NCBI RefSeq assembly: GCF_015711645.1
Contig: NZ_JABTEX010000007.1
Location: 1-64,000 of the forward strand
DNA length: 64,000 nt
Source: Planomonospora sp. ID82291
GTDB lineage: Bacteria; Actinomycetota; Actinomycetes; Streptosporangiales; Streptosporangiaceae
Reading direction: 5' to 3'
Part shown: positions 1 through 64,000 of the stretch, one piece after another
How positions within the stretch are numbered: the stretch's first letter is position 1
How the letters are laid out: every line of letters starts with the position of its first letter
Program-made: the position numbers and the translations under genes
The notes under the pieces: generated by a model
What the model was told of the DNA's origin: nothing
Seen by the model: the letters and a program-made list of their open reading frames with translations, nothing else
Databases searched by the model: none

Positions 1-146
1 GCGCCGACATCGCGGCCAACATCGCGGTGCTGGCCGACGCCGCGCACATCACCGCCGAGGGCGTGGGGGAGAGCCGCCGGGCCGCGGCCGACCTGGCCGA
101 ACTCTCGACCCGGCTGCACCGGCTGGTCTCCGGCTTCCGCTACTGA
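1..146 (+). CDS. Methyl-accepting chemotaxis protein, C-terminal end (5' truncated by window)
   Basis: Reading from base 3, the frame encodes 47 residues and stops at 144-146 with TGA. The peptide begins ADIAANIAVLADAA and ends LVSGFRY. The heptad-like ANI..LA.AA..T..G pattern and the terminal Leu-x-x-x-Val-x-x-Phe are typical of the last helix of the MCP signalling domain, and the full-length receptor at 38,913-40,529 ends with a very similar pattern. Membrane receptors of this family relay ligand binding to CheA/CheW. The sensor region lies outside the window, so its ligand cannot be guessed. Its position just before flagellar genes fits a motility locus. Confidence 0.75.
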   Translation, partial: ADIAANIAVLADAAHITAEGVGESRRAAADLAELSTRLHRLVSGFRY

Positions 147-358
147 GACCCGGCGTCCCCCGTCCCCGGGGAGCACGCCCGGGGACGAGGCGCCGTGCGG
201 GGGGCCGCCCACGATCACCGTGGGTGACCCCCCGTATTGTTTTTGCAAATCAACGGTTTTATCAACTAAAAGTGTCGTCGTAGGAACCGACTGTGATATT
301 TGGTAATAAATGGCTGATCGATTGGGTTGAAAGCTATTCTCCGGTGTAAAACTGTTTC

Positions 359-1228
359 ATGTATTCCCTGGTCAGCGCCCCAGTCCTCGGTTTCGACCTG
401 ACACGACTGGACGGCGGAGCGGCGACCGCCGCAGTGCTCTCCCGCGCTCTGCGCCTTGATTCCCGCGACCTGGCGGCGCTGGCCCGGCGGCTGCCCGACG
501 ACGGAGTCCGCGCCCAGCTGTGGCAGGACATCCACGCGGCGACCGTGCTGCGCCCCACCGTCCGCAGCCTCTCCCAGCAGGACGCCGAGGGCGCCCTCGC
601 CCTGCTGGAGCGGGCGCCCATCGGCACCCCCGACGCGCTGCTGCACTGCGTCCGCCACGACGTGCTCGGCTGGACGTGGCAGGAGCAGGAGGGCGTCCGC
701 CGCCAGGACGACACGGCCTCCGCCGCCACCGCCGTCGTCTGCGACGCGGTGATGGCCACCTACCTGCGCGAGCTGCTGCCGGCCGACACCCGGCGGCGGC
801 TGGCCGTCGGCTGGCTCGCCGCCACCCGCGAGCTGCCGGACCGCCCCGTCGACACCGGCCCCCAGCACGAGGCCGTCACGGGACTGTGCCGGCGCATCGA
901 GACGCTCGGCGCCTCCGACCTGGAGCGGCTGACCGCCCTCGGCGACCGGACCCGCCTCGACTCCTCCGGCTGGTCGCAGGCCGTGCACGAGGCCTCGTGG
1001 GCGGTGCACATGTCCGACCGCGTGCGGGCCGCCGCCGCCGCGCAGTTCGAGCTCGTCCAGGCCGTCGACGCGGCCGACGTCCCGGTCGCCGACCGCGCGG
1101 GCGGCGTGTGGAACCTGCTCAGCGGCGCCGTGCACGCCCTGACCGTCGCCGACCTGCTCGACGCGGCGCTGCTCGGACGGCTCCTGGACCCCTGCCTGGG
1201 CGTCCTGGGCCTGCCGGTCCTGCGCTGA
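359..1228 (+). CDS. Uncharacterised protein, 289 aa
   Basis: I do not recognise this family. The product is soluble-looking, leucine- and alanine-rich, with no signal peptide or membrane segment, and is mostly predicted helix. ATG 359 is the first start after an unusually AT-rich upstream patch (about 235-358), which probably holds its promoter. No clear ribosome-binding site precedes the ATG, so a downstream start is possible. It lies between a chemoreceptor and flagellar-regulon genes, so a motility role is possible but unproven. A 66-bp direct repeat runs across its stop codon. Confidence 0.6.
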   Translation: MYSLVSAPVLGFDLTRLDGGAATAAVLSRALRLDSRDLAALARRLPDDGVRAQLWQDIHAATVLRPTVRSLSQQDAEGALALLERAPIGTPDALLHCVRHDVLGWTWQEQEGVRRQDDTASAATAVVCDAVMATYLRELLPADTRRRLAVGWLAATRELPDRPVDTGPQHEAVTGLCRRIETLGASDLERLTALGDRTRLDSSGWSQAVHEASWAVHMSDRVRAAAAAQFELVQAVDAADVPVADRAGGVWNLLSGAVHALTVADLLDAALLGRLLDPCLGVLGLPVLR

Positions 1229-1340
1229 GCCGGGTCGGCCGGTCCTCCGCCGCGTCCGTCCTGCGCCGAGCCGGATCGGCCGGTCCTGCGCTGAGCCGGG
1301 TCGGCCGGTCCTCCGCCGCGTCCGTCCTGCGCCGAGCCGG
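1214..1340 (+). repeat. Tandem direct repeat, 66-bp period, about 1.9 copies
   Basis: Copy 1 (1214-1279) starts CCGGTCCTGCGCTGAGCC and copy 2 starts identically at 1280 and is incomplete. The first copy includes the last codons and stop of the upstream gene, so the array is a duplication of its 3' end. It is GC-rich and inverted CCGG/CGCC blocks could fold. The rest of 1341-1464 is GC-rich with no gene that I can see. Confidence 0.8.
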
Positions 1341-1464
1341 GAGGCCGCCGACCTCCGCCGCGTCCGTCCCCCGCCGGACTCCGGGCCGCCGCCCGCCCCG
1401 CCCCGCCGCCCCCTCGCGCGGTGGGGCGGGCGGTGAGGACGAGATGTTTCTTCGGGTTTTTCCT

Positions 1465-1490
1465 TCAGTGGGTCTTCGCGCTGCCGATCA
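1465..1490 (+). promoter_or_regulatory. Candidate FliA/WhiG-type promoter for the 1531 gene
   Basis: TCAG (1465-1468), 14 bases, then GCCGATCA (1483-1490), 40 bp before the GTG start. Related boxes precede flgB, swrD, fliM, the M15-like gene and a chemoreceptor. The -10 matches the sigma-28 family GCCGAT core; the -35 departs from the textbook TAAA. Confidence 0.5.
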
Positions 1491-1530
1491 GGAGAGTCAT
1501 CCCTACTGTCGGTAATCGGAAGAGGACGCC

Positions 1531-2202
1531 GTGTTGAACAGCAGGAAGACCTGGGCCGCGCTCGCCGTCGCCGCCGCCGTGACCGTGGGCGTGCCCGCGA
1601 CCGCCGGCACCGCCAACGCCGCCCCCAAGAAGCCCGCCAAGGCCGCGACGGCCAAGCAGGTCGCCGCCGCAAGGGCCGCGCAGGCCAAGGCCGCCGCCGC
1701 GGCGAAGGCCGCCGCCGCGAAGGCCGCCGCCGCCGCGAAGGCCGCGCAGGCCAAGGCCGCCGCCGCCGCCAAGGCCGCCGCGGCGAAGAAGGCCGCGGAG
1801 GCGGCCAAGGCCGTGCAGCCCGTCACCGCGGTCGGCGTCGTCACCGCCGTGGACGCCGCCGCCGGCACCGTCACGGTGCAGGCGGCGAGCGGCTCCAAGC
1901 TCGTCGCGGGCACCGCGGCCGTGTTCAAGGTCTCCGCCACCACCAAGGTCACCAAGGACGACGAGAAGACGACCCTCGACGCCCTGGCCGCCGGGGACAA
2001 GGTCACCGTGAACGGCGTCAAGTCCGCCGCCGGTCTGTTCGCCGCCCACGTCAACGCCACCAGCCCCGAGCCCGTCGCCGAGCCGGAGCCCGTCGAGGAC
2101 CCGGTCGTGGACCCGGTCGAGGACCCGGCCGCCGACCCCGAGCCCGCCGAGGACCCCGCGGAGGACCCCGCCCCGGCCGAGGACCCCGAGCCCGCCGTCT
2201 GA
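1531..2202 (+). CDS. Secreted Ala/Lys-rich repeat protein with OB-like domain and acidic Pro tail
   Basis: The 223-aa product has a signal peptide (residues 1-30, ending near TANAA), then a Lys-Ala-Ala repeat helix (about 32-93, histone-H1-like in composition). Residues about 95-175 form a compact beta domain resembling the DUF5666-type OB-like domain (VGVVTAVDAAAGTVTV, later AAGDKVTVNG). A Pro/Glu/Asp tail with repeated EDP triplets ends the protein. GTG 1531 has AGAGG just upstream. It is inferred to be exported and perhaps to bind polyanions through the basic segment. The upstream motif suggests co-expression with flagellar genes. No enzymatic motif is visible. Confidence 0.75.
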   Translation: MLNSRKTWAALAVAAAVTVGVPATAGTANAAPKKPAKAATAKQVAAARAAQAKAAAAAKAAAAKAAAAAKAAQAKAAAAAKAAAAKKAAEAAKAVQPVTAVGVVTAVDAAAGTVTVQAASGSKLVAGTAAVFKVSATTKVTKDDEKTTLDALAAGDKVTVNGVKSAAGLFAAHVNATSPEPVAEPEPVEDPVVDPVEDPAADPEPAEDPAEDPAPAEDPEPAV

Positions 2203-2251
2203 CGGCTCCGTCCACCGGACCGGCCTGAACCGGGAACAAACCCCGGACACG

Positions 2252-2289
2252 CGGGAGAGCCCGGGCTCGCACGAGCCCGGGCTCTCCCG
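2252..2289. terminator. Perfect 18-bp hairpin, bidirectional terminator
   Basis: CGGGAGAGCCCGGGCTCG (2252-2269) pairs perfectly with 2272-2289 across a CA loop. It sits between convergent genes ending at 2202 (+) and 2384 (-). Confidence 0.8.
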
Positions 2290-2315
2290 TCGGTGTTTCC
2301 GCCCGTCTTCCGTCC

Positions 2316-2386
2316 GTGGTCGGGACCGGCGATCTCGACGACGTGCAGGGGACTGTCCAGGGCGCGGGACGGTTCCCGCCACGTCA
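2316..2386 (-). pseudogene. 3'-end remnant of a PIN-toxin (VapC-like) gene
   Basis: Read on the minus strand, this stretch encodes WREPSRALDSPLHVVEIAGP. That closely matches the last residues of the PIN-domain gene at 14,279-14,707 (WQEPSRALDDPLHVIEIADP), and the DNA is also clearly alike over about 70 bp. No PIN core is present, so it is a detached tail. It abuts the stop codon of the 2384-3343 gene, which suggests an old recombination or excision of a related toxin gene. Confidence 0.6.
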
Positions 2387-3343
2387 GGGGCGCAGGGCGG
2401 TCCAGGAGGCGTAGTCGTGGACGGCCATGCCGGCGTAGGCGGGATAGAACACGGCGGCGGCGTCGACCGCGGACAGGGCGGTGTCCAGCGCCTGGCGGCC
2501 CTGCTCGTGGAAGGTGCAGTAGGGGCAGTCGGGCAGGGCGAGGGTTTCGGCGGCCAGCCGTACCGGGCGGCCCGCGAGCTGGCCGCGCAGCAGCATGTCC
2601 TGGCCGACGTCGATGATCGAGCCGGGTCCGGTGGCGGTGTCGCGGTAGCTCATCACGGTGATCGCGTCGACGCGCGCCAGGACCGCGTCGGCCAGGGTGG
2701 AGCCCTCCGCGGGCACGGTCTCGTACCAGAACGGCACGTCGGCCTCGAGCGGCCGGGGGTCGGCGTCGCGCAGCCTGGCGAGCAGGCCGAGGAAGGCCGC
2801 GGTGGTGCCCGCCTGGTCGGTGTGCCACTCGTTCAGGTGGTACGGCTCGACGTCGACGTGGGTGGTGCGGAACAGGCCGGTGCCCATCGCGGCGCGCTGC
2901 CAGGCCAGGGCGGCGGCGTGGTCGAAGGTCCAGCCGGGTTCGCCGCCCAGGGCGGACAGCCGGACCCCGGCGGCGTCGGCGCGCTTCTTGAGCTGCTTGA
3001 GCCGGGTCAGCTCGGTCCTGGTGATCTTCGTGGGGACGTGGACGAAGATCTCCTTGACGGCGTTGGCGGTGGCCCAGTCCATGGTGGCGGCGGGGTCGCT
3101 GCGCTGCCACAGCCACATCGCCCGCGGTCCGGGGACCGCGGTGGAGGCGGCGGCGGGTACGGCGAGCAGCGCGCACAGGCTCGCGACGGCGGCGAGCGCG
3201 CCCACCGCCCGGCGCAGCCCGCGCAGCCCCCGCGGTCCCCGCAGCCCGCGCAGTCCCCGCGGTCCGCGCGGTCCGGGGACTCCGCGCGTCCCGTGCGGGC
3301 GGGGTCCGGTGGAGCGCGAGGTCGAGCGCGAGGTCGTCGGCAT
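2384..3343 (-). CDS. Secreted TIM-barrel glycosidase-like protein with collagen-like N-terminus
   Basis: 319 aa from ATG 3343, chosen because CAGGAG lies just upstream. The N-terminus is arginine-rich and contains nine Gly-X-Y triplets (GPRGPRGLRGLR type) before a hydrophobic export segment (AVGALAAVASLCALLAV). The mature part starts at AMWLW and contains VDVEPYHL, VPFWYET and ITVMSYRDT. These resemble the strands of TIM-barrel glycoside hydrolase-like proteins in which acidic residues end the strands (VDVEP and YRD). I infer an extracellular carbohydrate-active or wall-associated protein; no specific family is assigned. The gene is convergent with the 1531 gene over a shared terminator. Confidence 0.6.
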   Translation of the reverse strand: MPTTSRSTSRSTGPRPHGTRGVPGPRGPRGLRGLRGPRGLRGLRRAVGALAAVASLCALLAVPAAASTAVPGPRAMWLWQRSDPAATMDWATANAVKEIFVHVPTKITRTELTRLKQLKKRADAAGVRLSALGGEPGWTFDHAAALAWQRAAMGTGLFRTTHVDVEPYHLNEWHTDQAGTTAAFLGLLARLRDADPRPLEADVPFWYETVPAEGSTLADAVLARVDAITVMSYRDTATGPGSIIDVGQDMLLRGQLAGRPVRLAAETLALPDCPYCTFHEQGRQALDTALSAVDAAAVFYPAYAGMAVHDYASWTALRP

Positions 3344-3402
3344 GTCCTGCTCCTGTTCGTTCTGCGTTCCGTACCCCGCCGCCGGCGACAGGCGCACGAG
3401 GG

Positions 3403-4134
3403 TCAGCGTGCGACCGACAGGTGCACGTGGTCGAAGTGGTTGGCGGTGACGCCGCCGCGGTCCTCCATCAGGCGCCAGCCCTCGCCCGCGCGGGAGGGGT
3501 TCCAGATGTGCTGGGCGAAGATCACGTATTTGACGCCCAGGCGCTCGGCGTTGTCCTTGAGGTGGTTGGCGATCGCCCAGCCCTCCTTGAGCCTGGCGGC
3601 GGAGGGCATCTTCCCGCCCGAAGTGATCATGAAGTCGGCGGCCTTGCCGGTGGGGTGGTCGCTGCCGGGCATGCCGCCGTCGGCGCGCCAGGCGCCGATC
3701 GCGGAGAACCTCCCGAACGTCGCGTCGACCTCCTCGATGGCCCTGCGCATGGTGGGGGTGATGCGGCTGCCGCCCCCCAGGACCGTGGAGGGCGCGTGCG
3801 TCGCGGTGACGCCCCCGGCCACGGATGCGGGCGCGTCCACCGCGCCCGCCGTCCCCGGTGCGGGAGCGGTGGAGGCCGCGGTGGCGCCGCCCGCCGTACC
3901 CCGGGCGGCGGTGGACGCGCCCGCACCCGTGGCCGCGGCGGACGCGGTGGACGCGCCCGCATCCGTGGCCGCGGCGGACGGGGAGGTCGTCGTGCCGCCG
4001 CCCCGCGCGGCGGTGAGCTCGGCGGCGAACTCCCGACCGGAGGCGCCGGAGACACCGGAACGGGATCCGAGCTGCGTGAACCGGCCCTGCAACTGGGTCA
4101 CGCGGGCCTGGATCGCGGCGATGCCGTCGGTCAT
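3403..4134 (-). CDS. M15/VanY-like peptidoglycan peptidase with flagellar-type N-terminal helix
   Basis: 243 aa from ATG 4134, preceded by AGGAGGA at good spacing. Residues 1-45 are helical (IAAIQARVTQLQGRF, then REFAAELTAAR) and resemble the start of the NlpC/P60 hydrolase at 10,603. A long Ala/Ser/Thr/Gly linker (about 46-120) follows. The C-terminal domain carries the M15-like zinc ligands: H160 and D167 in SDHPTGKAADF and the HFDHVH block at 233-238. No signal peptide is seen, so export through the flagellar apparatus is an attractive inference. It is divergent from flgB, with a matching promoter motif on each strand. Likely role: cutting cross-links for rod or hook assembly. Confidence 0.7.
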   Translation of the reverse strand: MTDGIAAIQARVTQLQGRFTQLGSRSGVSGASGREFAAELTAARGGGTTTSPSAAATDAGASTASAAATGAGASTAARGTAGGATAASTAPAPGTAGAVDAPASVAGGVTATHAPSTVLGGGSRITPTMRRAIEEVDATFGRFSAIGAWRADGGMPGSDHPTGKAADFMITSGGKMPSAARLKEGWAIANHLKDNAERLGVKYVIFAQHIWNPSRAGEGWRLMEDRGGVTANHFDHVHLSVAR

Positions 4135-4191
4135 CGTGGGGTCTCCTCCTGGCCGCGCGGGCACGGGACTCGGCGAAAGCGGGCATCCTGC

Positions 4192-4219
4192 CCATCGGCA
4201 GGCGGGCGGCCCGATCTGA
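4192..4219 (-). promoter_or_regulatory. Candidate FliA-type promoter for the M15-like peptidase
   Basis: On the minus strand: TCAG (4219-4216), 16 bases, GCCGATGG (4199-4192), about 58 bp upstream of ATG 4134. Confidence 0.5.
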
Positions 4220-4271
4220 GGACTTGAGAGACAAACATGACCTTCCGCCCCGATTTAATCCGGGGAAAACC

Positions 4272-4298
4272 TCAGGACCCCTCCGCGCCGTCCGATGG
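4272..4298 (+). promoter_or_regulatory. Candidate FliA-type promoter for the flgB operon
   Basis: TCAG (4272-4275), 15 bases, TCCGATGG (4291-4298), 75 bp upstream of flgB. It is divergent from the equivalent motif at 4192-4219. Confidence 0.5.
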
Positions 4299-4373
4299 GC
4301 CTATCTGAGCAGGGAGAGCTCACCCCGTTGCGCCAAGGATCGGCGGCCGTAGCAGAACGAACGGAGTCTGTTC

Positions 4374-4724
4374 GTGCTCCAGGACGTCACGTCCAGCGTG
4401 GTGCGCGTCGCGCTGAAGGGCCTGGCCCAGCGCCAGCGTGTGATCGCAGACAACATCGCCAACATCGAGACTCCCGGATTCCTCGCCGGCCGCGTCCAGT
4501 TCGAAGAGGCCCTGCGCACCGCCGTCGAGACGGGGACGTCCCCGCGGGAGGTGTCCCCGGAGGTCGCCCGCTCCCTGGAGCCCACCCGGGAGAACGGCAA
4601 CAACGTCAATCTCGACCACGAGACCTTGTCGCACATGGACACCTCGCTGCGCTACCAGACGATGCTCAAGGCCCTGGACGCCAAGTACGGCATGCTCCGC
4701 TCCGTCATCAGGGGAGGTGCGTGA
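4374..4724 (+). CDS. flgB: Flagellar basal-body rod protein FlgB
   Basis: 116 aa, the usual FlgB length. The N-terminal rod signature is clear (QRVIADNIANIETPGF), and the C-terminal helix ends ALDAKYGMLRSVIRG, as expected for a proximal rod subunit. It is exported by the flagellar type III apparatus and assembles on the MS ring with FliE and FlgC. GTG 4374 has ACGGAG just upstream. It is the first gene of a long operon and is separated by one base from flgC. Confidence 0.95.
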   Translation: MLQDVTSSVVRVALKGLAQRQRVIADNIANIETPGFLAGRVQFEEALRTAVETGTSPREVSPEVARSLEPTRENGNNVNLDHETLSHMDTSLRYQTMLKALDAKYGMLRSVIRGGA

Positions 4725-4725
4725 G

Positions 4726-5142
4726 ATGAGCGCCGCAGGACCCTTCCGCGCGATCGGCATCGCCGGCACCGGTGTGACCGTCTACCGCAAGTGGCTGGAC
4801 GCCGTGTCGGACAACATCGCCAACATCAACAACGCCGCCCCCACGAGCGGTGAGGCGTTCCGCGCCCGCTACGTGACGGCGCAGGCCGTCGACTACGGGT
4901 CGGGCACCGGCGGCGTCCAGGTCGGCGGGATCGAGCTGGGCAGCGGCGAGGGCCGTCTGGTCCACGAGCCCGACAACCCCCTCGCCGACGAGAACGGCTA
5001 CGTGCGCTACCCCGACATCGACCTCGGCGCCCAGATGGGCCAGCTGATGATGGCCCAGCGCGCCTACCAGGCCAACCTCTCGGTCGTCGACCGCGCCTAC
5101 GACGCCTACCAGGCCGCACTCCAGATCGGGAGGAACGGATGA
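4726..5142 (+). CDS. flgC: Flagellar basal-body rod protein FlgC
   Basis: 138 aa from ATG 4726, which has GGGGAGG eight bases upstream; a GTG at 4717 is possible but overlaps that site. It contains the rod N-terminal motif (WLDAVSDNIANINNA) and the C-terminal rod helix (QLMMAQRAYQANLSVVDRAY). With FlgB it builds the proximal rod. The stop overlaps the fliE start (ATGA), indicating translational coupling. Confidence 0.95.
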   Translation: MSAAGPFRAIGIAGTGVTVYRKWLDAVSDNIANINNAAPTSGEAFRARYVTAQAVDYGSGTGGVQVGGIELGSGEGRLVHEPDNPLADENGYVRYPDIDLGAQMGQLMMAQRAYQANLSVVDRAYDAYQAALQIGRNG

Positions 5143-5450
5143 GCATCCAGCCGATCGGCCCCGTCGCGGGCCCCCTGCGCATCACCGGTCCCGCCGAGGT
5201 CGGCGGGGCCGCCGCCCCGAGCGGCACCGCCGAGGTCTTCGGGAACCTGCTCACCCAGGGCGTCGACACGCTCCAGCGGACGCAGGCCACCGCCGACTCG
5301 CTGGCCGTCAAGGCCGCCACCGGCGACCTGCAGGACGCGCACGACTACATGGCCGCCAGTACGGAGGCCGCCCTCGCCACCCAGATGACCGTCGCCATCC
5401 GCGACAAGGCCGTCGCCGCCTTCACCGAGATCATGAGGATGCAGGCCTGA
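5139..5450 (+). CDS. fliE: Flagellar hook-basal body adaptor FliE
   Basis: 103 aa. The C-terminal half (LQDAHDYMAASTEAAL, then AVAAFTEIMRMQA) is the conserved FliE signature, in which paired helices join the MS ring to the rod. The N-terminus is a low-complexity Pro/Gly/Ala stretch as usual in this family. The start overlaps flgC and the stop overlaps the fliF start. Confidence 0.93.
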   Translation: MSIQPIGPVAGPLRITGPAEVGGAAAPSGTAEVFGNLLTQGVDTLQRTQATADSLAVKAATGDLQDAHDYMAASTEAALATQMTVAIRDKAVAAFTEIMRMQA

Positions 5451-7060
5451 TGCAGGAACGCGCGCTCGCCGCCCTCCGCAAGGCCCGCTCCTCGTTCGCG
5501 TCGTTCAGCACCGGGCAGAAGGCCGTCACCGTCTCCCTCGTGCTGGCCATCGCGGTCGGCGGGTTCTTCTTCTCCCAGTGGGCCGCCAAGCCGGTGTACG
5601 GCACGCTGTACTCCAACCTCTCGGGCTCCGACGGCAACGCGATCGTCGAGCAGCTCACCGCCGACGGCGTCCCGTACCAGCTGACCGACGGCGGCGGCAC
5701 GATCATGGTGCCGCAGGCGCAGGTCTACGACCTGCGGCTGAAGATGAGCGGCCAGGGCCTGCCGACCCAGGCCGACGGCGGCGGCTACTCCCTGCTGGAC
5801 AAGCAGGGCGTCACCACCTCCGACTTCATGCAGCACGTCGGCTACCAGCGCGCCCTGGAGGGCGAGCTCGCCAGGACGATCAAGGCGATCGACGGCGTCA
5901 CCTCCGCCAGCGTGCACCTGGCGATCCCGCAGAAGGACGTCTTCGCCGACGACGCCGCCAAGCCGACCGCCTCGGTCCTGGTGGGCACCCAGCCCGCCAA
6001 GCCGCTGACCAACAGCCAGATCAAGGCCGTGGTGAACCTGGTCAGCTCCAGCGTCGAGGGCATGGCCCCGGCCGACGTGACGCTGGCCGACTCCAGCGGC
6101 CAGGTGCTGGCCGCCGCGGGCGAGCAGGCCCTCACCGGCGCCGGCAGCGAGCGCGAGGAGCAGACCCAGTCGTTCGAGCAGCGCATGGGCGGCTCCCTGC
6201 AGCAGATGCTCACCCAGGTCCTGGGCCCGAACAAGGCCGTCGTCAAGGTCACCGCCGACCTCGACTACGACCAGACCGAGACCAAGAGCCAGCGCTACGT
6301 CAGCGACCCGGCCCTCCCGCCGCTGTCGTCGACGACCAAGGAGGAGACCTACGCCGGGGGCGGCACGGCCACCGGCGGCGTCCTCGGCCCCGACAACATC
6401 CAGGTCCCGAGCGCCGGCGGCGGCAACGACTACAAGTCGACCACCGAGACCCGCGACAACGCCGTGGGCCTGGTCACCGAGACCCGCAAGACCGCCCCCG
6501 GCAAGGTCCGCAAGCTCGACGTCGCGGTGCTGGTCGACGGCCAGGCCGCCGCCGGGGTGGACACCGCGGAGATCCAGCGGATCGTCTCCTCGGCCGCCGG
6601 GATCAACACCCAGCGCGGCGACACCATCGCCGTCTCGGCGATGCCGTTCGACGACAGCACCGCCACCAAGGCCGCCGCCGACCTGGCCGCCGCGGCCAAG
6701 GCCGAGCAGGACGGCCGCACCACGGAAATGATCAAGATCGGTGTGCTGGCCCTGGGCATCGGGCTGCTGTTCCTCATCGCCTGGCTGCGCGGGCGCAAGC
6801 AGCGCCGCCGCTCGCAGCTGAGCAAGGCCGAGCTGGAGAAGCTGGAGGCCATGCAGGCCGAGCTGGAGCGGGTGCGCCTGCAGGCCGCCATCGAGGCCGC
6901 CGAGCGCGAGGCGCTGCCCGCCGGCACCGGCGAGGCGCCCGCCGAGCCGGACTCCAACCGGCGCGAGGAGCTCCGGGACGAGATCTCCGGCCTGGTCGAC
7001 CGGCAGCCCGAGGAAGTCGCCCAGCTGCTGCGCGGCTGGCTCGCCGACAGGAGGAGCTGA
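5450..7060 (+). CDS. fliF: Flagellar MS-ring protein FliF
   Basis: 536 aa, normal for the family. Transmembrane segments lie near residues 24-45 and 427-446 and flank the periplasmic ring-building domains (YscJ/FliF domain with LEGELARTIKAIDGV and VHLAIPQ). The cytoplasmic tail is charged and helical and ends near VAQLLRGWLADR, which matches the FliG-binding end. It forms the base of the motor and houses the export gate. ATG 5450 overlaps the fliE stop and fliG follows after one base. Confidence 0.96.
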   Translation: MQERALAALRKARSSFASFSTGQKAVTVSLVLAIAVGGFFFSQWAAKPVYGTLYSNLSGSDGNAIVEQLTADGVPYQLTDGGGTIMVPQAQVYDLRLKMSGQGLPTQADGGGYSLLDKQGVTTSDFMQHVGYQRALEGELARTIKAIDGVTSASVHLAIPQKDVFADDAAKPTASVLVGTQPAKPLTNSQIKAVVNLVSSSVEGMAPADVTLADSSGQVLAAAGEQALTGAGSEREEQTQSFEQRMGGSLQQMLTQVLGPNKAVVKVTADLDYDQTETKSQRYVSDPALPPLSSTTKEETYAGGGTATGGVLGPDNIQVPSAGGGNDYKSTTETRDNAVGLVTETRKTAPGKVRKLDVAVLVDGQAAAGVDTAEIQRIVSSAAGINTQRGDTIAVSAMPFDDSTATKAAADLAAAAKAEQDGRTTEMIKIGVLALGIGLLFLIAWLRGRKQRRRSQLSKAELEKLEAMQAELERVRLQAAIEAAEREALPAGTGEAPAEPDSNRREELRDEISGLVDRQPEEVAQLLRGWLADRRS

Positions 7061-7061
7061 C

Positions 7062-8075
7062 ATGCCGATGGTCGAGACGATGAGCGGTCTGCGCAAGGCC
7101 GCCGTGCTCCTGGTCCAGATGGGCAAGGACGACTCGGCGAAGGTGCTCGCGCAGCTGCGCGAGCCCGAGGTCGAGGAGCTGACCGCCGAGATCGTGCGGC
7201 TCGGCACCGTCGACCCCGGCGACGCCGTGGACATCCTCACCGAGTTCCGCGACCTGGCGGTCGCCTACCGCTACGCCGGCCAGGGCGGCATGGACTTCGC
7301 CCGCGAGGTGCTGGAGGCGACGCTGGGCCGCGAGCGGGCCAGCCAGATCGTCGAGCGCCTGTCGGCGTCGCTGGTCGACATGCCGTTCAGCTTCCTGCAG
7401 CGGGCCGACCCCCGCCAGGTGCTGGGATTCGTCCAGGACGAGCACCCGCAGCTGATCGCGCTGGTGCTGGCGCACCTGCCGGCGCACCTGGCCTCGCAGA
7501 TCCTGTCGGGGCTCAACCCCAACCTGCAGGCCGACGTGGCGCACCGCATCGCGGTGATGGACCGCACCTCGCCCGACATCATCCGCCAGGTGGAGTCGTT
7601 GCTGGAGCGCAAGCTCTCGTCGGTCCTGCAACCGTCCGACCTCTCCGCCGTGGGCGGTCTGCAACCGCTGGTGGACATCATCAACCGTGCCGACCGCGTC
7701 ACCGAGCGCCTCATCCTGGAGGGGCTGGAGGGGCGCAGCCCCGAGCTGGCCGAGGAGGTCCGCAGCCGGATGTTCATGTTCGAGGACGTCGTCCACCTCG
7801 ACGACCGCGCCGTCCAGCTCGTGGTCCGGCAGGTCGAGACCGTGGACCTGGCCACCGCGCTCAAGGGCGTCGGCCAGGACGTGCTCAACAAGATCACCAA
7901 AAACCTGTCCGAGCGGGCCGCCGCGAACCTCGTCGAGGAGATCGAGCTGCTCGGCCCGGTGCGGCTGCGCACCGTCGAGGAGTCCCAGGCCAAGATCGTG
8001 CACGCGATCCGCGCCCTGGAGGAGTCCGGCCAGATCGTGATCCGGAGAGGGGACGAGGATGAGTTCGTCGCCTGA
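7062..8075 (+). CDS. fliG: Flagellar motor switch protein FliG
   Basis: 337 aa. It starts SGLRKAAVLLVQMG, the standard FliG N-domain that binds FliF. The middle domain has the EHPQ motif (about residues 125-130, DEHPQLIALVLAHLP). The C-terminal domain includes FMFEDVVHLDD, where charged residues face MotA. It couples the stator to rotation and switching. A GAGG-containing site sits at the end of fliF. Its last 17 bases overlap fliH. Confidence 0.96.
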   Translation: MPMVETMSGLRKAAVLLVQMGKDDSAKVLAQLREPEVEELTAEIVRLGTVDPGDAVDILTEFRDLAVAYRYAGQGGMDFAREVLEATLGRERASQIVERLSASLVDMPFSFLQRADPRQVLGFVQDEHPQLIALVLAHLPAHLASQILSGLNPNLQADVAHRIAVMDRTSPDIIRQVESLLERKLSSVLQPSDLSAVGGLQPLVDIINRADRVTERLILEGLEGRSPELAEEVRSRMFMFEDVVHLDDRAVQLVVRQVETVDLATALKGVGQDVLNKITKNLSERAAANLVEEIELLGPVRLRTVEESQAKIVHAIRALEESGQIVIRRGDEDEFVA

Positions 8076-8724
8076 GACCGTCCTGCGCGGAACGGACACC
8101 CGCACCTTCAGCGCCGCCCGCTTCGCCACCGACTTCGGCGTCACCACGAACGTGCCGGCCGAGGTCATGGACGGGGTCCGCGCCGAGGCGCGGGCCGCGG
8201 GATACGCCGCGGGCTGGGCCCAGGGACTGGAGGAGGCGCGCCGCAACACCGCCGCCGAGCACCGGGACGAGGCCGAGCGCGTCGCGCGGGCCGAGGCCCG
8301 GAAGATCGCCCGGCTGGAGAGCGCGCTGACCGCGATCGCCGCCTCGGCCGCCCGGCTGGAGCAGCAGACGGCCCCCGGCGCCGCCGAGCTCGAGGACCTC
8401 GTCGTGCAGACGGCCTTCGCGATCGCCGAGGCGGTGCTCGGCCGGGAGGTCGCGCACAGCCCCGAGCCCGGCCGCGAGGCCCTGGCCCGGGCCCTGGAGC
8501 TGGTGCCGGAGAGCCGTCCCGTGCTCGTCCGGCTCAGCCCCTCCGACCACGCCGCCATGGTCGGCGCCGGACAGAACACCTTCGAGGTCGACGGCCGCAG
8601 CGTGACCATGGTCGTCGACCCCCGCCTCAAGCCCGGCGACGCCGTCGCCGAGTGCGACGCCACCTCCGTGGACGCGCGCCTGAGCGCCGCCGTACAGCGA
8701 GTCAAGGAGGCCCTGGGCCTGTGA
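8059..8724 (+). CDS. fliH: Flagellar export stator FliH
   Basis: 221 aa. It shows the typical FliH layout: a short N-terminus, a long charged coiled coil (about residues 40-110) and a C-terminal domain (EDLVVQTAFAIAEAVLGREV, then KPGDAVAECDATSVDARL) like V/F-type ATPase E subunits. It holds FliI in the cytoplasm. ATG 8059 lies inside the fliG 3' end, and the stop overlaps the fliI GTG start. Confidence 0.9.
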   Translation: MSSSPETVLRGTDTRTFSAARFATDFGVTTNVPAEVMDGVRAEARAAGYAAGWAQGLEEARRNTAAEHRDEAERVARAEARKIARLESALTAIAASAARLEQQTAPGAAELEDLVVQTAFAIAEAVLGREVAHSPEPGREALARALELVPESRPVLVRLSPSDHAAMVGAGQNTFEVDGRSVTMVVDPRLKPGDAVAECDATSVDARLSAAVQRVKEALGL

Positions 8725-10028
8725 TCTCCGCCACCATCGACACCCGCCTCCGGGCGGCCGTCGCCGCCGCGCGGCCCCGCGCGACCGGCCGCGTCGCGGC
8801 CGTCGTCGGCCTCTCGGTCGACGTGGAGGGCGTGTCCGGCAGAGTGGGCGACCTGGTCGTCCTCGGCGACGGCCCCGCGGCCGTCCCGGCCGAGGTGGTG
8901 GCCCTGTCCGGCGGGCGGCTCAGCTGCCTGCCGCTGGGTTCGCTGACCGGCATCGGCGTGGGCAGCCCCGTCACCGCCACCGGCGACGCGCTGCGCGTCC
9001 CGGTCGGCGAGGCGCTGCGCGGACGCGTCCTCGACGGCCTCGGCCGGCCGCTCGACGGCGGCCCCTCGCTGGCCGGCCTGGAGATGGTCCCGGTGGAGAA
9101 CGAGCCGCCGCCCGCCCTGCAGCGCCGCCGCATCCTGGAGCCGATGCCGCTGGGCGTGCGGGCCATGGACACCATGATCACGGCCGGGCGCGGGCAGCGC
9201 CTGGGCATCTTCGCCGGTTCCGGCGTCGGCAAGTCCAGCCTGATGTCCATGATCACCCGCGGCACCGAGGCGGAGATCACCGTCGTGGCGCTGGTCGGCG
9301 AGCGCGGCCGGGAGGTCCGGGAGTTCATCGAGAACGACCTGGGCCCCGAGGGCCTGGCCCGCTCCGTCGTGGTCGTGGCCACCTCCGACCAGCCGCCGAT
9401 GGTGCGCCTGCGCGCCTGCTTCACCGCCACCCGGATCGCCGAGTGGTTCCGCGACCAGGGCCGCGACGCGCTGCTGCTGATGGACAGCCTCACCCGGGCC
9501 GCCATGGCCCAGCGCGAGGTCGGCCTGTCGGCGGGCGAGCCCCCGGCGACCCGCGGCTACCCGCCGTCGGTGTTCGCGATGCTCCCCCGGCTGCTGGAGC
9601 GGGCCGGGCCCGGGATCGACGGCAGCATCACCGGCCTGTACACCGTCCTCGTCGACGGCGACGACCACAACGAGCCGATCGCCGACGCGGCGCGCTCGAT
9701 CCTCGACGGCCACGTCGTGCTCGACCGGCGCCTGGCCACCGCCGGGCACTTCCCGACGATCGACGTGCTGGAGTCGGTCTCCCGCGTCGCCGGGGCGGTG
9801 ACCAGCCGCGAGCAGCGCGCCGACGCCATCGCGCTGCGCCGCATCCTCGCCGCCCACCGCGACGTCCGCGAACTGGTGGAGATCGGCGCGTACGTGCCCG
9901 GCACCAACCCGGACGCGGACCTGGCCCGCGCGCTGTGGCCGCGGATCGAGGCGTTCCTCCGCCAGGACATGGAGGAGCAGACCACGGCGGCGCAGGCCTG
10001 GGAGGGACTCCGGTCCCTGCTGGCCTGA
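8721..10028 (+). CDS. fliI: Flagellum-specific export ATPase FliI
   Basis: 435 aa from GTG 8721, which has AAGGAGG ten bases upstream and overlaps the fliH stop. An upstream ATG in the same frame would intrude deeply into fliH and lacks a good site. Walker A is GSGVGKSS (about 166-173), Walker B is DALLLMDSLTR, and the F1-beta-like stretch GEPPATRGYPPSVF is present. It powers substrate unfolding at the export gate with FliH and FliJ. Confidence 0.95.
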   Translation: MISATIDTRLRAAVAAARPRATGRVAAVVGLSVDVEGVSGRVGDLVVLGDGPAAVPAEVVALSGGRLSCLPLGSLTGIGVGSPVTATGDALRVPVGEALRGRVLDGLGRPLDGGPSLAGLEMVPVENEPPPALQRRRILEPMPLGVRAMDTMITAGRGQRLGIFAGSGVGKSSLMSMITRGTEAEITVVALVGERGREVREFIENDLGPEGLARSVVVVATSDQPPMVRLRACFTATRIAEWFRDQGRDALLLMDSLTRAAMAQREVGLSAGEPPATRGYPPSVFAMLPRLLERAGPGIDGSITGLYTVLVDGDDHNEPIADAARSILDGHVVLDRRLATAGHFPTIDVLESVSRVAGAVTSREQRADAIALRRILAAHRDVRELVEIGAYVPGTNPDADLARALWPRIEAFLRQDMEEQTTAAQAWEGLRSLLA

Positions 10029-10171
10029 GGCGGGACGGCGCCGTGCCCCTCCGCCCCGGTACGGCCTCCCCGGCGGGTCTCCTGCCGAGACCTCCGGCGC
10101 AGACCTCCGGTAGAGACCTCCCCGCATGACCGACTCCCCCGGCCGGAACCCGGCAGCCAAGGAGATTTGAG

Positions 10172-10606
10172 ATGAGCCCACGTTTCCGTCTGTCGTCGAT
10201 CCTGCGGGCCCGCAGGGCCCAGGAGGACGCCGCCAAGGGCGGGGTGGCCCGCGCCCGCGCCGCGGCCGGGGCCGCCGACCGCGAGGTCGAGGCGAAGGAG
10301 ACCGAGCTGCAGGGCCGGATGATCACACCGGTCCCGTCCGACGCCGCCGCGTTCGTCGCGGCGATGGCCGCGCGCCGCGCGGTGGCCGGGGAGCTCTCGC
10401 TCAAGATGCAGAAGGCCGAGGAGGCCGCGCAGCGGGTCGGCGCCGGCGTGGAGGCCTGGAGCGCCGCCTCCCAGCGCCGCCGCATGGTGGACAAGCTCGC
10501 CGAGCGCCACCAGGCCGCCCTGCGGCAGGCCGACGCGGCGGCCGACCAGCGCGCCGTGGACGACCTCCCGCTCCGCCGCCGCACCGACCGGGAGAACGGC
10601 CGATGA
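10172..10606 (+). CDS. fliJ: Flagellar export chaperone FliJ
   Basis: 144 aa, entirely alpha-helical and charged, as expected for FliJ, whose two-helix coiled coil enters the FliI hexamer like the F1 gamma subunit. It begins FRLSSILRARRAQEDAAKG, matching the family start. Sequence conservation in FliJ is weak, so the call rests on size, composition and its place after fliI. AAGGAG precedes ATG 10172. The 143-bp gap before it carries three AGACCTCC direct repeats. The stop overlaps the next gene. Confidence 0.82.
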   Translation: MSPRFRLSSILRARRAQEDAAKGGVARARAAAGAADREVEAKETELQGRMITPVPSDAAAFVAAMAARRAVAGELSLKMQKAEEAAQRVGAGVEAWSAASQRRRMVDKLAERHQAALRQADAAADQRAVDDLPLRRRTDRENGR

Positions 10607-11589
10607 GCCTCATGGACATCGTGGCGCGGATCGGCCGGCTGGAGGCCCAGTTCGGTACGGTCACCTCCGCCGGCTCCGCCGCCTCGGCGGCCGACTTCGC
10701 CGCGGCGCTGAAGACGGCCCGGCAGACCGGCGCGCCCTCCGGGACCGCCGCCTCCGCCGGAACCGGGCAGACCGGCCAGGCGGCGCAGACCGAGCAGGCG
10801 GCGCAGGGAACCCGGGCCGCCTCCGCGGCGGGCGCGGTCACCGGCGGCTCCACCGGCGGGGTCACCGGCCAGGACGTCGTCGACCAGGCCCGCAGGTACC
10901 TCGGCATCCCCTACCTGTGGGGCGGCACGGACCCCGAGCGGGGCCTCGACTGCTCCGGACTGGTCCAGCTCGTCTACAAGAAGCTGGGCGTCTCCCTGCC
11001 GCGCGTCTCGCAGGACCAGCAGAACGAGGGCCGCAGCGTCCCCAGCCTGAAGCAGGCCCGGCCGGGCGACCTGCTGACCTTCGGCTCGCCCGCGACGCAC
11101 ATCGGCATCTACATCGGCGACGGCAAGATGCTGCACGCCCCGCGCACCGGCGACGTCGTCAAGATCGTCGACATGGACGACTACTACCGTAAGCCCACCG
11201 ACATCCGCCGCATCCTGAGCGACGAGGCCGCGGGCGCCGCCCGCGCGGCCACGGCCCGGCCCGCCACGGCCGCCGCGGTCACGCCTACGGCCGCCGCGGT
11301 CACGCCCACCGCCACTGCGATCCCGGCCTCGCTCGCGGGCGTCCTGTCACCGGCGGGCACGCCGTCCGGGACCGGCGCGGGAACGGCCCTGAACGCCGCG
11401 CTGTCGGCCGCGATGCAGGCCGGGTACGGCGCCGGCCCGACGAGTTTCAGCGGATCGAGCGGTTTGCCGCAGATCTCGGCCGGCGCTGCCGATGGGCTGG
11501 GCAACGGCCTGTTCGATCCCGCCCAGGCCTACATCCGGACCATCCAGCCGGTCATGAACGGCCTCGGACAGCAGGAGATGCGATCTTGA
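10603..11589 (+). CDS. NlpC/P60 (C40) peptidoglycan hydrolase in flagellar operon
   Basis: 328 aa. The N-terminal helix (DIVARIGRLEAQF, then ADFAAALKTAR) matches the start of the M15-like protein at 3403-4134. The NlpC/P60 domain spans about 85-210: VVDQARRYLGIPYLWGG, catalytic C117 in DCSG, H166 in THIGIYIG and H178. A Pro/Ala/Thr tail follows, and the last 50 residues are helical. No Sec signal is seen. It sits where other lineages place a rod-penetrating muramidase (FlgJ-like), so local wall opening for the rod is the likely role. Confidence 0.85.
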   Translation: MSLMDIVARIGRLEAQFGTVTSAGSAASAADFAAALKTARQTGAPSGTAASAGTGQTGQAAQTEQAAQGTRAASAAGAVTGGSTGGVTGQDVVDQARRYLGIPYLWGGTDPERGLDCSGLVQLVYKKLGVSLPRVSQDQQNEGRSVPSLKQARPGDLLTFGSPATHIGIYIGDGKMLHAPRTGDVVKIVDMDDYYRKPTDIRRILSDEAAGAARAATARPATAAAVTPTAAAVTPTATAIPASLAGVLSPAGTPSGTGAGTALNAALSAAMQAGYGAGPTSFSGSSGLPQISAGAADGLGNGLFDPAQAYIRTIQPVMNGLGQQEMRS

Positions 11590-12818
11590 CCGTGCCTTCG
11601 ATCCCCCTGGCGGGGAGTCCGTCCGCGATGACGGCTCCCTCCGGTGAGGGGCAGACGGGCCAGAGCGGGGCCGGTGACGCGTTCGCGGCCCTCTTCGCCC
11701 TGCTCGCGGCCGGAGGTCCCCTGCCCCCGGGCGTCCTGCCCGTTCCCGGCGGCTCGGGCGGCTCCGACGGTGCCGCCCAGACGACCCCGGCGGCACCGGT
11801 CGGCGGCCCGCTCACCGCGCAGGCCCTGCTCGCCGTCCAGATGCAGACCCGGCTCCAGGCGCAGCAGGCCGGGACCGACCTCGCCGTCCCGGCCCCGCCG
11901 AACCTCCAGGGCCAGGCCGTACCGGCGCAGGCCCCGTCGTTCGCACTCCCGCTCCCGCAGACCGCGGCCTTCCCTGCCGGTACGGCGGGCGAGACGGCGA
12001 CCGCCCTCACCGCCCCCCTCGCGCCCGCCGGTGCCCCCACCGGCGCGGAGACCCTCGCGTCCGCCGTCCAGACGGCTCTCTCCGCCGCGACGACGGACGC
12101 CACCGCCGGTACCGCCGCCGAGCCCGGCGCCGCCGTGGACGCCCCGGCGGGCACTCCGGCGCCGCAGGACATCCCGGATCAGGCCGTCGCCGCGGCGGCC
12201 GCGGGCTCCGGCGCGGGCGCCTCCACCGGCGAGGACGCCTCCCGCCGCTCCGGCACCGGCGCGGCCGAGGCGACCGGCGCGGCCGGGCAGGCCGTCCCCC
12301 AGGCCACCGCCACGACGCAGGTGACGGGGCCGGAGCGGGTCTCCGCGCCCGCCCCCCAGCAGCCCGCCCCGCCCGCCTCCCAGATCGCCGTCCACGTGCT
12401 GCCGCTCCGCCAGGACCCGGACGGCATCCACCGGCTCACCGTCCACCTGCACCCCGCCGACCTCGGCCCGGTCAGCGTCGTCGCCGAACTGCGCAACGGC
12501 GCCGTGCACCTGCAGCTCGCCGGGACCAGCGACGGCGCCTTCGACGCGCTGCGCTCGGCCCTGCCCTCGCTCCGCCAGGAACTGGAGGAGGGCGGGTTCT
12601 CCGCCTGCACCCTGGACCTGCAGCGCGAGGCCCCGGGCGACGGCCGCCGGCCCGGCGAGCAGACCCAGCAGTTCTCCGAGCAGGGACACCGGGGCCAGGC
12701 CGCCTCCGGTCCCGCCGCGACGGGCCGCGCCGGGGACGCCTACCAGAACGCCCCCGCGCCCGCCGCCGGCCTCCCCGCCGACGGACCGGGCTCCCGCATG
12801 CTCAACGTCCGCCTGTAG
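11586..12818 (+). CDS. fliK: Flagellar hook-length control protein FliK
   Basis: 410 aa with a long Ala/Pro/Gly-rich ruler region and a conserved C-terminal Flg_hook domain (about 260-350: LHPADLGPVSVVAEL, then ALPSLRQELEEGGF). FliK measures hook length and triggers the FlhB specificity switch. The start is TTG 11586, overlapping the upstream stop, with AGGAG eight bases before; GTG 11592 is an alternative. Confidence 0.88.
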   Translation: MTVPSIPLAGSPSAMTAPSGEGQTGQSGAGDAFAALFALLAAGGPLPPGVLPVPGGSGGSDGAAQTTPAAPVGGPLTAQALLAVQMQTRLQAQQAGTDLAVPAPPNLQGQAVPAQAPSFALPLPQTAAFPAGTAGETATALTAPLAPAGAPTGAETLASAVQTALSAATTDATAGTAAEPGAAVDAPAGTPAPQDIPDQAVAAAAAGSGAGASTGEDASRRSGTGAAEATGAAGQAVPQATATTQVTGPERVSAPAPQQPAPPASQIAVHVLPLRQDPDGIHRLTVHLHPADLGPVSVVAELRNGAVHLQLAGTSDGAFDALRSALPSLRQELEEGGFSACTLDLQREAPGDGRRPGEQTQQFSEQGHRGQAASGPAATGRAGDAYQNAPAPAAGLPADGPGSRMLNVRL

Positions 12819-12854
12819 CACCGCCTCTCGCAGGGAATCCGGAGGAATCCGTAC

Positions 12855-13319
12855 GTGACCACCATCAGCGGCGCCGCCACCACCGGCGCCGCCGCCACCA
12901 CCGCGACCGGCGCGACCACCGCGACCGGCGCGTCGAGCGGCGGCAACCGGCTCGACAAGGACACGTTCCTGAAGCTCCTGGTGGCCCAGATGCGCTACCA
13001 GGACCCGAGCAACCCCACCGACACCTCCGCGTTCATGTCGCAGACCGCGCAGTTCACCGAGGTGGAGCGGATGGAGGAGCTCGTCAAGCAGCAGGGCGAA
13101 CTGCTGGCGGCCCAGCTGCGCCTGTCGGCCAGCGGCCTGGTCGGCAAGACCGTCGGCTACACCGGACCAGACGGCACGGACGCCGTCGGTGTGGTCACCT
13201 CAGCCTCCTTCGGCAGCGCCCCGACCCTGCGGGTCGGGAACACGGACGTACCGCTGTCCTCGGTCAAGGAAGTCACCAGCGCCGTCCCGGGCGGCACCGA
13301 ATCCACCGAAGGAAAGTGA
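12855..13319 (+). CDS. flgD: Flagellar hook-cap scaffold FlgD
   Basis: 154 aa. After a Thr/Ala/Gly leader comes the FlgD N-terminal block LDKDTFLKLLVAQMRYQDP, then SQTAQFTEVERMEEL, followed by a short C-terminal beta region. It caps the growing hook. It lacks the larger FlgD-Ig/Tudor C-terminal part of enteric FlgD, as in many Gram-positives. GTG 12855 has GGAGGA at 12,841. One base separates it from flgE. Confidence 0.93.
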   Translation: MTTISGAATTGAAATTATGATTATGASSGGNRLDKDTFLKLLVAQMRYQDPSNPTDTSAFMSQTAQFTEVERMEELVKQQGELLAAQLRLSASGLVGKTVGYTGPDGTDAVGVVTSASFGSAPTLRVGNTDVPLSSVKEVTSAVPGGTESTEGK

Positions 13320-13320
13320 C

Positions 13321-14160
13321 ATGCTCCGCTCCCTGTACTCCGGCATCAGCGGCCTCCGCGTCCACCAGACGATGATGGACGTCACCGGCAACAACATCGC
13401 CAACGTCAACACCACCGGCTTCAAGGGCTCCCAGACCGTCTTCCAGGACACCCTCAGCCAGATGATGCAGGCCGCGGGCGCGCCGCAGACCGGCACCCCC
13501 GGCGCCGGCGGCACCAACCCGGCCCAGGTCGGCCTGGGCGTGCGCCTGGCCGGCGTGCAGACCAACTTCGGTCAGGGCGCCGCGCAGACCACCGGGCGCA
13601 ACCTCGACCTGATGGTCCAGGGCGACGGCTTCTTCGCCGTGCAGAAGGGCAACGAGCAGCTCTACACCCGCTCGGGCGCGTTCAACTTCGACGCCAACGG
13701 CGCCATGGTGACCACCGACGGCAACTTCGTGCTCGGCTGGAACGCCGCGACCGGCAACGTGCCGGTCCCCCCCACCGGCGCTCCGGAGCCGATCATGCTC
13801 CCCGGCGACGTGGAGTCCTTCACCATCTCCCCCGACGGCTCGATGGTCGGCGTGCTCGCCGACGGCACCAAGCGCACGTTCGCGCAGGTCTCCATGGCGA
13901 ACTTCGTCAACCCGGGCGGTCTGGAGAAGGCCGGCGGCTCGACCTACCGCTCCACCGTCAACTCCGGCGACGCCACCATCGGCACCGCGGGCACCGGCGG
14001 CATGGGCGCCCTGCAGACCGGCGCGCTGGAGATGTCCAACGTCGACCTCGGCCAGGAGTTCACCAACCTGATCATCGCCCAGCGCGGTTTCCAGGCCAAC
14101 ACCAAGGTCATCAGCACCTCCGACGAGCTGCTGAACGACCTGGTCAACCTCAAGCGCTAG
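13321..14160 (+). CDS. flgE: Flagellar hook protein FlgE (short, Gram-positive type)
   Basis: 279 aa from ATG 13321. It starts MLRSLYSGISGLRVHQ and has VTGNNIANVNTTGFKGS, followed by the hook core (DLMVQGDGFFAVQ) and the C-terminal flagellin-like helix (SNVDLGQEFTNLIIAQRGFQANTKVI). At 279 residues it is close to FlgG in length; the position directly after flgD favours hook protein, but FlgG nomenclature cannot be excluded. A hairpin terminator ends this operon half. Confidence 0.9.
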   Translation: MLRSLYSGISGLRVHQTMMDVTGNNIANVNTTGFKGSQTVFQDTLSQMMQAAGAPQTGTPGAGGTNPAQVGLGVRLAGVQTNFGQGAAQTTGRNLDLMVQGDGFFAVQKGNEQLYTRSGAFNFDANGAMVTTDGNFVLGWNAATGNVPVPPTGAPEPIMLPGDVESFTISPDGSMVGVLADGTKRTFAQVSMANFVNPGGLEKAGGSTYRSTVNSGDATIGTAGTGGMGALQTGALEMSNVDLGQEFTNLIIAQRGFQANTKVISTSDELLNDLVNLKR

Positions 14161-14192
14161 GCGCTCCCCGCCCTCGGGGCGGGCCCGCCGTG

Positions 14193-14232
14193 AAGGTCCC
14201 GGGACGCGGAAACGACCGCGCCCCGGGACCTT
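14193..14232 (+). terminator. Intrinsic terminator after flgE
   Basis: AAGGTCCCGGG (14193-14203) pairs with CCCGGGACCTT (14222-14232). Internal CGCGG/CCGCG extends the stem around an AAACGA loop, followed by TCG. Confidence 0.75.
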
Positions 14233-14278
14233 TCGCGTTCGAGCGGCCACGTGGACCTGTGGCGACGGTCAGGAGTTC

Positions 14279-14707
14279 TCACGGCCCCGGGTCGGCGATC
14301 TCGATGACGTGCAGCGGATCGTCCAAAGCGCGGGACGGCTCCTGCCATTTGTCGTGGTCGAGGGTGAGGATGGGGCAGACCGACACGTTCGCGATGGCAG
14401 CGGTATGGGCGTCGAATGCGTCCAGCCCGGTCCTGGCGATGACATCGGCCAAGGCGACGGCCTGCTCGGAGCCCTGTAGCGGGGCCACCATGACGGAGTC
14501 CAGGAGCTCCAGGCCGGTCAGGAGGTCGGCGGCGTCCTCGGTATGGGTGTCGGCGTGGGCACCGGCCATGGCCAGCGCGGGGACGATGACGGGCCAGCCT
14601 TCGGCGTCATAGCCCTGGATGAGGCCGATGAGATCACTGTCGCCGCGGGCGATCTCGATCAGAACGCTCATGTCCAGGATCCGGGGCGTGGGAGTGTGGT
14701 CGCTCAT
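14279..14707 (-). CDS. PIN-domain ribonuclease toxin (VapC-like)
   Basis: 142 aa. The N-terminal strand ILDMSVLIEIARGD carries the first PIN aspartate. Later acidic residues (TGLDAFDAHTAAIA and LTLDHDKW) complete the expected metal site, so it probably cleaves RNA. The start ATG overlaps the antitoxin stop (ATGA), so the pair is co-translated. The pair is reversed between flgE and swrD and splits the flagellar series. The 3' end is duplicated as a remnant at 2316-2386. Confidence 0.82.
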   Translation of the reverse strand: MSDHTPTPRILDMSVLIEIARGDSDLIGLIQGYDAEGWPVIVPALAMAGAHADTHTEDAADLLTGLELLDSVMVAPLQGSEQAVALADVIARTGLDAFDAHTAAIANVSVCPILTLDHDKWQEPSRALDDPLHVIEIADPGP

Positions 14708-14943
14708 CCCGGCATCTGACTTTCGATGTGGGCCATCATGCGGGCGACCCGGTCGGGATCGGCATGAGCGGCCCTGGCCTTCAATGCGGCGCGGGCCCGG
14801 CGGTCACGCCGCGCCTTCTCGGCCAAAGCATCCGCGATCGCCGCAGAGACGGAGGTGGCCTTGCCTGCATCGACGAGGTCGTTGACGTATGCCTCAAGAT
14901 GCGGATCGATGGTGATGGTGATCCTGGACTTCTTCGCACTCAT
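14704..14943 (-). CDS. Ribbon-helix-helix antitoxin
   Basis: 79 aa. Residues 6-45 match an RHH fold: the beta strand RITITIDPHLEAYV, then helices with VSAAIADALAEKA. The basic C-terminal tail probably wraps the toxin. It should bind and neutralise the PIN toxin and repress its own promoter, which would lie in 14,944-14,975. Confidence 0.8.
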   Translation of the reverse strand: MSAKKSRITITIDPHLEAYVNDLVDAGKATSVSAAIADALAEKARRDRRARAALKARAAHADPDRVARMMAHIESQMPG

Positions 14944-15012
14944 ACTCGGATCATACTGATCCTTCCGTGTGGCGTCCCGCGCTGTCGAACAAGCGAGCCC
15001 GTAGAGCCCGGG

Positions 15013-15204
15013 TCAGATCGCACGGTCCTGATCTCGTTCGGCCAGCGCGGCGGCGAGGTAGGCAGGGTTCAGGTGGGGATTATGGCGGGCGGCGATGCGG
15101 GCGAAGAGCTGTGCGCGGGATCCGCGCTGTGACGAGACATCGGCCTGCTCGTTGCCGTCCTGTCCGGCGCCGGATTCCGCGCCGGGAGTGATGTCGGGGT
15201 GCAT
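15013..15204 (-). CDS. Small hypothetical protein, 63 aa (uncertain)
   Basis: The C-terminal half (AQLFARIAARHNPHLNPAYL) looks protein-like and codon-biased, but the ATG at 15204 lacks a clear ribosome-binding site. It may be a fragment of a larger gene. The surrounding 14,944-15,298 otherwise holds nothing I can identify except the promoter motif at its right end. Confidence 0.3.
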   Translation of the reverse strand: MHPDITPGAESGAGQDGNEQADVSSQRGSRAQLFARIAARHNPHLNPAYLAAALAERDQDRAI

Positions 15205-15298
15205 CCCTACGTCTTAGCAGCTCTCGCCGATCTCCGGAGCGTGATCGCAGGGGAACGCCGGGCGCCCGAAAGAAGGGACCTCGGTCCCGGTGGTTTCC

Positions 15299-15325
15299 TC
15301 AAGCGGCGCGGCGCACGGCCGATGG
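15299..15325 (+). promoter_or_regulatory. Candidate FliA-type promoter for swrD-mot-fliL
   Basis: TCAA (15299-15302), exactly 15 bases, GCCGATGG (15318-15325), 64 bp before the swrD GTG. This is the best match to the sigma-28 layout in the window. Confidence 0.6.
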
Positions 15326-15388
15326 AAGAGGTGTAACGCGGCCCGGGTACGGCCCGTCGCCCTCTGACGACTGCAAGGACGGACCTCG

Positions 15389-15679
15389 GTGATCCTTCTT
15401 ACGCGCCTCAACGGGCCGGAGTTCGCGCTGAACCCCGACCTGATCGAGCGAGCCGACCAGACCCCCGACACGGTGATCACCCTCGTGGACGGGACGAAGT
15501 ACATCATCGCCGAGTCCCTCAGCGAGTTCCTGGGACGGGTGCGCCGCTACCGCGCGGAGCTGATCGCCGACGCCGAGATCCTCGTCTCCTCGGGCACGCA
15601 CCGCCTTCCCGGCCCCGGCCCCGGTCCCGCCGACGCCGACCAGCAGAGGGTCGTGCGCCTCCACCGTCAGGAGCGCTGA
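15389..15679 (+). CDS. swrD: FlbD/SwrD-family flagellar protein
   Basis: 96 aa. It begins MILLTRLNGPEFALNPDLIE and has TPDTVITLVDGTKYI, the signature of the FlbD/SwrD family, which in Bacillus supports motor torque and precedes motA or fliL. Only the first 65 residues are conserved; the Pro/Gly tail is variable. GTG 15389 follows AAGGAC. Two bases separate it from motA. Confidence 0.85.
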   Translation: MILLTRLNGPEFALNPDLIERADQTPDTVITLVDGTKYIIAESLSEFLGRVRRYRAELIADAEILVSSGTHRLPGPGPGPADADQQRVVRLHRQER

Positions 15680-15681
15680 GC

Positions 15682-16458
15682 ATGGATCCGGCAACCCTGG
15701 CCGGCATCGGCATCGCGGTGGTCTCCATCTTCGTGATGATGATCCTCGAGGGCTCCAACCCGATGTCGATCATGCTGCTGGCCCCGTTGATCCTGGTCTT
15801 CGGCGGCACCTTCGGCGTGGCCATGGCGGGCGGCGTCCTGCGTGACACCACCGGCATCGTCGCCCAGCTGAAGCGCGCCTTCACCGCCAAGCCCGCGGCC
15901 AGCACCGACCTGGTGGACTCGATCGTCAAGCTCTCCGAGCGCGCCCGCCGCGAGGGCCTGCTGGCCCTGGAGGACGCGGTCAAGGAGGTCAAGGACCCGT
16001 TCCTGCGCCGCGGCCTGGAGCTGGCCATCGACGGCACCGACCCCGAGGAGCTCCGGGAGATCCTGGAGGCCGAGGTCGACGCCAAGCGCAAAGAGGACAA
16101 GTCGGGCTCGAAGATCTTCACCGACATGGGCGGCTACGCCCCCACGATCGGCATCATCGGCACCGTGGTCAGCCTGGTCCACGTGCTGGAGAACCTCAGC
16201 GAGCCCGAGAAGCTCGGCCACATGATCGGCGCCGCCTTCGTCGCCACCCTGTGGGGCGTGGCCAGCGCCAACGTGCTCTGGATCCCCATCGGCAACCGCC
16301 TCAAGCGGATCAGCGAGCTCGAATGCTCGCAGATGGAGCTGACCATCGAGGGCATCGCGAACATCCAGGCCGGCACCAACCCGCGCCTGGTCTCGCAGAA
16401 GCTGCGGAGCCTGCTCCCCCCGGGGGAGAGTAGCGCCCAGAAGGCGAAGGCCGCCTGA
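15682..16458 (+). CDS. motA: Flagellar motor stator MotA
   Basis: 258 aa, four transmembrane segments: two near the start (GIGIAVVSIFVMMILEG and IMLLAPLILVFGG) and two after residue 150 (YAPTIGIIGTVVSLVHVL and IGAAFVATLWGVASANVLW). The long cytoplasmic loop contains charged residues (SERARREGLLALEDA) that contact FliG. It works with MotB as an ion channel. The stop overlaps motB. Confidence 0.95.
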   Translation: MDPATLAGIGIAVVSIFVMMILEGSNPMSIMLLAPLILVFGGTFGVAMAGGVLRDTTGIVAQLKRAFTAKPAASTDLVDSIVKLSERARREGLLALEDAVKEVKDPFLRRGLELAIDGTDPEELREILEAEVDAKRKEDKSGSKIFTDMGGYAPTIGIIGTVVSLVHVLENLSEPEKLGHMIGAAFVATLWGVASANVLWIPIGNRLKRISELECSQMELTIEGIANIQAGTNPRLVSQKLRSLLPPGESSAQKAKAA

Positions 16459-17360
16459 TGAGCACCAAGGTCCACCGCCACAAGAAGCGCGGCGGGCACG
16501 AGGAGGAGGCCCACGACGGCGAGCGCTGGCTGGTCACCTACGCCGACATGCTCACCGTGCTCGTGGGCCTGTTCATCGTCATGTTCGCGATGAGCCAGGT
16601 CGACCAGACCAAGTTCAACGCGCTCAAGTCGAGCCTGTCGATCGCCTTCGGCCAGCCCGCCGTGACCTTCACCGCGCCGGGCAGCGCCGTGGCGGGCGAC
16701 GCCGGCGGCGGGGAGTCCGCCCCCCTGGACCTGTCGTCCGTGGTGGGCAAGGGCGCCGACGGCGAGGCCGAGCAGCAGGCCCGCGCGGCCATGGCCGCCC
16801 TCGACCGCGCCAAGGCCTCGGCCCGCGCGAAGAACGCGGCGGCGGAGGTCGAGAAGTTCGAGCGGATCAGGAAGAAGATCCAGGAGGCGCTGCGCGAGCA
16901 GAACGCCGAGGACGGCGTGCAGTTCCGCATCGACGAGCGCGGCCTGGTCGTGACCGTCGTCACCAGCTCCGTCGTGTTCGGCAACAACAGCGCCGAGCTG
17001 CTGCGCGACGGCCGGAAGATCGTCGACGCGATCGCGCCGGCGCTGCGCACCGAGAAGAACTCCGTCGAGGTCGACGGGCACACCAACTGGCTGCCGGTCA
17101 CGTCGGGGCCGTACCCGTCGAACTGGGAGCTGTCGACCGCGCGCGCCTCCACCGTGGTGCGCCGGCTGGTGGCCAGGGGGATCCCCGCCAAGCGGCTGAA
17201 CGCCTCCGGCTACGCCGAGCAGCGGCCCCTGTACCCCGACACCGACCCCCGGTCGGTGTCGCTGAACCGCCGGGTCGAGGTGGTCGTCCTGTCCGACCTC
17301 GACGCCGCGACCAAGGCCCTGCTGCCGTCGGCCGCGGGCCAGTCCGCCGCCACGAGCTGA
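16458..17360 (+). CDS. motB: Flagellar motor stator MotB
   Basis: 300 aa. A basic N-terminus precedes the single transmembrane helix WLVTYADMLTVLVGLFIVMF, with the ion-binding Asp at residue 30. A plug/linker with coiled-coil character follows. The C-terminal OmpA-like peptidoglycan-binding domain has VDGHTNWLPV and NWELSTARASTVVRRL. The second half of the motif (GYAEQRPLYP) is intact. Confidence 0.95.
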   Translation: MSTKVHRHKKRGGHEEEAHDGERWLVTYADMLTVLVGLFIVMFAMSQVDQTKFNALKSSLSIAFGQPAVTFTAPGSAVAGDAGGGESAPLDLSSVVGKGADGEAEQQARAAMAALDRAKASARAKNAAAEVEKFERIRKKIQEALREQNAEDGVQFRIDERGLVVTVVTSSVVFGNNSAELLRDGRKIVDAIAPALRTEKNSVEVDGHTNWLPVTSGPYPSNWELSTARASTVVRRLVARGIPAKRLNASGYAEQRPLYPDTDPRSVSLNRRVEVVVLSDLDAATKALLPSAAGQSAATS

Positions 17361-17391
17361 CCGACCAGAGAACATCCGGGAGACGAACACG

Positions 17392-17856
17392 ATGGCCACC
17401 GCGAAGCTGAAGGCCGCGCCGAGCGCCGAGGAGGCGACGGGCGGCGGCGCGAAGAAACCGAAGAAGAAGATCCTCGTCATCGCCGGAGCCGTGCTGCTGC
17501 TCCTCGCCGCCGCCGCCGCGGCCTACTTCCTGCTGTTCGCGGGGGGCGGGGAGGCGGAGGAGCCCGCGCCGGAGCCCGGCGCCGTGGCCACCCTCGACGC
17601 CATCACGATCAACCTCTCCGACGGGCACTTCCTGAAGCTGAAGCTGGCCCTGCAGGCCACGGCCGAGGTCGCCGAGGCGCCCGACGGCAGCAAGGCCCTG
17701 GACCTGGCCATCGACCAGTTCAGCAACAAGCCGGTCGACGAGCTCTCCTCGGACAAGGCGCGCAACCTGGCCAAGCAGGAGCTGCTGGAGAAGATCGAGA
17801 AGGCCTACGAGGGAGAGATCATGGACATCTACTTCACCGAGTTCGTCATGCAGTAG
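17392..17856 (+). CDS. fliL: Flagellar basal-body associated protein FliL
   Basis: 154 aa with a charged cytoplasmic N-terminus, one transmembrane helix (about 27-49) and an extracytoplasmic FliL domain (VATLDAITINLSDGHFLKLK, ending ELLEKIEKAYEGEIMDIYFTE). FliL sits around the stator and aids torque. GGAGACG precedes ATG 17392. About 100 bp later a new promoter motif starts fliM. Confidence 0.92.
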   Translation: MATAKLKAAPSAEEATGGGAKKPKKKILVIAGAVLLLLAAAAAAYFLLFAGGGEAEEPAPEPGAVATLDAITINLSDGHFLKLKLALQATAEVAEAPDGSKALDLAIDQFSNKPVDELSSDKARNLAKQELLEKIEKAYEGEIMDIYFTEFVMQ

Positions 17857-17957
17857 GCGCCGGCCGTACGACGCGCGCACCGGCGGGGGCGCACCGCAGA
17901 CCCCCGCCGCGGAGACGGGACCCTCGACAGGAGGTGAACCCGCTTTCCGGCATTTCC

Positions 17958-17984
17958 TCATATCGGATGGATAACGGCCGATCG
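17958..17984 (+). promoter_or_regulatory. Candidate FliA-type promoter for fliM-flhB
   Basis: TCAT (17958-17961), 15 bases, GCCGATCG (17977-17984), only eight bases before GTG 17993. A transcript from here would be nearly leaderless. Confidence 0.45.
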
Positions 17985-17992
17985 GGGATCAC

Positions 17993-18952
17993 GTGAGTCA
18001 GTCGCAGCCTTCGGCATCAACGCCCCGCCTGCTCGGCCGGATGTCCCGCCGGGCGAAGACCTCCGAGCCGCAGCCCTATGACTTCCGGCGTCCCATCAAG
18101 CTCTCCCGCGAGCACGTCCGCACGCTGCAGATCGCCTACGAGACGTTCGCCCGCCAGTACACGACCCTGCTCACGTCGAGCCTGCGCGTCGTGTCCCAGG
18201 TGTCGCTGGTCTCCATCCAGCAGCTCACCTACGACGAGTACGTCTCGGCGCTGGCCACCCCGACCATCGTCACCACCGTCGACCTGGAGCCGCTGCCCGG
18301 CACCGCGATCATGGAGTTCTCGCTGGGCGTCGCGATGGCCAGCATCGACCACCTGCTCGGCGGTCCCGGCGGCGCCCAGGTGGAGCGCCCGCTGACCGAC
18401 ATGGAGACGCCGCTCCTGCGCGACCTGCTCACCCGGGTCCTGGAGGAGATGCACTACGCGTTCGAGTCGATCACCGAGATCCGCCCCAAGCTCGGCGTCA
18501 TCGACTACAACCCGCAGTTCGTGCAGGCCTGCGCCCCCGCCGACGCGGTCATCGTGGCCTCCTTCGACATGCGGGTGGGCAGCGAGGAGTGCCTGGCCAC
18601 GATCTGCATGCCGTTCGCCTCGATCTTCCCCAAGCTCCAGGGCAACGACAACGACATCACGCTCAGCTCGGGCCAGCGCGCCGCCCGCGAGGAGGCGCAC
18701 CGCAACATGGCCGCCGCGCTGGGCACCACGCCCATCGACGTGGCGGTCCGCTTCGAGGCGGTACGGCTCCGCCCCGACCAGATCATCGGCCTGGAGCCGG
18801 GTGACGTCGTGCCGCTCGGCCACCCCGTGACGGCGCCGCTGTCGGTGACGGCCGCGGACATCACCTTCGCCCACGCCGTGCCCGGCAGCCAGGGCCCGCG
18901 CCTGGCCTGCCTCGTCGTGCCCACGCCGCAGAACGAAACGGAAGCCCACTGA
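17993..18952 (+). CDS. fliM: Flagellar motor switch protein FliM
   Basis: 319 aa. The middle CheC-like domain is clear ([16 protein letters not shown], then [19 protein letters not shown]). The C-terminal SpoA domain follows with [16 protein letters not shown]. The first 20 residues ([20 protein letters not shown]) show no LSQxEIDALL-type CheY-binding motif. It forms the C ring with FliG and FliN. The stop overlaps fliN (ATG at 18952). Confidence 0.93.
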
Positions 18953-19680
18953 TGACCACCACGATCACCGTCGCCCCCCGCGTGGAGCTCGGCATGGCCG
19001 CGGCCGAGGCCACGCTGCCCCTGCTGCCCACCGGCGGCACCCTGGAGGTCGGCACCCCCGTCTTCACCGTGCCGCAGGACCTGCCCGCCGGCCTGGCCGT
19101 GTGCGCCCGCTTCTCCGGCGTCACCCAGGGCGAGGTCGCGGTCGTCGTCGGCCAGGACCTGGTCGACGCCCTGCGCCAGAGCCCGCTCGGCGAGCTGGAC
19201 CTGACCAAGGCCGTCCAGCCCGCCCTGGAGGCGGCGGCCCGCAAGCTGGGGCCCGTCGTCCTGGAGCCGGCGCTGGCCACCGAGCCCGAGGTGGGCCTGG
19301 GCGCGCTCGCCAACCGCGGCGAGTCGGTCTTCGTGCCGCTGCTGGAGGACGGCGTCGTGCGGGCCGTGCTCGCCCTGGTGGCGGTCTCCTGGCCGACCCC
19401 GGCGGCCGCCCGCTCCACGGGCAAGGCCAGGGCCGGCTTCGACCTGCTGCACGACGTCGAGATGAACGTCACCGCCGAGCTCGGCCGTACCCGGATGACC
19501 GTCCGCGAGCTGCTCTCGCTCGCGCCCGGCGCGGTGGTCGAACTCGACCGCGCCGCGGGCAGCCCGGTCGACCTGCTGGTCAACGGCCGCCTGATCGCGC
19601 GGGGCGAGGTCGTCGTGATCGACGAGAACTTCGGCGTCCGCGTCACCGAGATCCTCCCGCCCGGCGGGGACCGGCAGTAG
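18952..19680 (+). CDS. fliN: Flagellar motor switch protein FliN (extended)
   Basis: 242 aa. The last 80 residues are the SpoA/FliN domain ([47 protein letters not shown]). The first 150 residues are an extra domain, so the protein resembles FliY-type architecture, although I do not see the CheC phosphatase motif clearly. Forms the bottom of the C ring and docks the export ATPase complex. Confidence 0.9.
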
Positions 19681-19735
19681 CCGCGTCCGCCGCCCGCCGC
19701 CCGCGACCGCCTCGACGGAGGAGCAGCATCCCGCA

Positions 19736-20173
19736 ATGTTCGAGACCGTTCTGAGAATCACGTTCTCGCTCCTGGTCGTCCTGCTCCTGGTGTGGGGGCT
19801 GTCGAAGGCGGCCCGCAAGCCGCTGGCCGGCCGGGGCGGGGGACTGCTCACCGTGGTCGCCCGCCAGCAGCTGACCCGCAACTCCTCCGTCGCGGTCGTC
19901 CGGGTGACCGACCGGGCCCTGGTGCTCGGCGTCACCGACGGCCAGGTGACCCTCCTGGCCGAGGCGGACCTGGAGGCCGTGGAGCGCTACGGAGAGCACT
20001 CCGGGCAGCGCATCCCCGTCTCCCTGCCGGCCGTTCTCCCGTCAGCCGACTCCTCTCCGGCTGATGCGGGAACGGCCGGGCAGGGTCCCGGCGCCCTGGC
20101 CGGATCGGCGCTCTCGCCCCGGACCTGGAAGACCGCCCTGGAAATCCTGCGCGAACGGACGGCTCGCAACTGA
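19736..20173 (+). CDS. fliO: Flagellar export-gate assembly protein FliO
   Basis: 145 aa. It has an N-terminal transmembrane helix (LRITFSLLVVLLLVWGLSKA) and a small cytoplasmic domain with VVARQQLTRNSSVAVVRV and LVLGVTDGQVTLL, matching FliO. It helps assemble the FliP pore. ATG 19736 has ACGGAGGAG upstream. The Pro/Ala/Gly-rich tail is variable. The stop overlaps fliP. Confidence 0.87.
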   Translation: MFETVLRITFSLLVVLLLVWGLSKAARKPLAGRGGGLLTVVARQQLTRNSSVAVVRVTDRALVLGVTDGQVTLLAEADLEAVERYGEHSGQRIPVSLPAVLPSADSSPADAGTAGQGPGALAGSALSPRTWKTALEILRERTARN

Positions 20174-21108
20174 TGAAGCGCATCCTCAGCCTGGCCCTGA
20201 CCGGCCTGGCCGTGGCGGGCACGCTCGTGCTCGGCGCGCCGGCGGCCTCCGCGGCCGCCCCGCCGGCACGGCCCGCCGCCACCGCCGTCACCACCGCAGT
20301 GCCCGCCGGTACGGCCACCGGTACGGCCGCCGCAGCGCCCGCCGGTACGGCCGCCGCGCTCGCCCCGCCGGCCTCCCTCGCCTCCCTCGCCTCGCCCACC
20401 CCGTCCGGCCCGTCCGGTCCCAAGGGCACGACCGGCCCCGGCAAGGACTCGGTGACGATCGACCTCAACGGCGTGGGCGGCAAGCCCAGCCAGTCGATCG
20501 TCCTGATGCTCGGCCTGACGGTGCTCTCCGTGGCCCCGGCGATCCTGCTGCTCTGCACCAGCTTCACCAAGATCTTCGTGGTGCTGAGCATCACCCGCAA
20601 CGCGCTGGGCCTGTCCAACGTCCCGCCGAACCAGGTGCTGGCCGGTCTGGCGATCTTCATCAGCCTGTTCATCATGGGCCCCGTCGCCTCGGACGTGAAC
20701 GACAAGGCGATCCAGCCCTACCTCAAGGGTGAGAAGAGCGTCTCCCAGGCCGTCGAGGCCGGCACCCCGGCGGTGCGGGAGTTCCTGACCGAGCACACCC
20801 GCAAGGACGACCTGGCGCTCTTCACCAAGATCGCCGACCAGCCGAAGCCGGCCAACGCCGCCGCGGTGCCGATGACCACGCTCATCCCGGCGTTCGTCCT
20901 GTCGGAGCTGCGGGCCGCGTTCATCATCGGGTTCGTCATCTACGTGCCGTTCCTCATCATCGATCTGGTCATCTCGGCCGCCCTGATGTCGATGGGCATG
21001 ATGATGCTCCCGCCGGTCACGGTGGCGATGCCCTTCAAACTCCTCCTCTTCGTGCTCGTCAACGGCTGGGGGCTCATCGTGACCTCCCTGGTCGGCAGTT
21101 ACCAGTAG
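20173..21108 (+). CDS. fliP: Flagellar export gate protein FliP
   Basis: 311 aa, longer than most FliP because of a cleavable-type signal plus an Ala/Pro/Thr linker (residues 1-95). The core has VLMLGLTVLSVAPAILLLCT, FTKIFVVLSITRNALG, the conserved LIPAFVLSELRAAF and IYVPFLIIDLVISAALMSMGM. Five FliP subunits form the gate with FliQ and FliR. ATG 20173 overlaps the fliO stop. Confidence 0.95.
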   Translation: MKRILSLALTGLAVAGTLVLGAPAASAAAPPARPAATAVTTAVPAGTATGTAAAAPAGTAAALAPPASLASLASPTPSGPSGPKGTTGPGKDSVTIDLNGVGGKPSQSIVLMLGLTVLSVAPAILLLCTSFTKIFVVLSITRNALGLSNVPPNQVLAGLAIFISLFIMGPVASDVNDKAIQPYLKGEKSVSQAVEAGTPAVREFLTEHTRKDDLALFTKIADQPKPANAAAVPMTTLIPAFVLSELRAAFIIGFVIYVPFLIIDLVISAALMSMGMMMLPPVTVAMPFKLLLFVLVNGWGLIVTSLVGSYQ

Positions 21109-21138
21109 CCCGGCTTCCAGGTAAGGACCTCCACGACC

Positions 21139-21414
21139 GTGACCGACACCCAGGTGCTGCACATCGGCACGCAGGCCATGATGCTCGCCACCAAGCTGGG
21201 CGCCCCGATCCTGGTGACCGCGCTGCTCATCGGTTTCGTGATCTCGCTCTTCCAGTCGGTGACCCAGATCCAGGAGGTCACCCTCTCCTTCGTGCCCAAG
21301 GCGGCCGGGGTGTGCGTGGCCCTCATCTTCAGCGGCAACTGGATGCTGCACGAGATGGTGGCGTTCACCACGCAGCTGTTCGACCAGGTCCCGCAGCTCA
21401 TCCACGGCGGCTGA
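21139..21414 (+). CDS. fliQ: Flagellar export gate protein FliQ
   Basis: 91 aa with two transmembrane helices (LGAPILVTALLIGFVISLFQ and AAGVCVALIFSGNWML) around the conserved SVTQIQEVTLSFVPK loop. GTG 21139 follows AAGGACC. It inserts between FliP subunits in the gate. fliR starts four bases after its stop. Confidence 0.95.
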   Translation: MTDTQVLHIGTQAMMLATKLGAPILVTALLIGFVISLFQSVTQIQEVTLSFVPKAAGVCVALIFSGNWMLHEMVAFTTQLFDQVPQLIHGG

Positions 21415-21418
21415 GCCC

Positions 21419-22183
21419 GTGGAGGGGATGCTGTCGCAGACCACGCTGGTCGCGCTGCTGCTGGCCTCGGTCCGCTCGGCCGCCTGGCTGCTGATCAGCC
21501 CGCCGTTCAACAACAAGGCGATCCCCGGGACGGTCAAGGCCCTGCTCTCCGTCGCGATCGCCCTGCCGATGGCCCCCGCGCTGGCCGCCCAGATCACCGA
21601 CATCTCCCCCGCCGCCATGCTGGTCGTCGCCGCCGAGCAGGCCGTCGTGGGCGTCGCCCTCGGCTTCCTGACCGCCATGGTCTTCGCCGCGGTCCAGGCC
21701 GCCGGCGACCTCCTCGACATCTTCGGCGGCTTCTCCCTGGCCACCGCCTTCGACCCGATGTCGATGTCGGCGAACTCGGTGTTCGGCAAGTTCTACGGCC
21801 TGCTCTGCACCACGCTGCTGCTGGTCAGCGGCGGCTACCAGTTCGTGCTGCTGGGCTTCACCCGGACCTACCGGCTGCTCCCGCTGGACGGCGCCCTGTC
21901 CCTGGAGACCCTCAGCGAGCTGGTCACCGGCGGCCTGGCCGACCTGTTCGTCTCCGCCCTGCAGATCGCCGGGCCGATCATCGCGGTGCTGTTCGTCGCC
22001 GACCTCGCGCTCGGCCTGCTCAGCAAGGCCGCTCCGGCCCTGAACGCCTTCTCCCTCGGATTCCCGGTGAAGATCTTCCTGACCCTGGCCCTGGCCGGCA
22101 TCGCCATCTCGGTGCTGCCCGGCGTGATCGACGGGCTGACCGACCGCGCGGTGCGCATGATGACGGGACTGGCGAACGGATGA
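21419..22183 (+). CDS. fliR: Flagellar export gate protein FliR
   Basis: 254 aa with about six transmembrane segments, including LVALLLASVRSAAWLLISPPF at the start and a conserved GFLTAMVFAAVQAAGDLLD segment. It completes the export pore with FliP and FliQ. The start is GTG 21419 and the stop overlaps flhB. Confidence 0.94.
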   Translation: MEGMLSQTTLVALLLASVRSAAWLLISPPFNNKAIPGTVKALLSVAIALPMAPALAAQITDISPAAMLVVAAEQAVVGVALGFLTAMVFAAVQAAGDLLDIFGGFSLATAFDPMSMSANSVFGKFYGLLCTTLLLVSGGYQFVLLGFTRTYRLLPLDGALSLETLSELVTGGLADLFVSALQIAGPIIAVLFVADLALGLLSKAAPALNAFSLGFPVKIFLTLALAGIAISVLPGVIDGLTDRAVRMMTGLANG

Positions 22184-23265
22184 GCGGCGGAGGCGGCGGC
22201 GAGAAGACCGAGCAGCCCACAGCGAAGAAGAAGCAGGACGCGCAGAAGGAAGGGCAGATCGCCCGGACGCCGGACTTCGCCGCGTGGGCGTCGATGCTGG
22301 CGGCGGGCGTGCTCATGCCGATGGTGCTGGAGGACGCGGTGGAGGCCGCCGAGGGCATCATGCTCCGGGTGGGCGAGGTCATCGAGAACCCCGACCCCGC
22401 GCTGGGGCTGAAGATCCTCATCTCCGGTCTGGGCGACGCCATGCTGGCCGTCGCGCCGCTCGCGGCCGCCACCGTGGTCGTCACCCTGGCCGCCGCGGCG
22501 GGCCAGGGCGGTCTGAAGCCGGCCAGCAAGCTGTTCAAGCCGCAGCTCAAGAGGCTCAACCCGCTGCAGGGCCTGAAGCGGATGTTCGGCGGGCAGGCGC
22601 TGTGGGAGAGCGTCAAGGCGCTGATGAAGACCGCCACGCTGACCGGCATCGCCTACATGGCCATCCGCGACCTGATCCCGGTCCTGCTGGCCTCCGGCTC
22701 CCTGCCGCTGGGCGTGCTGCTGTCCAGTGCCGGTGACGCGATCCTGTCGCTGATGCGCTGGGCGGGCGTCACCGGCCTGGCGCTGGCCGCCGCCGACTAC
22801 GCGATGGCGCGCCACCGCATCGGCAAGCAGCTGAAGATGACCAAGCAGGAGGTCAAGGAGGAGTACAAGCGCTCCGAGGGCGACCCGCACGTCAAGGGGC
22901 AGATCCGCGCCCGCCAGCAGGCGATGGCCCGCAACCGCATGATGGCCGACGTCCCCACGGCCGACGTGGTCCTGGTCAACCCCACCCACGTCGCGGTGGC
23001 GCTGCGCTACGACCCGTCCAAGGGCGCTCCCCGGGTGGTCGCCAAGGGCTCGGGCACCATCGCGGCGAAGATCCGCGAGATCGCCGCCGAGAACCGCATC
23101 CCGATGGTCCAGGACGTCCCCCTGGCCCGCGCGCTGCACTCCAGCTGCGACATCGGCCAGGAGATCCCCGCCGAGATGTACGGCGCCATCGCCAAGGTGC
23201 TGGCCTTCGTGATGACCCTCAAGGCCAAGGGCTCCGCCGCCGGCACCCACCGCCTCGCCGCCTGA
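22180..23265 (+). CDS. flhB: Flagellar export specificity switch FlhB
   Basis: 361 aa, four transmembrane segments, and the cytoplasmic autocleavage motif N267-P268-T269-H270 inside VLVNPTHVAVALRYD. The N-terminus GEKTEQPTAKKKQDAQKEGQI is the family signature. FlhB switches export from rod/hook to filament proteins when FliK signals. A stem-loop terminator follows. flhA, normally next, is not here. A degenerate copy of part of this gene lies at 26,924-27,018. Confidence 0.96.
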   Translation: MSGGGGGEKTEQPTAKKKQDAQKEGQIARTPDFAAWASMLAAGVLMPMVLEDAVEAAEGIMLRVGEVIENPDPALGLKILISGLGDAMLAVAPLAAATVVVTLAAAAGQGGLKPASKLFKPQLKRLNPLQGLKRMFGGQALWESVKALMKTATLTGIAYMAIRDLIPVLLASGSLPLGVLLSSAGDAILSLMRWAGVTGLALAAADYAMARHRIGKQLKMTKQEVKEEYKRSEGDPHVKGQIRARQQAMARNRMMADVPTADVVLVNPTHVAVALRYDPSKGAPRVVAKGSGTIAAKIREIAAENRIPMVQDVPLARALHSSCDIGQEIPAEMYGAIAKVLAFVMTLKAKGSAAGTHRLAA

Positions 23266-23301
23266 CGCCCGCCGTACGGCCTGCGACCGGGTGGACAAGT
23301 G

Positions 23302-23351
23302 CAGCGGCCCCGGCGTCCTCTGGAATTCGCCTCTCGACGCCGGGGCCGCTG
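23302..23351 (+). terminator. Intrinsic terminator closing the flagellar operon
   Basis: CAGCGGCCCCGGCGTC (23302-23317) pairs perfectly with 23336-23351, 18-base loop, followed by CTTTC. It also faces the SLOG gene from the other side. Confidence 0.85.
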
Positions 23352-23369
23352 CTTTCAAAGCCGGAACCC

Positions 23370-23849
23370 TCACTGCCTGGAGGAGCCCTCCGGCCAGACG
23401 ACGGCCACCGGGATGCCCCGCGAACGCGCCTCCTCGACGACCTCGGCAGTGCCACCCGATCCTGTGCCGGGCAGGCCGTCCCACACCGCCACCAGCTCAT
23501 CAACGGAACCGAGAACCGCTTCGTTGGCCGCGACGTACGCCTCTCGGCCCGCCGTGTCATAGTCCATGACGCGGACATCAGCCGCCTTTTCCAGGAGTGC
23601 GTCGAACTGCTCGGCGTGATCCGGCTTCACCTTGGCCTGCCGGTAATCGCGTGAAGGGAGAACGACCTCAAGTGCCCCGCCCGCTTCCAAAACTGCCCGC
23701 GCGAACAGGGAATCGGCGCCGCGGGCCAGGCAGCTCACGCCGACCAGACCGTCAGCGTCGAGACCGTCGAGATGCTCACGGATTGCCTGAGCTACCAGCG
23801 GGACGCTGCCCGGGGAGAGGTTCATGTGGCCTGTTACGCCGATACGCAT
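23370..23849 (-). CDS. SLOG/LOG-like Rossmannoid nucleotide-binding protein
   Basis: 159 aa. The N-terminus MRIGVTGHMNLSPGSV, then VGVSCLARGADSLFARAVLEAGG and LEVVLPSRDYRQ follow the SLOG-superfamily pattern (glycine-rich loop, acidic/polar nucleotide site). Such proteins bind nucleotides or nucleotide-derived ligands and are sometimes sensors in conflict systems, but this copy has no fused effector. ATG 23849 has AGGAG upstream. It is the first gene after the flagellar terminator. Confidence 0.65.
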   Translation of the reverse strand: MRIGVTGHMNLSPGSVPLVAQAIREHLDGLDADGLVGVSCLARGADSLFARAVLEAGGALEVVLPSRDYRQAKVKPDHAEQFDALLEKAADVRVMDYDTAGREAYVAANEAVLGSVDELVAVWDGLPGTGSGGTAEVVEEARSRGIPVAVVWPEGSSRQ

Positions 23850-23957
23850 CCTGGCTCCTGATACTAGAAGGGGTGATCTTCAGGATGTCAGGACCTCACG
23901 AAGGCGCGTACGCAGCTCCGCGATCTCACGCTGATGACGTTGAGAACTCGTCTGTGC

Positions 23958-24130
23958 TTGACTTCCTCCCCGCCCTAAAGGACGGGGATTCCCTTCGGCC
24001 TGACGGCCGAACCGGCTTACGCCGGACGCCTCGCGGCGTGGGGTTCCTGCTTCGCAGCCGACCGCAGAAGGGAGGACCCTTGCTGTCTTACATCAGCTCC
24101 ACAGGCATCGCCGGAGGATTCTCCGGCTAC
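23958..24130 (-). ncRNA. Probable omega-RNA / right-end structured RNA of tnpB
   Basis: The minus strand just beyond and overlapping the tnpB 3' end has successive hairpins (GCCGGTTCGGCC, CGTCAGGCCG and the terminal CCCGTCCTTTAGGGCGGG). TnpB nucleases use an RNA from this position whose 3' end runs past the right end into flanking DNA as the guide. The guide here would begin at about 23,957. Limits are approximate. Confidence 0.4.
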
Positions 24131-25225
24131 GGCTCGTCCAGCCGCAAGGATGTTCTTGGCCGCGTTCACGTCCCGATCGTGTCGGGTGCGGCAGGCGGGG
24201 CACGTCCAGTGGCGTGTCCCGAGGTCGAGCTTGGGCAGCAGGTGCCCGCAGCCGGAGCAGGTCTTCGAGCTGGGGTACCAGCGGTCGATGACGATCAGGT
24301 GCCGCCCGGCGCGGGCGGCCTTGTACTCCAGCATCGAGCGGAAATCGCCCCAGCTCGCGTCGGAGATGGCCTTGGCCAGGCTCCGGTTGCGGACCATGTT
24401 CGCCACGGCGAGGTCTTCGAGCACGATGGTGTCGGCGGCCTCGACCAGGGCGGTGCTGGTCTTGTGCAGGAAGTCGCGGCGGGCGTTGCGGACCTTTCGA
24501 TGCGCGGCGGCGACCTTGGCCTTGGCCTTGCGCCGGTTCGCGGAGCCGCGCTGCCTACGGGCCATCCGCCGCTGGTAGCGCGCCAGGTTGCGGGCCTTAC
24601 GTGCCAGGTGGCGGGGGTTGGCGATCCGGTCGCCGTCGCTGGTCACGGCGAAGTCCTTGATGCCGAGGTCGACGCCGATCTCGTGGCCGGTGGCGGGCAG
24701 CGGGGCGGGATGGTCGACCTCCATGGCGAAGCTGACGTACCACCGGCCGTCGGGCTCCCGGGAGATGATCACCATGGTCGGGTCCAGGGTGGCGAAGTCG
24801 ACCTCGGAGAACGACCAGGCGACCCGCAGCGGGCCGTTGGTCTTCGCGATCCGCAACTCGCCGTCCTTGATCCGGAACGCCGACCGGGTGTAGTGCGCCG
24901 ACCGGCGGCCGGTGCGGGGCTTGAAACGCGGGTAGCGGGCACGTTCGGCGAAGAAGTTGCCGAACGCGGTGTGCTGGTGGCGCAACGTCTGCTGCAACGG
25001 CACCGACGACACCTCCGACAGGAACGCCAGCTCCTCGGTCTTCTTCCACGCGGTCAGCGCGGCATCGGTCTGCTTGTACGACGTCTTCTCGCCCCGCTGG
25101 AAGAACGCGGCGTGCCGCTCGGCGAGGGTCTTGTTCCAGACCAGGCGCACGCACCCGAAGGTGCGGTTGAACACCGCGGCCTGTTCGGGGGTCGGGTAGG
25201 CCCGGCACTTGTACGCCGTACGCAT
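24017..25225 (-). CDS. tnpB: TnpB RNA-guided nuclease (IS605 OrfB)
   Basis: 402 aa, full length. Residues 1-40 include the TnpB start (YKCRAYPTPEQAAVFNRTFG). The RuvC site is complete: D186 in GVDLGIKDF, E270 in IVLEDLAV and D352 in RDVNAAKNI. A zinc finger (C323, C326, C342, C345) is intact. It is therefore predicted to be active as an RNA-guided DNA nuclease; family members promote element retention. No good ribosome-binding site is seen before ATG 25225. Confidence 0.92.
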   Translation of the reverse strand: MRTAYKCRAYPTPEQAAVFNRTFGCVRLVWNKTLAERHAAFFQRGEKTSYKQTDAALTAWKKTEELAFLSEVSSVPLQQTLRHQHTAFGNFFAERARYPRFKPRTGRRSAHYTRSAFRIKDGELRIAKTNGPLRVAWSFSEVDFATLDPTMVIISREPDGRWYVSFAMEVDHPAPLPATGHEIGVDLGIKDFAVTSDGDRIANPRHLARKARNLARYQRRMARRQRGSANRRKAKAKVAAAHRKVRNARRDFLHKTSTALVEAADTIVLEDLAVANMVRNRSLAKAISDASWGDFRSMLEYKAARAGRHLIVIDRWYPSSKTCSGCGHLLPKLDLGTRHWTCPACRTRHDRDVNAAKNILAAGRAVAGESSGDACGADVRQQGSSLLRSAAKQEPHAARRPA

Positions 25226-25692
25226 GTTCGATACCTTACACGAGCGGTGATCATGAGTAAAGTCGAGGCGGCCAAGCCTCCGGACTACGTCCTCAGACCG
25301 TCCCGGCTTCGCCGGGCCGCTCCTGACGGAGCCGCCATTCCTCCCCGCCCTGAAGGACGGGGCATCCTGGCGGTGTCCCGGTAAAGCTCACGAAGCTGCA
25401 CCCGTACGCGGTCCGACTGGCACCGCCTGGCGGTGTCGACTGCGGCCGAGCCGGTACGTGCTGCCTCGTCAAGATCACCCGTGAGTAGGTGGAGCTGGGC
25501 GAGACCGGCCTGATCGAGAGCGCGGCTGCGCAGACTCGTTGTGCTGCGCAGCTTCAGCGCTTGGCCGATGCGCTGGATACCTTCGTCGGCGTTGCGGCTG
25601 TCACGTCGAGCGAGATCAAGCATTCGCCCTCCGGTGACACCGGCCAGCTCGGATGCGTCGAAGTAGGAGATCCAAAGCGGAGGCTTCACCCC

Positions 25693-26054
25693 CGGAGTCG
25701 CAGCCCGTCTCGCCCTGGCCGACGACGACCGGGTGTTCATCAAGGCCATCCCGGACGAGCACATCCTGTCCGGCAAGTACCGGACCGAGGGCGCGACAGG
25801 ACGTCACCGACCTCGTTCCCCATCTGGTCATGGCGGGACACTCGCCCGCCACGGCGGAGAAGGCCCTCGTAGGGGCCTCGGCCTGGGATCTCACTCCGCC
25901 GGAAGTGATCACCGGCTACGCGGCGTCCTTCGCCGGGTACTGGACGCGGATGAGCCGACAGCCCGCGCCGTCGGGCGTCCCGAACCTCCGCGCCTACCAG
26001 CGCCGGGCGGCCGCAGCCGCTATCGCGTGGACGATGTACCGCACTGGTTGGTAG
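25693..26054 (+). pseudogene. Phosphotransferase (APH-fold kinase) remnant, deleted and frameshifted
   Basis: 25,693-25,800 encodes GVAARLALADDDRVFIKAIP, the N-lobe strand with the ATP-binding Lys of aminoglycoside phosphotransferase-like kinases. After a frame change near 25,800 the reading continues LVPHLVMAGHSPATAEKAL and ends LRAYQRRAAAAAIAWTMYRTGW, typical of the C-terminus of such kinases. The catalytic loop is missing (roughly 150-200 residues). The start is lost where it abuts the regulator remnant. Confidence 0.6.
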
Positions 26055-26143
26055 CGGCGGGAACCACCGTCTCTGCGGTTACGGTCAAGGCCGAGATCTC
26101 CGCTTCCAGCATGCATCGCCTCGCCGCCGGGGAGAGCGAACGA

Positions 26144-26833
26144 TCAGATCATGGCGAGGATCTCGGCCAGAGAGCCCGGCCTGGCGTCCACGGGCAGGTG
26201 GTCGACCAGGTGAACAGGGCACCCTAGGGCAGCGGCGCCGACATCGGCGACCCGGTCGTCCCCGACCATCAGAACCTGAGGAGGAGGTAGAGCGAGCTTG
26301 TCACATGCGGTCTGGAAGATCCGTGGGTCCGGCTTCTTCACCCCGAGCTCGCAGGAGAGCACGAACACATCGATGTATCGGGTCAGGTCATGGAAGGCGA
26401 AGACCGCCCGCAGATCCCAGCCGATGTTGCTGACGACAGCCGTGGCCATCCCGCGGTGCTTGAGTTCTCGCAGCGTCGCTTCGGCGTCGGGATACGGACG
26501 CCAGGCAACCGGATGACAGGATCGTTCGTACAGGGCCTCGGCCAGGGCGGGATCCGGGAGCGCCGCCTCGCGAGCCAGAGCGGTGTAACAGTTGCGATGA
26601 TGCCCAGCTGTCAGGTCGCGATCTCGCCACAGTTCGGCCAGGTGCCGGGGAACCGCTTGAGGAGGCCTCCCGCCGGGTAACGCCCCGGCGGCTTCCAGCC
26701 GGGCAGCGCACGCCATGACCTGACTCTCGTCGACGACGTGACCGGTCTCATCGAGCACACCACGCAACCACTGCTCGGTGGACTCGGTCTGGAACAACGT
26801 CCCGGAGAAGTCGAACATGACACCGCTGATCAA
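26144..26833 (-). CDS. HAD-superfamily hydrolase
   Basis: 229 aa. Motif I is FDFSGTLF: the nucleophile Asp is present but the usual second Asp of DxDGT is Ser. Motif II is VVSNIG, motif III has the Lys of KKPDPRIF, and motif IV is MVGDDRVADVGAA. Probably a small-molecule phosphatase; substrate unknown. The start is TTG 26833, supported by GGGAGG seven bases upstream. A 14-bp palindrome (26,874-26,887, AAAGTGATCACTTT) upstream may be an operator. Confidence 0.78.
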   Translation of the reverse strand: MISGVMFDFSGTLFQTESTEQWLRGVLDETGHVVDESQVMACAARLEAAGALPGGRPPQAVPRHLAELWRDRDLTAGHHRNCYTALAREAALPDPALAEALYERSCHPVAWRPYPDAEATLRELKHRGMATAVVSNIGWDLRAVFAFHDLTRYIDVFVLSCELGVKKPDPRIFQTACDKLALPPPQVLMVGDDRVADVGAAALGCPVHLVDHLPVDARPGSLAEILAMI

Positions 26834-26923
26834 ACGGTCGCCTCCCGCTCATGGTCGAGTGCCCAAGGAGTTGAAAGTGATCACTTTATGCATTTTCAGG
26901 ACGAGAGGCATCAGCGTGCGCTC

Positions 26924-27018
26924 CCTGCCGGTCTCCGGCTCCCTTCCTCGGGTGTGCTGCTGTCCAGTATGCCCAGTGCAGGTGAGACGATCCTGTCCCT
27001 GATGGCTGAGTGGGCGAC
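26924..27018 (+). pseudogene. Degenerate flhB fragment
   Basis: This stretch aligns with flhB around 22,682-22,770. It encodes GVLLSSMPSAGETILSLMAE where flhB has GVLLSSAGDAILSLMRW, preceded by CTCCGGCTCCCT in both. A nine-base insertion and a one-base deletion disrupt the frame. No other flagellar sequence adjoins it. Confidence 0.5.
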
Positions 27019-27038
27019 CGACCCCGCCACGGACCGTC

Positions 27039-27947
27039 TCAGCCGGCCGCCGGGGGCCTGCGGGCCGCCCACACGGTCCGCTCGGTGCGCACGACGAGGT
27101 CGTCGCGGCGCAGCACGCTCTCGGGCCCGTCGCCGTCGGCGAGGGCGTCGAGCACGGCCAGGTCGTCGGCGCCGATCCCGTCGGCCAGGGCGCCGCGCAT
27201 GCGCCGCAGCACGGCCTGGGCGTAACGGCGGGCGGCCTCGGGGAGCGGGTCCCTCAGCTCCAGGCCGAACCGCCGCTCGGCCTCGACGGCGAATCCGGCG
27301 CGGGACAGGTACGGTCCCCAGTCGGCCCCCAGGTGAGGGAGCTCCCCGGCGTGCCGGTGGTCCAGCGCGTCGCGGCAGCGGGCCTCCAGCCCCGGGCGCC
27401 CGATCCCGAGGTCGTCGGGCAGGAAGCGCGGGAGGCCGTCCAGCTCGACCACGGCCAGGAGCCCGCCGGGATGGAGCGCGGCGAACGCCTCGCGCAGCGC
27501 GCGGCCGGGATCGGCCATGTGGTGCAGGGACGCCGACGCCCAGATCAGGTCCACGCCGCGGAAATCCGGCCAGGCGTCGTCCAGGTCGGCCTCGACGGCG
27601 CTCACCCGGTCCGCCGCGCCGAGCGCGCGGGCCTTGTCCCGCAGGCGGCGCAGCATCTGCGGGGAGCCGTCCACGGCGATCGCCCGGGCGTCCCCGAAGT
27701 GCCGCAGCAGGGTGAAGGTCCCGGTCCCGGTCCCGCTGCCCAGGTCGAGGATCCGCCGTACGGGCGATTCCCCGGCCAGCTCCACCAGCCAGGAGGCCAC
27801 CTCGTCCAGGTGCGGCCGCAGGACCTCCGCGTCGAGGTCGAGAATCAGGGCCAGGTCGGCCTCGTCGGTTCCGGAGGCGCCGTGGTGGTGGTCAGCGTGC
27901 TGGTGGCCGTGGCCGCCGTGCTGGTGAGGGTGCGAGTGGTGTGCCAT
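27039..27947 (-). CDS. SAM-dependent methyltransferase, His-rich N-terminus
   Basis: 302 aa. Residues 1-25 contain 11 His (HHSHPHQHGGHGHQH). The class I methyltransferase core follows: motif I ILDLGSGTGTGTFTLL (about 66-81), then IAVDGSPQML, ADLDDAWP and LIWASASLHHM. Substrate unknown; the His cluster may bind metal. It is divergent from an XRE-cupin regulator, which probably controls it. Start ATG 27947. Confidence 0.82.
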   Translation of the reverse strand: MAHHSHPHQHGGHGHQHADHHHGASGTDEADLALILDLDAEVLRPHLDEVASWLVELAGESPVRRILDLGSGTGTGTFTLLRHFGDARAIAVDGSPQMLRRLRDKARALGAADRVSAVEADLDDAWPDFRGVDLIWASASLHHMADPGRALREAFAALHPGGLLAVVELDGLPRFLPDDLGIGRPGLEARCRDALDHRHAGELPHLGADWGPYLSRAGFAVEAERRFGLELRDPLPEAARRYAQAVLRRMRGALADGIGADDLAVLDALADGDGPESVLRRDDLVVRTERTVWAARRPPAAG

Positions 27948-27967
27948 GTCCCGACTCTACGAGGCTG

Positions 27968-28003
27968 TTGCGTCTATCGCATACCATCTTGCGTATGACG
28001 CAA
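27968..28003. promoter_or_regulatory. Operator pair between methyltransferase and XRE-cupin genes
   Basis: TTGCGTATGACGCAA (27989-28003) is a perfect inverted repeat around the regulator's own ATG. A related half-matching copy (TTGCGTCTATCGCAT) lies at 27,968-27,982. The layout suggests autorepression and control of the divergent gene. Confidence 0.55.
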
Positions 28004-28564
28004 GACGATGGTGAGCTCGACGCGCTGGTGCGGATGCGGATCAGGAGCCTCCGCGTGGCCATGGGCTGGTCGCTCGACGAGCTCGCCGCCCGCTGCTACC
28101 TGAGCCCCTCCACCCTGAGCCGCATCGAGACCGGCCACCGGCGGATCGGCCTGGACCAGCTGACCTCGATCGCCCGCGCCCTGGGCACCACGCTGGACCA
28201 GCTGGTGGAGTCCGCCGCCGCCGACGACGTGGTCATCCGACCCCGGCACGACGCGGAGCGGGGGGTCACCATGTGGATGCTCAACCGGGAGCCGGGCGTC
28301 ACGGTGGCCAAGATGCGGATCACCAGGCCGGCCCCGGCCGGCGCCGCGGACCTGAAGGTCCATCCCGGCAGGGACTGGTTCACCGTCCTGTCCGGGACCC
28401 TCGTGCTGCTGCTCGGAGACCGCAGGATCCTCGTCGAGACCGGTCAGGCGGCGGAGTTCTCCACCATGATCCCCCATGCGTTCGGAGCCCACGACGGCCC
28501 GGCGGAGATCCTCGGCATCTTCGACCACAACGGAGAGCGCACCCACCTCCGCCCGCACGACTGA
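27995..28564 (+). CDS. XRE-family regulator with cupin domain
   Basis: 189 aa from ATG 27995. The helix-turn-helix (about 17-70: MGWSLDELAARCYLSPSTLSRIE) is followed by a cupin beta-barrel (about 85-185: LKVHPGRDWFTVLSGTLVLLLGD). This architecture is typical of small-molecule-sensing repressors. The start is chosen because it lies inside the palindrome and matches the family start; a longer reading from 27,941 adds an atypical leader. A hairpin terminator follows. Confidence 0.85.
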   Translation: MTQDDGELDALVRMRIRSLRVAMGWSLDELAARCYLSPSTLSRIETGHRRIGLDQLTSIARALGTTLDQLVESAAADDVVIRPRHDAERGVTMWMLNREPGVTVAKMRITRPAPAGAADLKVHPGRDWFTVLSGTLVLLLGDRRILVETGQAAEFSTMIPHAFGAHDGPAEILGIFDHNGERTHLRPHD

Positions 28565-28565
28565 G

Positions 28566-28595
28566 GCGCCCGGCCGCGGCGGGTCCGCCGGGCGC
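28566..28595 (+). terminator. Hairpin after the XRE-cupin gene
   Basis: GCGCCCGG (28566-28573) pairs with CCGGGCGC (28588-28595). No T-run follows. Between here and 28,753 I see no convincing gene. Confidence 0.45.
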
Positions 28596-28753
28596 TGGAG
28601 TCCGGCGCCGACCTCGCCGTCCCGTCCGGGCAGGGCGCCGCCGAGGGCCACCGGCTGGAGGGCGGCGAACCGGTCCGTCCTCCGTAGGCGCGCCGGGCGG
28701 TACGGCGGGCAGGAGCGGCGCAGGACGGCAGCGCCTCGATCGATCTCGACCTG

Positions 28754-29461
28754 TCAGAACCGGGTCGGCGCGACCGCCGTGCACACGTCGGCCCGCCGGG
28801 CCAGCACCTCGGGAACCCGGTCGTTGGCCCGGACCCATGTGGTCGTCTCCGGGGAGATGTGGGAGAGGATCCGCAGGATCTTCGTGTGGTCGGCGGCAAG
28901 GTGCCGCTGGTGGATCGGCTCGTAGTGAGCGATGCGGTTCCGTAGCTTGCGCAGGTGGTACAGGTCCTGGTGGAGAGCGCGCCGCGAGCCGCAGTAGCCA
29001 GGAAAGGCCCTGTGAAGCGCGGGGCGCCACAGCCGCATGTCATATCTGTTTCCTGTGCCGAGCAGACTGGTCCAGAACCCGAAGGAGAGCTCGGCTATCA
29101 CATGACCATTCGTCGGGTGTGCATAATTCTGCGCCACCGTGGTGCATGCGTATGTGACGCTCTGCCTGGCGTGCAGTGCCAGGTCGAGCGCGGGAGCGTT
29201 CCACCAGTCGGAGCGCTGGAAGAGCGCTGTCAACTCCCGGTCCATGGCATTGCGGAGAACGACCTCGAGGCAGTGGAGAGGACCGTGGAAGGCGCTGGAG
29301 ATCTCTATATTCCATGCGTAGAGGCGGAGAGCGTGATCAAGCGTGCCGCCGCATGTCCTCAGGAACGGCTGAAGGCGCTCGACCGACACTGCATCGCAGA
29401 CCTTTTGGAAGAGGGTGCCGCCCAATGATTCCCTTCCGCGCCGCTCATGGTCTGCTACCAT
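28754..29461 (-). CDS. Abi-family (Abi_2, HEPN-type) protein
   Basis: 235 aa from ATG 29461 (an ATG at 29533 is possible). The pattern LRLYAWNIEISSAFHGPLHCLEVVLRNAM, then FGFWTSLLG and KLRNRIAHYEPI fits Abi_2 proteins. RNRIAHYE is the R-x4-H catalytic motif of HEPN ribonucleases. Relatives cause abortive infection or act as toxins. No antitoxin partner adjoins it. Base composition is lower in GC than the neighbours, suggesting transfer. Confidence 0.7.
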   Translation of the reverse strand: MVADHERRGRESLGGTLFQKVCDAVSVERLQPFLRTCGGTLDHALRLYAWNIEISSAFHGPLHCLEVVLRNAMDRELTALFQRSDWWNAPALDLALHARQSVTYACTTVAQNYAHPTNGHVIAELSFGFWTSLLGTGNRYDMRLWRPALHRAFPGYCGSRRALHQDLYHLRKLRNRIAHYEPIHQRHLAADHTKILRILSHISPETTTWVRANDRVPEVLARRADVCTAVAPTRF

Positions 29462-29572
29462 GAGTGATGTGTGCCCCGGAGACGCCTCTGCTGAGCAAGC
29501 CCTCCGGGGTAAGCCTTTTTCTGGGCACCGCATGAGACAACCGCACGTGCTCGACTGACTGCATAATGTTAG

Positions 29573-29596
29573 CCCTCCGAACGTTCGTTCGGAGGG
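29573..29596. terminator. Perfect 11-bp hairpin
   Basis: CCCTCCGAACG pairs with CGTTCGGAGGG across TT. It is upstream of the Abi gene and downstream of nothing clear on the plus strand, so it may act as an insulator. The stretch 29,597-29,834 is comparatively AT-rich with no gene visible and probably holds the promoter of the leader RNA. Confidence 0.5.
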
Positions 29597-29834
29597 ATTT
29601 CGCCAATCTGCGGGCTGACCGGGACGGGATCGCCCTCACTCTCCCCGCCGCCCGGTGGGATGTCGGGGCGCTCCTGGCTGCCGCGGCAGCCGGTTCTCGG
29701 ATCCGAGGCACGGGAACGTTGTCCCATAAGTGAAGAAGATCCTATTTTGTAACTCTATGTGAACATCACACTACGTAATATATTTGACGTCCAGTTTGCG
29801 ATTTTCGTGACGGACAGTTAGTGTGACCGGGAAG

Positions 29835-29969
29835 CCGCAGGCAGGGGCATATGCCTGCGGCGTTCATCGGGTACGCGATGATCCGGGACGGCCTCAACGG
29901 CGCCTGACGGCGCACGTAGGAATTCGGCCGCCTAGCCGTTCCGGGGAGCCAATGGCGAGACCGAACCCA
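29835..29969 (+). ncRNA. Structured leader RNA, copy A
   Basis: A 93-nt block (29,877-29,969) recurs at 33,714-33,806 with one difference. Upstream, CCGCAGGCA (29835-29843) pairs with TGCCTGCGG (29852-29860); in copy B the equivalent helix is kept by compensatory changes. Within the block GCGCC/GGCGC and GCCGTT/AATGGC helices are possible, the latter covering ATG 29952. That ATG has GGGGAG upstream and opens a 53-codon frame ending at 30,113, next to the following gene. It does not match a riboswitch class I know. Confidence 0.6.
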
Positions 29970-30114
29970 AGTCCTCATCTGACGTCCTTCCGCCGAAGGC
30001 GTCCGGGTTCTTTCTTCGTCGTGGGAGTCCTCGCCATGCCCGCCTGCTCCGCGCCTCCGCCGTGCGCTCCGCTCTCCGCACCCGCCCTCCGGGCGATCGC
30101 CGGAGGTGCCTGAG

Positions 30115-30441
30115 ATGTACGCCAACGGCGCCCTCGCGCTCACCGGCGCCGGGATGGGCGTGGCCGGCACCGTCGCCCTCCCTCCTCTGCACGCCGACTC
30201 CTCGGCCGCCGACGCCGCCCTGTCCCCCGCCGTGGACGTGGCCCGCACCCTGCTGATGATCACCGGCGCGGGCTTCGGGCTCTTCCTGCTGGTGATGGCC
30301 GTCCTGCTGGCCGCCGGCGCCGTGCTGCGCGGCGTCGACGCGGCCCGCCGCGGGCGCGCCCTGCCGCGGGCCGACCGCCGCGCCCGCCACGCCGCCACCG
30401 GTGACGCGAGCCGGGCCCAGGTGGCGGAGCTGCTGCGATGA
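30115..30441 (+). CDS. Small membrane protein of exopolysaccharide module
   Basis: 108 aa from ATG 30115, with CGGAGG eight bases upstream. It has an N-terminal hydrophobic segment and one strong transmembrane helix (LLMITGAGFGLFLLVMAVLL, about 46-65), then a basic tail. The stop overlaps the glycosyltransferase start, so it is probably a partner subunit. No family is recognised. Confidence 0.6.
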   Translation: MYANGALALTGAGMGVAGTVALPPLHADSSAADAALSPAVDVARTLLMITGAGFGLFLLVMAVLLAAGAVLRGVDAARRGRALPRADRRARHAATGDASRAQVAELLR

Positions 30442-31673
30442 ACCCCCTGCTCTGGCTGAGCGCGGCGGTCATCGTGCTCGGCCTCGGCTACACCTGCGTG
30501 ATGTTCGCGCTGTCGCGGGGCGTGCGCCGCCCCGGGTCCGCCGGGCCCGCGCCGTTCTACGTCTTCCTGATGGCCTGCCTGGACGAGGAGAAGGTGCTCG
30601 CCGCCAGCCTGCAGCGGCTGCGCGGCCTGCCCGGCGACCTGGCGGTGCTGGTCGTCGACGACGCCTCCTCCGACGGCACCGCCGACATCGTCCGCGACGC
30701 CGCGGCCGAGGACGGCCGGATCTGGCTGCTGCAGCGCGCGCTGCCGAACGCCCGCCGCGGCAAGGGCGCGGCCCTCAACGCGGGCCTGGCCCACCTGCTG
30801 GAGTCCGGGCTGCTGGCCGGGCGCGACCCCGACCGGGTCGTCGTGTGCGTGCTCGACGCCGACGGGCGCCTGGATGCCAACGCCCTGGAGGAGGTCACGC
30901 CGTACTTCGCCGACCCCGGCACCGGCGCGGTCCAGATCGGCGTGCGGATGTACAACCGGCACACCGGCCTGCTGGCCCGGCTGCAGGACATGGAGTTCGT
31001 CGTCTACACCGACGTCTTCCAGAACGGCCGCCGCCACCTGGGCAGCGTCGGCCTCGGCGGCAACGGCCAGTTCATGCGGCTGAGCGCGCTCACCGCGCTG
31101 GGCGCCGACCCGTGGAGCGACTGCCTGACCGAGGACCTCGACCTCGGCGTGCGCCTGCTCGCCACCGGCCGGCAGAACCGGTTCTGCCACACCACCGCCG
31201 TGCACCAGCAGGCGGTCCTGTCGCCCAAGCGGCTGGTCCGGCAGCGCTCGCGCTGGTTCCAGGGCCACCTGCAGGCCGGCCGGCTGCTGCCGCTGGTCAT
31301 CCGCCGCACGCCGCTCGCCGCCGCACCGGACCTGGTCTACCACCTGCTCAGCCCGTGGTTCCTGCTGCTGACCTCGCTGCTGCCGCTGGCGTTCCTCGCC
31401 TCCGGCGCGGCCCTGGCGCTGGCCTCGCTGCAGGCCGGGCAGAGCGTCGTCTCCCCGGCCATGTTCGCCGCCTGGTACGCGCTCTCGTTCGGCGTCGGCC
31501 TGATCTACGGCTACGTGTACTGGCGCCGCGACCGCGAGCTGGGCCTGCTGCGCTCCCTGCTGCTGGGGCACGCGTTCGTGCTCTACGGCTACCAGTGGTT
31601 CGCCGCCGGATGGTGGGCGGTGGGACGCGCCGTCTCCGGCCGCCAGACCTGGCTCAAGACCGCCCGCACCTGA
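30438..31673 (+). CDS. Processive family-2 glycosyltransferase
   Basis: 411 aa. An N-terminal transmembrane helix precedes the GT-A domain with VVDDASSDGT, the metal-binding DAD of VLDADG, TED (LTEDLDLG) and QRSRW, the D,D,D,QxxRW set of processive synthases. Several C-terminal membrane helices follow. It would polymerise and extrude a polysaccharide at the inner membrane. There is no PilZ domain. The start overlaps the small membrane protein gene, and a secreted DUF2334 protein follows. Confidence 0.88.
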   Translation: MNPLLWLSAAVIVLGLGYTCVMFALSRGVRRPGSAGPAPFYVFLMACLDEEKVLAASLQRLRGLPGDLAVLVVDDASSDGTADIVRDAAAEDGRIWLLQRALPNARRGKGAALNAGLAHLLESGLLAGRDPDRVVVCVLDADGRLDANALEEVTPYFADPGTGAVQIGVRMYNRHTGLLARLQDMEFVVYTDVFQNGRRHLGSVGLGGNGQFMRLSALTALGADPWSDCLTEDLDLGVRLLATGRQNRFCHTTAVHQQAVLSPKRLVRQRSRWFQGHLQAGRLLPLVIRRTPLAAAPDLVYHLLSPWFLLLTSLLPLAFLASGAALALASLQAGQSVVSPAMFAAWYALSFGVGLIYGYVYWRRDRELGLLRSLLLGHAFVLYGYQWFAAGWWAVGRAVSGRQTWLKTART

Positions 31674-31682
31674 CGCGGGCCG

Positions 31683-31880
31683 CACCCGCGGCCGGCCATG
31701 CCCCGGCGCGGACCGCGCCCGCACCCGGCGCGTCCGCCCCGGACCGCACCGGACCGCGCCCGCACCCGGCGCGTCCGCCCCGGACCACCCGGCGCGTCCG
31801 CCCCGGACCGCATCGGACCACCCGGCCGCCGCCTCGCCCCGGGACTCCGGACCACCCGACCGCCGCCTCGCCCCGGGACT
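31683..31880 (+). repeat. Intergenic GC-rich tandem repeats
   Basis: About two and a half copies of a unit containing GCACCCGGCGCGTCCGCCCC, followed by two copies of a unit with CCGCCGCCTCGCCCCGGGAC. They fill the gap between the glycosyltransferase and DUF2334 genes and may reflect slippage. Confidence 0.7.
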
Positions 31881-31883
31881 GAC

Positions 31884-33479
31884 GTGACCGCCTCGCCCCC
31901 TTCCCCCCTCCGCCTCCGCGCGCTGGCCCTGAGCGTGCTGGCCGCGCTGACCGCCGCGCTGCTCCTGACCGCCGGCTCCGCCCCGCAGCCCGCGGCCACG
32001 GCGCCGACCGGGGCCTTCACCGGCGGCCTGTCCGGCACCGGCCGCTCCACGCTGGTGCTGTACGACACGACCGGCCGCTGGGCGCCCACCGGCGAGCTGT
32101 ACGCCACCCAGGCCGCCAACCTGGCCGGCCACTTCGGCACGTTCACCGCGCTGCCGGTGGCGTCCTACACCGCCGGCCTGATGGACGCCCACACCGCGGT
32201 GGTCTACGTCGGCTCCACCTACGACGAGCCGCTGCCGGAGGCGTTCCTGGCCGACGTGCGCGCCGCCGGCCGCCCGGTGATCTGGCTGAACAACAACATC
32301 TGGCAGCTGGCCGCGTCCACCCCCACCTTCGCCGCCGACTACGGCTGGGCGCCGTCCGCGTTCGGCCCGGGCACCGTCGACACGGTCGTCTACAAGGGCC
32401 GCGCCCTGGCCCGCGACACCGCCGACACCGCCGGCGTGATGGCCTACTCCGCCCTGGACGAGACCAGAGCCGAGGTCCTGGCCACCGCCGTGCGCACCGA
32501 CGGCGTCCGCCTGCCCTGGGCGGTGCGTTCGCGCAACCTGACCTACATCGGTGAGATGCCCTTCGCCTACACCGTGACGGCCGGTCGCTACCTGGCCTTC
32601 GCCGACCTGCTGTTCGACGCGCTCGCCCCGGAGACCCCCGAGCGCCACCGTGCCCTGCTCCGCCTGGAGGACATCGGCCCCAACGCCGACCCCGCCGCTC
32701 TCCTGGCGGTCGCCGCCGACCTGAGGAAGCGCGGGATCCCCTACTCCTTCGGCGTCTACACCCTGCACCGGGAGCCGGAGAAGGGCGTCGAGATCCGGCT
32801 GCGGGACCGGCCCGAGGTGGTCGCGGCGATCGAGTACATGCTCGCCAACGGCGGCACGATGATCATGCACGGCTACAGCCACCAGTACGGCGAGCGGGCC
32901 AACCCCTACAACGGCGCCAGCGGCGACGACTTCGAGTTCTACGCCACCCACGTCGACGAGGCGGACTACGTGGTCTACGACGGCCCCGTCCCCGGCGACT
33001 CCTTCGCCTGGGCGCAGGGCCGCCTGGACGCCGCCGCGGCGGAGTTCCGCGCCTGCGGCCTGCCGGTGCCGACCGTCTTCGAGTTCCCGCACTACGCCGG
33101 GTCGGCCGAGGACTACCGGGCGGTGCGCTCGCGCTTCGCCGCCCGCTACGAGCGCGGCCTGTACTTCGCCGGCACGCTGTCGGGCACCGCCGTGCGGTAC
33201 GACCACTCGGCCGGGCAGTTCTTCCCCTACGCCGTCACCGACGTCTACGGCTCCAAGGTGATCCCGGAGAACCTCGGCAACCTCATCCCCACCGGCTACA
33301 ACAACCACCCGTCGGTGCTCCCCGCCGACCTGGTCGAGGCCGCCGCGGCCAACCTCGTCGTGCGCGACGGCGTGGCGAGCTTCTTCTACCACCCCTACCT
33401 CGGCACCCGGCGGCTCGGCGAGATCATCGACGGGATCGAGGACCTGGGCTACACGTTCGTGCCCGCGAGCGCCGTGTAG
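31884..33479 (+). CDS. Secreted DUF2334 polysaccharide deacetylase-like protein, paralogue 1
   Basis: 531 aa from GTG 31884, which puts a signal peptide (ALALSVLAALTAALLLTAG) at the start; longer readings run into the repeats. DUF2334 signatures are present: ALLRLEDIGPNADP, IMHGYSHQY, VFEFPHYAGS and FFYHPYLG. DUF2334 is related to NodB-type deacetylases, so polymer trimming or modification outside the cell is inferred. Nearly identical over about 215 bp to paralogue 2. Confidence 0.82.
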   Translation: MTASPPSPLRLRALALSVLAALTAALLLTAGSAPQPAATAPTGAFTGGLSGTGRSTLVLYDTTGRWAPTGELYATQAANLAGHFGTFTALPVASYTAGLMDAHTAVVYVGSTYDEPLPEAFLADVRAAGRPVIWLNNNIWQLAASTPTFAADYGWAPSAFGPGTVDTVVYKGRALARDTADTAGVMAYSALDETRAEVLATAVRTDGVRLPWAVRSRNLTYIGEMPFAYTVTAGRYLAFADLLFDALAPETPERHRALLRLEDIGPNADPAALLAVAADLRKRGIPYSFGVYTLHREPEKGVEIRLRDRPEVVAAIEYMLANGGTMIMHGYSHQYGERANPYNGASGDDFEFYATHVDEADYVVYDGPVPGDSFAWAQGRLDAAAAEFRACGLPVPTVFEFPHYAGSAEDYRAVRSRFAARYERGLYFAGTLSGTAVRYDHSAGQFFPYAVTDVYGSKVIPENLGNLIPTGYNNHPSVLPADLVEAAAANLVVRDGVASFFYHPYLGTRRLGEIIDGIEDLGYTFVPASAV

Positions 33480-33671
33480 GCCGTACGGAAGACCGGGCGC
33501 GGGCCGTACGGCCCCGTCCCGCCGGGCGGAGCGCGGGCCGCAGGGCGACGGGCGGGCCGCAGGGCGGGGCGCGGCGGGCGTGCGGTGGCCGGAGGGCCCG
33601 TGTCGCGCTCCGCAGAGGAAGCGGTGATCGATTTGCCGCAGTGGTGACCGAAAGTTACTCTGAACGAGAAC

Positions 33672-33806
33672 CCGCAGGTAAGGGCATATACCGCGGTGAT
33701 TCACGGGGTAAGCGATGATCCGGGACGGCCTCAACGGCGCCTGACGGCGCACGGAGGAATTCGGCCGCCTAGCCGTTCCGGGGAGCCAATGGCGAGACCG
33801 AACCCA
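33672..33806 (+). ncRNA. Structured leader RNA, copy B
   Basis: CCGCAGGTA (33672-33680) pairs with TACC-GCGG (33688-33695), preserving the copy-A helix through GC-to-AT changes. The 93-nt block 33,714-33,806 matches copy A but for one base. ATG 33790 in the block is in frame with the DUF2334 gene, and its GGGGAG could initiate it. A GACGCC/GGCGTC hairpin (33,821-33,837) follows. Confidence 0.6.
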
Positions 33807-33866
33807 CACCCTGTCCTGCGACGCCCCGAGGGCGTCGATCTCGCTTCGTTGTGGGGGTCCCACCCT

Positions 33867-35480
33867 ATGCCCGCTCTCCTCCTCCGGCGCCGCGCCGCCG
33901 TGTCCGCGCTGACGGCGTTCCTGTCCGCCGTGCTGCTGGTCGCCACCGGTCTGGCGACCCCGACCGCGACCGCCTCGGCCTCCGCCGCGCCCGCGTCCGC
34001 GACCGCCCGGGCCACGGCCTTCACCGGCGGCCTGTCCGGCACCGGCCGCTCCACGCTCGTGCTGTACGACACGACCGGCCAGTGGGGCTGGCTGGGCGAG
34101 CTGTACGCCACCCAGACCGCCAACCTGGCCGGCCACTTCGGCACGTTCACCGCGCTGCCGGTGGCGTCCTACACCGCCGGCCTGATGGACGCCCACACCG
34201 CGGTGGTCTACGTCGGCTCCACCTACGACGAGCCGCTGCCGGAGGCGTTCCTGGCCGACGTGCGCGCCGCCGACCGCCCGGTGATCTGGCTGAACAACAA
34301 CATCTGGCAGCTCACCGCGTCCACCCCCACCTTCGCCGCCGACTACGGCTGGATGTGGTCGCAGTTCGACTTCAGCACCGTCGAGGGCGTCGTCTACAAG
34401 GGCAAGGACCTCTCGCGCGACGGCCGCAACGCCTCCGGCGTGATGGACTACGCCTCGGTCGACGAGACCAAGGCCAAGGTCCTGGCCGGCGCGGTGCGCG
34501 AGAACGGCACGCAGATCCCGTGGGCGATCCGCTCGGGCGCGCTGACCTACGTCGGCGAGATCCCCTTCGCCTACACCACCGCCTCCGACCGCTACCTGGT
34601 CTTCGCCGACCTGCTGTTCGACGCGCTCGCCCCGGAGACCAAGGAGCGCCACCGCGCCCTGCTCCGCCTGGAGGACATCGGCCCCAACGCCGACCCGGCC
34701 GAGCTGATGAAGATCGCCGTCGAGCTGAAGAAGCGGAGGATCCCCTACTCCTTCGGCGTCTACACCGTCTACAAGGAGCCGGGCAAGGCCGTCCGGCTCC
34801 GGCAGCGCCCCCTGGTGGTCGCGGCGATCAGGTACATGCTCGCCAACGGCGGCACGATGATCGCCCACGGCTACACCCACCAGTACACCGACGCCCCCAA
34901 CCCCTACAACGGCACCAGCGGCGACGACTTCGAGTTCTACACCGCGCACGTCGACGAGGAGAACTACGTCCGCTACGACGGCCCCGTGGCCGAGGACTCC
35001 CTCGCCTGGGCGACGGGCCGGATCGACAAGATGAAGGCGGAGTTCCGCGCCGCCCTGCTCCCGGTGCCGCAGTACTTCGAGTTCCCGCACTACGCCGGCT
35101 CCGCCGTGGACTACGAGGCCGTCCGCCGGGCCGGGTTCAAGGCCCGCTACGAGCGCAGCCTCTACTTCGCCGGCACGCTGTCGGGCACGGCCCCGCAGTA
35201 CGACCACATGGCCGGGCAGTTCTTCCCCTACGCCGTCACCGACGTCTACGGCTCCAAGGTGATCCCGGAGAACGTCGGCAACATCGAGCCGGAGTCGTTC
35301 AACAACCACCCGGTGGTCCTCCCGGCCGACCTGGTCAAGGCGGCCAAGGCCAACCTCGTCGTCCGCGACGGCGTGGCCAGCTTCTTCTACCACCCCTACC
35401 TCGGCACCAGGTGGCTGCTGGAGACCGTGGACGGCATCAAGAAGCTCGGCTACACCTTCGTGCCCGCGAGCGCCATGTGA
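33867..35480 (+). CDS. Secreted DUF2334 polysaccharide deacetylase-like protein, paralogue 2
   Basis: 537 aa from ATG 33867, giving a standard signal peptide (RRRAAVSALTAFLSAVLLVA). ATG 33790 would add 26 residues and lies in the leader. Signatures mirror paralogue 1: LRLEDIGPNADP, IAHGYTHQY, YFEFPHYAGS, FFYHPYLG. It has its own copy of the leader RNA, so it may be controlled in parallel with the glycosyltransferase. Confidence 0.84.
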   Translation: MPALLLRRRAAVSALTAFLSAVLLVATGLATPTATASASAAPASATARATAFTGGLSGTGRSTLVLYDTTGQWGWLGELYATQTANLAGHFGTFTALPVASYTAGLMDAHTAVVYVGSTYDEPLPEAFLADVRAADRPVIWLNNNIWQLTASTPTFAADYGWMWSQFDFSTVEGVVYKGKDLSRDGRNASGVMDYASVDETKAKVLAGAVRENGTQIPWAIRSGALTYVGEIPFAYTTASDRYLVFADLLFDALAPETKERHRALLRLEDIGPNADPAELMKIAVELKKRRIPYSFGVYTVYKEPGKAVRLRQRPLVVAAIRYMLANGGTMIAHGYTHQYTDAPNPYNGTSGDDFEFYTAHVDEENYVRYDGPVAEDSLAWATGRIDKMKAEFRAALLPVPQYFEFPHYAGSAVDYEAVRRAGFKARYERSLYFAGTLSGTAPQYDHMAGQFFPYAVTDVYGSKVIPENVGNIEPESFNNHPVVLPADLVKAAKANLVVRDGVASFFYHPYLGTRWLLETVDGIKKLGYTFVPASAM

Positions 35481-35535
35481 CACCCGGCCCCGCCGAGGGC
35501 GGGAAGACCTGAGCATCCGAGGACCTGGAGGCCCT

Positions 35536-35569
35536 GAGGCCGGAGCCGTGCGGTCACGGCTCCGGCCTC
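35536..35569 (+). terminator. Terminator after DUF2334 paralogue 2
   Basis: GAGGCCGGAGCCGTG (35536-35550) pairs perfectly with 35,555-35,569, CGGT loop. Confidence 0.8.
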
Positions 35570-35574
35570 GGGGA

Positions 35575-35632
35575 CGCGTCCGGCCCGCCGCCGCACCGGC
35601 GGTGGTTCCGGTGCGGCGGCGGGCCGGACGCG
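35575..35632 (-). terminator. 25-bp perfect hairpin, terminator of CHAP gene
   Basis: 35,575-35,599 pairs without mismatch with 35,608-35,632 around CGGTGGTT. It lies just after the minus-strand stop at 35,649, six bases from the preceding hairpin. Confidence 0.8.
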
Positions 35633-35648
35633 CGGCGGTCGTGCCGCG

Positions 35649-36332
35649 TCAGGAGGCGTACTGCGGGTAGCCGTAGCCGGTGACCTGGGACTTGGGCCGG
35701 ACGCGCTCCTCGACCTTGCCGTTGCCGGTGTTGCCCTCGATGGTGGAGATGGTGCCGTCGCCGTTGTCCTTCTTGACCAGGCCGACGTGGTCGATGCCGG
35801 ACAGGTCGCCGCCCTGCTCCCAGTCGAAGAAGACGACCGCGCCCGGGGTGGCCTTCTGGCCCCACGTGCCGTTGGCCTCGAACCACTCGGCGTAGGTGAC
35901 GGTGTAGGCGTCCCAGCCGACGGTGGCGCGCATGCCGGTCCGCTCGCCGACCCAGGAGACGAACATCGCGCACCAGGGGGCGTCGGCGTAGGCCCGGACG
36001 CTGCCGCCGTCGCGCTCGACGGTCTCCTGCGCGCGCTGGGACTTCATGTACCACTTGTGGAACTTGGTGCCGCCGCCGTCGGCGTTCTCCTCCACGCCGA
36101 CCTGCGTCCGGGCCACCTTCAGCAGGTCGCCCGCGGTCACCTGGGACGGCTTCGCGGCCTGGGGCTGCGCCGGGGCCGGGGCCGGAGCCGCCGCGGGGGC
36201 CGCCGCGGGGGCCGGGGCGGGGACCTGGGGCGCGGTGTCGGCGTGGGCCGTACCGGCGGTCAGGGCGGTTCCGGCGGCCAGGGCCAGGCTGAGGGCGGCG
36301 GTCAGGGTGCGGGTGGTGGCGGTGGCGGTCAT
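35649..36332 (-). CDS. Secreted CHAP-domain peptidoglycan amidase/endopeptidase
   Basis: 227 aa. Signal peptide (LTAALSLALAAGTALTAGTAHA), Ala/Pro linker (about 32-60), then a CHAP-like domain with the Cys in YADAPWCAMFVSWVG and the His in IDHVGLVKK, plus STIEGNTGNG. Likely cuts peptide bonds in peptidoglycan. ATG 36332 has GGATCC-rich upstream DNA but only a weak ribosome-binding site (GAAGGA). Confidence 0.85.
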   Translation of the reverse strand: MTATATTRTLTAALSLALAAGTALTAGTAHADTAPQVPAPAPAAAPAAAPAPAPAQPQAAKPSQVTAGDLLKVARTQVGVEENADGGGTKFHKWYMKSQRAQETVERDGGSVRAYADAPWCAMFVSWVGERTGMRATVGWDAYTVTYAEWFEANGTWGQKATPGAVVFFDWEQGGDLSGIDHVGLVKKDNGDGTISTIEGNTGNGKVEERVRPKSQVTGYGYPQYAS

Positions 36333-36729
36333 GAGAGAGCGGATCCTTCGTCAGGGTGCAGGTCGTCCCTTGGCCGGAGGGCGGTGCTCGGGTTTTCAGG
36401 CCGTTGCGACCGTCGTCCGGTCGACTCCCTCAAGTAAGCCGTCCGGATGTAGCGCACGAAGTGCACTGAAGGTGCGGAACGGTTGCCGCCCCCGAGAAGC
36501 CCTCAGCTCCGTCCGGACGCGGCCGACGGGCGTCCCTTTCGCACCCGCGCGGCAGGGCCGCCTCCTCGGGGCACGCGCAACCGGACGTATCGATAAAACC
36601 GCAAAAAGGTATGCGATTCACCTTTAATGGCAGCGGATCGGCCCCGGAGGAGAGAACGTCGAATCTTTTTCGCGACGCGCCGGGGGAACCACTCGATCGG
36701 AGATTCGCCAATTCGATATAACTGCAGGC
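36333..36729. other. Intergenic region between divergent CHAP and RHH genes
   Basis: The right 150 bp turns AT-rich (TTTAATGG, GATAAAACC) and probably contains both promoters. I looked on the minus strand for a c-di-AMP riboswitch, common before such wall hydrolases: GGTGAATCGC occurs at about 36,611-36,620 but the remaining conserved blocks are absent. Confidence 0.4.
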
Positions 36730-36972
36730 ATGAGTGGAAGCAAACGCGGACCTGATCCGAAGTGGGGACCTGTGAAGCAGCACCCCTTGCGGGTGCCCGT
36801 CGACCTGCTCGGAGACATCAAAGCCTCCGCCCAGCAGCGCGGTTGTTCGGTGAACGAGTACATCGTCACGGTGCTCGCACGTGAGCATGACTACGTTCTG
36901 GCTCCGCCGCCGCGACCGGTGGCTCAGGAACCGCTCCCACTCATCGAGGGGCGGCAGCACGCCGCGGCATGA
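36730..36972 (+). CDS. Ribbon-helix-helix (Arc-like) DNA-binding protein
   Basis: 80 aa. HPLRVPVDLLGDIKASAQQRGCSVNEYIVTVLAREH has an RHH beta strand plus two helices. No toxin adjoins it. The next gene resembles a replication initiator, so it could be a copy-control or mobilisation regulator of an integrated plasmid-like unit. The gap after it, 36,973-37,275, holds small hairpins and no gene. Confidence 0.6.
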   Translation: MSGSKRGPDPKWGPVKQHPLRVPVDLLGDIKASAQQRGCSVNEYIVTVLAREHDYVLAPPPRPVAQEPLPLIEGRQHAAA

Positions 36973-37211
36973 ACTTTACCGTTTGCAATACGGAGGGAGA
37001 CCCCGAGGGGTTAATCTACGACCGCTGATCGACAGCGGCCCATAAATGCGGAAGCCCCCGCGCTACCAGGCCTCAGAAACCGTACGCGAGGGACTTCCCC
37101 CATACACACACCCAACGGACAGGTCCGAAGCCGTTCCGTAGAAGCGCTCTGGTCGTAGACCGCGCCCTGCGTCGCGAGCTCGTTTCCGTATGCCGTTTGG
37201 GTCTTACACCT

Positions 37212-37273
37212 GGAGACCACCATAGACGATGAGTCCCCGGGTCGGCTAGCGACGCCCGGAAATCGTGGTCTCC
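37212..37273. other. Long inverted-repeat structure upstream of Rep-like gene
   Basis: GGAGACCAC (37212-37220) pairs with GTGGTCTCC (37265-37273). Inside, CCGGGTCG and CGACGCCCGG flank a GCTAG loop with one bulge. It could be an origin-type structure, an operator or a leader hairpin. Confidence 0.5.
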
Positions 37274-37275
37274 GC

Positions 37276-38607
37276 GTGTCCCGACCCGTCCCCCAGAATA
37301 TACGGTTTCGCCTTTCTATGTCCCCCAATGGCAAAAACCCTTCCCGGCGTGTCCCCCGGATGCTGAACATCGCCGGCGGCGACCTGATCCTCGCGCCTTC
37401 CGTCGAGCTCTGGCTCGCCGCCGTCGCCGCCGATCCCGAGGTCGCCTCGCATCGCGCGGACTGGTGGCGCAACACCAAGGCCACGATGGAGGCCCTCGCC
37501 GACCGCGTCGACGACTGCATGATCACCTGCCCCAAGTTCGGCGGCACCTGGAGCGTCATGGCCGAGGCGGCCGGCGTCTGCCGCCGCACCTTCGCCGGGC
37601 GGCTGAGCTGGGCCAAGAGCCGCGGCTACCTGCTGCAGATCACCGAGGGCTCGATCCTGCGCTACCGGCCCGGAACCTTCCGGGGCCTGCTGGACGACGG
37701 CCTGGGCAACCTCGCCGCCGAGTACGCCCTCACCATCCCGGTCAGCGCGCTGCCGGCCCTGGGCCTCGACGACGAGGAACTGCTGAAGCTGATCCGCGTG
37801 CCCGAACCCCGGCCCATCTACCGCGAGCCCGCTCCCACCATGTCCCAGGACGAGTGGAGGGACGCCCCCTGGCCTGTGGAAACGCTGCCTGTGCACGAAA
37901 CGTGCACCCCCAGGTCCTTTCCCCCCCGCGGAAGTGAATCCCTTTTCACGCGCGCGACGCGTGATACACGACCGCAGCGGCCACGTGCAACCCCTTCGGC
38001 CACGAAACCCGAGCGGCTGTGGTCGAACACCGTCACGCCGGGGAGGAAGACCGAGAGGCTCGAAGCCTGCGAACGCCTCCGCTACGAGGACCAGACGCTG
38101 CGCGGCCTGTCGGCGAAGAGCCTGCGGTCGCTGCTGCGTCCGCTCTTCGCCGCCGGAGCCACCCTCTCCGACGTCAGGTACGTCATCAACCATCAGCCGG
38201 ACGGGCGGCCGCGGATCAACACCGACTCGCCGCGGAACCTCGTCGGCTGGCTCCGCCACCGCGTCGGGACCTGGTTCGACAAGGAGACCGGGAGGCTCCG
38301 CGCGCCGCTGCCGTCCGAGATCGTCGCCAGGGCCGATCGCAAGCGCCGGGCCGAGCAGGCCGCGTGGGCCGAGGAGAGGGCGCGCAGGGAGTCCCTGCGC
38401 GTGGATCCGCCCGCCGAGCTGATCGGGTCGCTGCGGGCCCGGCTGCAGGCGACCGCCGAAGCGGCCCGGAAGCGCCGGACGGCCGGGGCCCCGCAGGACG
38501 CCCCCCCGCAGCGCCCGCAGCTCCTCCGGCCCCTGTGGGCCGGAGGAGACCGGATCCGCCGCTGGGGACCGCCGGATCCGGGGACCGCGGTGGCGGCGGG
38601 GTCGTGA
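37276..38607 (+). CDS. Rep-like winged-helix protein (plasmid/phage type)
   Basis: 443 aa from GTG 37276; ATG 37318 or ATG 37360 (MLNIAGGDLILAPS) are alternatives, none with a good ribosome-binding site. The N-terminal 150 residues contain a helix-turn-helix (VMAEAAGVCRRTFAGRLSWAK) and resemble replication-associated proteins of actinomycete plasmids. The C-terminal part is Arg-rich and helical. Function is inferred. A 7-bp-arm palindrome, GTGCACGAAACGTGCAC, lies inside at 37,891. Confidence 0.5.
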   Translation: MSRPVPQNIRFRLSMSPNGKNPSRRVPRMLNIAGGDLILAPSVELWLAAVAADPEVASHRADWWRNTKATMEALADRVDDCMITCPKFGGTWSVMAEAAGVCRRTFAGRLSWAKSRGYLLQITEGSILRYRPGTFRGLLDDGLGNLAAEYALTIPVSALPALGLDDEELLKLIRVPEPRPIYREPAPTMSQDEWRDAPWPVETLPVHETCTPRSFPPRGSESLFTRATRDTRPQRPRATPSATKPERLWSNTVTPGRKTERLEACERLRYEDQTLRGLSAKSLRSLLRPLFAAGATLSDVRYVINHQPDGRPRINTDSPRNLVGWLRHRVGTWFDKETGRLRAPLPSEIVARADRKRRAEQAAWAEERARRESLRVDPPAELIGSLRARLQATAEAARKRRTAGAPQDAPPQRPQLLRPLWAGGDRIRRWGPPDPGTAVAAGS

Positions 38608-38791
38608 CCCGTCGGCGGCCCCGGATAACTGAATCTACGTCGTAAAGGGCGCTTCGCCGCAGAAGGAAATTGAAATGTCCGCTTCTTCACATTCTTCGCA
38701 TCGACATCGGTCGGCCACGTGCGTCGGGAACCGCCTGTCCCCCTCGCGCCGGCCAGGCGCCTGCCCGCGGTCGGCCGGGCCTCCGATTCCG

Positions 38792-38818
38792 TCAGATCGC
38801 GTGCCGCGATGCCGATGT
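38792..38818 (+). promoter_or_regulatory. Candidate FliA-type promoter for the MCP gene
   Basis: TCAG (38792-38795), exactly 15 bases, GCCGATGT (38811-38818), 95 bp before the ATG. The rest of 38,608-38,912 has no gene I can support. Confidence 0.55.
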
Positions 38819-38912
38819 GACGCCCGGTGGCCGGCCGTAGGACGACCACCGGGCGTTCCCGCTGACGACGGCATCCGGGTGATCGTCGGCCCGTCGACGA
38901 AATGAGCTTGCG

Positions 38913-40529
38913 ATGAACACCCCCGTTTCCCCGCCCAGGGCCCGCACCCTGCGCTCCCTCTTGCAGGACCGCGGCATCAGCACGAAGATCTTCTTCAGTG
39001 TCGGCATCATGGCCGTGATCGCGCTGCTCGTCGGCGTCATCGGCATCGTCCAGATGGGTTCCATCAACGCCAGCGCCGAGCAGCTGTACAGCAGCGGCCT
39101 GGTCCCGGTGCAGCGCATCGCCCAGGTGCGCCAGGACATGTCCACGACCCGCACCGGCATGCTCAACCATGCGATCTCGCTGGAGGAGACCGACAAGGCC
39201 GCCTACGAAAAGGCCATCGCCGACGGCGACGCGGCCTTCACCCGCGATCTGGACCTGTACGCCACCAACAGCGCCGCCCCTCAGCTCGTCCCCGAACTGC
39301 GCCGGGCCTGGGAGGACTACCAGCAGGCGCGCGAGCAGTTCCTGCAGGCCAGTCGGCGCCAGGACACCGGCGCGCTGAACCGGATCCGCAGCGAGGCCAC
39401 GATCCCGGCCTACTCCAAGGCGGCGGACGTCGTCGCGGAGATCGCCAAGGCGGAGGACGCCGACGGCAAGCGCCGCGCGGACGTCGCCGCCGCCGCCTAC
39501 GCCGACGCCCGCACCCTGACCATCACGGTGCTGAGCGTGGGCCTGGTGCTGGCACTGGCGCTGGCGTGGCTGGTCGCCCGCAGCGTCATCGCCTCGGTGC
39601 GCACCGTCTCGCACGTGATCGAGGGCCTGGCCGCAGGGGACCTGACCCGCCAGGCGCGGGTCGGCGGACGCGATGAGCTGGGGCTGATGGCCGAGGGCCT
39701 GAACGGGGCCATGTCGACGCTGCGCACCACCGTCGAAGGCATCGGCGCCAGCAGCCGGCAGTTGGCCGGTGCCTCCCAGGAACTGGCCGTCGTCAGCGAG
39801 CAGATCGCCTCCAGCGCCGAGCAGGCCGGCACCCGTGCCGACAACGTGTCGGCCGCCTCCGAGCAGGTGGCGCGCAACGTGGAGACCGTCTCGGCCGGCA
39901 GCGAGGAGATGTCGGCCTCGATCCGGGAGATCGCCGCCAGCGCCAGTGACGCGGCCGAGGTCGCGCACGACGCGGTGCGCGTCGCCGCGACGGCCAACGC
40001 CACCATCGCGCAGTTGGGCTCCTCCAGCGCCGAGATCGGCAACGTCATCAAGACGATCACCTCGATCGCCGAGCAGACGAACCTGCTCGCGCTGAACGCG
40101 ACCATCGAGGCGGCCCGCGCCGGGGACGCCGGCAAGGGCTTCGCCGTGGTCGCCTCCGAGGTCAAGGACCTGGCCCAGGAGACCGCCCGGGCCACCGAGG
40201 ACATCTCGGCACGCATCGAGACGGTCCAGGGTCAGACCGAGGCGGCGGTGGCCGCCATCGCGCGGATCACCGATGTCATCGACAAGATCAACGGGTATTC
40301 GGCCACGATCGCCTCGGCGGTGGAGGAGCAGACCGCCACCACCAGCGAGATCAGCCGCAACGTCGCCGAGGCGGCCACCGGCGTCGGGGAGATCGCCGGT
40401 GGCATCGGTGCCGTGGCCACCTCGGTGCAGACGACCGGTACCGGGGTCGGGGAGTCGCGGCGGGCCTCGCACGAACTGGCGCAGATGTCGACCGAACTGC
40501 AGAGCCTCGTCGCTCAGTTCCGGATCTGA
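38913..40529 (+). CDS. Methyl-accepting chemotaxis protein
   Basis: 538 aa. Two transmembrane helices (about 28-48 and 202-226) frame a four-helix-bundle sensor with a [12 protein letters not shown] start. A HAMP domain follows ([24 protein letters not shown]), then the signalling hairpin with its tip at [21 protein letters not shown]. It ends LVAQFRI with no CheR-docking pentapeptide. The sensor ligand is unknown. It is far from the flagellar cluster but shares the promoter motif. Confidence 0.93.
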
Positions 40530-40540
40530 CGGGTCCGTCC

Positions 40541-40576
40541 CCGCCACCCCGCCGCCCGGGGGTGGCGGGGTGGCGG
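40541..40576. terminator. Bidirectional terminator
   Basis: CCGCCACCCCGCC (40541-40553) pairs with GGCGGGGTGGCGG (40564-40576), between the MCP and a convergent hydrolase gene. Confidence 0.75.
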
Positions 40577-40593
40577 GGTGGCCGGGACGGGTG

Positions 40594-41334
40594 TCAGCGC
40601 AGGTGCCGGGCGAAGAACCGGGCCGCGTCCTCCCCGGCGAACTGTGGGACACCGGTGTGCCCGCCCATGTTGGCCTGCAACGTCTTCTCCTCGGAGCCGA
40701 AGGCGTCGAACAGGTCCAGGGCCGCCTGCCGGTCGTTGCCTTCGTCGTCCCACTGCAGCAGGACGTGCAGCGGAATGGTGACCTGTCGGGCCTCCTCGAA
40801 CATGGTGCGGGGCACGAAACTCCCGGCGAACAAGCCGGCGGCCACGATGCGCGGCTCGACCACCGCAAGCCGGACGCCGATGGAGATCACTCCCCCCGAG
40901 TACCCGACCGGGCCGCCGATCTCGGGCAGCGACAGCAGGGCGTCCAGGGCGGCCTGCCATTCCGGGACCGCCTTGTCGACCAGCGGGAGGATGAGGGCGT
41001 CGATGGTCTCGTCGCCGACCGGCTCGCCGGCCTCCATAGCCCGGCGCAGGTCGGCGCCGGCCTGCTCGGCGCCGGCCAAACGAGGCCGGTCACCGCTGCC
41101 GGGGAGCTCGATGGCGGCGGCGGCGAAGCCATCTGCCGCGGCGTGCCGGGCCCGCGCCACCAGCCGCGGGTACATCTTGCGCAGCCCGAGCGGGGGGTGG
41201 CCGAGCAGGATCAGCGGGACCGGTGCGGACGCGGACGCCGAGGCGGGCGTCCACAGGATGCCGGGGATCTCACCGAGGGTGAATTCGCGTTCGACGACGC
41301 CGTCGTCGAGGCGCCGCTCAGAAGTGAACTGCAT
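40594..41334 (-). CDS. Alpha/beta hydrolase, dienelactone-hydrolase-like
   Basis: 246 aa. Features of the fold: LILLGHPPLG (oxyanion region), the nucleophile elbow GYSGGVIS with Ser in G-x-S-x-G form, VLLQWDDEGN with the acid strand, and a late GGHTG with His. Likely a small ester or lactone hydrolase; substrate unknown. Cytoplasmic, no signal. Confidence 0.75.
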   Translation of the reverse strand: MQFTSERRLDDGVVEREFTLGEIPGILWTPASASASAPVPLILLGHPPLGLRKMYPRLVARARHAAADGFAAAAIELPGSGDRPRLAGAEQAGADLRRAMEAGEPVGDETIDALILPLVDKAVPEWQAALDALLSLPEIGGPVGYSGGVISIGVRLAVVEPRIVAAGLFAGSFVPRTMFEEARQVTIPLHVLLQWDDEGNDRQAALDLFDAFGSEEKTLQANMGGHTGVPQFAGEDAARFFARHLR

Positions 41335-41532
41335 GGTCGTACCTTTCGGGAACGCTCGTGAACGGCGCTCCCGGACGACCTATCGCCCGACCGTGACCCC
41401 GGAGGGGAGCACCCATGTCGATGGTGTGTTCACGGGTACCACCTCCTCGTTGCCTCGCACGGCCGACGGAAGGCTAGCAGTGGCCGCCGCCGTCCCCCAA
41501 CGGGTTTTTCGCGGAGCCTCCGTGGCCGGGTG

Positions 41533-41625
41533 CCATGGGCGCTGCCGGAGTACGCCGGCCTTGACCCGCAGCGGCTGCGTCAGACACCGGACGCCGTGCA
41601 CGAGGCCGGCATGTCCGGCATCCAG
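41533..41625 (+). pseudogene. Possible serine-hydrolase (beta-lactamase-fold) N-terminal fragment
   Basis: LPEYAGLDPQRLRQTPDAV then HEAGMSGIQ resembles the beginning of class-C-like serine hydrolases (compare FVDAGLLGVQVRVHD in the 60,987 gene). Nothing of the catalytic part follows. The rest of 41,335-41,650 shows no gene. Confidence 0.35.
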
Positions 41626-41650
41626 AGGTGTGCGCGCCCGGCACGCGAGA

Positions 41651-41684
41651 GCAGGGGCGCCCACCTCGAGGTGGGCGCCCCTGC
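41651..41684 (-). terminator. 16-bp perfect hairpin, pectate lyase terminator
   Basis: GCAGGGGCGCCCACCT (41651-41666) pairs with 41,669-41,684 around CG, 19 bp past the stop of the minus-strand gene. Confidence 0.85.
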
Positions 41685-41702
41685 CGGGGACGTGCCTACG
41701 GC

Positions 41703-42935
41703 CTACTTGTAGGTGACGTCGCTCTTGGTGACCTTGCAGTTGGAGTCGTTCCAGCCTTCACCGATGTAGCTGGGTTCGGAGCCCTTGCTGACGCCCTTGT
41801 ACTTGCCGCAGACGGTGGCGCCGCCGTCGACGACGAGGCGGGTGATGGTGGCGGTGTCGCCCCAGTTGCTGTTGATGCCGGCGACCATGTCGATGTCGGA
41901 GACCAGAACGTTGTCGATCTTCACGTGGCGCTGGTACGAGCTGGAGCAGTTGCCGCACGCCCGGTACAGCTTGCCGGAGCCGTTGAGGTAGAAGCCGGAG
42001 ATGTTGACCGTGCCGTTGCCGTTGTGCTGGAACGTCTTGTCGGAGCCGGACTTGGCGCCGCCGCCGATGACGTAGGAGGTGCCGCCGCCGGTGCCCTTGA
42101 AGGTGGCGGCGTCCTCGCCGATGTCGTTCCACCACACGTTCTTCAGCGTGCAGGTGCCCTCGCAGTGGACGCCGTCGCCGGCGGGGGAGCCGATGATGAC
42201 GTTCTGCAGGGTGCCGCCGTTGGCGATCTTGAACATCGGGTCCTGCGACTCGCCCTGGCCGCCGTCGCCGATGCAGCAGTAGGTCTTCATCCCGCCGTCG
42301 AAGGTGCCGGACACGGACACGGTGCCGGAGATCTTCACCGAGCCCGCCGATGACGGCCACTGGCCGGTCGGAGCGCCCGTACCGGGGTTGCCGGTGGGAG
42401 TGGCGGTCGGGCCGGCGGTCGGGCCGGGGGTCGAGCCGCTGCCGGCGTACGTCTCGAACTCGGCGATCCGCGGTGCGCTGGATGCGCCGGTGATGTCGAA
42501 GGTGAGCTTCTTCAACGAGGTCGAGGAGAAGGAGATCGTGCTCGGGCTGCCGCTGCCGCTGGCCAGGACGGAGCCGTTGTCGCCGTTGAGCAGACGCCAC
42601 GAGCCGATGGAGCCGCCACCGGAGGCCTGCTTGATGACGGCGCTGCTCACCGTCGTGGCGCTGCTCCACTTGACCGAGACGTAGCCGGTCGTGCCGTTGG
42701 GCGCCCAGTAGGTGCTCGTGCTGCCGTCCTTGACGTTGCCGTAGCTGGTGCCGCCGGCCTTGCTGGAGCCGTCGGCGCCGCCGCTCAGGCTCAGGTTGGT
42801 GCCGATCGCAGCAGCCGACGCGGGGAGCGTCACGGTGGCCACGAGACCGCCGACCAGGGTCGCGGCTGCGGCGATGGCGACCGTCAGGCGGGTCCGGCGC
42901 CGGCGCCGTTTCACATCGGTCATGGATGTTTCCAC
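41703..42935 (-). CDS. Secreted pectate lyase, family PL3, with discoidin-like domain
   Basis: 410 aa. A basic N-terminus (KRRRRRTRL) and export helix precede an F5/8 (discoidin)-like carbohydrate-binding domain (about 45-165, NVKDGSTSTYWAPNG). A Pro/Thr/Gly linker follows, then the PL3 domain (about 195-410): KTYCCIGDGGQGE, AGDGVHCEGTCTLKNVWW, DIGEDAATFKG, GNGTVNISGFYL. These match the parallel beta-helix of PL3. GTG 42935 has GGAGG close upstream; ATG 42923 is the alternative. A LacI operator upstream implies sugar induction. Confidence 0.9.
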   Translation of the reverse strand: METSMTDVKRRRRRTRLTVAIAAAATLVGGLVATVTLPASAAAIGTNLSLSGGADGSSKAGGTSYGNVKDGSTSTYWAPNGTTGYVSVKWSSATTVSSAVIKQASGGGSIGSWRLLNGDNGSVLASGSGSPSTISFSSTSLKKLTFDITGASSAPRIAEFETYAGSGSTPGPTAGPTATPTGNPGTGAPTGQWPSSAGSVKISGTVSVSGTFDGGMKTYCCIGDGGQGESQDPMFKIANGGTLQNVIIGSPAGDGVHCEGTCTLKNVWWNDIGEDAATFKGTGGGTSYVIGGGAKSGSDKTFQHNGNGTVNISGFYLNGSGKLYRACGNCSSSYQRHVKIDNVLVSDIDMVAGINSNWGDTATITRLVVDGGATVCGKYKGVSKGSEPSYIGEGWNDSNCKVTKSDVTYK

Positions 42936-43008
42936 TGTTCCTCCATACTGCCGCCAGGCCTGGGGAAGGCGGGGGCGACGCGGGGTGGGTTCTCCTGGAG
43001 AAGGGGCG

Positions 43009-43022
43009 GGAAAACGCTTTCC
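43009..43022. promoter_or_regulatory. LacI-family operator of the pectate lyase
   Basis: GGAAAACGCTTTCC fits GGAAANCGNTTTCC with the central CG characteristic of LacI-family sites. It is 74 bp upstream of the GTG. Confidence 0.65.
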
Positions 43023-43174
43023 TGGCGGGAACGTAATGCCTCCTATCTGCCTGAGTCAAGAGTGTGAAGTGGTCGGGAAAGATTATTCAGACATGCCGCT
43101 CGGTCCGCGGGTCGTTGACCTGGGGCCGATGCTGCGGAAGCGATGAAAATCGGAATTTTTGCCAGTTTTCGTTC

Positions 43175-43190
43175 TATTTCATATGAAATA
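43175..43190. promoter_or_regulatory. Perfect 16-bp palindrome
   Basis: TATTTCATATGAAATA in an AT-rich patch between the pectate lyase and the ynfA remnant; possible operator of unknown regulator. Confidence 0.45.
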
Positions 43191-43429
43191 CGGCGAGTTT
43201 CGGTGCGGTGGGGATGTCCGGCCGTCGGCGAACCGCGCCTGCCGCCGGGTGTCCCCGAGCTCCGCCCCGGCGTACGGACCGGCCGGCAGCACCGCGCGGA
43301 CGGCCACGTGCATGCCGCTGGTGAGCGGGGAGTCCGGAAGGGTGGATACGGCGGTCGGCGCGGGCGGGCCGAAGACGCTGCCGAGGGCGATGACCGAGCG
43401 TGCGGTCCACCGGGCCGTGGAGGAGCAAC

Positions 43430-43568
43430 GCGAGCCCCGGGCGATGACACCGGCGCCGATCCAGGCCAGGCCGCGCTGCTCGCGCACGCCCTGCCAGATC
43501 AGCCATGCCCCGCCGATCTCGGCGAGCGCGGCCACGGCGAGCAGCAGCAGGGAACGGAGGATCGTCAT
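43430..43568 (-). pseudogene. YnfA-family small membrane protein, 5' remnant
   Basis: The frame from ATG 43568 reads [20 protein letters not shown] then [11 protein letters not shown], the first half of YnfA (UPF0060). It then departs into unrelated sequence, and the downstream YnfA half is absent in all frames. So the gene is truncated or fused to foreign DNA. Confidence 0.55.
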
Positions 43569-43644
43569 GGCAGGTAGTACAGCGCATCCCGGCAGCCGGT
43601 CCTTCGCCGGGCCGCCGCCGGGGGCGGCGCCGCGGGGCGGGCGT

Positions 43645-44007
43645 TCAGCAGCCGCAGCCGTTCCCGCCGCAGCCGCAGCCTCCCGCCGCGGCTGCCCGCG
43701 AGGCGCGGCGGCGGTGCAGCCACCACATGCCCGCGGCGGCGGCGATCAGCAGACCGGAGACGGCCAGCAGCATCTGCTCGGCCAGCGCGGCACCGGTGCC
43801 GGTGAGCAGCCCGGCGCCGATCAGCAACGGCAGGGCGCAGCAGGCCGCGCACGCCCCAGCCGCGAGGGCGGCGGTGACCTTGCTGCGCAGCGGCGGCCCG
43901 CCGTCCGTGCCGGACCTGTTCGGCCGCTCGTTCGGCCGCCGGCCGGGAGCCGACAGGGACACCGGCACAGGCTCGGCCGGTGCGCGATGGTCATCGTGGA
44001 TGCTCAC
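43645..44007 (-). CDS. Small Cys-rich membrane protein, metal transport-like
   Basis: 120 aa. Two transmembrane helices: [21 protein letters not shown] with a CxxCC motif, and [19 protein letters not shown]. The C-terminus GGCGCGGNGCGC is cysteine-rich. The pattern recalls MerT/MerC-type metal import proteins. It starts five bases after the MerR gene, so the pair likely forms a metal-responsive operon. Confidence 0.65.
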
Positions 44008-44012
44008 GGCGG

Positions 44013-44588
44013 TCAGTGCTCCTCAGGAGTGCGGTCGCCGGCCAGGTCGGCGAACGGCAGCGGGCAGTCGGGACAGGAGCAGTGGGTCAGGCTGTCGCAA
44101 CCCGCGCTCACCACCGCGCTGAGCGCGCGCCGGATGGTGCTCAGGTCGGCGATCCGCGCGTCCACCTCATCGATCTTGGCCTGGGCGCGGGCACGCAGGT
44201 CCGGCGTGGGGTGGCCGCGCCGGCCGGTGTCGATCAGCTCGGCCACCTCCTCCAACGTGAAGCCGAGCCGCTGCGCCGCTTTGATCACCGCCAGCAGGGT
44301 GACGGTCTGCGGCGGATAGGCGCGGTGCCCGCCGGGACTGCGCCGCGGTTCGGCGATCAGCCCGCGGCGCTCGTAGTAGCGCAGGGTCTGGAGGTTGACC
44401 CCTGCCTGCTCGGCCACCTGCCCGCTGCGCAGGTACGGCCCATCGAGGTCCTGTCTCACACCGACCGCCCCGTTACGGCCGTTGCGGCGGCGCGCTCGTG
44501 CGTCGAACTCGGCCACGCGCAGCGGCTGCTCAGCGGTGGGCAGGGTGCACGCCGAGGGCGCCCATCCCTGCGTGGTGTCCTGGGTCAT
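44013..44588 (-). CDS. MerR-family heavy-metal regulator with N-terminal extension
   Basis: 191 aa. The MerR DNA-binding domain is at about 53-120 (YLRSGQVAEQAGVNLQTLRYYERRG). The dimerisation helix and metal-binding loop follow, with Cys in VSAGCDSLTHCSCPDCPL. The first 43 residues (ending ARRRNGRNG) are not MerR; SACTLPTAEQPLRVAEFD resembles the start of a short protein family often next to actinomycete MerR genes. ATG 44588 is favoured by the promoter placement; GTG 44459 would give a plain MerR. Confidence 0.85.
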   Translation of the reverse strand: MTQDTTQGWAPSACTLPTAEQPLRVAEFDARARRRNGRNGAVGVRQDLDGPYLRSGQVAEQAGVNLQTLRYYERRGLIAEPRRSPGGHRAYPPQTVTLLAVIKAAQRLGFTLEEVAELIDTGRRGHPTPDLRARAQAKIDEVDARIADLSTIRRALSAVVSAGCDSLTHCSCPDCPLPFADLAGDRTPEEH

Positions 44589-44923
44589 GTCTCGACGATA
44601 AACCTGTACTCAGGTACGGGATGCAAGCCCTCTGCTCGACCTTGCGGAGGAAGGCAGTGCCCGGTCGTCACCATCGGCTTGTCACTCGCGCTTCCCATGG
44701 AGAAAGCGGTCGTGCACCCCTTGCCCCGGTGTCGGTGGTCGCTGTAAAGGAGGGCCCGCCGTTGACCTCTCCGGCATCCTCCTGCCGGTTGTCGGCAGCG
44801 GTGGTGGTAGCGGCGGCGGTACAGGTGGGTGAAGGTGGCCGCGCCGTACACCAGGTCGGTGAAGACGACCGGGCGCTCACGGCGGACCAGGTCCCAGCGG
44901 AGCGGCCGGTTCGGGACCGTCAT
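44585..44923 (-). CDS. Possible small protein coupled to DUF4291 gene (uncertain)
   Basis: 112 aa from ATG 44923, which overlaps the DUF4291 stop. VPNRPLRWDLVRRERPVV looks protein-like; the rest is His/Arg-rich and unconvincing, and the 3' end overlaps the MerR promoter and start. I see nothing else in 44,627-44,919. Confidence 0.3.
   Translation of the reverse strand: MTVPNRPLRWDLVRRERPVVFTDLVYGAATFTHLYRRRYHHRCRQPAGGCRRGQRRALLYSDHRHRGKGCTTAFSMGSASDKPMVTTGHCLPPQGRAEGLHPVPEYRFIVET
44596..44626 (-). promoter_or_regulatory. MerR-type promoter/operator, probably leaderless
   Basis: Minus strand: -35 TTGCAT (44626-44621), a 19-bp spacer with the dyad CCCGTACCTGAGTACAGG, and -10 TTATCG (44601-44596). 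The 19-bp spacing and GTAC-N4-GTAC dyad are MerR hallmarks. The ATG lies seven bases past the -10. Confidence 0.7.
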
Positions 44924-45678
44924 GGGCCGTGCTCGCCGTGGGGCCCGGCCGTTCCGTCCGGGCTCACCCGGGTCCGTCCTGCGCCGTCGGGCACTGCGGG
45001 GGCCGGTGCCCGTCCGGTGTCGTCCACCGTGGCGCCGACGACCCGCGCGAGGTCCGGCGGCAGCGGGTAGGGACGCTCGGCCGGAAGGAGACCGGCCACC
45101 TGCCCGCGGGCCCGGACGGCCGCATGGACATCGCGGGCCCGGACGGCCGCATGGACATCGCGGGCCCGGACGGCCGCATGGACATCGCGGGCCCGGTCGG
45201 TGACGTCGGTGATGGAGACGGTCCAGTCCTCGACGTAGCGGCGCACGGCCTCGCCGGACAGGCCGATCTGGATGGACCGGTACGGCAGGGCGTTCAGGTG
45301 CGGGTCGCGCTCGGGGTCCCACTGGACGCGGACCGGGCTGCGGCGCAGCCGGCGCGCCCAGGCCTCGCGGCCGGCGTCGTCGGCGTCGCGACCGGGGTGA
45401 CTCGGGCAGGAGCGGGCCAGCGCCCACTCGAAGCCCTCGCGGGTGATCTCGACCGCCAGGATGCGGGACTGTCCGGGCTTGGCGGCCCAGCCGCAGCGGT
45501 ACATCATCCACAGGAACGACGGCTTGATCCAGGTCATCCGTTCCCGTTTGAACGGCGGGACGAACCGCTGCGCCGCGACGGCGGGGTCGGCGATGAGCGG
45601 GTCATAGGCCTGGTAGACGGTGACGGAGTCGTCGGTGTACACCGCGCGGATCTGCCGGTAGGGCGGGGACATGCCCAC
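44920..45678 (-). CDS. DUF4291 family protein with repeat insertion
   Basis: 252 aa. Residues 8-85 are classic DUF4291: IRAVYTDDSVTVYQAYDP and FKRERMTWIKPSFLWMMYR, then QSRILAVEITREGFEWAL. The function of DUF4291 is not established. A 27-bp tandem repeat inserts RARDVHAAV three times near residue 165. The start ATG is 45678; no clear ribosome-binding site (GGGCGG). Confidence 0.8.
   Translation of the reverse strand: MGMSPPYRQIRAVYTDDSVTVYQAYDPLIADPAVAAQRFVPPFKRERMTWIKPSFLWMMYRCGWAAKPGQSRILAVEITREGFEWALARSCPSHPGRDADDAGREAWARRLRRSPVRVQWDPERDPHLNALPYRSIQIGLSGEAVRRYVEDWTVSITDVTDRARDVHAAVRARDVHAAVRARDVHAAVRARGQVAGLLPAERPYPLPPDLARVVGATVDDTGRAPAPAVPDGAGRTRVSPDGTAGPHGEHGP
45106..45190 (-). repeat. 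27-bp in-frame minisatellite in DUF4291 gene
   Basis: Three near-perfect copies of a unit containing GGCCCGGACGGCCGCATGGA, encoding RARDVHAAV on the minus strand. Confidence 0.85.
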
Positions 45679-45786
45679 CAGCGTGACGAAACCGGTCCCG
45701 CCTGGGCAACACGATTACCGCCGGCCGACGCCTGGCGGACGGCCGAGACGCCTCGGCAGGCCGGCGGTGGAGGCCTGCCGTTGCCC

Positions 45787-45836
45787 GGCCTCGGGGAACA
45801 TCGGTACAGCGGTTAACGCTAAGCCGGTGATCATGG
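45787..45836 (+). repeat. Left terminal inverted repeat of Tn3 element
   Basis: Begins GGCCTCGGGGAACATC and includes GGTTAACGCTAAG. Inverted copy at 55,068-55,117 with a single difference (G/A). Confidence 0.92.
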
Positions 45837-45918
45837 CGTCTAGCACAGGTGGCAGGCCCGGCGGCGAGGTTCGGCGGAAGATCCCTGAGTGGCTTCGGGC
45901 GCCGATAGCTTCGCGCTC

Positions 45919-46597
45919 ATGCCAGTGGAGTTCCTGACCGACGAGCAGGCGGCGTCGTACGGCAAGTTCAACGAGGAGCCGACCCGCCCGGAGCTGGAGC
46001 GGTTCTTCTTCTTGGATGACGAGGACCGCAGGCTGATCGCGAAGCGGCGCGGGGACCACAGCCGACTCGGGTTCGCCCTCCAGACGTGCACCGTGCGCTA
46101 CATCGGCCGGTTCCTCCCGGACGACCCGCTGGACGTGCCGTGGGTCGTGGTCGAGCACCTGGCCGCCCAGCTCGGCATCGAGGACGTCTCGTGCGTGAAG
46201 CGGTATACCGAGCGCAAGCTGACGGCGTACGAGCACGCGTGGGAGATCCGGGACGCCTACGAGTACCGCGAGTACGAGGATGCGGAGTGGTCGCGGCGGT
46301 TCCGTACGTTCCTGCACGGGCGGGCGTGGACGCACGCCGAGGGGCCGGTGGCGCTTTTCAACCAGGCGGTGGGCTGGTTGCGCCGTCACAGGGTGCTGCT
46401 GCCGGGGGTGAGCGTGTTGGCCCGGCAGGTGTCGGAGGCCCGGAAGGTCGCGGAGAAGCGGCTGCACGCCACGGTCGTGGGGGCCGCTCGCCGCGCTGAC
46501 CCGGCGTTGCCAGGCGAGCTGGTGGCGACGCTGAAGACTCCGGAGGGGTCGAGGTTCTCGGAGCTGGAGCGGCTGCGCCGGCCGCCGACGCGGACAA
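45919..46597 (+). pseudogene. tnpA: Tn3 transposase TnpA, N-terminal part
   Basis: From ATG 45919 the frame gives VEFLTDEQAASYGKF, RFFFLDDEDRRLIAKRRGDH, LGFALQTCTVRYIGRFLPDD, CVKRYTERKLTAYEHAWEI: the DUF4158 DNA-binding N-terminal domain of Tn3 transposases. It ends at the IS1634 left repeat. Roughly 540 residues of a normal TnpA, including the first two catalytic Asp, are missing. Confidence 0.88.
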
Positions 46598-46754
46598 CCC
46601 GCGTTCCGCGTAATTCGGGGTCCCTAGAGGTCGGTGCGGGCCGAACGTGCTGGTCAGCGGCTCGGACTGGGGCTGACAGACCAGATTCGCCTAGAGACGC
46701 GATTTCGGTGATTCGACTGCGGCGGCCTGGGCAGGACGTCTATGGTCTAGAGCC

Positions 46755-48473
46755 GTGTACGTGAAGACGACGAAGCGGGAGAACAAGTCCGGGACGGTCC
46801 GCTACCTGCACCTGGCCCACAACGAGTGGGACCCGGTCAAAGGCCGGGCCGTCCCGAAGGTGCTGTTCACCTTCGGCCGCGAAGACGAACTCGACCGCGA
46901 AGCGGTCCGGCGGCTGGTCGCGTCTCTATCACGGCTGCTGGAACCAGGCGAAGCCCTGGCCGCGACGGCGGCCGCCGACCTGGAGTTCACCTCCTCGGTG
47001 CCGTTCGGCGGCACCCACGTCCTCGACCATCTGTGGCGGCGTCTGAAGATCGACCAGATCGTCGGCCGGGTCGGCCAGCCCAAGCGGGGCCGCCGCCGGA
47101 ACATGACCACCACCGAGCGGGTGCTGTTCGGCCTGGTCGCCAACCGGGCGCTGGCACCATCGTCGAAGCTGGCCGCCGCGGACTGGATCACCCATGACGT
47201 CCACATCGACGGACTGCCCGGCACCGACGACGACGCGTGCCACCGAGCGATGGACTGGCTGCACGAGGTGAAAGACGATCTGGAAAAGCAGGTGTTCGAC
47301 GAGGTCGCCAACCTGCTGAACCTCGAAGTCGACCTGCTGTTCTTCGACACCACCAGCACCTACTTCGAACTCGAGCAGCCCGATGAGCCCGTCACTCGCG
47401 ACATCCGCGGAGACCGGGTGCCCGACGGCGAGGCCGGCGACGGCCACGAGGGCACGCCCACGGGATTTCGGACCTACGGCAAGTCGAAGGACTCCCGCGA
47501 CGATCTGCCGCAGATCGTGATCGGGATGGCCGTCACCCGGGACGGGATCCCGGTCCGCTGCTGGTGCTGGCCCGGCAACGCCTCCGACCAGCGCCTGATC
47601 CGCCAGGTCAAGGACGACATGCGGGACTGGACCCTGTCGAAGATCGTATGGGTGACCGACCGGGGCTTCTCCTCCGCCGAAAACCGCCGCTACCTGCGGC
47701 AAGGCGACCACGCCTACATCATCGGGGAGAAACTCCGCTCCGGCTCACCCGAGGTGAAGGCCGCCCTGTCACGGCAGGGCCGCTACACCGACATCTCCGG
47801 CAACATGCGGATCAAGGAAGTACGGATCAGCGACACCGACCGGTTCGTCATCTGCTGCAACCCCGAAGCGGCCGAACGCGACGCACACATGCGCGCCCAG
47901 CTGCTGGCCCAGCTCACCGACCTGATCGACGGCTCCGATGCGTTGAGCGAGTTCAAGCGCGGCGAGCTGCGCGGGAAGATCGCCGCCAAGCCGGGCCTGA
48001 ACCGCTACCTGCGCACGACACCGGCCGGCAAGCTCCGCCTCGACACCACGAAGATCAAAGCCGAGGAGAACCTGGACGGCAAGTACCTGCTGCGCTGCAG
48101 CGACCCTCACCTGAGCGCCGAGGACATCGCCGTCGGCTACAAGCAGTTACTGGAGGTCGAGCGGGGCTGGCGGGACATGAAACAGATCATCGACCTGCGG
48201 CCGGTCTATCACCGGCTCGAAGAACGCATCCGCGCCCACGTCATCCTCTGCTGGCTCGCGCTGCTGCTCATCCGGATCATCGAGATCACCACCGGCAGCA
48301 CCTGGCCTGCCTGCCGCCGTGAGCTCGAGCGGCTCCACCTGGGCACCTTCACCGGCCCCGCCGGGCTGTTCCGGCAGGTCACCGCCCTGTCCAAGCCCCA
48401 GCAGGACCTGCTGGCCAAGCTCGCCGTCCCTGCCCCCAAGCAGGTCATCGACTTGCAACCCTCAGCGCGCTGA
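46755..48473 (+). CDS. IS1634-family transposase
   Basis: 572 aa. DDE features: LLFFDTTSTYFELE (first Asp), WVTDRGFSSAENRRYL (second Asp), and YKQLLEVERGWRDMKQIIDLRPVYH (the Y-2-R-3-E-6-K-like Glu block). The C-terminus VLCWLALLLIRIIE type helix follows. Appears intact. GTG 46755 start. Confidence 0.92.
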   Translation: MYVKTTKRENKSGTVRYLHLAHNEWDPVKGRAVPKVLFTFGREDELDREAVRRLVASLSRLLEPGEALAATAAADLEFTSSVPFGGTHVLDHLWRRLKIDQIVGRVGQPKRGRRRNMTTTERVLFGLVANRALAPSSKLAAADWITHDVHIDGLPGTDDDACHRAMDWLHEVKDDLEKQVFDEVANLLNLEVDLLFFDTTSTYFELEQPDEPVTRDIRGDRVPDGEAGDGHEGTPTGFRTYGKSKDSRDDLPQIVIGMAVTRDGIPVRCWCWPGNASDQRLIRQVKDDMRDWTLSKIVWVTDRGFSSAENRRYLRQGDHAYIIGEKLRSGSPEVKAALSRQGRYTDISGNMRIKEVRISDTDRFVICCNPEAAERDAHMRAQLLAQLTDLIDGSDALSEFKRGELRGKIAAKPGLNRYLRTTPAGKLRLDTTKIKAEENLDGKYLLRCSDPHLSAEDIAVGYKQLLEVERGWRDMKQIIDLRPVYHRLEERIRAHVILCWLALLLIRIIEITTGSTWPACRRELERLHLGTFTGPAGLFRQVTALSKPQQDLLAKLAVPAPKQVIDLQPSAR

Positions 48474-48492
48474 CCAGCCAGAACACCACCGC

Positions 48493-49681
48493 CTAGTGAG
48501 CTGGTCCTGAGTTCCGAGGTCGCCACATGAGTCGCATCCCGCCTCAAACCGAGGACGGGATGCGACGGCATCAGGCCATGCGATGTGCTGGAGGAATGGG
48601 AGACACCAGACTCCAGCCGCTGGTTCTGTCCCCGGCCGAGCGGCTGACACTGCAGGGATGGGCCCAACGCCGCACCACCGCGCAAGGACTGGCCCTGCGC
48701 GCCCGGATTGTGCTGGCCTGCGCCGATGGAGGCAGCAACATGGCGGTGGCCGGACGGCTACGGGTCGACCGCAAGACCGTGGCCCGCTGGCGCAGCCGGT
48801 TCCTGGCCCGCCGCCTGAACGGCCTGAGCGACGAGCCTCGCCCCGGGGTCCCACGGACCATTACCGACGCCCAGGTGGAGGAGGTGGTGGTTCGCACTCT
48901 GGAGGAGGTGCCCCAGGGCACGACACACTGGTCGAAACGGGAACTGGCCCAACAGGTGGGCATCTCGCCCACCAGCGTGCTGCGGATCTGGCGAGCCTTC
49001 GGCCTGCAGCCCTGGCGGACCCAGGATTTCGTGATCTCTCCGGACCCGCTGCTGATCGACAAGATCCGTGACGTGGTCGGGCTGTATCTGGCCCCGCCGA
49101 CGGACGCGGTCGTGTTCGCGGTGGACGAGAAACCCCACATCCAGGCGGTGGGGCGTACCGCACCGGTGCTGCCGATGCTGCCGGGAGTCCCCGAGCGGCG
49201 CAGTTTCGACTACGTCCGGCACGGCACCGTGGACCTGTTCGCGGCGCTGAACACCGCGACCGGCACAGTGATCGGCCGGCTGTCGGCCCGGCACCGGGCC
49301 GTCGATTTCCGGGACTTCCTGGACCAGATCGACCGCCAGACCGAGACCGGCCTGGCGGTTCATGTGATCTGTGACAACCTTTCGGCGCATAAGGCTCCGG
49401 CGGTGCATCACTGGCTGCTGGCGCACCCGCGTTTCGCCTTGCACTTCACCCCGACCTACGCCTCCTGGATCAACCAGGTCGAGCGCTGGTTCGCCGAGTT
49501 GGAGCGGTGCTGTCTGCACCGCGGGGTGTTCTGTTCACTGGACGCACTCACCACCGCTCTGGAGCACTGGATCAAGGTCTGGAACGACAAGGCCCGGCCC
49601 TTCCGATGGACCAAGAGCGCCGACCAGATCCTCAACAGGATCTGCCGCTACTGCGACAGGATCTCCGGACCAGCTCACTAG
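48493..49681 (+). mobile_element. IS630-family element nested in IS1634
   Basis: Perfect terminal inverted repeats CTAGTGAGCTGGTCC (48493-48507) and GGACCAGCTCACTAG (49667-49681). The terminal TA fits IS630 target specificity (TA duplication). About 1.19 kb. Confidence 0.88.
48527..49681 (+). CDS. IS630-family transposase
   Basis: 384 aa. N-terminal helix-turn-helix (SNMAVAGRLRVDRKTVARWRS), then the DDE domain: AVDEKPHIQAV, HVICDNLSAHKAPAV, and FTPTYASWINQVERWFAELE with the final Glu. Looks intact. ATG 48527 has GAGG eight bases upstream; ATG 48596 is an alternative with poor spacing. The stop lies in the right repeat. Confidence 0.92.
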   Translation: MSRIPPQTEDGMRRHQAMRCAGGMGDTRLQPLVLSPAERLTLQGWAQRRTTAQGLALRARIVLACADGGSNMAVAGRLRVDRKTVARWRSRFLARRLNGLSDEPRPGVPRTITDAQVEEVVVRTLEEVPQGTTHWSKRELAQQVGISPTSVLRIWRAFGLQPWRTQDFVISPDPLLIDKIRDVVGLYLAPPTDAVVFAVDEKPHIQAVGRTAPVLPMLPGVPERRSFDYVRHGTVDLFAALNTATGTVIGRLSARHRAVDFRDFLDQIDRQTETGLAVHVICDNLSAHKAPAVHHWLLAHPRFALHFTPTYASWINQVERWFAELERCCLHRGVFCSLDALTTALEHWIKVWNDKARPFRWTKSADQILNRICRYCDRISGPAH

Positions 49682-49771
49682 AGAAACGCCCTCCAGGCGG
49701 ACACACCCATGTCAGCCCAGCTCACGCCCCATATCCGGCTCTCCAGGCCGCTGAATTACGCGGAACGCGGG

Positions 49772-50482
49772 CTGGACGACCAACGGTTTTGGAGGGCCAC
49801 GATGCCCGGAGTCGAGACCGGCACCTACGGTGCGGTAGAGGACCTGGCACGCAACCGCGTGAACCTGAGCAAGGTGATCACTCACTGGCCCGACATGCTG
49901 AAGGTCGCCGGTTCCCTGGTCACCAACCAGGTCCGCGCCTACGACCTGCTGCGGATGTTCGGCCGTGACGGCCGCCCCACCCCGCTGGGCGCCGCGTTCG
50001 CGGAGTACGGGCGGATCGCCAAGACCGAGCACCTGCTGCGCGTGGTCGACCCGGTGGACGACACCTACCGGCGGCAGATGAACCGGCAGCTCACCGTGCA
50101 GGAGTCCCGCCACAAGCTCGCCCGGGACGTCTGCCACGGCAAGAGGGGCACCATCCACCAGGCGTACCGGGAAGGGATGGAGGATCAGCTCGGCGCGCTT
50201 GGCCTGGTCCTCAACGCCATCGTCGCGCTTGGCCTGGTCCTCAACGCCATCGTGCTGTGGACCACGAAGTACATCGACGCCGCTGTCGCCCAGCTTCGCG
50301 CCGAGGGGCACGAGATCCGCGACGAGGACATCGCACGTCTCTCCCCGCTCAAGCACCGCAACCTGAACCTGCTCGGCCGCTACAGCTTCACCGCCTCAAC
50401 CCCGGCCGTCGGCGCCCTGCGCCCGCTGCGCGACCCGGACGCACCGGAGCTGGACGAGGACGACGACGGCAGTAGGGACTAG
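49772..50482 (+). pseudogene. tnpA: Tn3 transposase TnpA, C-terminal part
   Basis: After the IS the frame reads DLARNRVNLSKVITHWPDML, VRAYDLLRMFGRDGRPTPLG, YRRQMNRQLTVQESRHKLAR (with the last catalytic Glu) and GMEDQLGALGLVLNAIV, then RLSPLKHRNLNLLGRYSF. This is the end of the Tn3 DDE domain. A 30-bp tandem duplication repeats ALGLVLNAIV. The stop TAG is at the IS5 boundary. Confidence 0.88.
50195..50254 (+). repeat. 30-bp tandem duplication in tnpA 3' part
   Basis: Two copies of a 30-bp unit (GCGCTTGGCCTGGTCCTCAA...), encoding ALGLVLNAIV twice. Normal Tn3 transposases have it once. Confidence 0.85.
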
Positions 50483-51576
50483 GCCGCGTATTGGGTTGTG
50501 ATCAAGGGGTGGCCCGAGTGAGCTCTTTGATCCAGATCATCGCGGCGCGAAGGTGGAGGCCGGCGAGGTAGCTCGCAGGCGTCTTGTCGTAGCGGGTGGC
50601 GATGCCCCGCCAGGCCTTCAACTTGTTGATCAGACGCTCGACGGTGTTCCGCTCCTTGTACAGCTCGGCGTCATGGCCGACAGGCCGGCCGCCCCTGCTG
50701 CCCTTCTTCTTCCGATTTGCGGCCTGGTCCTTCTTCTCCGGGATGACCGCCTTGATGTGGCGACTCCGAAGGTAGGTGCGGTTGCCGCGGGAGGCGTAGG
50801 CCTTGTCCGCGGCGACCGCGCCGGGCCGGGTGCGGGGACGGCCGACCGGCCCCCGCACCCGTATCCCCTGCAACACCGGGATGAACTGCGGGCTGTCGGC
50901 GGCCTGCCCTGCGGTCAGGACGAACGCCAGCGGGCGGCATTCACGGTCGGCGGCGAGGTGGATCTTGCTGGTCTGCCCGCCCCTGGACCGTCCGAGCAGG
51001 GCGACTTTCAGCCGGATCCTGCGCCGACGCCGGACGCGTCGCCGCTCTTCTGCTTCGGGATCGTTTGCGGCGTTCTGCTCTTGTTGTCCCTCCTGCCCGC
51101 CCCCTTTTGCCGGGCCCTGTCGTCTTCGGCGGCCTTCTCCAGCGCGGTGAGGAGGTCCTGGCGAAGGTGCATCCCGGCGGCGTCGTGGTGCGCCCGGGCG
51201 GTGGTGGAGTCCACGCTGACCAGGGACAGGTCCACCTCGCCGCGCGTGGCGGCCTGCGCGATCAGGCCTTCCAGTAGGGCTTCGAAGACGCCGGCGTCCC
51301 TCCAGTGCCGGAAGCGGTTGTGGACGGTCGGCCAGGCGCCGAACTCCCGGGGCATCTCCCGCCACTGCCCGCCCGTCCGAAACCGCCAGATCACGCCCTC
51401 GAACTGCTGTCGCAGCCGCTCGGGGTACGGGCCGTACCTGCCGATCGGCAGGTACGGCTCGATGAACTCCCATTCCTCGTCCGTCAGTTGCGTGCGCGTC
51501 ACGCCCGACGGTCTACCGGATCGGTCCCCGCAGTAGGGATGAATCCCCGCAATTGATCGCAACCCGATACGCGCCC
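50482..51576 (-). mobile_element. IS5-family (IS427-like) element
   Basis: Inverted repeats near GGCCGCGTATTGGGTTGTGA (50482-50501) and its match TCGCAACCCGATACGCGCCC (51557-51576), with CTA/CTAG flanks. Inserted at the tnpA stop. Confidence 0.82.
50502..51502 (-). CDS. IS5-family transposase in two overlapping frames
   Basis: Frame 1 from GTG 51502 gives LTDEEWEFIEPYLPIGRYG, WREMPREFGAW and VSVDSTTARAHHDAAG (first Asp), running to 51,008. Frame 2 continues GRSRGGQTSKIHLAADREC, AVAADKAYASRGNR (second Asp) and YKERNTVERLINKLKAWRGI (Glu) to 50,502. This two-frame layout is standard in the IS427 group, where ribosomal frameshifting joins the parts; the shift lies between 51,008 and about 51,100. 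A damaging mutation cannot be excluded. Confidence 0.82.
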
Positions 51577-51645
51577 TAGAGCGATGCCCGCTTTGCGGTT
51601 CATGCGCCGCTGAGCGAGGAAAGGACCGAGTCATACAGGAAGCGG

Positions 51646-52191
51646 TCAGCCGCCGTCGCGGCTGAGGGTGTCGGCAATGCGTTCCGCGATGGCTTGGCGG
51701 AGGTCGGGGTCGAGACGTTCGGCCGTGAGGGATTCGTACAGCCACAGTCCGTCGGCGGCTAGGCGGGTGATGAACCGGTCGAGCGTGGCGGTGTCGCCGG
51801 TGGCTGGGGGGGGAGGCGGGGCCCAGCGTTCGATCACCGCGTTCCAGGGGGCGGCGTGGTCGGCGCTCGTTGCCGCTTCCAGCATGAACAGTAGCTCGGC
51901 CCGGGTGGCGCTCTGCGTGGCGACGCGGGTATAGGCGGTGAGCCGTTGGTCGGCAGTGGCTTCGGCTGCGGGCTTCCCAGCCGCTGCGGCTATGCCCGCT
52001 TCCCATCGATCGGCGAGATGCTGGTGGATGGCCTGCACCAGGTCGTCGCGGGAGGCGAAGTGGTAGAGGAGACCGCCCTTGGTCAGGCCGGCCTCGGCCG
52101 CGACGGAGTCGAAGGTGACGCCCTTGACGCCTTCGCGCTCCACGACACGGGCGGCCGCTTCAAGGATCTGAGTTCGTTTGCTGGTCCGCAT
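51646..52191 (-). CDS. TetR-family repressor
   Basis: 181 aa from ATG 52191. N-terminal HTH: RTQILEAAARVVEREGVKGV, AEAGLTKGGLLYHFASRDDL. The ligand domain resembles those of efflux-linked TetR proteins. It lies 23 bp downstream of the DHA2 transporter gene in the same direction and probably represses it by binding the palindrome at 53,765-53,800. Confidence 0.88.
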   Translation of the reverse strand: MRTSKRTQILEAAARVVEREGVKGVTFDSVAAEAGLTKGGLLYHFASRDDLVQAIHQHLADRWEAGIAAAAGKPAAEATADQRLTAYTRVATQSATRAELLFMLEAATSADHAAPWNAVIERWAPPPPPATGDTATLDRFITRLAADGLWLYESLTAERLDPDLRQAIAERIADTLSRDGG

Positions 52192-52214
52192 GGGTTCTGG
52201 TTCTCCCGGTCCGG

Positions 52215-53732
52215 TCAGTGGTGTGCGGGCGCTTCGACGGCGTGCTCGGTGGCGCTCAGGGCTGATCCGGGGCCGTGACGGCGCAGGAGCAGGCCCGTGG
52301 CGATCGCGCCGACGGCCATTACAGCGGTGACCACGATCATCACGACGAAGTACGCATTGTCGAACGCTTCGGAGGCGGCGGTGATCAGTGAGGGATGGTC
52401 CGTACCCAGGGTGAGCGCGGCATCGAGACTGTCGCGCGCCCGGTCCGGAGCCCCCGCGGGCAGGTCGATGCTCATGTTGTAGACGGCGGTCAGGAGACTG
52501 CCGAGGAGGGCGACCGCGATGAGGCTGCCGAACTCGTAGGAGACCTCCTCGACGGAGGACGCCATGCCGGCCCGGCGGGCCGGGACGTTGCCCATGATTG
52601 CGCTGGAGGCGACGGCCATCGCCGCCCCGAGTCCGGCACCGGTGAGCAGCAGTCCGGTCACCAGCAGCCCCATGCTCGTGTCGAAGCTGACCAGGACCAC
52701 CGCGGCGCCGGCCGTGGCGAGGGCGAGGCCGCCCGCGACGATGGGCAGCAGACCGACCCTGTGCAGGACGGCGCCGCCGACCATGGCCGTCGGCAGCGCC
52801 CCCAGGGCGACGGCGGCGACCAGCAGCCCTGCGCGCAGCGGGGTGAAGCCTTCCACGAGCTGGAAGCGCTGGGTGGTGACCAGCTGGATGCCGGCGATGG
52901 CGAACATGGACAGCCCGGCGGCCAGGACGCCGGAGAGGAACGCCGGGTTGCGGAAGATCGCGAAGTCGAGCAGCGGGTCGGGCAGGCGGCGCTGCCGCCG
53001 GGCGAACGCCCACCCGCCCACTGCGGCAGCGAGGAGGGCGGCGGCCACGACGAGGGGAGCGGGGCTGGTCTTCGCGGTCTCCTTGATCGCGATCACCAGG
53101 CCGACCAAGGCGACGAGCGCGAGCAGAGAGGAGGTCAGATCCCAGCGCTTGGAGGGATCGGCGTCATTGGGGGGCGCAAGGACGAGCGTGGCAACGATGG
53201 CGGCGATGACGACCGGGACGTTGATGAGGAAGACCGACCCCCACCAGAAGCTGTTGAGCAGGACGCCACTCACGATCGGGCCGAGCCCGCTGCCCACGAT
53301 CGCCAGACTTCCCCAGACGGCGATGGCGACGTTGCGCTCACGCTCGTCCTCGAACGTGACCCGGATCAGGGCCAGGGTCGCGGGCATCATCGCCGCTGCC
53401 CCCACCGCCAGGAACGCCCGTGCCGCGATCAGTGCCTCCGGGCTCGACGAGAACGCGGCGGCCAGCGAGGCGGTCCCGAAGACCACCAGACCGATCAAGA
53501 ACATCCGCCGGTGCCCCACCCGATCCCCCAGCGTCCCGCTGCCCAGCAGGAGCCCGGCCATCACCACTGGGTATGCGTTGATGATCCACAAGCTTTCCGA
53601 ACTGCTCGCGCCGAGGTCCTCCACCAGCGTCGGCAACGCCGCGTACAGGATGGAATTGTCCAGCGTGATCAACAGCAGCCCGGCACTCACCACCGTGAGC
53701 AGCAACCAGCGCCGCCTCGAACTCAAAACCAT
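52215..53732 (-). CDS. DHA2-type MFS multidrug efflux transporter
   Basis: 505 aa from ATG 53732, with GAGAGG upstream. About 14 transmembrane helices. Motifs: LDNSILYAALPTLVEDLG in TM1 (the D-x-x-x-x-A-L-P pattern of drug:proton antiporters), GDRVGHRRMFLIG (motif A) and LGPIVSGVLL (motif C). Similar to EmrB/QacA transporters; substrates unknown. This is the likely cargo of the transposon. Confidence 0.9.
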   Translation of the reverse strand: MVLSSRRRWLLLTVVSAGLLLITLDNSILYAALPTLVEDLGASSSESLWIINAYPVVMAGLLLGSGTLGDRVGHRRMFLIGLVVFGTASLAAAFSSSPEALIAARAFLAVGAAAMMPATLALIRVTFEDERERNVAIAVWGSLAIVGSGLGPIVSGVLLNSFWWGSVFLINVPVVIAAIVATLVLAPPNDADPSKRWDLTSSLLALVALVGLVIAIKETAKTSPAPLVVAAALLAAAVGGWAFARRQRRLPDPLLDFAIFRNPAFLSGVLAAGLSMFAIAGIQLVTTQRFQLVEGFTPLRAGLLVAAVALGALPTAMVGGAVLHRVGLLPIVAGGLALATAGAAVVLVSFDTSMGLLVTGLLLTGAGLGAAMAVASSAIMGNVPARRAGMASSVEEVSYEFGSLIAVALLGSLLTAVYNMSIDLPAGAPDRARDSLDAALTLGTDHPSLITAASEAFDNAYFVVMIVVTAVMAVGAIATGLLLRRHGPGSALSATEHAVEAPAHH

Positions 53733-53764
53733 CTCTGCACGCCTCTCAGACGAACTTCCACGAT

Positions 53765-53800
53765 CCCATAACTGTACCTTACGAAAGGTGCAGTTATGGG
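53765..53800. promoter_or_regulatory. Palindromic operator of the TetR/efflux operon
   Basis: Arms CCCATAACTGTACCTT and AAGGTGCAGTTATGGG around ACGA, 15/16 pairs. It lies 33-68 bp before the transporter start and covers the likely promoter. Confidence 0.75.
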
Positions 53801-53974
53801 GCGTGTACGGCCGCAACGTGCCGTCCACCTGGCCTTTCGCAGCATTGCCTGATGCGGCCGGCTGGGGTGCCGGCGCTGCCGGACGCGGCACGGAAAGGCT
53901 GTGCCGGACCGGTTCCCGTGAGGGACCTCACCTCTGATCACTCCGCCAGGACTGGCGTTGCTCCACCACGGAGG

Positions 53975-54115
53975 AGATCGGCTGTCTGTCGGCAAAGGAT
54001 CGAATGACGACAGGGGCGGCGAGCGTCCAATGAACCCGTGCAATCCAGGGGTTCGCGGCGGCGCGAATCCAATCAGATCCGATGGTGATTGATGACAGGG
54101 TTTGACGACAGATAG
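53975..54115. promoter_or_regulatory. Probable res site of the Tn3 element
   Basis: Repeated TGTC/GACGACAG-type motifs (CTGTCTGTCGGC at about 53,980, GACGACAGG at 54,008, TTTGACGACAGATAGG at 54,099) lie immediately before the resolvase gene, the usual place for resolvase subsites. 53,801-53,974 has no gene. Confidence 0.5.
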
Positions 54116-54146
54116 GGTCCATGCCTCCGTACGGAAGGGGCCCCGA

Positions 54147-55073
54147 GTGGCAAACCTGGTCTACAAGCGGGTTTCGACCGACCAGCAGTCCACCGCCCGG
54201 CAGAACCTCGTCCTTGACGAGGCCGGGATCGAGGACCCGGTCGTCTTCGAGGAGGACCCCGGCACCTCCAGCCGCCTCCACCCCCTCCAGCGCCCGAAGT
54301 TCCGCGAGCTGCTGACGTACGCGCGGCCGGGCGACACCCTGCACATCTCCGAGATGTTCCGCCTCGTGCGTGGCACCAGCCACATCCTCGACGCGCTCGA
54401 TGTCCTCCACCGCGACCAGGTGGCGCTGCGCATCCACGACGGCGCGTTCTCCGCGATGGACCTCACCGCCCGCCACCCGCGCACCGGCGAACTGCTGTCC
54501 ACCGTGAAGTTCATGGTGCAGACCCTCGCCGCCGCCGGCGAACTCCAGCGCGACCTCCAGCGCGAGCTCACCTACGACGGACTCCGCGCAGCCGAGGCCA
54601 AGGGCAACAAGGGCGGCCGCCGCCCCGCCGTCCCGGCCGACAAGACCACCGACGTGCGCACCGCGTACCTGGAAGGCCGCTCCATCGCCGCCCTCGCCCG
54701 CGACCACAGCGTCAGCCGCGGCGCGATCCGTACCGTCGTCGCAGGCCTCCTGCCCAACCACGCCGTCATCGAGGAGGACGCGCCGGCGCCGGAGCTGCCG
54801 GTCACCCTTGACATGCCGGGCAAGGTTGCCGACTTCCTCCGCGCCGCCGAGCTGAGCCCCATCGAGCGGGTCGCGCTCGACCAGGGAGTGACCGTACGCC
54901 GCGGCCAGGGCTACACCTTGCGCGTCAGCGCCGTCCCCGCCGTGCATCTCGGACTGCTCGCCCGCTGCCAGCCGCTCGACGGCGGCCACGGCGTTCCCGC
55001 AGTGCCGGCTCAGCGCAAGGCCCGCCGCGAATACGAGAACCGCGTCATCGCGCTCACACCAGCCGGACCATGA
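54147..55073 (+). CDS. tnpR: Serine resolvase TnpR with C-terminal extension
   Basis: 308 aa from GTG 54147, with GGAAGGGG upstream. The catalytic Ser is residue 10 (VYKRVSTDQQST). Later: DPGTSSRLHPLQRPKFREL, GDTLHISEMFRLVRG, and the end of the catalytic core LAAAGELQRDLQRELTYDGL. A HTH follows (RSIAALARDHSVSRGAI). About 110 extra residues beyond usual TnpR length form an extension of unknown role. Stop abuts the right repeat. Confidence 0.85.
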   Translation: MANLVYKRVSTDQQSTARQNLVLDEAGIEDPVVFEEDPGTSSRLHPLQRPKFRELLTYARPGDTLHISEMFRLVRGTSHILDALDVLHRDQVALRIHDGAFSAMDLTARHPRTGELLSTVKFMVQTLAAAGELQRDLQRELTYDGLRAAEAKGNKGGRRPAVPADKTTDVRTAYLEGRSIAALARDHSVSRGAIRTVVAGLLPNHAVIEEDAPAPELPVTLDMPGKVADFLRAAELSPIERVALDQGVTVRRGQGYTLRVSAVPAVHLGLLARCQPLDGGHGVPAVPAQRKARREYENRVIALTPAGP

Positions 55074-55117
55074 TCACCGGCTTAGCGTTAACCGTTGTAC
55101 CGATGTTCCCCGAGGCC
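55068..55117 (-). repeat. Right terminal inverted repeat of Tn3 element
   Basis: Reverse complement begins GGCCTCGGGGAACATC; 49 of 50 positions match the left repeat. Overlaps the last codons of tnpR. Confidence 0.92.
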
Positions 55118-55384
55118 GTTGCCGAGCCGGACCCGCCTGACGCGATCCGGTTCGGTGGTGCGGCCGTCACACGTGCCGCCGGGCCGGACGCACCGGCGTC
55201 TTCGACGGGCTCACGCGCCTGCAGGCGCCCTCCGCCGATCTCGTGCGCGCGAGTCGTTCGGCAGCGCCCCGCGGCCTGCGACCTCGGGCCGCGCGCGGAT
55301 CAGTCGGTGCCGGCCGATCTCTTCCGCGAGCGGGAACCCGGGCCACGATGGTCCCGGGCATCGAGGCACGGCAGGAGGAGCCGG

Positions 55385-55500
55385 GTGACCGTGTTCACGT
55401 GCGCGGGGTGCGGTGCCGCGTTGGCCGCGCCGCACCCCGCAGGTCGCCCTGGCCGACCAGGCCCATCAGATGTACGGCCGTGGCCGTCGCAGGGCGGCAT
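55385..55500 (+). pseudogene. Zinc-ribbon small protein, frameshifted remnant
   Basis: From GTG 55385 the frame reads TVFTCAGCGAALAAP, the start of a short actinomycete family with a CxxC ribbon. The expected continuation VALADQAHQMYGRGRRRAAC appears only in another frame from about 55,443. AGGAGGAG precedes the GTG. The stretch 55,118-55,384 shows no gene; it has a CCCGGG/CCCGGG hairpin near 55,345. Confidence 0.5.
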
Positions 55501-55507
55501 GTCCCTT

Positions 55508-56620
55508 TCATCGGGCACGCCCGCCGCCGCTGTCGGGGTCGGGGTCGGATGGACCGTGCGTGCTCTTGGCCGCGTGTAGCAGCGCCTCGGCGGCGGCGAG
55601 TTGATCACGCGCGCGCTCGACGTCCGCACGCAGACCTTTCACCTGGTCGCGGGCGGCGGCGTGGGCGGCGCGCTCGGCCGCCAGGTCGGCCCGCTGCCCG
55701 GCGGCCTGCTCGCGCACCCGGTCCAGCTCGGTCCGCAGCCGGTCGGCGCGGGCGTCGTGGTCGCGGCGCTGGTGCTCGGCCGCGGCACGCAGCTCGGCCA
55801 GCTCTGCGCGCAGGCGCTCGGCGGCGGCCTCGGCGGTCTCGGCGCGGCCGGTGGCGGCGGCGAGCCGGTCGGTCAGCCGGTCGGCGCGAGCGCGCTGCTC
55901 GGCCGCCTCGTGGCGGGTCTCGGCCAGCAGGCGCTCGTGGGTGCGGAGCTCGGTGCCGGCCTGCTCGGTGGCGGCCTGGGCGGCGCGCAGCCGGTCGGCC
56001 AGCTCGTCGTGGGCGGTGATCGCCACGTCCCGGGCGCTCTCGGCGCGGGCGCGTTCGGCCTGCTGGGCGGCCAGGTCCCGCAGGGCGGCGCGTTCGGCGG
56101 CGGCGGCGGTCTCGGCGCGTGCGGTGGCGGCGTCGGCGTCCCGGTCGGCCTGCTCGCGGGCCTGGCGGTCGGTGCGCGCGGCCGCGGCCGCCGCGGCGGC
56201 GCGCTGCTCGGCGGTGTGGGCGCGCTGGTCGGCGGCGGCGGCCGCGGCGCGGGCCTCCTCGGCGGCGGCCTCGGCGGCCTGCAGCTGGGCCAGGGCGCCG
56301 TCGTTGGCCGCGGCCAGCTGCGCGGTCAGGCCGGCCAGGACCTGCTGCCAGCGCTGGCCGGCCTCGGTCAGCGGACCGAGCAGGGCGCCGGCGCGGGCCA
56401 GGGCGCCGTCGACGACGGTGCTCTGCGCGGCCTGGCGCGCGCGGAAGGCGGCGGCGCGGCAGCGGTCGTCGCAGTACTTGGCCGGGCGACCGCCCTTGGG
56501 ACGGCCGTCGGCGTCGAGGGCGGGCGGGGGCAGGGGCCGGTCGCAGCCCGGGGCGGCGCAGCGCCGCTCGGCGGGCCGTTCGGGGCCGGTCTCGGCAGGA
56601 GGAGGCGCGGGTGCGGTCAC
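55508..56620 (-). CDS. Long coiled-coil protein with N-terminal Cys motif
   Basis: 370 aa. Residues 20-60 have CAAPGCDRPL and KYCDDRCRAAAFRARQAA, a likely small zinc-binding unit. From about 65 to 355 it is one near-continuous Ala/Glu/Arg coiled coil. The shape resembles KfrA-like plasmid proteins and coiled-coil partners of integrases. Divergent from the HTH/tyrosine-recombinase pair. Cytoplasmic, no signal. The function is inferred only. Confidence 0.65.
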   Translation of the reverse strand: MTAPAPPPAETGPERPAERRCAAPGCDRPLPPPALDADGRPKGGRPAKYCDDRCRAAAFRARQAAQSTVVDGALARAGALLGPLTEAGQRWQQVLAGLTAQLAAANDGALAQLQAAEAAAEEARAAAAAADQRAHTAEQRAAAAAAAARTDRQAREQADRDADAATARAETAAAAERAALRDLAAQQAERARAESARDVAITAHDELADRLRAAQAATEQAGTELRTHERLLAETRHEAAEQRARADRLTDRLAAATGRAETAEAAAERLRAELAELRAAAEHQRRDHDARADRLRTELDRVREQAAGQRADLAAERAAHAAARDQVKGLRADVERARDQLAAAEALLHAAKSTHGPSDPDPDSGGGRAR

Positions 56621-56710
56621 CGGACCACCGTAGCAGCGATCGATTGAAAATGAAGAAACCTGTTTCGTTTCCCAGCAAAACGCTTCCTTGGGGTGTCTCC
56701 TTCACGGAGC

Positions 56711-56742
56711 AGGCTGGTGATAACCTTCCTTATCGCCAGCCT
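56711..56742. other. dif-like recombination site candidate
   Basis: AGGCTGGTGATAA, spacer CCTTCC, TTATCGCCAGCCT: two 13-bp inverted arms (12/13) around a six-base spacer, with GATAA/TTATC innermost. This is the geometry of Xer/tyrosine-recombinase core sites (two arms of 11-13 bp, 6-8 bp crossover). It lies 0.7 kb upstream of a tyrosine recombinase gene. A regulator binding site is the alternative. The rest of 56,621-56,927 has no gene. Confidence 0.45.
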
Positions 56743-56927
56743 TAACGATCACAGGATGACCGGACGACCGGATGAAGATCATGTGTCCTGTCGCACCGGA
56801 GACGGGGCGGTCTCATCGATCACGAGGCGCTCCGCCGCACGTCTCACCTGTGCGAGGCGTGATCGCTCGGGCGGATACCCCCGGCGTTCCCGCACTCAGG
56901 GCAGGCCGTCAGGTTATCCTGACGGGC

Positions 56928-57404
56928 ATGACGTTCACGTGCCCGGACATCCCCGATCACGAGGGCTTCGCCGCTCCGGTGCTCCCCAGCGGCGAACCGG
57001 CCCCATCCGCCAGCGCCTTCACCAAGACCTTCATCGGCTACCAGGCCGTATGTTCCTGCGGGTGGAGCGACCGGCGCCGATTCCCGGCCACGCCGCAAGG
57101 AGCCGGAGAGACGGAGTACCGGTGGTGGAGCCGGCACGCCGCCCCCCTGGTCGCCGCCGCACCGCCCGGAGAGCTGGTGACCAAGTCGAACCTCCTGTGC
57201 GAGCGGATCGTCACGCTCGCCGCCGAACGCCCCCTCGCCGCCCTGACCCTGCTGTCTCAGGTGGAGAGCTGGCAGCGCATCCTGCTCGACCATGCCGTCG
57301 CCGGGGCCAGGGAGTCCGGCGCCTCCTGGGCGCAGATCGGGGAGGCCATGGGGATCTCCAAGCAGAGCGCGCACGAGCGGTTCAGGGCGCAGGTGAGCTC
57401 ATGA
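56928..57404 (+). CDS. HTH-containing small protein upstream of integrase
   Basis: 158 aa from ATG 56928. The C-terminal 40 residues have a helix-turn-helix (ASWAQIGEAMGISKQSAHERF). The N-terminal half has Cys and Trp residues (AVCSCGWSDRRRF) and may bind metal. A -10-like TATCCT sits seven bases before the ATG, so the mRNA may be leaderless. The stop overlaps the recombinase start (ATGA). Confidence 0.7.
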   Translation: MTFTCPDIPDHEGFAAPVLPSGEPAPSASAFTKTFIGYQAVCSCGWSDRRRFPATPQGAGETEYRWWSRHAAPLVAAAPPGELVTKSNLLCERIVTLAAERPLAALTLLSQVESWQRILLDHAVAGARESGASWAQIGEAMGISKQSAHERFRAQVSS

Positions 57405-58576
57405 CCGTGAGCCCGTCCGAGCCGCCCGCCGCCGCGCCGCCGCCCGGTCAGGACGCCGCGCCGGCCCTCCGCTCCCCTGCCGAGGCGGCCCGCGCCGGTA
57501 CGGCGGCGGCGCTCGAAGGCCGGATGCTGCACGGCCACGCCCGGCAGCGCCCCGCCGACACCGCGCTGAGCGCCGAGGCCGCCGCGCTGATCGCCGCCGC
57601 CCCCGCGGCCAACACCACCCGCGCCTACACCCGCGCCTGGGCCCTCTACCGGGCATGGTGCACCCAGACCGGCCGTACCCCGCTGCCGGCCACCTCCGCC
57701 ACCCTGGCCAGCTTCGTCGCCCACCTGACCGGCACCCCCACCCGCACCGGCGGCCCGCCGGCCCCCAGCACGATCGACCAGGCGCTGGCCTGCGTGCTGT
57801 CGGCGCACACCAAGGCGGGCATGGACAAACCGTCCAGCGCCGAGGCCCGGGCCGTGCTGCGCGCCTACCGCAGGCAACGCGCCCAGGCCGGCCACCGTAC
57901 CCGCCAGGCGCCGCCGATCACCATCGACGTGCTGCGCCGCATGATCGCCGCCACGCCCGTCGACGGCGACGGCGACGGCGGCCCGGCCGGGCGGCTGAGC
58001 GCGCTGCGCGACCGGACCGCGCTGCTGCTCGGCTTCGCGCTGATGGGCCGCCGCGCCGAGCTGACCGCCGTCGACCAGGAGCACCTGGCCGTCGTGCCCC
58101 AGGGTCTGGAGGTGTTCATCCCGCTGTCCAAGACCGACCGCGACGCCGCCGGCACCACCGTGGCCGTGCCGTACGGCTCCCACCCCGACACCTGCCCGGT
58201 GCGCACCGTCCAGGCATGGCTGGCCGAGCTGCACACCCGCGGCCTGACCTCGGGGGCGCTGCTGCGCCCGGTCGACCGGTACGGCCGCATCGGCGGCGAG
58301 GCAGGCTGGGCCGGGCGCGGCGGCACCCGGCTGACCGCCAGCGTCCTGACCACCCTGGTCAAGAACGCCGCCCGCCGTGCCGGCCTGGACGACCCCGACG
58401 CCTACAGCGCGCACTCCCTGCGCGCCGGCGGCGCCACCACCCTGGCCGAGGCCGGCGTGCCGACCGCGAAGATCGCCGCACAGGGCCGGTGGAAGCCCAC
58501 CTCCCCCACGGTCAACACCTACGTGCGCAGCGCCGAGCGCTGGCGCGACAACCCCATGGGCAGAGCCGGGCTGTGA
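57401..58576 (+). CDS. Tyrosine recombinase (integrase family)
   Basis: 391 aa. Residues 55-160 form a SAM-like N-terminal core-binding domain (NTTRAYTRAWALYRAWC). The catalytic set is complete: R217 (GRRAEL), K243 (SKTD), H338 and R341 (AHSLRAGG), W364 (QGRW) and Y374 (VNTYVRSAERW). The long Ala/Pro N-terminus is atypical. Coupled to the HTH gene. Resembles actinomycete site-specific integrases of short mobile units. Confidence 0.9.
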   Translation: MTVSPSEPPAAAPPPGQDAAPALRSPAEAARAGTAAALEGRMLHGHARQRPADTALSAEAAALIAAAPAANTTRAYTRAWALYRAWCTQTGRTPLPATSATLASFVAHLTGTPTRTGGPPAPSTIDQALACVLSAHTKAGMDKPSSAEARAVLRAYRRQRAQAGHRTRQAPPITIDVLRRMIAATPVDGDGDGGPAGRLSALRDRTALLLGFALMGRRAELTAVDQEHLAVVPQGLEVFIPLSKTDRDAAGTTVAVPYGSHPDTCPVRTVQAWLAELHTRGLTSGALLRPVDRYGRIGGEAGWAGRGGTRLTASVLTTLVKNAARRAGLDDPDAYSAHSLRAGGATTLAEAGVPTAKIAAQGRWKPTSPTVNTYVRSAERWRDNPMGRAGL

Positions 58577-58579
58577 CCG

Positions 58580-58599
58580 GCGCGGGGATCTCCCCGCGC
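58580..58599 (+). terminator. Hairpin after the recombinase gene
   Basis: GCGCGGGGA/TCCCCGCGC with a TC loop, four bases past the stop. Confidence 0.7.
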
Positions 58600-58646
58600 A
58601 CCGTCCTCGGCGCATCGGCCGGGGCCACGGGCCACCGATCGGCTTC

Positions 58647-59858
58647 CTACGGGCAGGGGAGCGGGGCGGGCAGGATCAGGCGGACCCGGGTGCCCTCCTC
58701 GGGGCGGCTGTCGATCTGCACGGTCCCGTCGTGCAACTCGACGATCTTGCGGGTGATGGACAGGCCGATGCCGGTCCCGCCGATCGCGCGCTCCTCGGCC
58801 TCACCGGCGCGGTAGAAGTCGTCGAAGACGTGCTCGATGTCGGCCGGAGCGATGCCCATGCCGGTGTCGCACACCTCCACCGTCGGATCCGGGACGTTCC
58901 ACGCGGCCACCTCGATCCGGCCGCCGGGCGGGGTGAACTTGATGGCGTTGTCCAGCAGCTGGACCAGGGCGTGCTGTACTCGTCCGGCGTCGGCGCAGGC
59001 CATGACCGGCTGCGGGGTGTGCAGCGTCACCGTCAGCCGGCCGGCGCGGGCCCGGTCGATCACCTGGCCCACCGCGCGGTGGGCCAGGACCGCCAGATCG
59101 ACCCGGTCGGGCAGGAACGGCGCGGTGCGGGCGTTCAGGCTGGCCATCAGCAGCAGCTCGTCGATCAGCTCCAGGATGCGGTCGCTGTTGCGTTCGATCA
59201 CCCGCAGGAACTTCTGCTCGGTGACCTCGTCCAGGCCGCCGTCCTGCACCAGCTGCAGGTAGGAGCGGATCGAGGTCAGCGGGGTGCGCAGCTCGTGGTT
59301 GACGGTGCGCAGGAAGGCGTTCTTCAGCTCGCCCACCTCCTGCAGCCGGCGCAGCACCTGATCGGCCTGCAGGGCGTAGTGGTGCAGCTTCAGCAGCCCG
59401 GCGGCGTTTCCGGCCAGCGTCGTCAGCGCCCGGCGCTGCTCGTCGGACAGCCGGCGCGGGTGCGGGTCCATCACGCACACGGTGCCCAGGACGTGGTCGT
59501 GGTCGCTGACCACCGGCGCTCCGGCGTAGAAGCGCACGTGCGGGTCGCGCACCACGATCGACTCGTCGCGGAAGCGCTCGTCGTCGAGGGTGTCGGGCAC
59601 CTCCAGCAGGTCCCGGCCGACATGCGTGCAGAACGGGACGCGGCCCTGGACGTCGGACGCGTCGACGCCGTGGTGGCCCTTGAAGCGCTGCCCGTCGCGG
59701 CCCAGCAGGTTCACCAGGCCGATCGGGGCCCGGCAGACGTACGCGGCCAGCTCGGCGATGGCGGAGAACTCCGGCTCCGGCACGACGTCGAGCGCGTGCA
59801 GTTCGTCGAGGTCGTCCTGCCGCGCGTTCTCATCGGCTGATCCCGGTAGGGAGGTCAT
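58647..59858 (-). CDS. GAF-domain sensor histidine kinase
   Basis: 403 aa, no transmembrane helix. GAF domain at about 28-155 (RAPIGLVNLLGRDGQRFKG, VLGTVCVMD). HisKA with H188 (TVNHELRTPLTSI), then HATPase with QLLDNAIKFTPPGG, CDTGMGIA and GGTGIGLSI. The GAF half resembles the phytochrome-like/RsbW-type sensors. No response regulator adjoins, so it is an orphan. ATG 59858. Confidence 0.9.
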   Translation of the reverse strand: MTSLPGSADENARQDDLDELHALDVVPEPEFSAIAELAAYVCRAPIGLVNLLGRDGQRFKGHHGVDASDVQGRVPFCTHVGRDLLEVPDTLDDERFRDESIVVRDPHVRFYAGAPVVSDHDHVLGTVCVMDPHPRRLSDEQRRALTTLAGNAAGLLKLHHYALQADQVLRRLQEVGELKNAFLRTVNHELRTPLTSIRSYLQLVQDGGLDEVTEQKFLRVIERNSDRILELIDELLLMASLNARTAPFLPDRVDLAVLAHRAVGQVIDRARAGRLTVTLHTPQPVMACADAGRVQHALVQLLDNAIKFTPPGGRIEVAAWNVPDPTVEVCDTGMGIAPADIEHVFDDFYRAGEAEERAIGGTGIGLSITRKIVELHDGTVQIDSRPEEGTRVRLILPAPLPCP

Positions 59859-60115
59859 CGCGTCTCACCCGCTCCCGAACGGTTCCTGGGTGGTGTGGTC
59901 CAGGGTGATCCCGCTGAGGATGCAGTCGGGCGAGGGCCGTCTCCTCCTTGTCTACCCGGCGGTCAGGCATCGCCCGGCGGGCGTCGGGTGATGTTTTCCC
60001 CACGATGTCGCGGGATGCCCGCCGCCGACGGCGCGGCAGGCCGCTACCGGGATCGCCGCCCCGGCCACCGACTCGACACCCGAAACGGCAGCCGCCTAAG
60101 ATCAGCTCACGGCAC

Positions 60116-60325
60116 CTACCTCGTTGGGCCTTCTCCACCGCTCCGAGGACGCGACCGGCGTGACCGGTTGCGGTCCTCCGTCCGTTCGGTGGCGTTGCCC
60201 GGGAAGTCGTCCAGGAGGTGGTGCGCCTCCCGCACGGTGGACACGCTGGTCTTCGTGCCGTAGGTCGACCACTGGTCGGAGACGTGAGTACGGGTCGGCG
60301 GCACCTGTCCTCCGTGGATGACCAT
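60116..60325 (-). CDS. Short coding-like fragment, unassigned
   Basis: 69 aa from ATG 60325 (no ribosome-binding site): MVIHGGQVPPTRTHVSDQW, then TVREAHHLLDDF. Third codon positions are strongly G/C, which suggests real or former coding. It may be the 3' end of a degraded gene whose front was replaced by the plus-strand gene at 60,377. The gap 59,859-60,115 shows no gene. Confidence 0.3.
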   Translation of the reverse strand: MVIHGGQVPPTRTHVSDQWSTYGTKTSVSTVREAHHLLDDFPGNATERTEDRNRSRRSRPRSGGEGPTR

Positions 60326-60376
60326 GTGCCGGCCGGTCAGGGTTTCGCCGCGGACCGGCGCAGAGGCGGAGGGAAC

Positions 60377-60940
60377 ATGCTGAAGATCACTCCAGGGCGC
60401 GCCGATGAGCTCCTCGGCAGGAACTGGTTCACCGGATACACCGACGAGGTGGAGCTTTACGAGGAGCCGGTCACGGTCGATGGGTTCGACGCCGGAACCC
60501 GGGCGGAAGAGCGCGATGACACCGAGTTCGCGGTGTTCGGCGGCGGCCTGACCGTGCGGGGCACGCTCGATCTGGGCCGTGAGGTGCACTCCGTCTACGT
60601 CGTGCGGGGGACGCTCCGAGCCGCCCGGGTGATCCTCGGCGACGCCGTCCTCGCGGTCACCGACGCCGTCGACGTCGGCGAGTGGCTGTTCGGCCCGCGT
60701 ACCGAGGGCGTCTTCGACGTCGCGGGCGATCAGGTCGAACCGGATCCGCGCGCCCTCCTCGGCCGCGTCCGGGCTCCGCTGATCGCGATGTTCGACCGTG
60801 ACCGGGGGACGTTCGTCCTGCGCGAGCAGGGTGAACCGCGAAAGATCTCCGATCTCGCCGCCGACGTGTTCGACGGTGACGCGGTGGACCAGGAGCGGCT
60901 GCGCGAGCGGCTGTGCAGCGGGCGCCCGGTGTTCCGCTGA
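60377..60940 (+). CDS. Uncharacterised beta-rich protein, 187 aa
   Basis: From ATG 60377, with GCGGAGGG just upstream. Residues 50-115 have a repeating strand pattern (TVRGTLDLGREVHSVYVVRG, RVILGDAVLAVTDAVDVGEW) like a right-handed beta-helix, as in bactofilin-like or polymer-forming proteins, but I cannot assign a family. The C-terminal part is charged and helical. No signal peptide. Confidence 0.65.
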   Translation: MLKITPGRADELLGRNWFTGYTDEVELYEEPVTVDGFDAGTRAEERDDTEFAVFGGGLTVRGTLDLGREVHSVYVVRGTLRAARVILGDAVLAVTDAVDVGEWLFGPRTEGVFDVAGDQVEPDPRALLGRVRAPLIAMFDRDRGTFVLREQGEPRKISDLAADVFDGDAVDQERLRERLCSGRPVFR

Positions 60941-60986
60941 GTCGATTTCGATCGCGCCGGCGGCCGCGGCCGCCGGCGCGGCCCGG

Positions 60987-62501
60987 TCAGCCTGCGGCCT
61001 GCCCGCCGCAGAACGCCGCCTTGACGAGCCCGTCCAGCAGCTTCGGATAGGCGGCGAGGTCGAACGCGGCGTCGCCGGTGGTCAGCGAGGCGGTCAGGGT
61101 CCTGCGGCCGTCGGGCGTGCCGTACATCAGCGCCGCGTAGCCCCCCGGAGGGCTGCCGTTGTGGTTGAGCACGGTGCCGCAGGCCGGGCCCAGGTCCTGC
61201 ACGAACATCCCCAGGCCGTAGCGGCCGTAGAGGGGGTCGCTCTTCGGGTGCGGCGTGCGCATCTCGGTCAGCAGCCCGGCCGGCAGGAGCTCGCCGCCGT
61301 TCAGCGCGGAGAAGAACGTGCGCAGATCCCGGGTGGTCGAGATCATGTCCCCGGCGCCGGCCAGCAGGGAGAGGTTCTGGCGGGAGACGTCGGCCGCCTT
61401 CCACGTGCCGGCGTCCTGGTGGCGGAGGTAGCCGTGGGCGTACGGCCCGGGCAGCCGCGTCCGGTCGCCCGGCACCACGGTGCCCTTCAGCCCGAGCGGC
61501 CCGACGATCCGCCGCTTCAGCTCGGCGCCGAACGAGCGGCCGGTGACCTTCTCGATCAGCAGCCTGGCCAGCGTGTAGTTGGTGTTGGAGTAGCTCCAGT
61601 CCGTCCCCGGCGCGAACTTCGCCGGCTTGGACAGCGCGAACCGCACCAGCTCCTGCGGCCGGTAGGAGCGGAACCGGTTGTCCAGCCACTCCGTGCCCGT
61701 CGAGGGGAGACCGGGCACCCACGTCCCGTCGGGGCCGAGGTCGCCGGTGTAGTTGAACAACCCGCTGGTGTGCTGCAGCAGCATCCGCACGGTGATCCGC
61801 CGGTCCAGCCCGAGGTCGGGCAGGTAGCCGGCCACCGGGGCGTCCAGCCCGATCGCGCCCTCGGCCACGAGCTGCAGCACCACGGTCGCATGGAAGGTCT
61901 TGGTGGCGCTGCCGACCCAGAAGTGCCCGTTCGTCGGCGGCGCCGCGCTCGTGCCCAGCTTGCGCACCCCGGCGCTGCCGACCCACTCGCCCCGCTCATC
62001 GTGCACGCGCACCTGCACCCCGAGGAGACCGGCATCGACGAACGCCTGGACGGCCTTCCGCAGCTCCGGGCGATCCTGCCCGGCGGCGTCCTTCGGCACG
62101 GCCGCGCCGCTGTCCGCGACGGCCGCGCCGCTGTCCGCGGCGGCCGCACCCGCCGTGACCGTCGCGGGGGCGATCGCCCCCGCCAGCAGTCCGACCGCCA
62201 GCGCTGTGACCGCCACCGGCCGGAAGGCGGTGCGCCGGCGTTTCGGCGCGCCACCGTCGCGGTGCGCCGTCCCGATCGCTTCGACGTGCGTCCGGCCGCC
62301 CCGGTCGACCGGCCCGGGAATCCTCCCGGACCCGGCATGCCGTGCCGACGCCTCGTGCGGACCGCGCGGCGCTGCCGCGGAGAAGCCCCGGTCGCGCAGC
62401 CACGCCGTGATCTCGTAGCCGTGGGCGGGCCGACCGGGCAGGACCGCCAGGACGACGCCCGCCAGCGTTCCCCTGAGCATCTCGGTCATCTGCCCGCCCA
62501 T
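60987..62501 (-). CDS. Serine hydrolase (class C beta-lactamase/DD-peptidase fold) fused to PadR N-terminal piece
   Basis: 504 aa from ATG 62501. Residues 5-40 (MTEMLRGTLAGVVLAVL, PAHGYEITAWLRDRGFS) are the first helices of a PadR regulator, not an enzyme. After about 45 unrelated residues comes a signal-like helix (AVTALAVGLLAGAIAPATV, 96-114). The hydrolase domain has S197-x-x-K200 (GSATKTF), YSNTNY and NHNGSPPGG. Some residues of the KTG-like site are present. The PadR promoter seems captured; an internal start for the hydrolase alone is not obvious. Confidence 0.75.
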   Translation of the reverse strand: MGGQMTEMLRGTLAGVVLAVLPGRPAHGYEITAWLRDRGFSAAAPRGPHEASARHAGSGRIPGPVDRGGRTHVEAIGTAHRDGGAPKRRRTAFRPVAVTALAVGLLAGAIAPATVTAGAAAADSGAAVADSGAAVPKDAAGQDRPELRKAVQAFVDAGLLGVQVRVHDERGEWVGSAGVRKLGTSAAPPTNGHFWVGSATKTFHATVVLQLVAEGAIGLDAPVAGYLPDLGLDRRITVRMLLQHTSGLFNYTGDLGPDGTWVPGLPSTGTEWLDNRFRSYRPQELVRFALSKPAKFAPGTDWSYSNTNYTLARLLIEKVTGRSFGAELKRRIVGPLGLKGTVVPGDRTRLPGPYAHGYLRHQDAGTWKAADVSRQNLSLLAGAGDMISTTRDLRTFFSALNGGELLPAGLLTEMRTPHPKSDPLYGRYGLGMFVQDLGPACGTVLNHNGSPPGGYAALMYGTPDGRRTLTASLTTGDAAFDLAAYPKLLDGLVKAAFCGGQAAG

Positions 62502-62524
62502 GGGGACCCCTCGTCAACTACTCG

Positions 62525-62566
62525 GTGCCACTGACTACCGGTACAAAGTAACACCGACTACCAGTA
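62525..62566. promoter_or_regulatory. Direct-repeat operator inherited from a PadR gene
   Basis: Two 19-bp repeats, GTGCCACTGACTACCGGTA (62525-62543) and GTAACACCGACTACCAGTA (62548-62566), sharing ACTACC core and spaced 23 bp. A partial third copy (CAACACCGAATAG) follows. Upstream of the fusion gene's start. Confidence 0.5.
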
Positions 62567-62928
62567 TCTAGCAACACCGAATAGTTGAAGAGGCCGGGAC
62601 CGCCCGCGCATGACGCCGGCAGGCATCGTCGACATCGCGGGCGAACCGGCCGAACCCGGTGACGGTGAAGACCGACACGAGCACCGAGCGCGATGGCCTG
62701 GCCGTACGGGCCTTCCCCCAAGGCCGGGACTGTACGGTTCTCGGTGCAACTCCTGATCAAGGAGACACCGGTGACGAGTACCGTGATCCAGGCATCCGAA
62801 GCGATGAACCTGGAGGAGAATGACGATCGAGTCACACCGTTGACCGGACACACCCGTCCCGATCACCCCGCGGTGTCTTCCCGCCGTATTCCGGTCTTCC
62901 CGCCGTATCCCGCGCCCCGGGTGAGGCG
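62567..62928. other. Intergenic region
   Basis: It contains a short plus-strand frame from GTG 62771, with AAGGAGACACC upstream (VTSTVIQASEAMNLEEND...), which runs into the antisense of the next gene and is not convincing. No other gene is visible. Confidence 0.35.
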
Positions 62929-64000
62929 TCAGGACTGGGGAGCGTCGTCGCGGGCGAAGTCGGGGAGTTCGTCGGACAGCAGGTGTTCGGCGCCGCCTTC
63001 CAGGAGCCGGGCCATCTCGGCGGAGCGGGGCAGCATGGTGTGCTCGTAGGCGCGGATGGCGTCGTCGATGGTGGGGGCTCCGGCGAGGGCGAGGGCGAGT
63101 TCGCCGGCGTCGAGCATGGCGAGGTTGACGCCGACGCCGAGCGGGGGCATGAGGTGGGCGGCGTCGCCGAGGAGGGTGACGGTCGGGTTGTGCGCCCAGG
63201 TGTGGGGTGCGGGCAGGACGTGGATGGGGCGGTCGACGTAGGGTCCGTCGTTGTCGCTGATCAGGCGGCGCAGGCCGGGGGACCAGTGCGCGTACTCCTT
63301 GAGGAGCAGCGCGCGGATGGCGTCGGTGTCGTCGGTGGTCAGCCCATTCTGGTTGATCCAGTCGGCGGGGGTGCGCCGGATGATGTAAACGCGGATGTGG
63401 TCGCCGCTGTTGCGCTGGGCGAACAGGCCGCGCTCACCGTCGGCGGCGGCGGCGCTGCCCTGGCCGACGAGGTCGGCGATGTCGGGGTGGCGTTCGTCGA
63501 CGTCGGAGAACCACGCCTCCAGGAAGCTCACGCCGCTGTAGTGGGGGACGGCGGGTGACACGGCGGGGCGGACCCGGGAGAAGGCGCCGTCGGCGCCGAT
63601 GACCAGGTCCGTCTCGACGGTGCCGCCATCGGCGAAGTGCAGCAGCCGGGGGCCGTCGGCGGGCCCGCTGATCGCGGTGAGGGCGCGGCTCCACTGCACC
63701 GTCCCTGGCCGCAGGGAGTCCAGCAGGAGGGAGCGCAGCCGGCCGCGGTCGATCTCCGGCTTGAACAGCTCGCCGTCGCCGGGGACGTGGTGGAACAGGA
63801 GCCGGCCGTCGGGGTTCATCTGGCGCATCTCCTGCCCTTCGGGGCGGGCCAGGTCGAAGAACGCCTCCAGCAGGCCGGCCTCGCGCAGCGCGACCTGGCC
63901 GTCGTCGGCGCGCAGGTCCAGGGTGCCGCCCTGGTTGCGGGCGTCCGGGCCGGCGTCGCGGTCGTAGACGGTGACCGCCAGGCCGTGCCGCTGCAGGATG
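62929..64000 (-). CDS. FAD-dependent monooxygenase (TetX/PHBH-like), 5' part beyond window
   Basis: At least 357 aa are in the window; the start lies beyond 64,000. The visible N-terminal portion reads GLAVTVYDRDAGPDARNQGG (NADPH/FAD fold). Later: TDLVIGADGAFSRVRPAV (DG motif), and VTLLGDAAHLMPPLGVGVNLAM (GD motif). C-terminus ends ELPDFARDDAPQS. Similar to aromatic hydroxylases and TetX-like enzymes; substrate unknown. Confidence 0.88.
   Translation of the reverse strand, partial: ILQRHGLAVTVYDRDAGPDARNQGGTLDLRADDGQVALREAGLLEAFFDLARPEGQEMRQMNPDGRLLFHHVPGDGELFKPEIDRGRLRSLLLDSLRPGTVQWSRALTAISGPADGPRLLHFADGGTVETDLVIGADGAFSRVRPAVSPAVPHYSGVSFLEAWFSDVDERHPDIADLVGQGSAAAADGERGLFAQRNSGDHIRVYIIRRTPADWINQNGLTTDDTDAIRALLLKEYAHWSPGLRRLISDNDGPYVDRPIHVLPAPHTWAHNPTVTLLGDAAHLMPPLGVGVNLAMLDAGELALALAGAPTIDDAIRAYEHTMLPRSAEMARLLEGGAEHLLSDELPDFARDDAPQS

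Follow-up and report, generated by a model that had tools for sequence, protein, structure and literature searches.

Two near-identical leaders in Planomonospora sp. ID82291 belong to a catalogued riboswitch family, c-di-GMP-II-GAG (RF03169). We propose, with a probability of about two in three, that both act as riboswitches of this type and that binding of c-di-GMP switches on the surface-polysaccharide gene set behind them. The window analyzed is a stretch of 64,000 nucleotides (contig NZ_JABTEX010000007.1, positions 1 to 64,000).

Two leaders of the c-di-GMP-II-GAG family

The leaders share a 93-nt repeat (29,877–29,969 and 33,714–33,806). Direct comparison found 92 of 93 bases equal, as stated in the initial annotation; the sole mismatch is T29917/G33754, and exact identity reaches two bases further to the left and none to the right. 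With the RF03169 covariance model both copies scored above the gathering cut-off (Table 1), and because the whole-window E-values are 1.7e-6 and 2e-6, these matches are not due to chance. No other RF03169 copy was found in this genome at E ≤ 0.001.

The initial annotation had proposed a new class of RNA and had set a comparison with Rfam beforehand as the point on which this would fall. It does fall: structure and conservation are strong, but RF03169 scores over the cut-off, in both copies and in relatives, leave a new class with next to no probability. Its guess of a cyclic-dinucleotide-sensing RNA ahead of exopolysaccharide-type genes is well supported and probably right. The other outcome foreseen as damaging, i.e., recent duplicates only and no covariation, was not found either; the RNA exceeds the cut-off in 20 of 99 genomes, our own included, and its pairs covary. 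A recent duplication without function would account for the 92/93 identity, but is scarcely credible given that the two-copy layout, with its position-specific hairpins and platforms, is kept in four relatives, i.e., P. parontospora, P. venezuelensis, Planomonospora sp. ID67723 and Planobispora siamensis. Copy 1 lies below the cut-off in P. venezuelensis (32.4 bits) and ID67723 (29.8 bits). The aptamer cores look homogenized between copies, with hairpins and platforms remaining position-specific. This near-identity is probably due to gene conversion, to strong constraint or to both, and the pair probably predates the split of Planomonospora and Planobispora.

Table 1. Features of the window (all on the + strand).
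Feature	Position	Strand	Basis or remark
Flagellar gene cluster, upstream of the leaders	4374..23265	+	Pfam, nine cluster proteins scanned
Upstream hairpin, leader 1	29834..29861	+	10-bp stem, GGCA/TGCC type
c-di-GMP-II-GAG aptamer, copy 1	29862..29974	+	RF03169, 48.4 bits (gathering cut-off 40)
Presumed expression platform 1	29975..30035	+	sequence; conserved in relatives
Putative 25-aa ORF	30036..30113	+	sequence; GGGAG upstream
108-aa ORF	30115..30441	+	adjoins GT gene in riboswitch-bearing relatives
GT2 glycosyltransferase, processive type	30438..31673	+	QRSRW
DUF2334 protein A	31884..33479	+	PF10096, 164.9 bits; probable start GTG 31,884, from sequence
Upstream hairpin, leader 2	33672..33696	+	GGTA/TACC type, bulged A
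c-di-GMP-II-GAG aptamer, copy 2	33699..33812	+	RF03169, 48.6 bits (gathering cut-off 40)
Presumed expression platform 2	33813..33866	+	sequence; conservation among copy-2 leaders
DUF2334 protein B	33867..35480	+	PF10096, 159.6 bits; signal-peptide-like N-terminus

Aptamers, upstream hairpins and presumed platforms

Applied to 11 leaders from six genomes, the Rfam structure had 95.5% of its cells paired, compared with 28–41% in slid controls. Helices P1–P3 and the pseudoknot are present; P1 comprises just about 4 bp, and the outermost P2 pair is formed in 3 of the 11 leaders. Within the bacterial family, two of 24 aptamer pairs show two-sided changes and the pseudoknot CGCC/GGCG is invariant across the 11 leaders. 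In a 28-RNA sample (the alignment omits L019 and L022), a scripted count gave CGCC/GGCG in 13 and CACC/GGTG in 9 RNAs with pairing maintained, and one P2 pair was G-C in 20 and A-U in 8. RNAalifold on the whole leader yielded a fold that conflicts with the aptamer and has near-zero covariation, and the Rfam structure was used instead. Matches to a 21-mer in Mesorhizobium and Hymenobacter (L033, L035), with no aptamer in their flanks, were judged by eye to be chance.

Both copies carry G69, A70 and G73, the letters to which the name "GAG" presumably refers, together with C37. They resemble RF03169 in score, in these letters, in the pseudoknot and in their apparent leader position, 5' of ORFs on the same strand. 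They differ in a 27-nt loop insert, in C40 opposite A68 (U40-A68 in most of the 28-RNA sample), in the extra upstream hairpin and in the occurrence of two copies within one gene set. The related c-di-GMP-II model (RF01786, cut-off 53.5 bits; structure 3Q3Z) is matched by GAG RNAs of other genomes too; our genome has no match to it at E ≤ 0.001. The canonical letters, which we take to be A69 and U37, are G69 and C37 in both copies. A search of viral contigs with one pattern found no canonical c-di-GMP-II example. A C37 candidate was found in all 33 G69 RNAs, the search pattern not fitting L020, L021 and L022, and the three A69 RNAs (L008, L020, L021) have U37. Positions 37 and 69 thus vary together and behave like a compensated pair.

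The compensatory change described for the upstream helix is real, as the stem pairs in both copies with different sequences (Table 1). Among the 11 leaders, the varying pair is U-A in five, U-G in three, C-G in two and other in one. The hairpin is kept in Planomonospora and Planobispora, in Spirillospora not clearly. With at most two mismatches its motif occurs in our genome in the two leaders only; a role as genome-wide regulatory site was rejected, with 11 hits at three mismatches versus 13 in the control.

Presumed platform 1 consists of a hairpin, CCGGGTTC, which could pair with the P1 3' strand GAACCC, and a pyrimidine-rich stretch. In platform 2, a hairpin is followed by TGTGGGGG, which contains the likely ribosome-binding site and could pair with the P1 3' strand CCCACA; GTGGGGG is found in 5/5 copy-2 leaders and TGTGGGGG in 4/5. 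A promoter scan found none, and terminator-like sites (2) were about as frequent as in shuffled sequence (mean 1.0).

Control by sequestration of an AUG preceded by GGGGAG, as first suggested, is not supported. AAUGGCGAGACCG, which holds this AUG, forms the aptamer's conserved 3' strand, and GGGGAG is itself part of the aptamer. As a start codon or N-terminal extension the AUG was rejected, since it shares the frame of the downstream AUG in just 5 of 11 leaders, one of which (Pbsi_1) reaches a stop after 10 codons. Likelier start codons, to judge from the sequence, are ATG 30,036 for the 25-aa ORF and ATG 33,867 for the DUF2334 gene.

The gene set and its occurrence

Profile matches confirm that glycosyltransferase and DUF2334 genes follow the leaders. 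Downstream of copy 1 lie the 108-aa ORF, the gene of the processive-type GT2 synthase and one DUF2334 gene; another DUF2334 gene follows copy 2. The 25-aa ORF stops just 5' of the 108-aa ORF, and its first bases, ATGCCCGC, match those with which the DUF2334 gene behind copy 2 begins. The 108-aa ORF had no match in Pfam or NCBIfam. The ORF of DUF2334 protein A is open from 31,698. For protein B, both the model and the structure comparison took 33,879–35,480; the prediction (pLDDT 63.9, pTM 0.59) had CE4 matches and combines a ThuA-like with a CE4-deacetylase-like fold. A processive-type GT2 next to a predicted CE4-like deacetylase fold recalls Pga/Ica-type operons. In contrast to these, DUF2334 stands in place of a classical CE4 protein, and the GT2 lies far under the PgaC_IcaA cut-off (57 versus 422 bits). 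It scores better with the XrtP-associated glycosyltransferase model, its top NCBIfam match (298 bits, below the cut-off of 520); EpsU is another weaker, sub-cut-off match. The flagellar cluster encodes, by Pfam, a rod protein, FliF, FliG, a FliI-type ATPase, MotA, FliM, FliP, FliR and FlhB.

Among 341 genomes of the bacterial family, our own included, GAG RNAs occur in 5, flagellin over the cut-off in 9 and the glycosyltransferase at E ≤ 1e-60 in 37. The GAG genomes are exactly the five that have both flagellin and the GT2 synthase (Fisher test, 3.4e-9 by genome and 1.2e-6 by genus, phylogeny being handled to genus only). The four family genomes with flagellin and without the glycosyltransferase had no GAG RNA over the cut-off (best E 0.45 in a lax search). 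In seven flagellin-less relatives whose loci were read, the gene pair is present, divergent and without riboswitch. Outside the family the association with flagellin is absent (4/17 GAG genomes versus 4/22 others, P 0.71). Elsewhere in the class, BldD equivalogs (NF050110; 295 and 287 bits, cut-off 250) are preceded by GAG RNAs at 2 of 26 loci, a set that omits L016 and L019, both from the own family.

Ligand and direction of control

Given that the riboswitch coincides with flagellin plus synthase in the family and that GAG RNAs elsewhere lie ahead of bldD, c-di-GMP is the ligand to try first. Most likely the aptamers bind c-di-GMP, and most likely the surface polymer is controlled by it in step with motility, both in this soil-dwelling, flagellated actinomycete and in close kin. 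The literature searched gave no settled ligand for the GAG variant. Another cyclic dinucleotide or related signal as ligand of the same riboswitch appears unlikely. In its favor, the GAG letters alter ligand-lining nucleotides of the c-di-GMP-II pocket, G69 occurring with C37; PMC7288161 gives U37, A69, A70 and G73 as ligand contacts in 3Q3Z. Moreover, of 23 genomes searched, namely G091 and the 22 with GAG above the cut-off, 10 also have c-di-GMP-I riboswitches; RF01051 (cut-off 35 bits) had no match in our genome or in the four other GAG genomes of the family. Weinberg is said to have suggested, in 2017, a different ligand for such variants. Against this stand the joint change at positions 37 and 69, the BldD target and the GGDEF domains. 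All 22 genomes with GAG over the cut-off contain GGDEF, which does not discriminate as a ligand test, being present in 40/40 genomes, 18 of them without GAG over the cut-off. Outside the family, the median GGDEF count is 16 in GAG genomes (n=17) versus 7 in others (n=18, including G091; P 0.004, uncorrected for phylogeny). The 192-kb contig of the window holds 7 of our genome's 18 GGDEF domains; 16 could be parsed (all but L058 and L061), 15 as GHxxGD and one as SHxxGD, none without the aspartate. Loss of that aspartate marks cGAMP-making enzymes. That motile-spore actinomycetes couple swimming and surface polymer through an unrecognized second messenger, sensed by GAG RNAs, is a shade less probable still.

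In the mechanism we favor, each riboswitch would be the 5' leader of one unit of the gene set, i.e., the synthase with its DUF2334 partner, and the second DUF2334 gene. With c-di-GMP bound, P1 would close and its 3' strand would no longer be free to pair further downstream, with the ribosome-binding site in copy 2 and, in copy 1, with a stretch able to lengthen a terminator-like hairpin. High c-di-GMP might thus turn both units on, and settling flagellated spores would begin polymer synthesis. Family membership, the conservation of the fold, the gene context and the co-occurrence with flagellin plus synthase are shown. We infer the ON direction from the conserved pairing; transcriptional versus translational control, the identity of the polymer and the spore stage are likewise conjectural.

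An OFF switch, with the genes repressed by c-di-GMP, is the less probable direction, although it deserves more weight than a change of ligand. From free to bound-like state, whole-leader folds made the ribosome site less accessible in 9/11 leaders and more accessible in 2/11, both copy 2; platform-only folds lowered accessibility in 3/5 and raised it in 2/5 copy-2 leaders, with changes of at most 0.07 in the copy-1 type. The two-state model hence does not support ON, and the whole-leader folds lean the opposite way. However, these folds contain no pseudoknot energies, and GTGGG, the segment at the ribosome site with which the P1 3' strand could pair instead, is present in 5/5 copy-2 leaders. 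Polymer genes are, moreover, usually raised by c-di-GMP.

The locus offers a clean test case for the GAG variant, as two near-identical aptamers on different platforms serve a single set of polymer genes and the genome yielded no c-di-GMP-I or canonical c-di-GMP-II match. The family-wide match and the bldD leaders suggest how motile-spore actinomycetes may link settling to surface polymer. SpaA-domain proteins follow GAG RNAs in 2 of 8 scanned loci, and PMC9481103 reports tandem c-di-GMP-II riboswitches ahead of a COG4932 surface-anchor gene in Paraclostridium.

Class and structure of the two leaders

As the initial annotation had described, two stretches of the leaders share 92 of 93 bases, the hairpin upstream keeps its pairing through a compensatory change (GGCA/TGCC versus GGTA/TACC), and glycosyltransferase and DUF2334 genes follow. 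Copy 1 precedes a 25-aa ORF, a 108-aa ORF, the GT2 synthase gene (GT) and DUF2334 A, in this order; copy 2 precedes DUF2334 B. The proposed new RNA class was not borne out by Rfam: both copies are c-di-GMP-II-GAG riboswitches (RF03169, GAG), with 48.4 bits for copy 1 and 48.6 bits for copy 2 (Rfam 15) above the gathering cut-off of 40 bits. No third GAG copy was found in this genome at E<=0.001. Also, the supposedly sequestered AUG and the GGGGAG before it are letters of the aptamer itself, and the AUG lies in the gene's frame in only 5 of 11 leaders from six genomes, this one included.

Features of the window
Feature	Position	Strand	Remarks
Flagellar cluster	4.3-23.3 kb		
IS605-type TnpB gene	24017-25225	-	shortly after flhB
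RF02743 match (Rfam)	24444-25038	+	182 bits; opposite and overlapping TnpB gene; Sernc389, antisense RNA of Saccharopolyspora
Open frame, 1916 aa	29766-35516	-	antisense to whole gene set; probably by-product of high GC
Copy 1	29862-29974	+	
GT	30438-31673	+	
GC-rich near-repeats	31700-31870		between GT and DUF2334 A; translated if start is ATG 31,698
DUF2334 A	31884-33479 (start probable)	+	
Copy 2	33699-33812	+	
DUF2334 B	33867-35480	+	
MCP gene	38.9 kb		

With pairs written after the Rfam structure, helices and pseudoknot held in 95.5% of cells of the 11 leaders versus 28-41% in slid controls; two-sided changes occurred in only 2 of 24 pairs. A sample of 28 RNAs combined the window's two with 26 from a genome survey for GAG. 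One P2 pair was G-C in 20 and A-U in 8 of them; the script-assigned pseudoknot was CGCC/GGCG in 13 and CACC/GGTG in 9, the remainder being mixed or mis-picked.

The GT2 protein carries QxxRW, the signature of processive synthases. Its top NCBIfam model was XrtP-associated glycosyltransferase (298 bits, cut-off 520); PgaC_IcaA reached 57 bits (cut-off 422). An AlphaFold model of DUF2334 B was of moderate quality (pLDDT 63.9, pTM 0.59). When PDB matches to the model were ranked by E-value, GMP synthases took the first two places (TM <=0.23); CE4 deacetylases, with 4m1b at TMt 0.67 as an example, came next, along with a ThuA-like protein.

Distribution and evolution of the two copies

Planomonospora, Planobispora and Spirillospora form motile spores. 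The 192-kb contig that begins with the window holds 7 of the genome's 18 GGDEF domains and 2 of its 3 flagellin matches, and is a motility and c-di-GMP island. According to a survey of flagella in actinobacteria from 2023 (PMC10746217), Streptosporangiales have none, and GGDEF genes are most numerous in zoospore formers; its main text does not contain the word 'riboswitch'.

Among 341 family genomes (own included), GAG was found in 5, flagellin above cut-off in 9 and GT at E<=1e-60 in 37; exactly 5 had both flagellin and GT, and these were the same 5 with GAG. The four flagellin-positive genomes without GT had no GAG above cut-off even in a lax search, nor did the family search, with stricter filters, find GAG in the 32 GT-positive genomes without flagellin above cut-off. 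In the seven of these 32 that were inspected at the locus (L098-L104), a divergent DUF2334 gene adjoins GT and the GAG core is absent within ~1.5 kb. Outside the family GAG and flagellin were not associated (4/17 versus 4/22, P 0.71); because the tie vanishes there, it is a feature of the lineage and not of the RNA family.

Exact 21-mer matches among named genomes were found in Spirillospora albida, Planomonospora parontospora, P. venezuelensis, Planomonospora sp. ID67723 and Planobispora siamensis; two further matches look like chance. P. parontospora is nearest by GT protein (94% identical). The layout riboswitch-ORF-GT-DUF2334-riboswitch-DUF2334 is common to the window and all of these except S. 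albida, which has one riboswitch and one DUF2334 gene within the 19 kb read. Copy 1 falls below the RF03169 cut-off in P. venezuelensis (32.4 bits) and sp. ID67723 (29.8 bits).

Aptamers are 0.88-0.99 identical within one genome and 0.76-0.93 at the same position across genomes (except window versus P. parontospora, 0.98-0.99). Hairpins are closer by position (0.87-1.00 at the same position versus 0.68-0.77 within a genome), and the presumed expression platforms are so for the most part (0.49-0.89 versus 0.47-0.58). The aptamer likeness might stem from constraint alone; its likely cause is gene conversion of the aptamer core.

Predicted switching

The P1 3' strand has a conserved alternative partner in the platforms of both copies: GTGGG at the ribosome site in 5/5 copy-2 leaders (TGTGGG in 4/5), and CCGGGT(T/C)C after a hairpin in five copy-1 leaders (Planomonospora, Planobispora, window). 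This conservation leads us to predict that both leaders would act as ON switches through this alternative pairing. The pairing appears in the minimum-energy platform of 3/5 copy-2 and 2/5 copy-1 leaders. In folds computed without pseudoknot and with the ribosome site chosen by pattern, accessibility rose in two and fell in three copy-2 leaders (platform only) and fell in 9 of 11 whole leaders; folding of the 11 leaders thus did not support the prediction. Polymer is usually raised by c-di-GMP. On the basis of conservation and this usual effect, we favor ON switching with a probability of about 0.6.

Probable ligand and downstream genes

In 3Q3Z numbering, presumably, C37 and G69 occur here where the canonical RNA has U37 and A69. 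Candidate C37 was present in 33/33 G69 RNAs, which are not independent of one another, and U37 in all three A69 RNAs (L008, L020, L021). Automatic 37-69 tallies gave 23 C-G, 3 U-A and 2 U-G in the 28-RNA sample and 30 C-G, 2 A-G, 1 U-A and 1 U-G in a second count; they disagree because another 5' candidate was picked where several fit. One RNA (L025) has A73. Weinberg reportedly made a proposal on c-di-GMP-II variants in 2017. PMC7288161 gives U37, A69, A70 and G73 as nucleotides that contact the ligand.

This pocket change itself counts against c-di-GMP as ligand or leaves it unsettled, as do c-di-GMP-I riboswitches in 10 of 23 genomes searched and GGDEF in 40/40 genomes tested. For c-di-GMP we count that every GAG genome has GGDEF, that the window genome's GGDEF domains look ordinary in 16/18 (those that could be parsed), that 2 of the 8 loci covered by a Pfam scan (from 26 context loci) have SpaA-domain proteins downstream of GAG, and that two GAG RNAs precede equivalogs of BldD, a regulator bound by c-di-GMP (PMC9530166). 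Elsewhere, tandem c-di-GMP-II precedes a surface-anchor gene (PMC9481103).

Signal-peptide-like secreted proteins (judged by eye) stand at 16 of the 26 context loci, BldD at two and an AsnC-like regulator at five (one of these five scanned). The latter is perhaps not the target, because its ORF starts 198-385 nt off in four loci; in the fifth it lies inside a longer frame. The remaining loci comprise folP behind a below-cut-off match, one unclear case and one without ORF. Within the literature searched, 'c-di-GMP-II-GAG' appears in PMC9943018 alone, as a model name, and DUF2334 and exopolysaccharide were not found together in any paper.

Candidate GAG riboswitches lie immediately 5' of bldD at L013 (genome G069) and L015 (G078), a possible feedback loop. 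Two genomes of one genus (contigs G073:C64 and G096:C42) each have three GAG riboswitches within ~2.5 kb; the ORF behind four of these was read, and in all four cases it encodes a secreted, surface-type protein.
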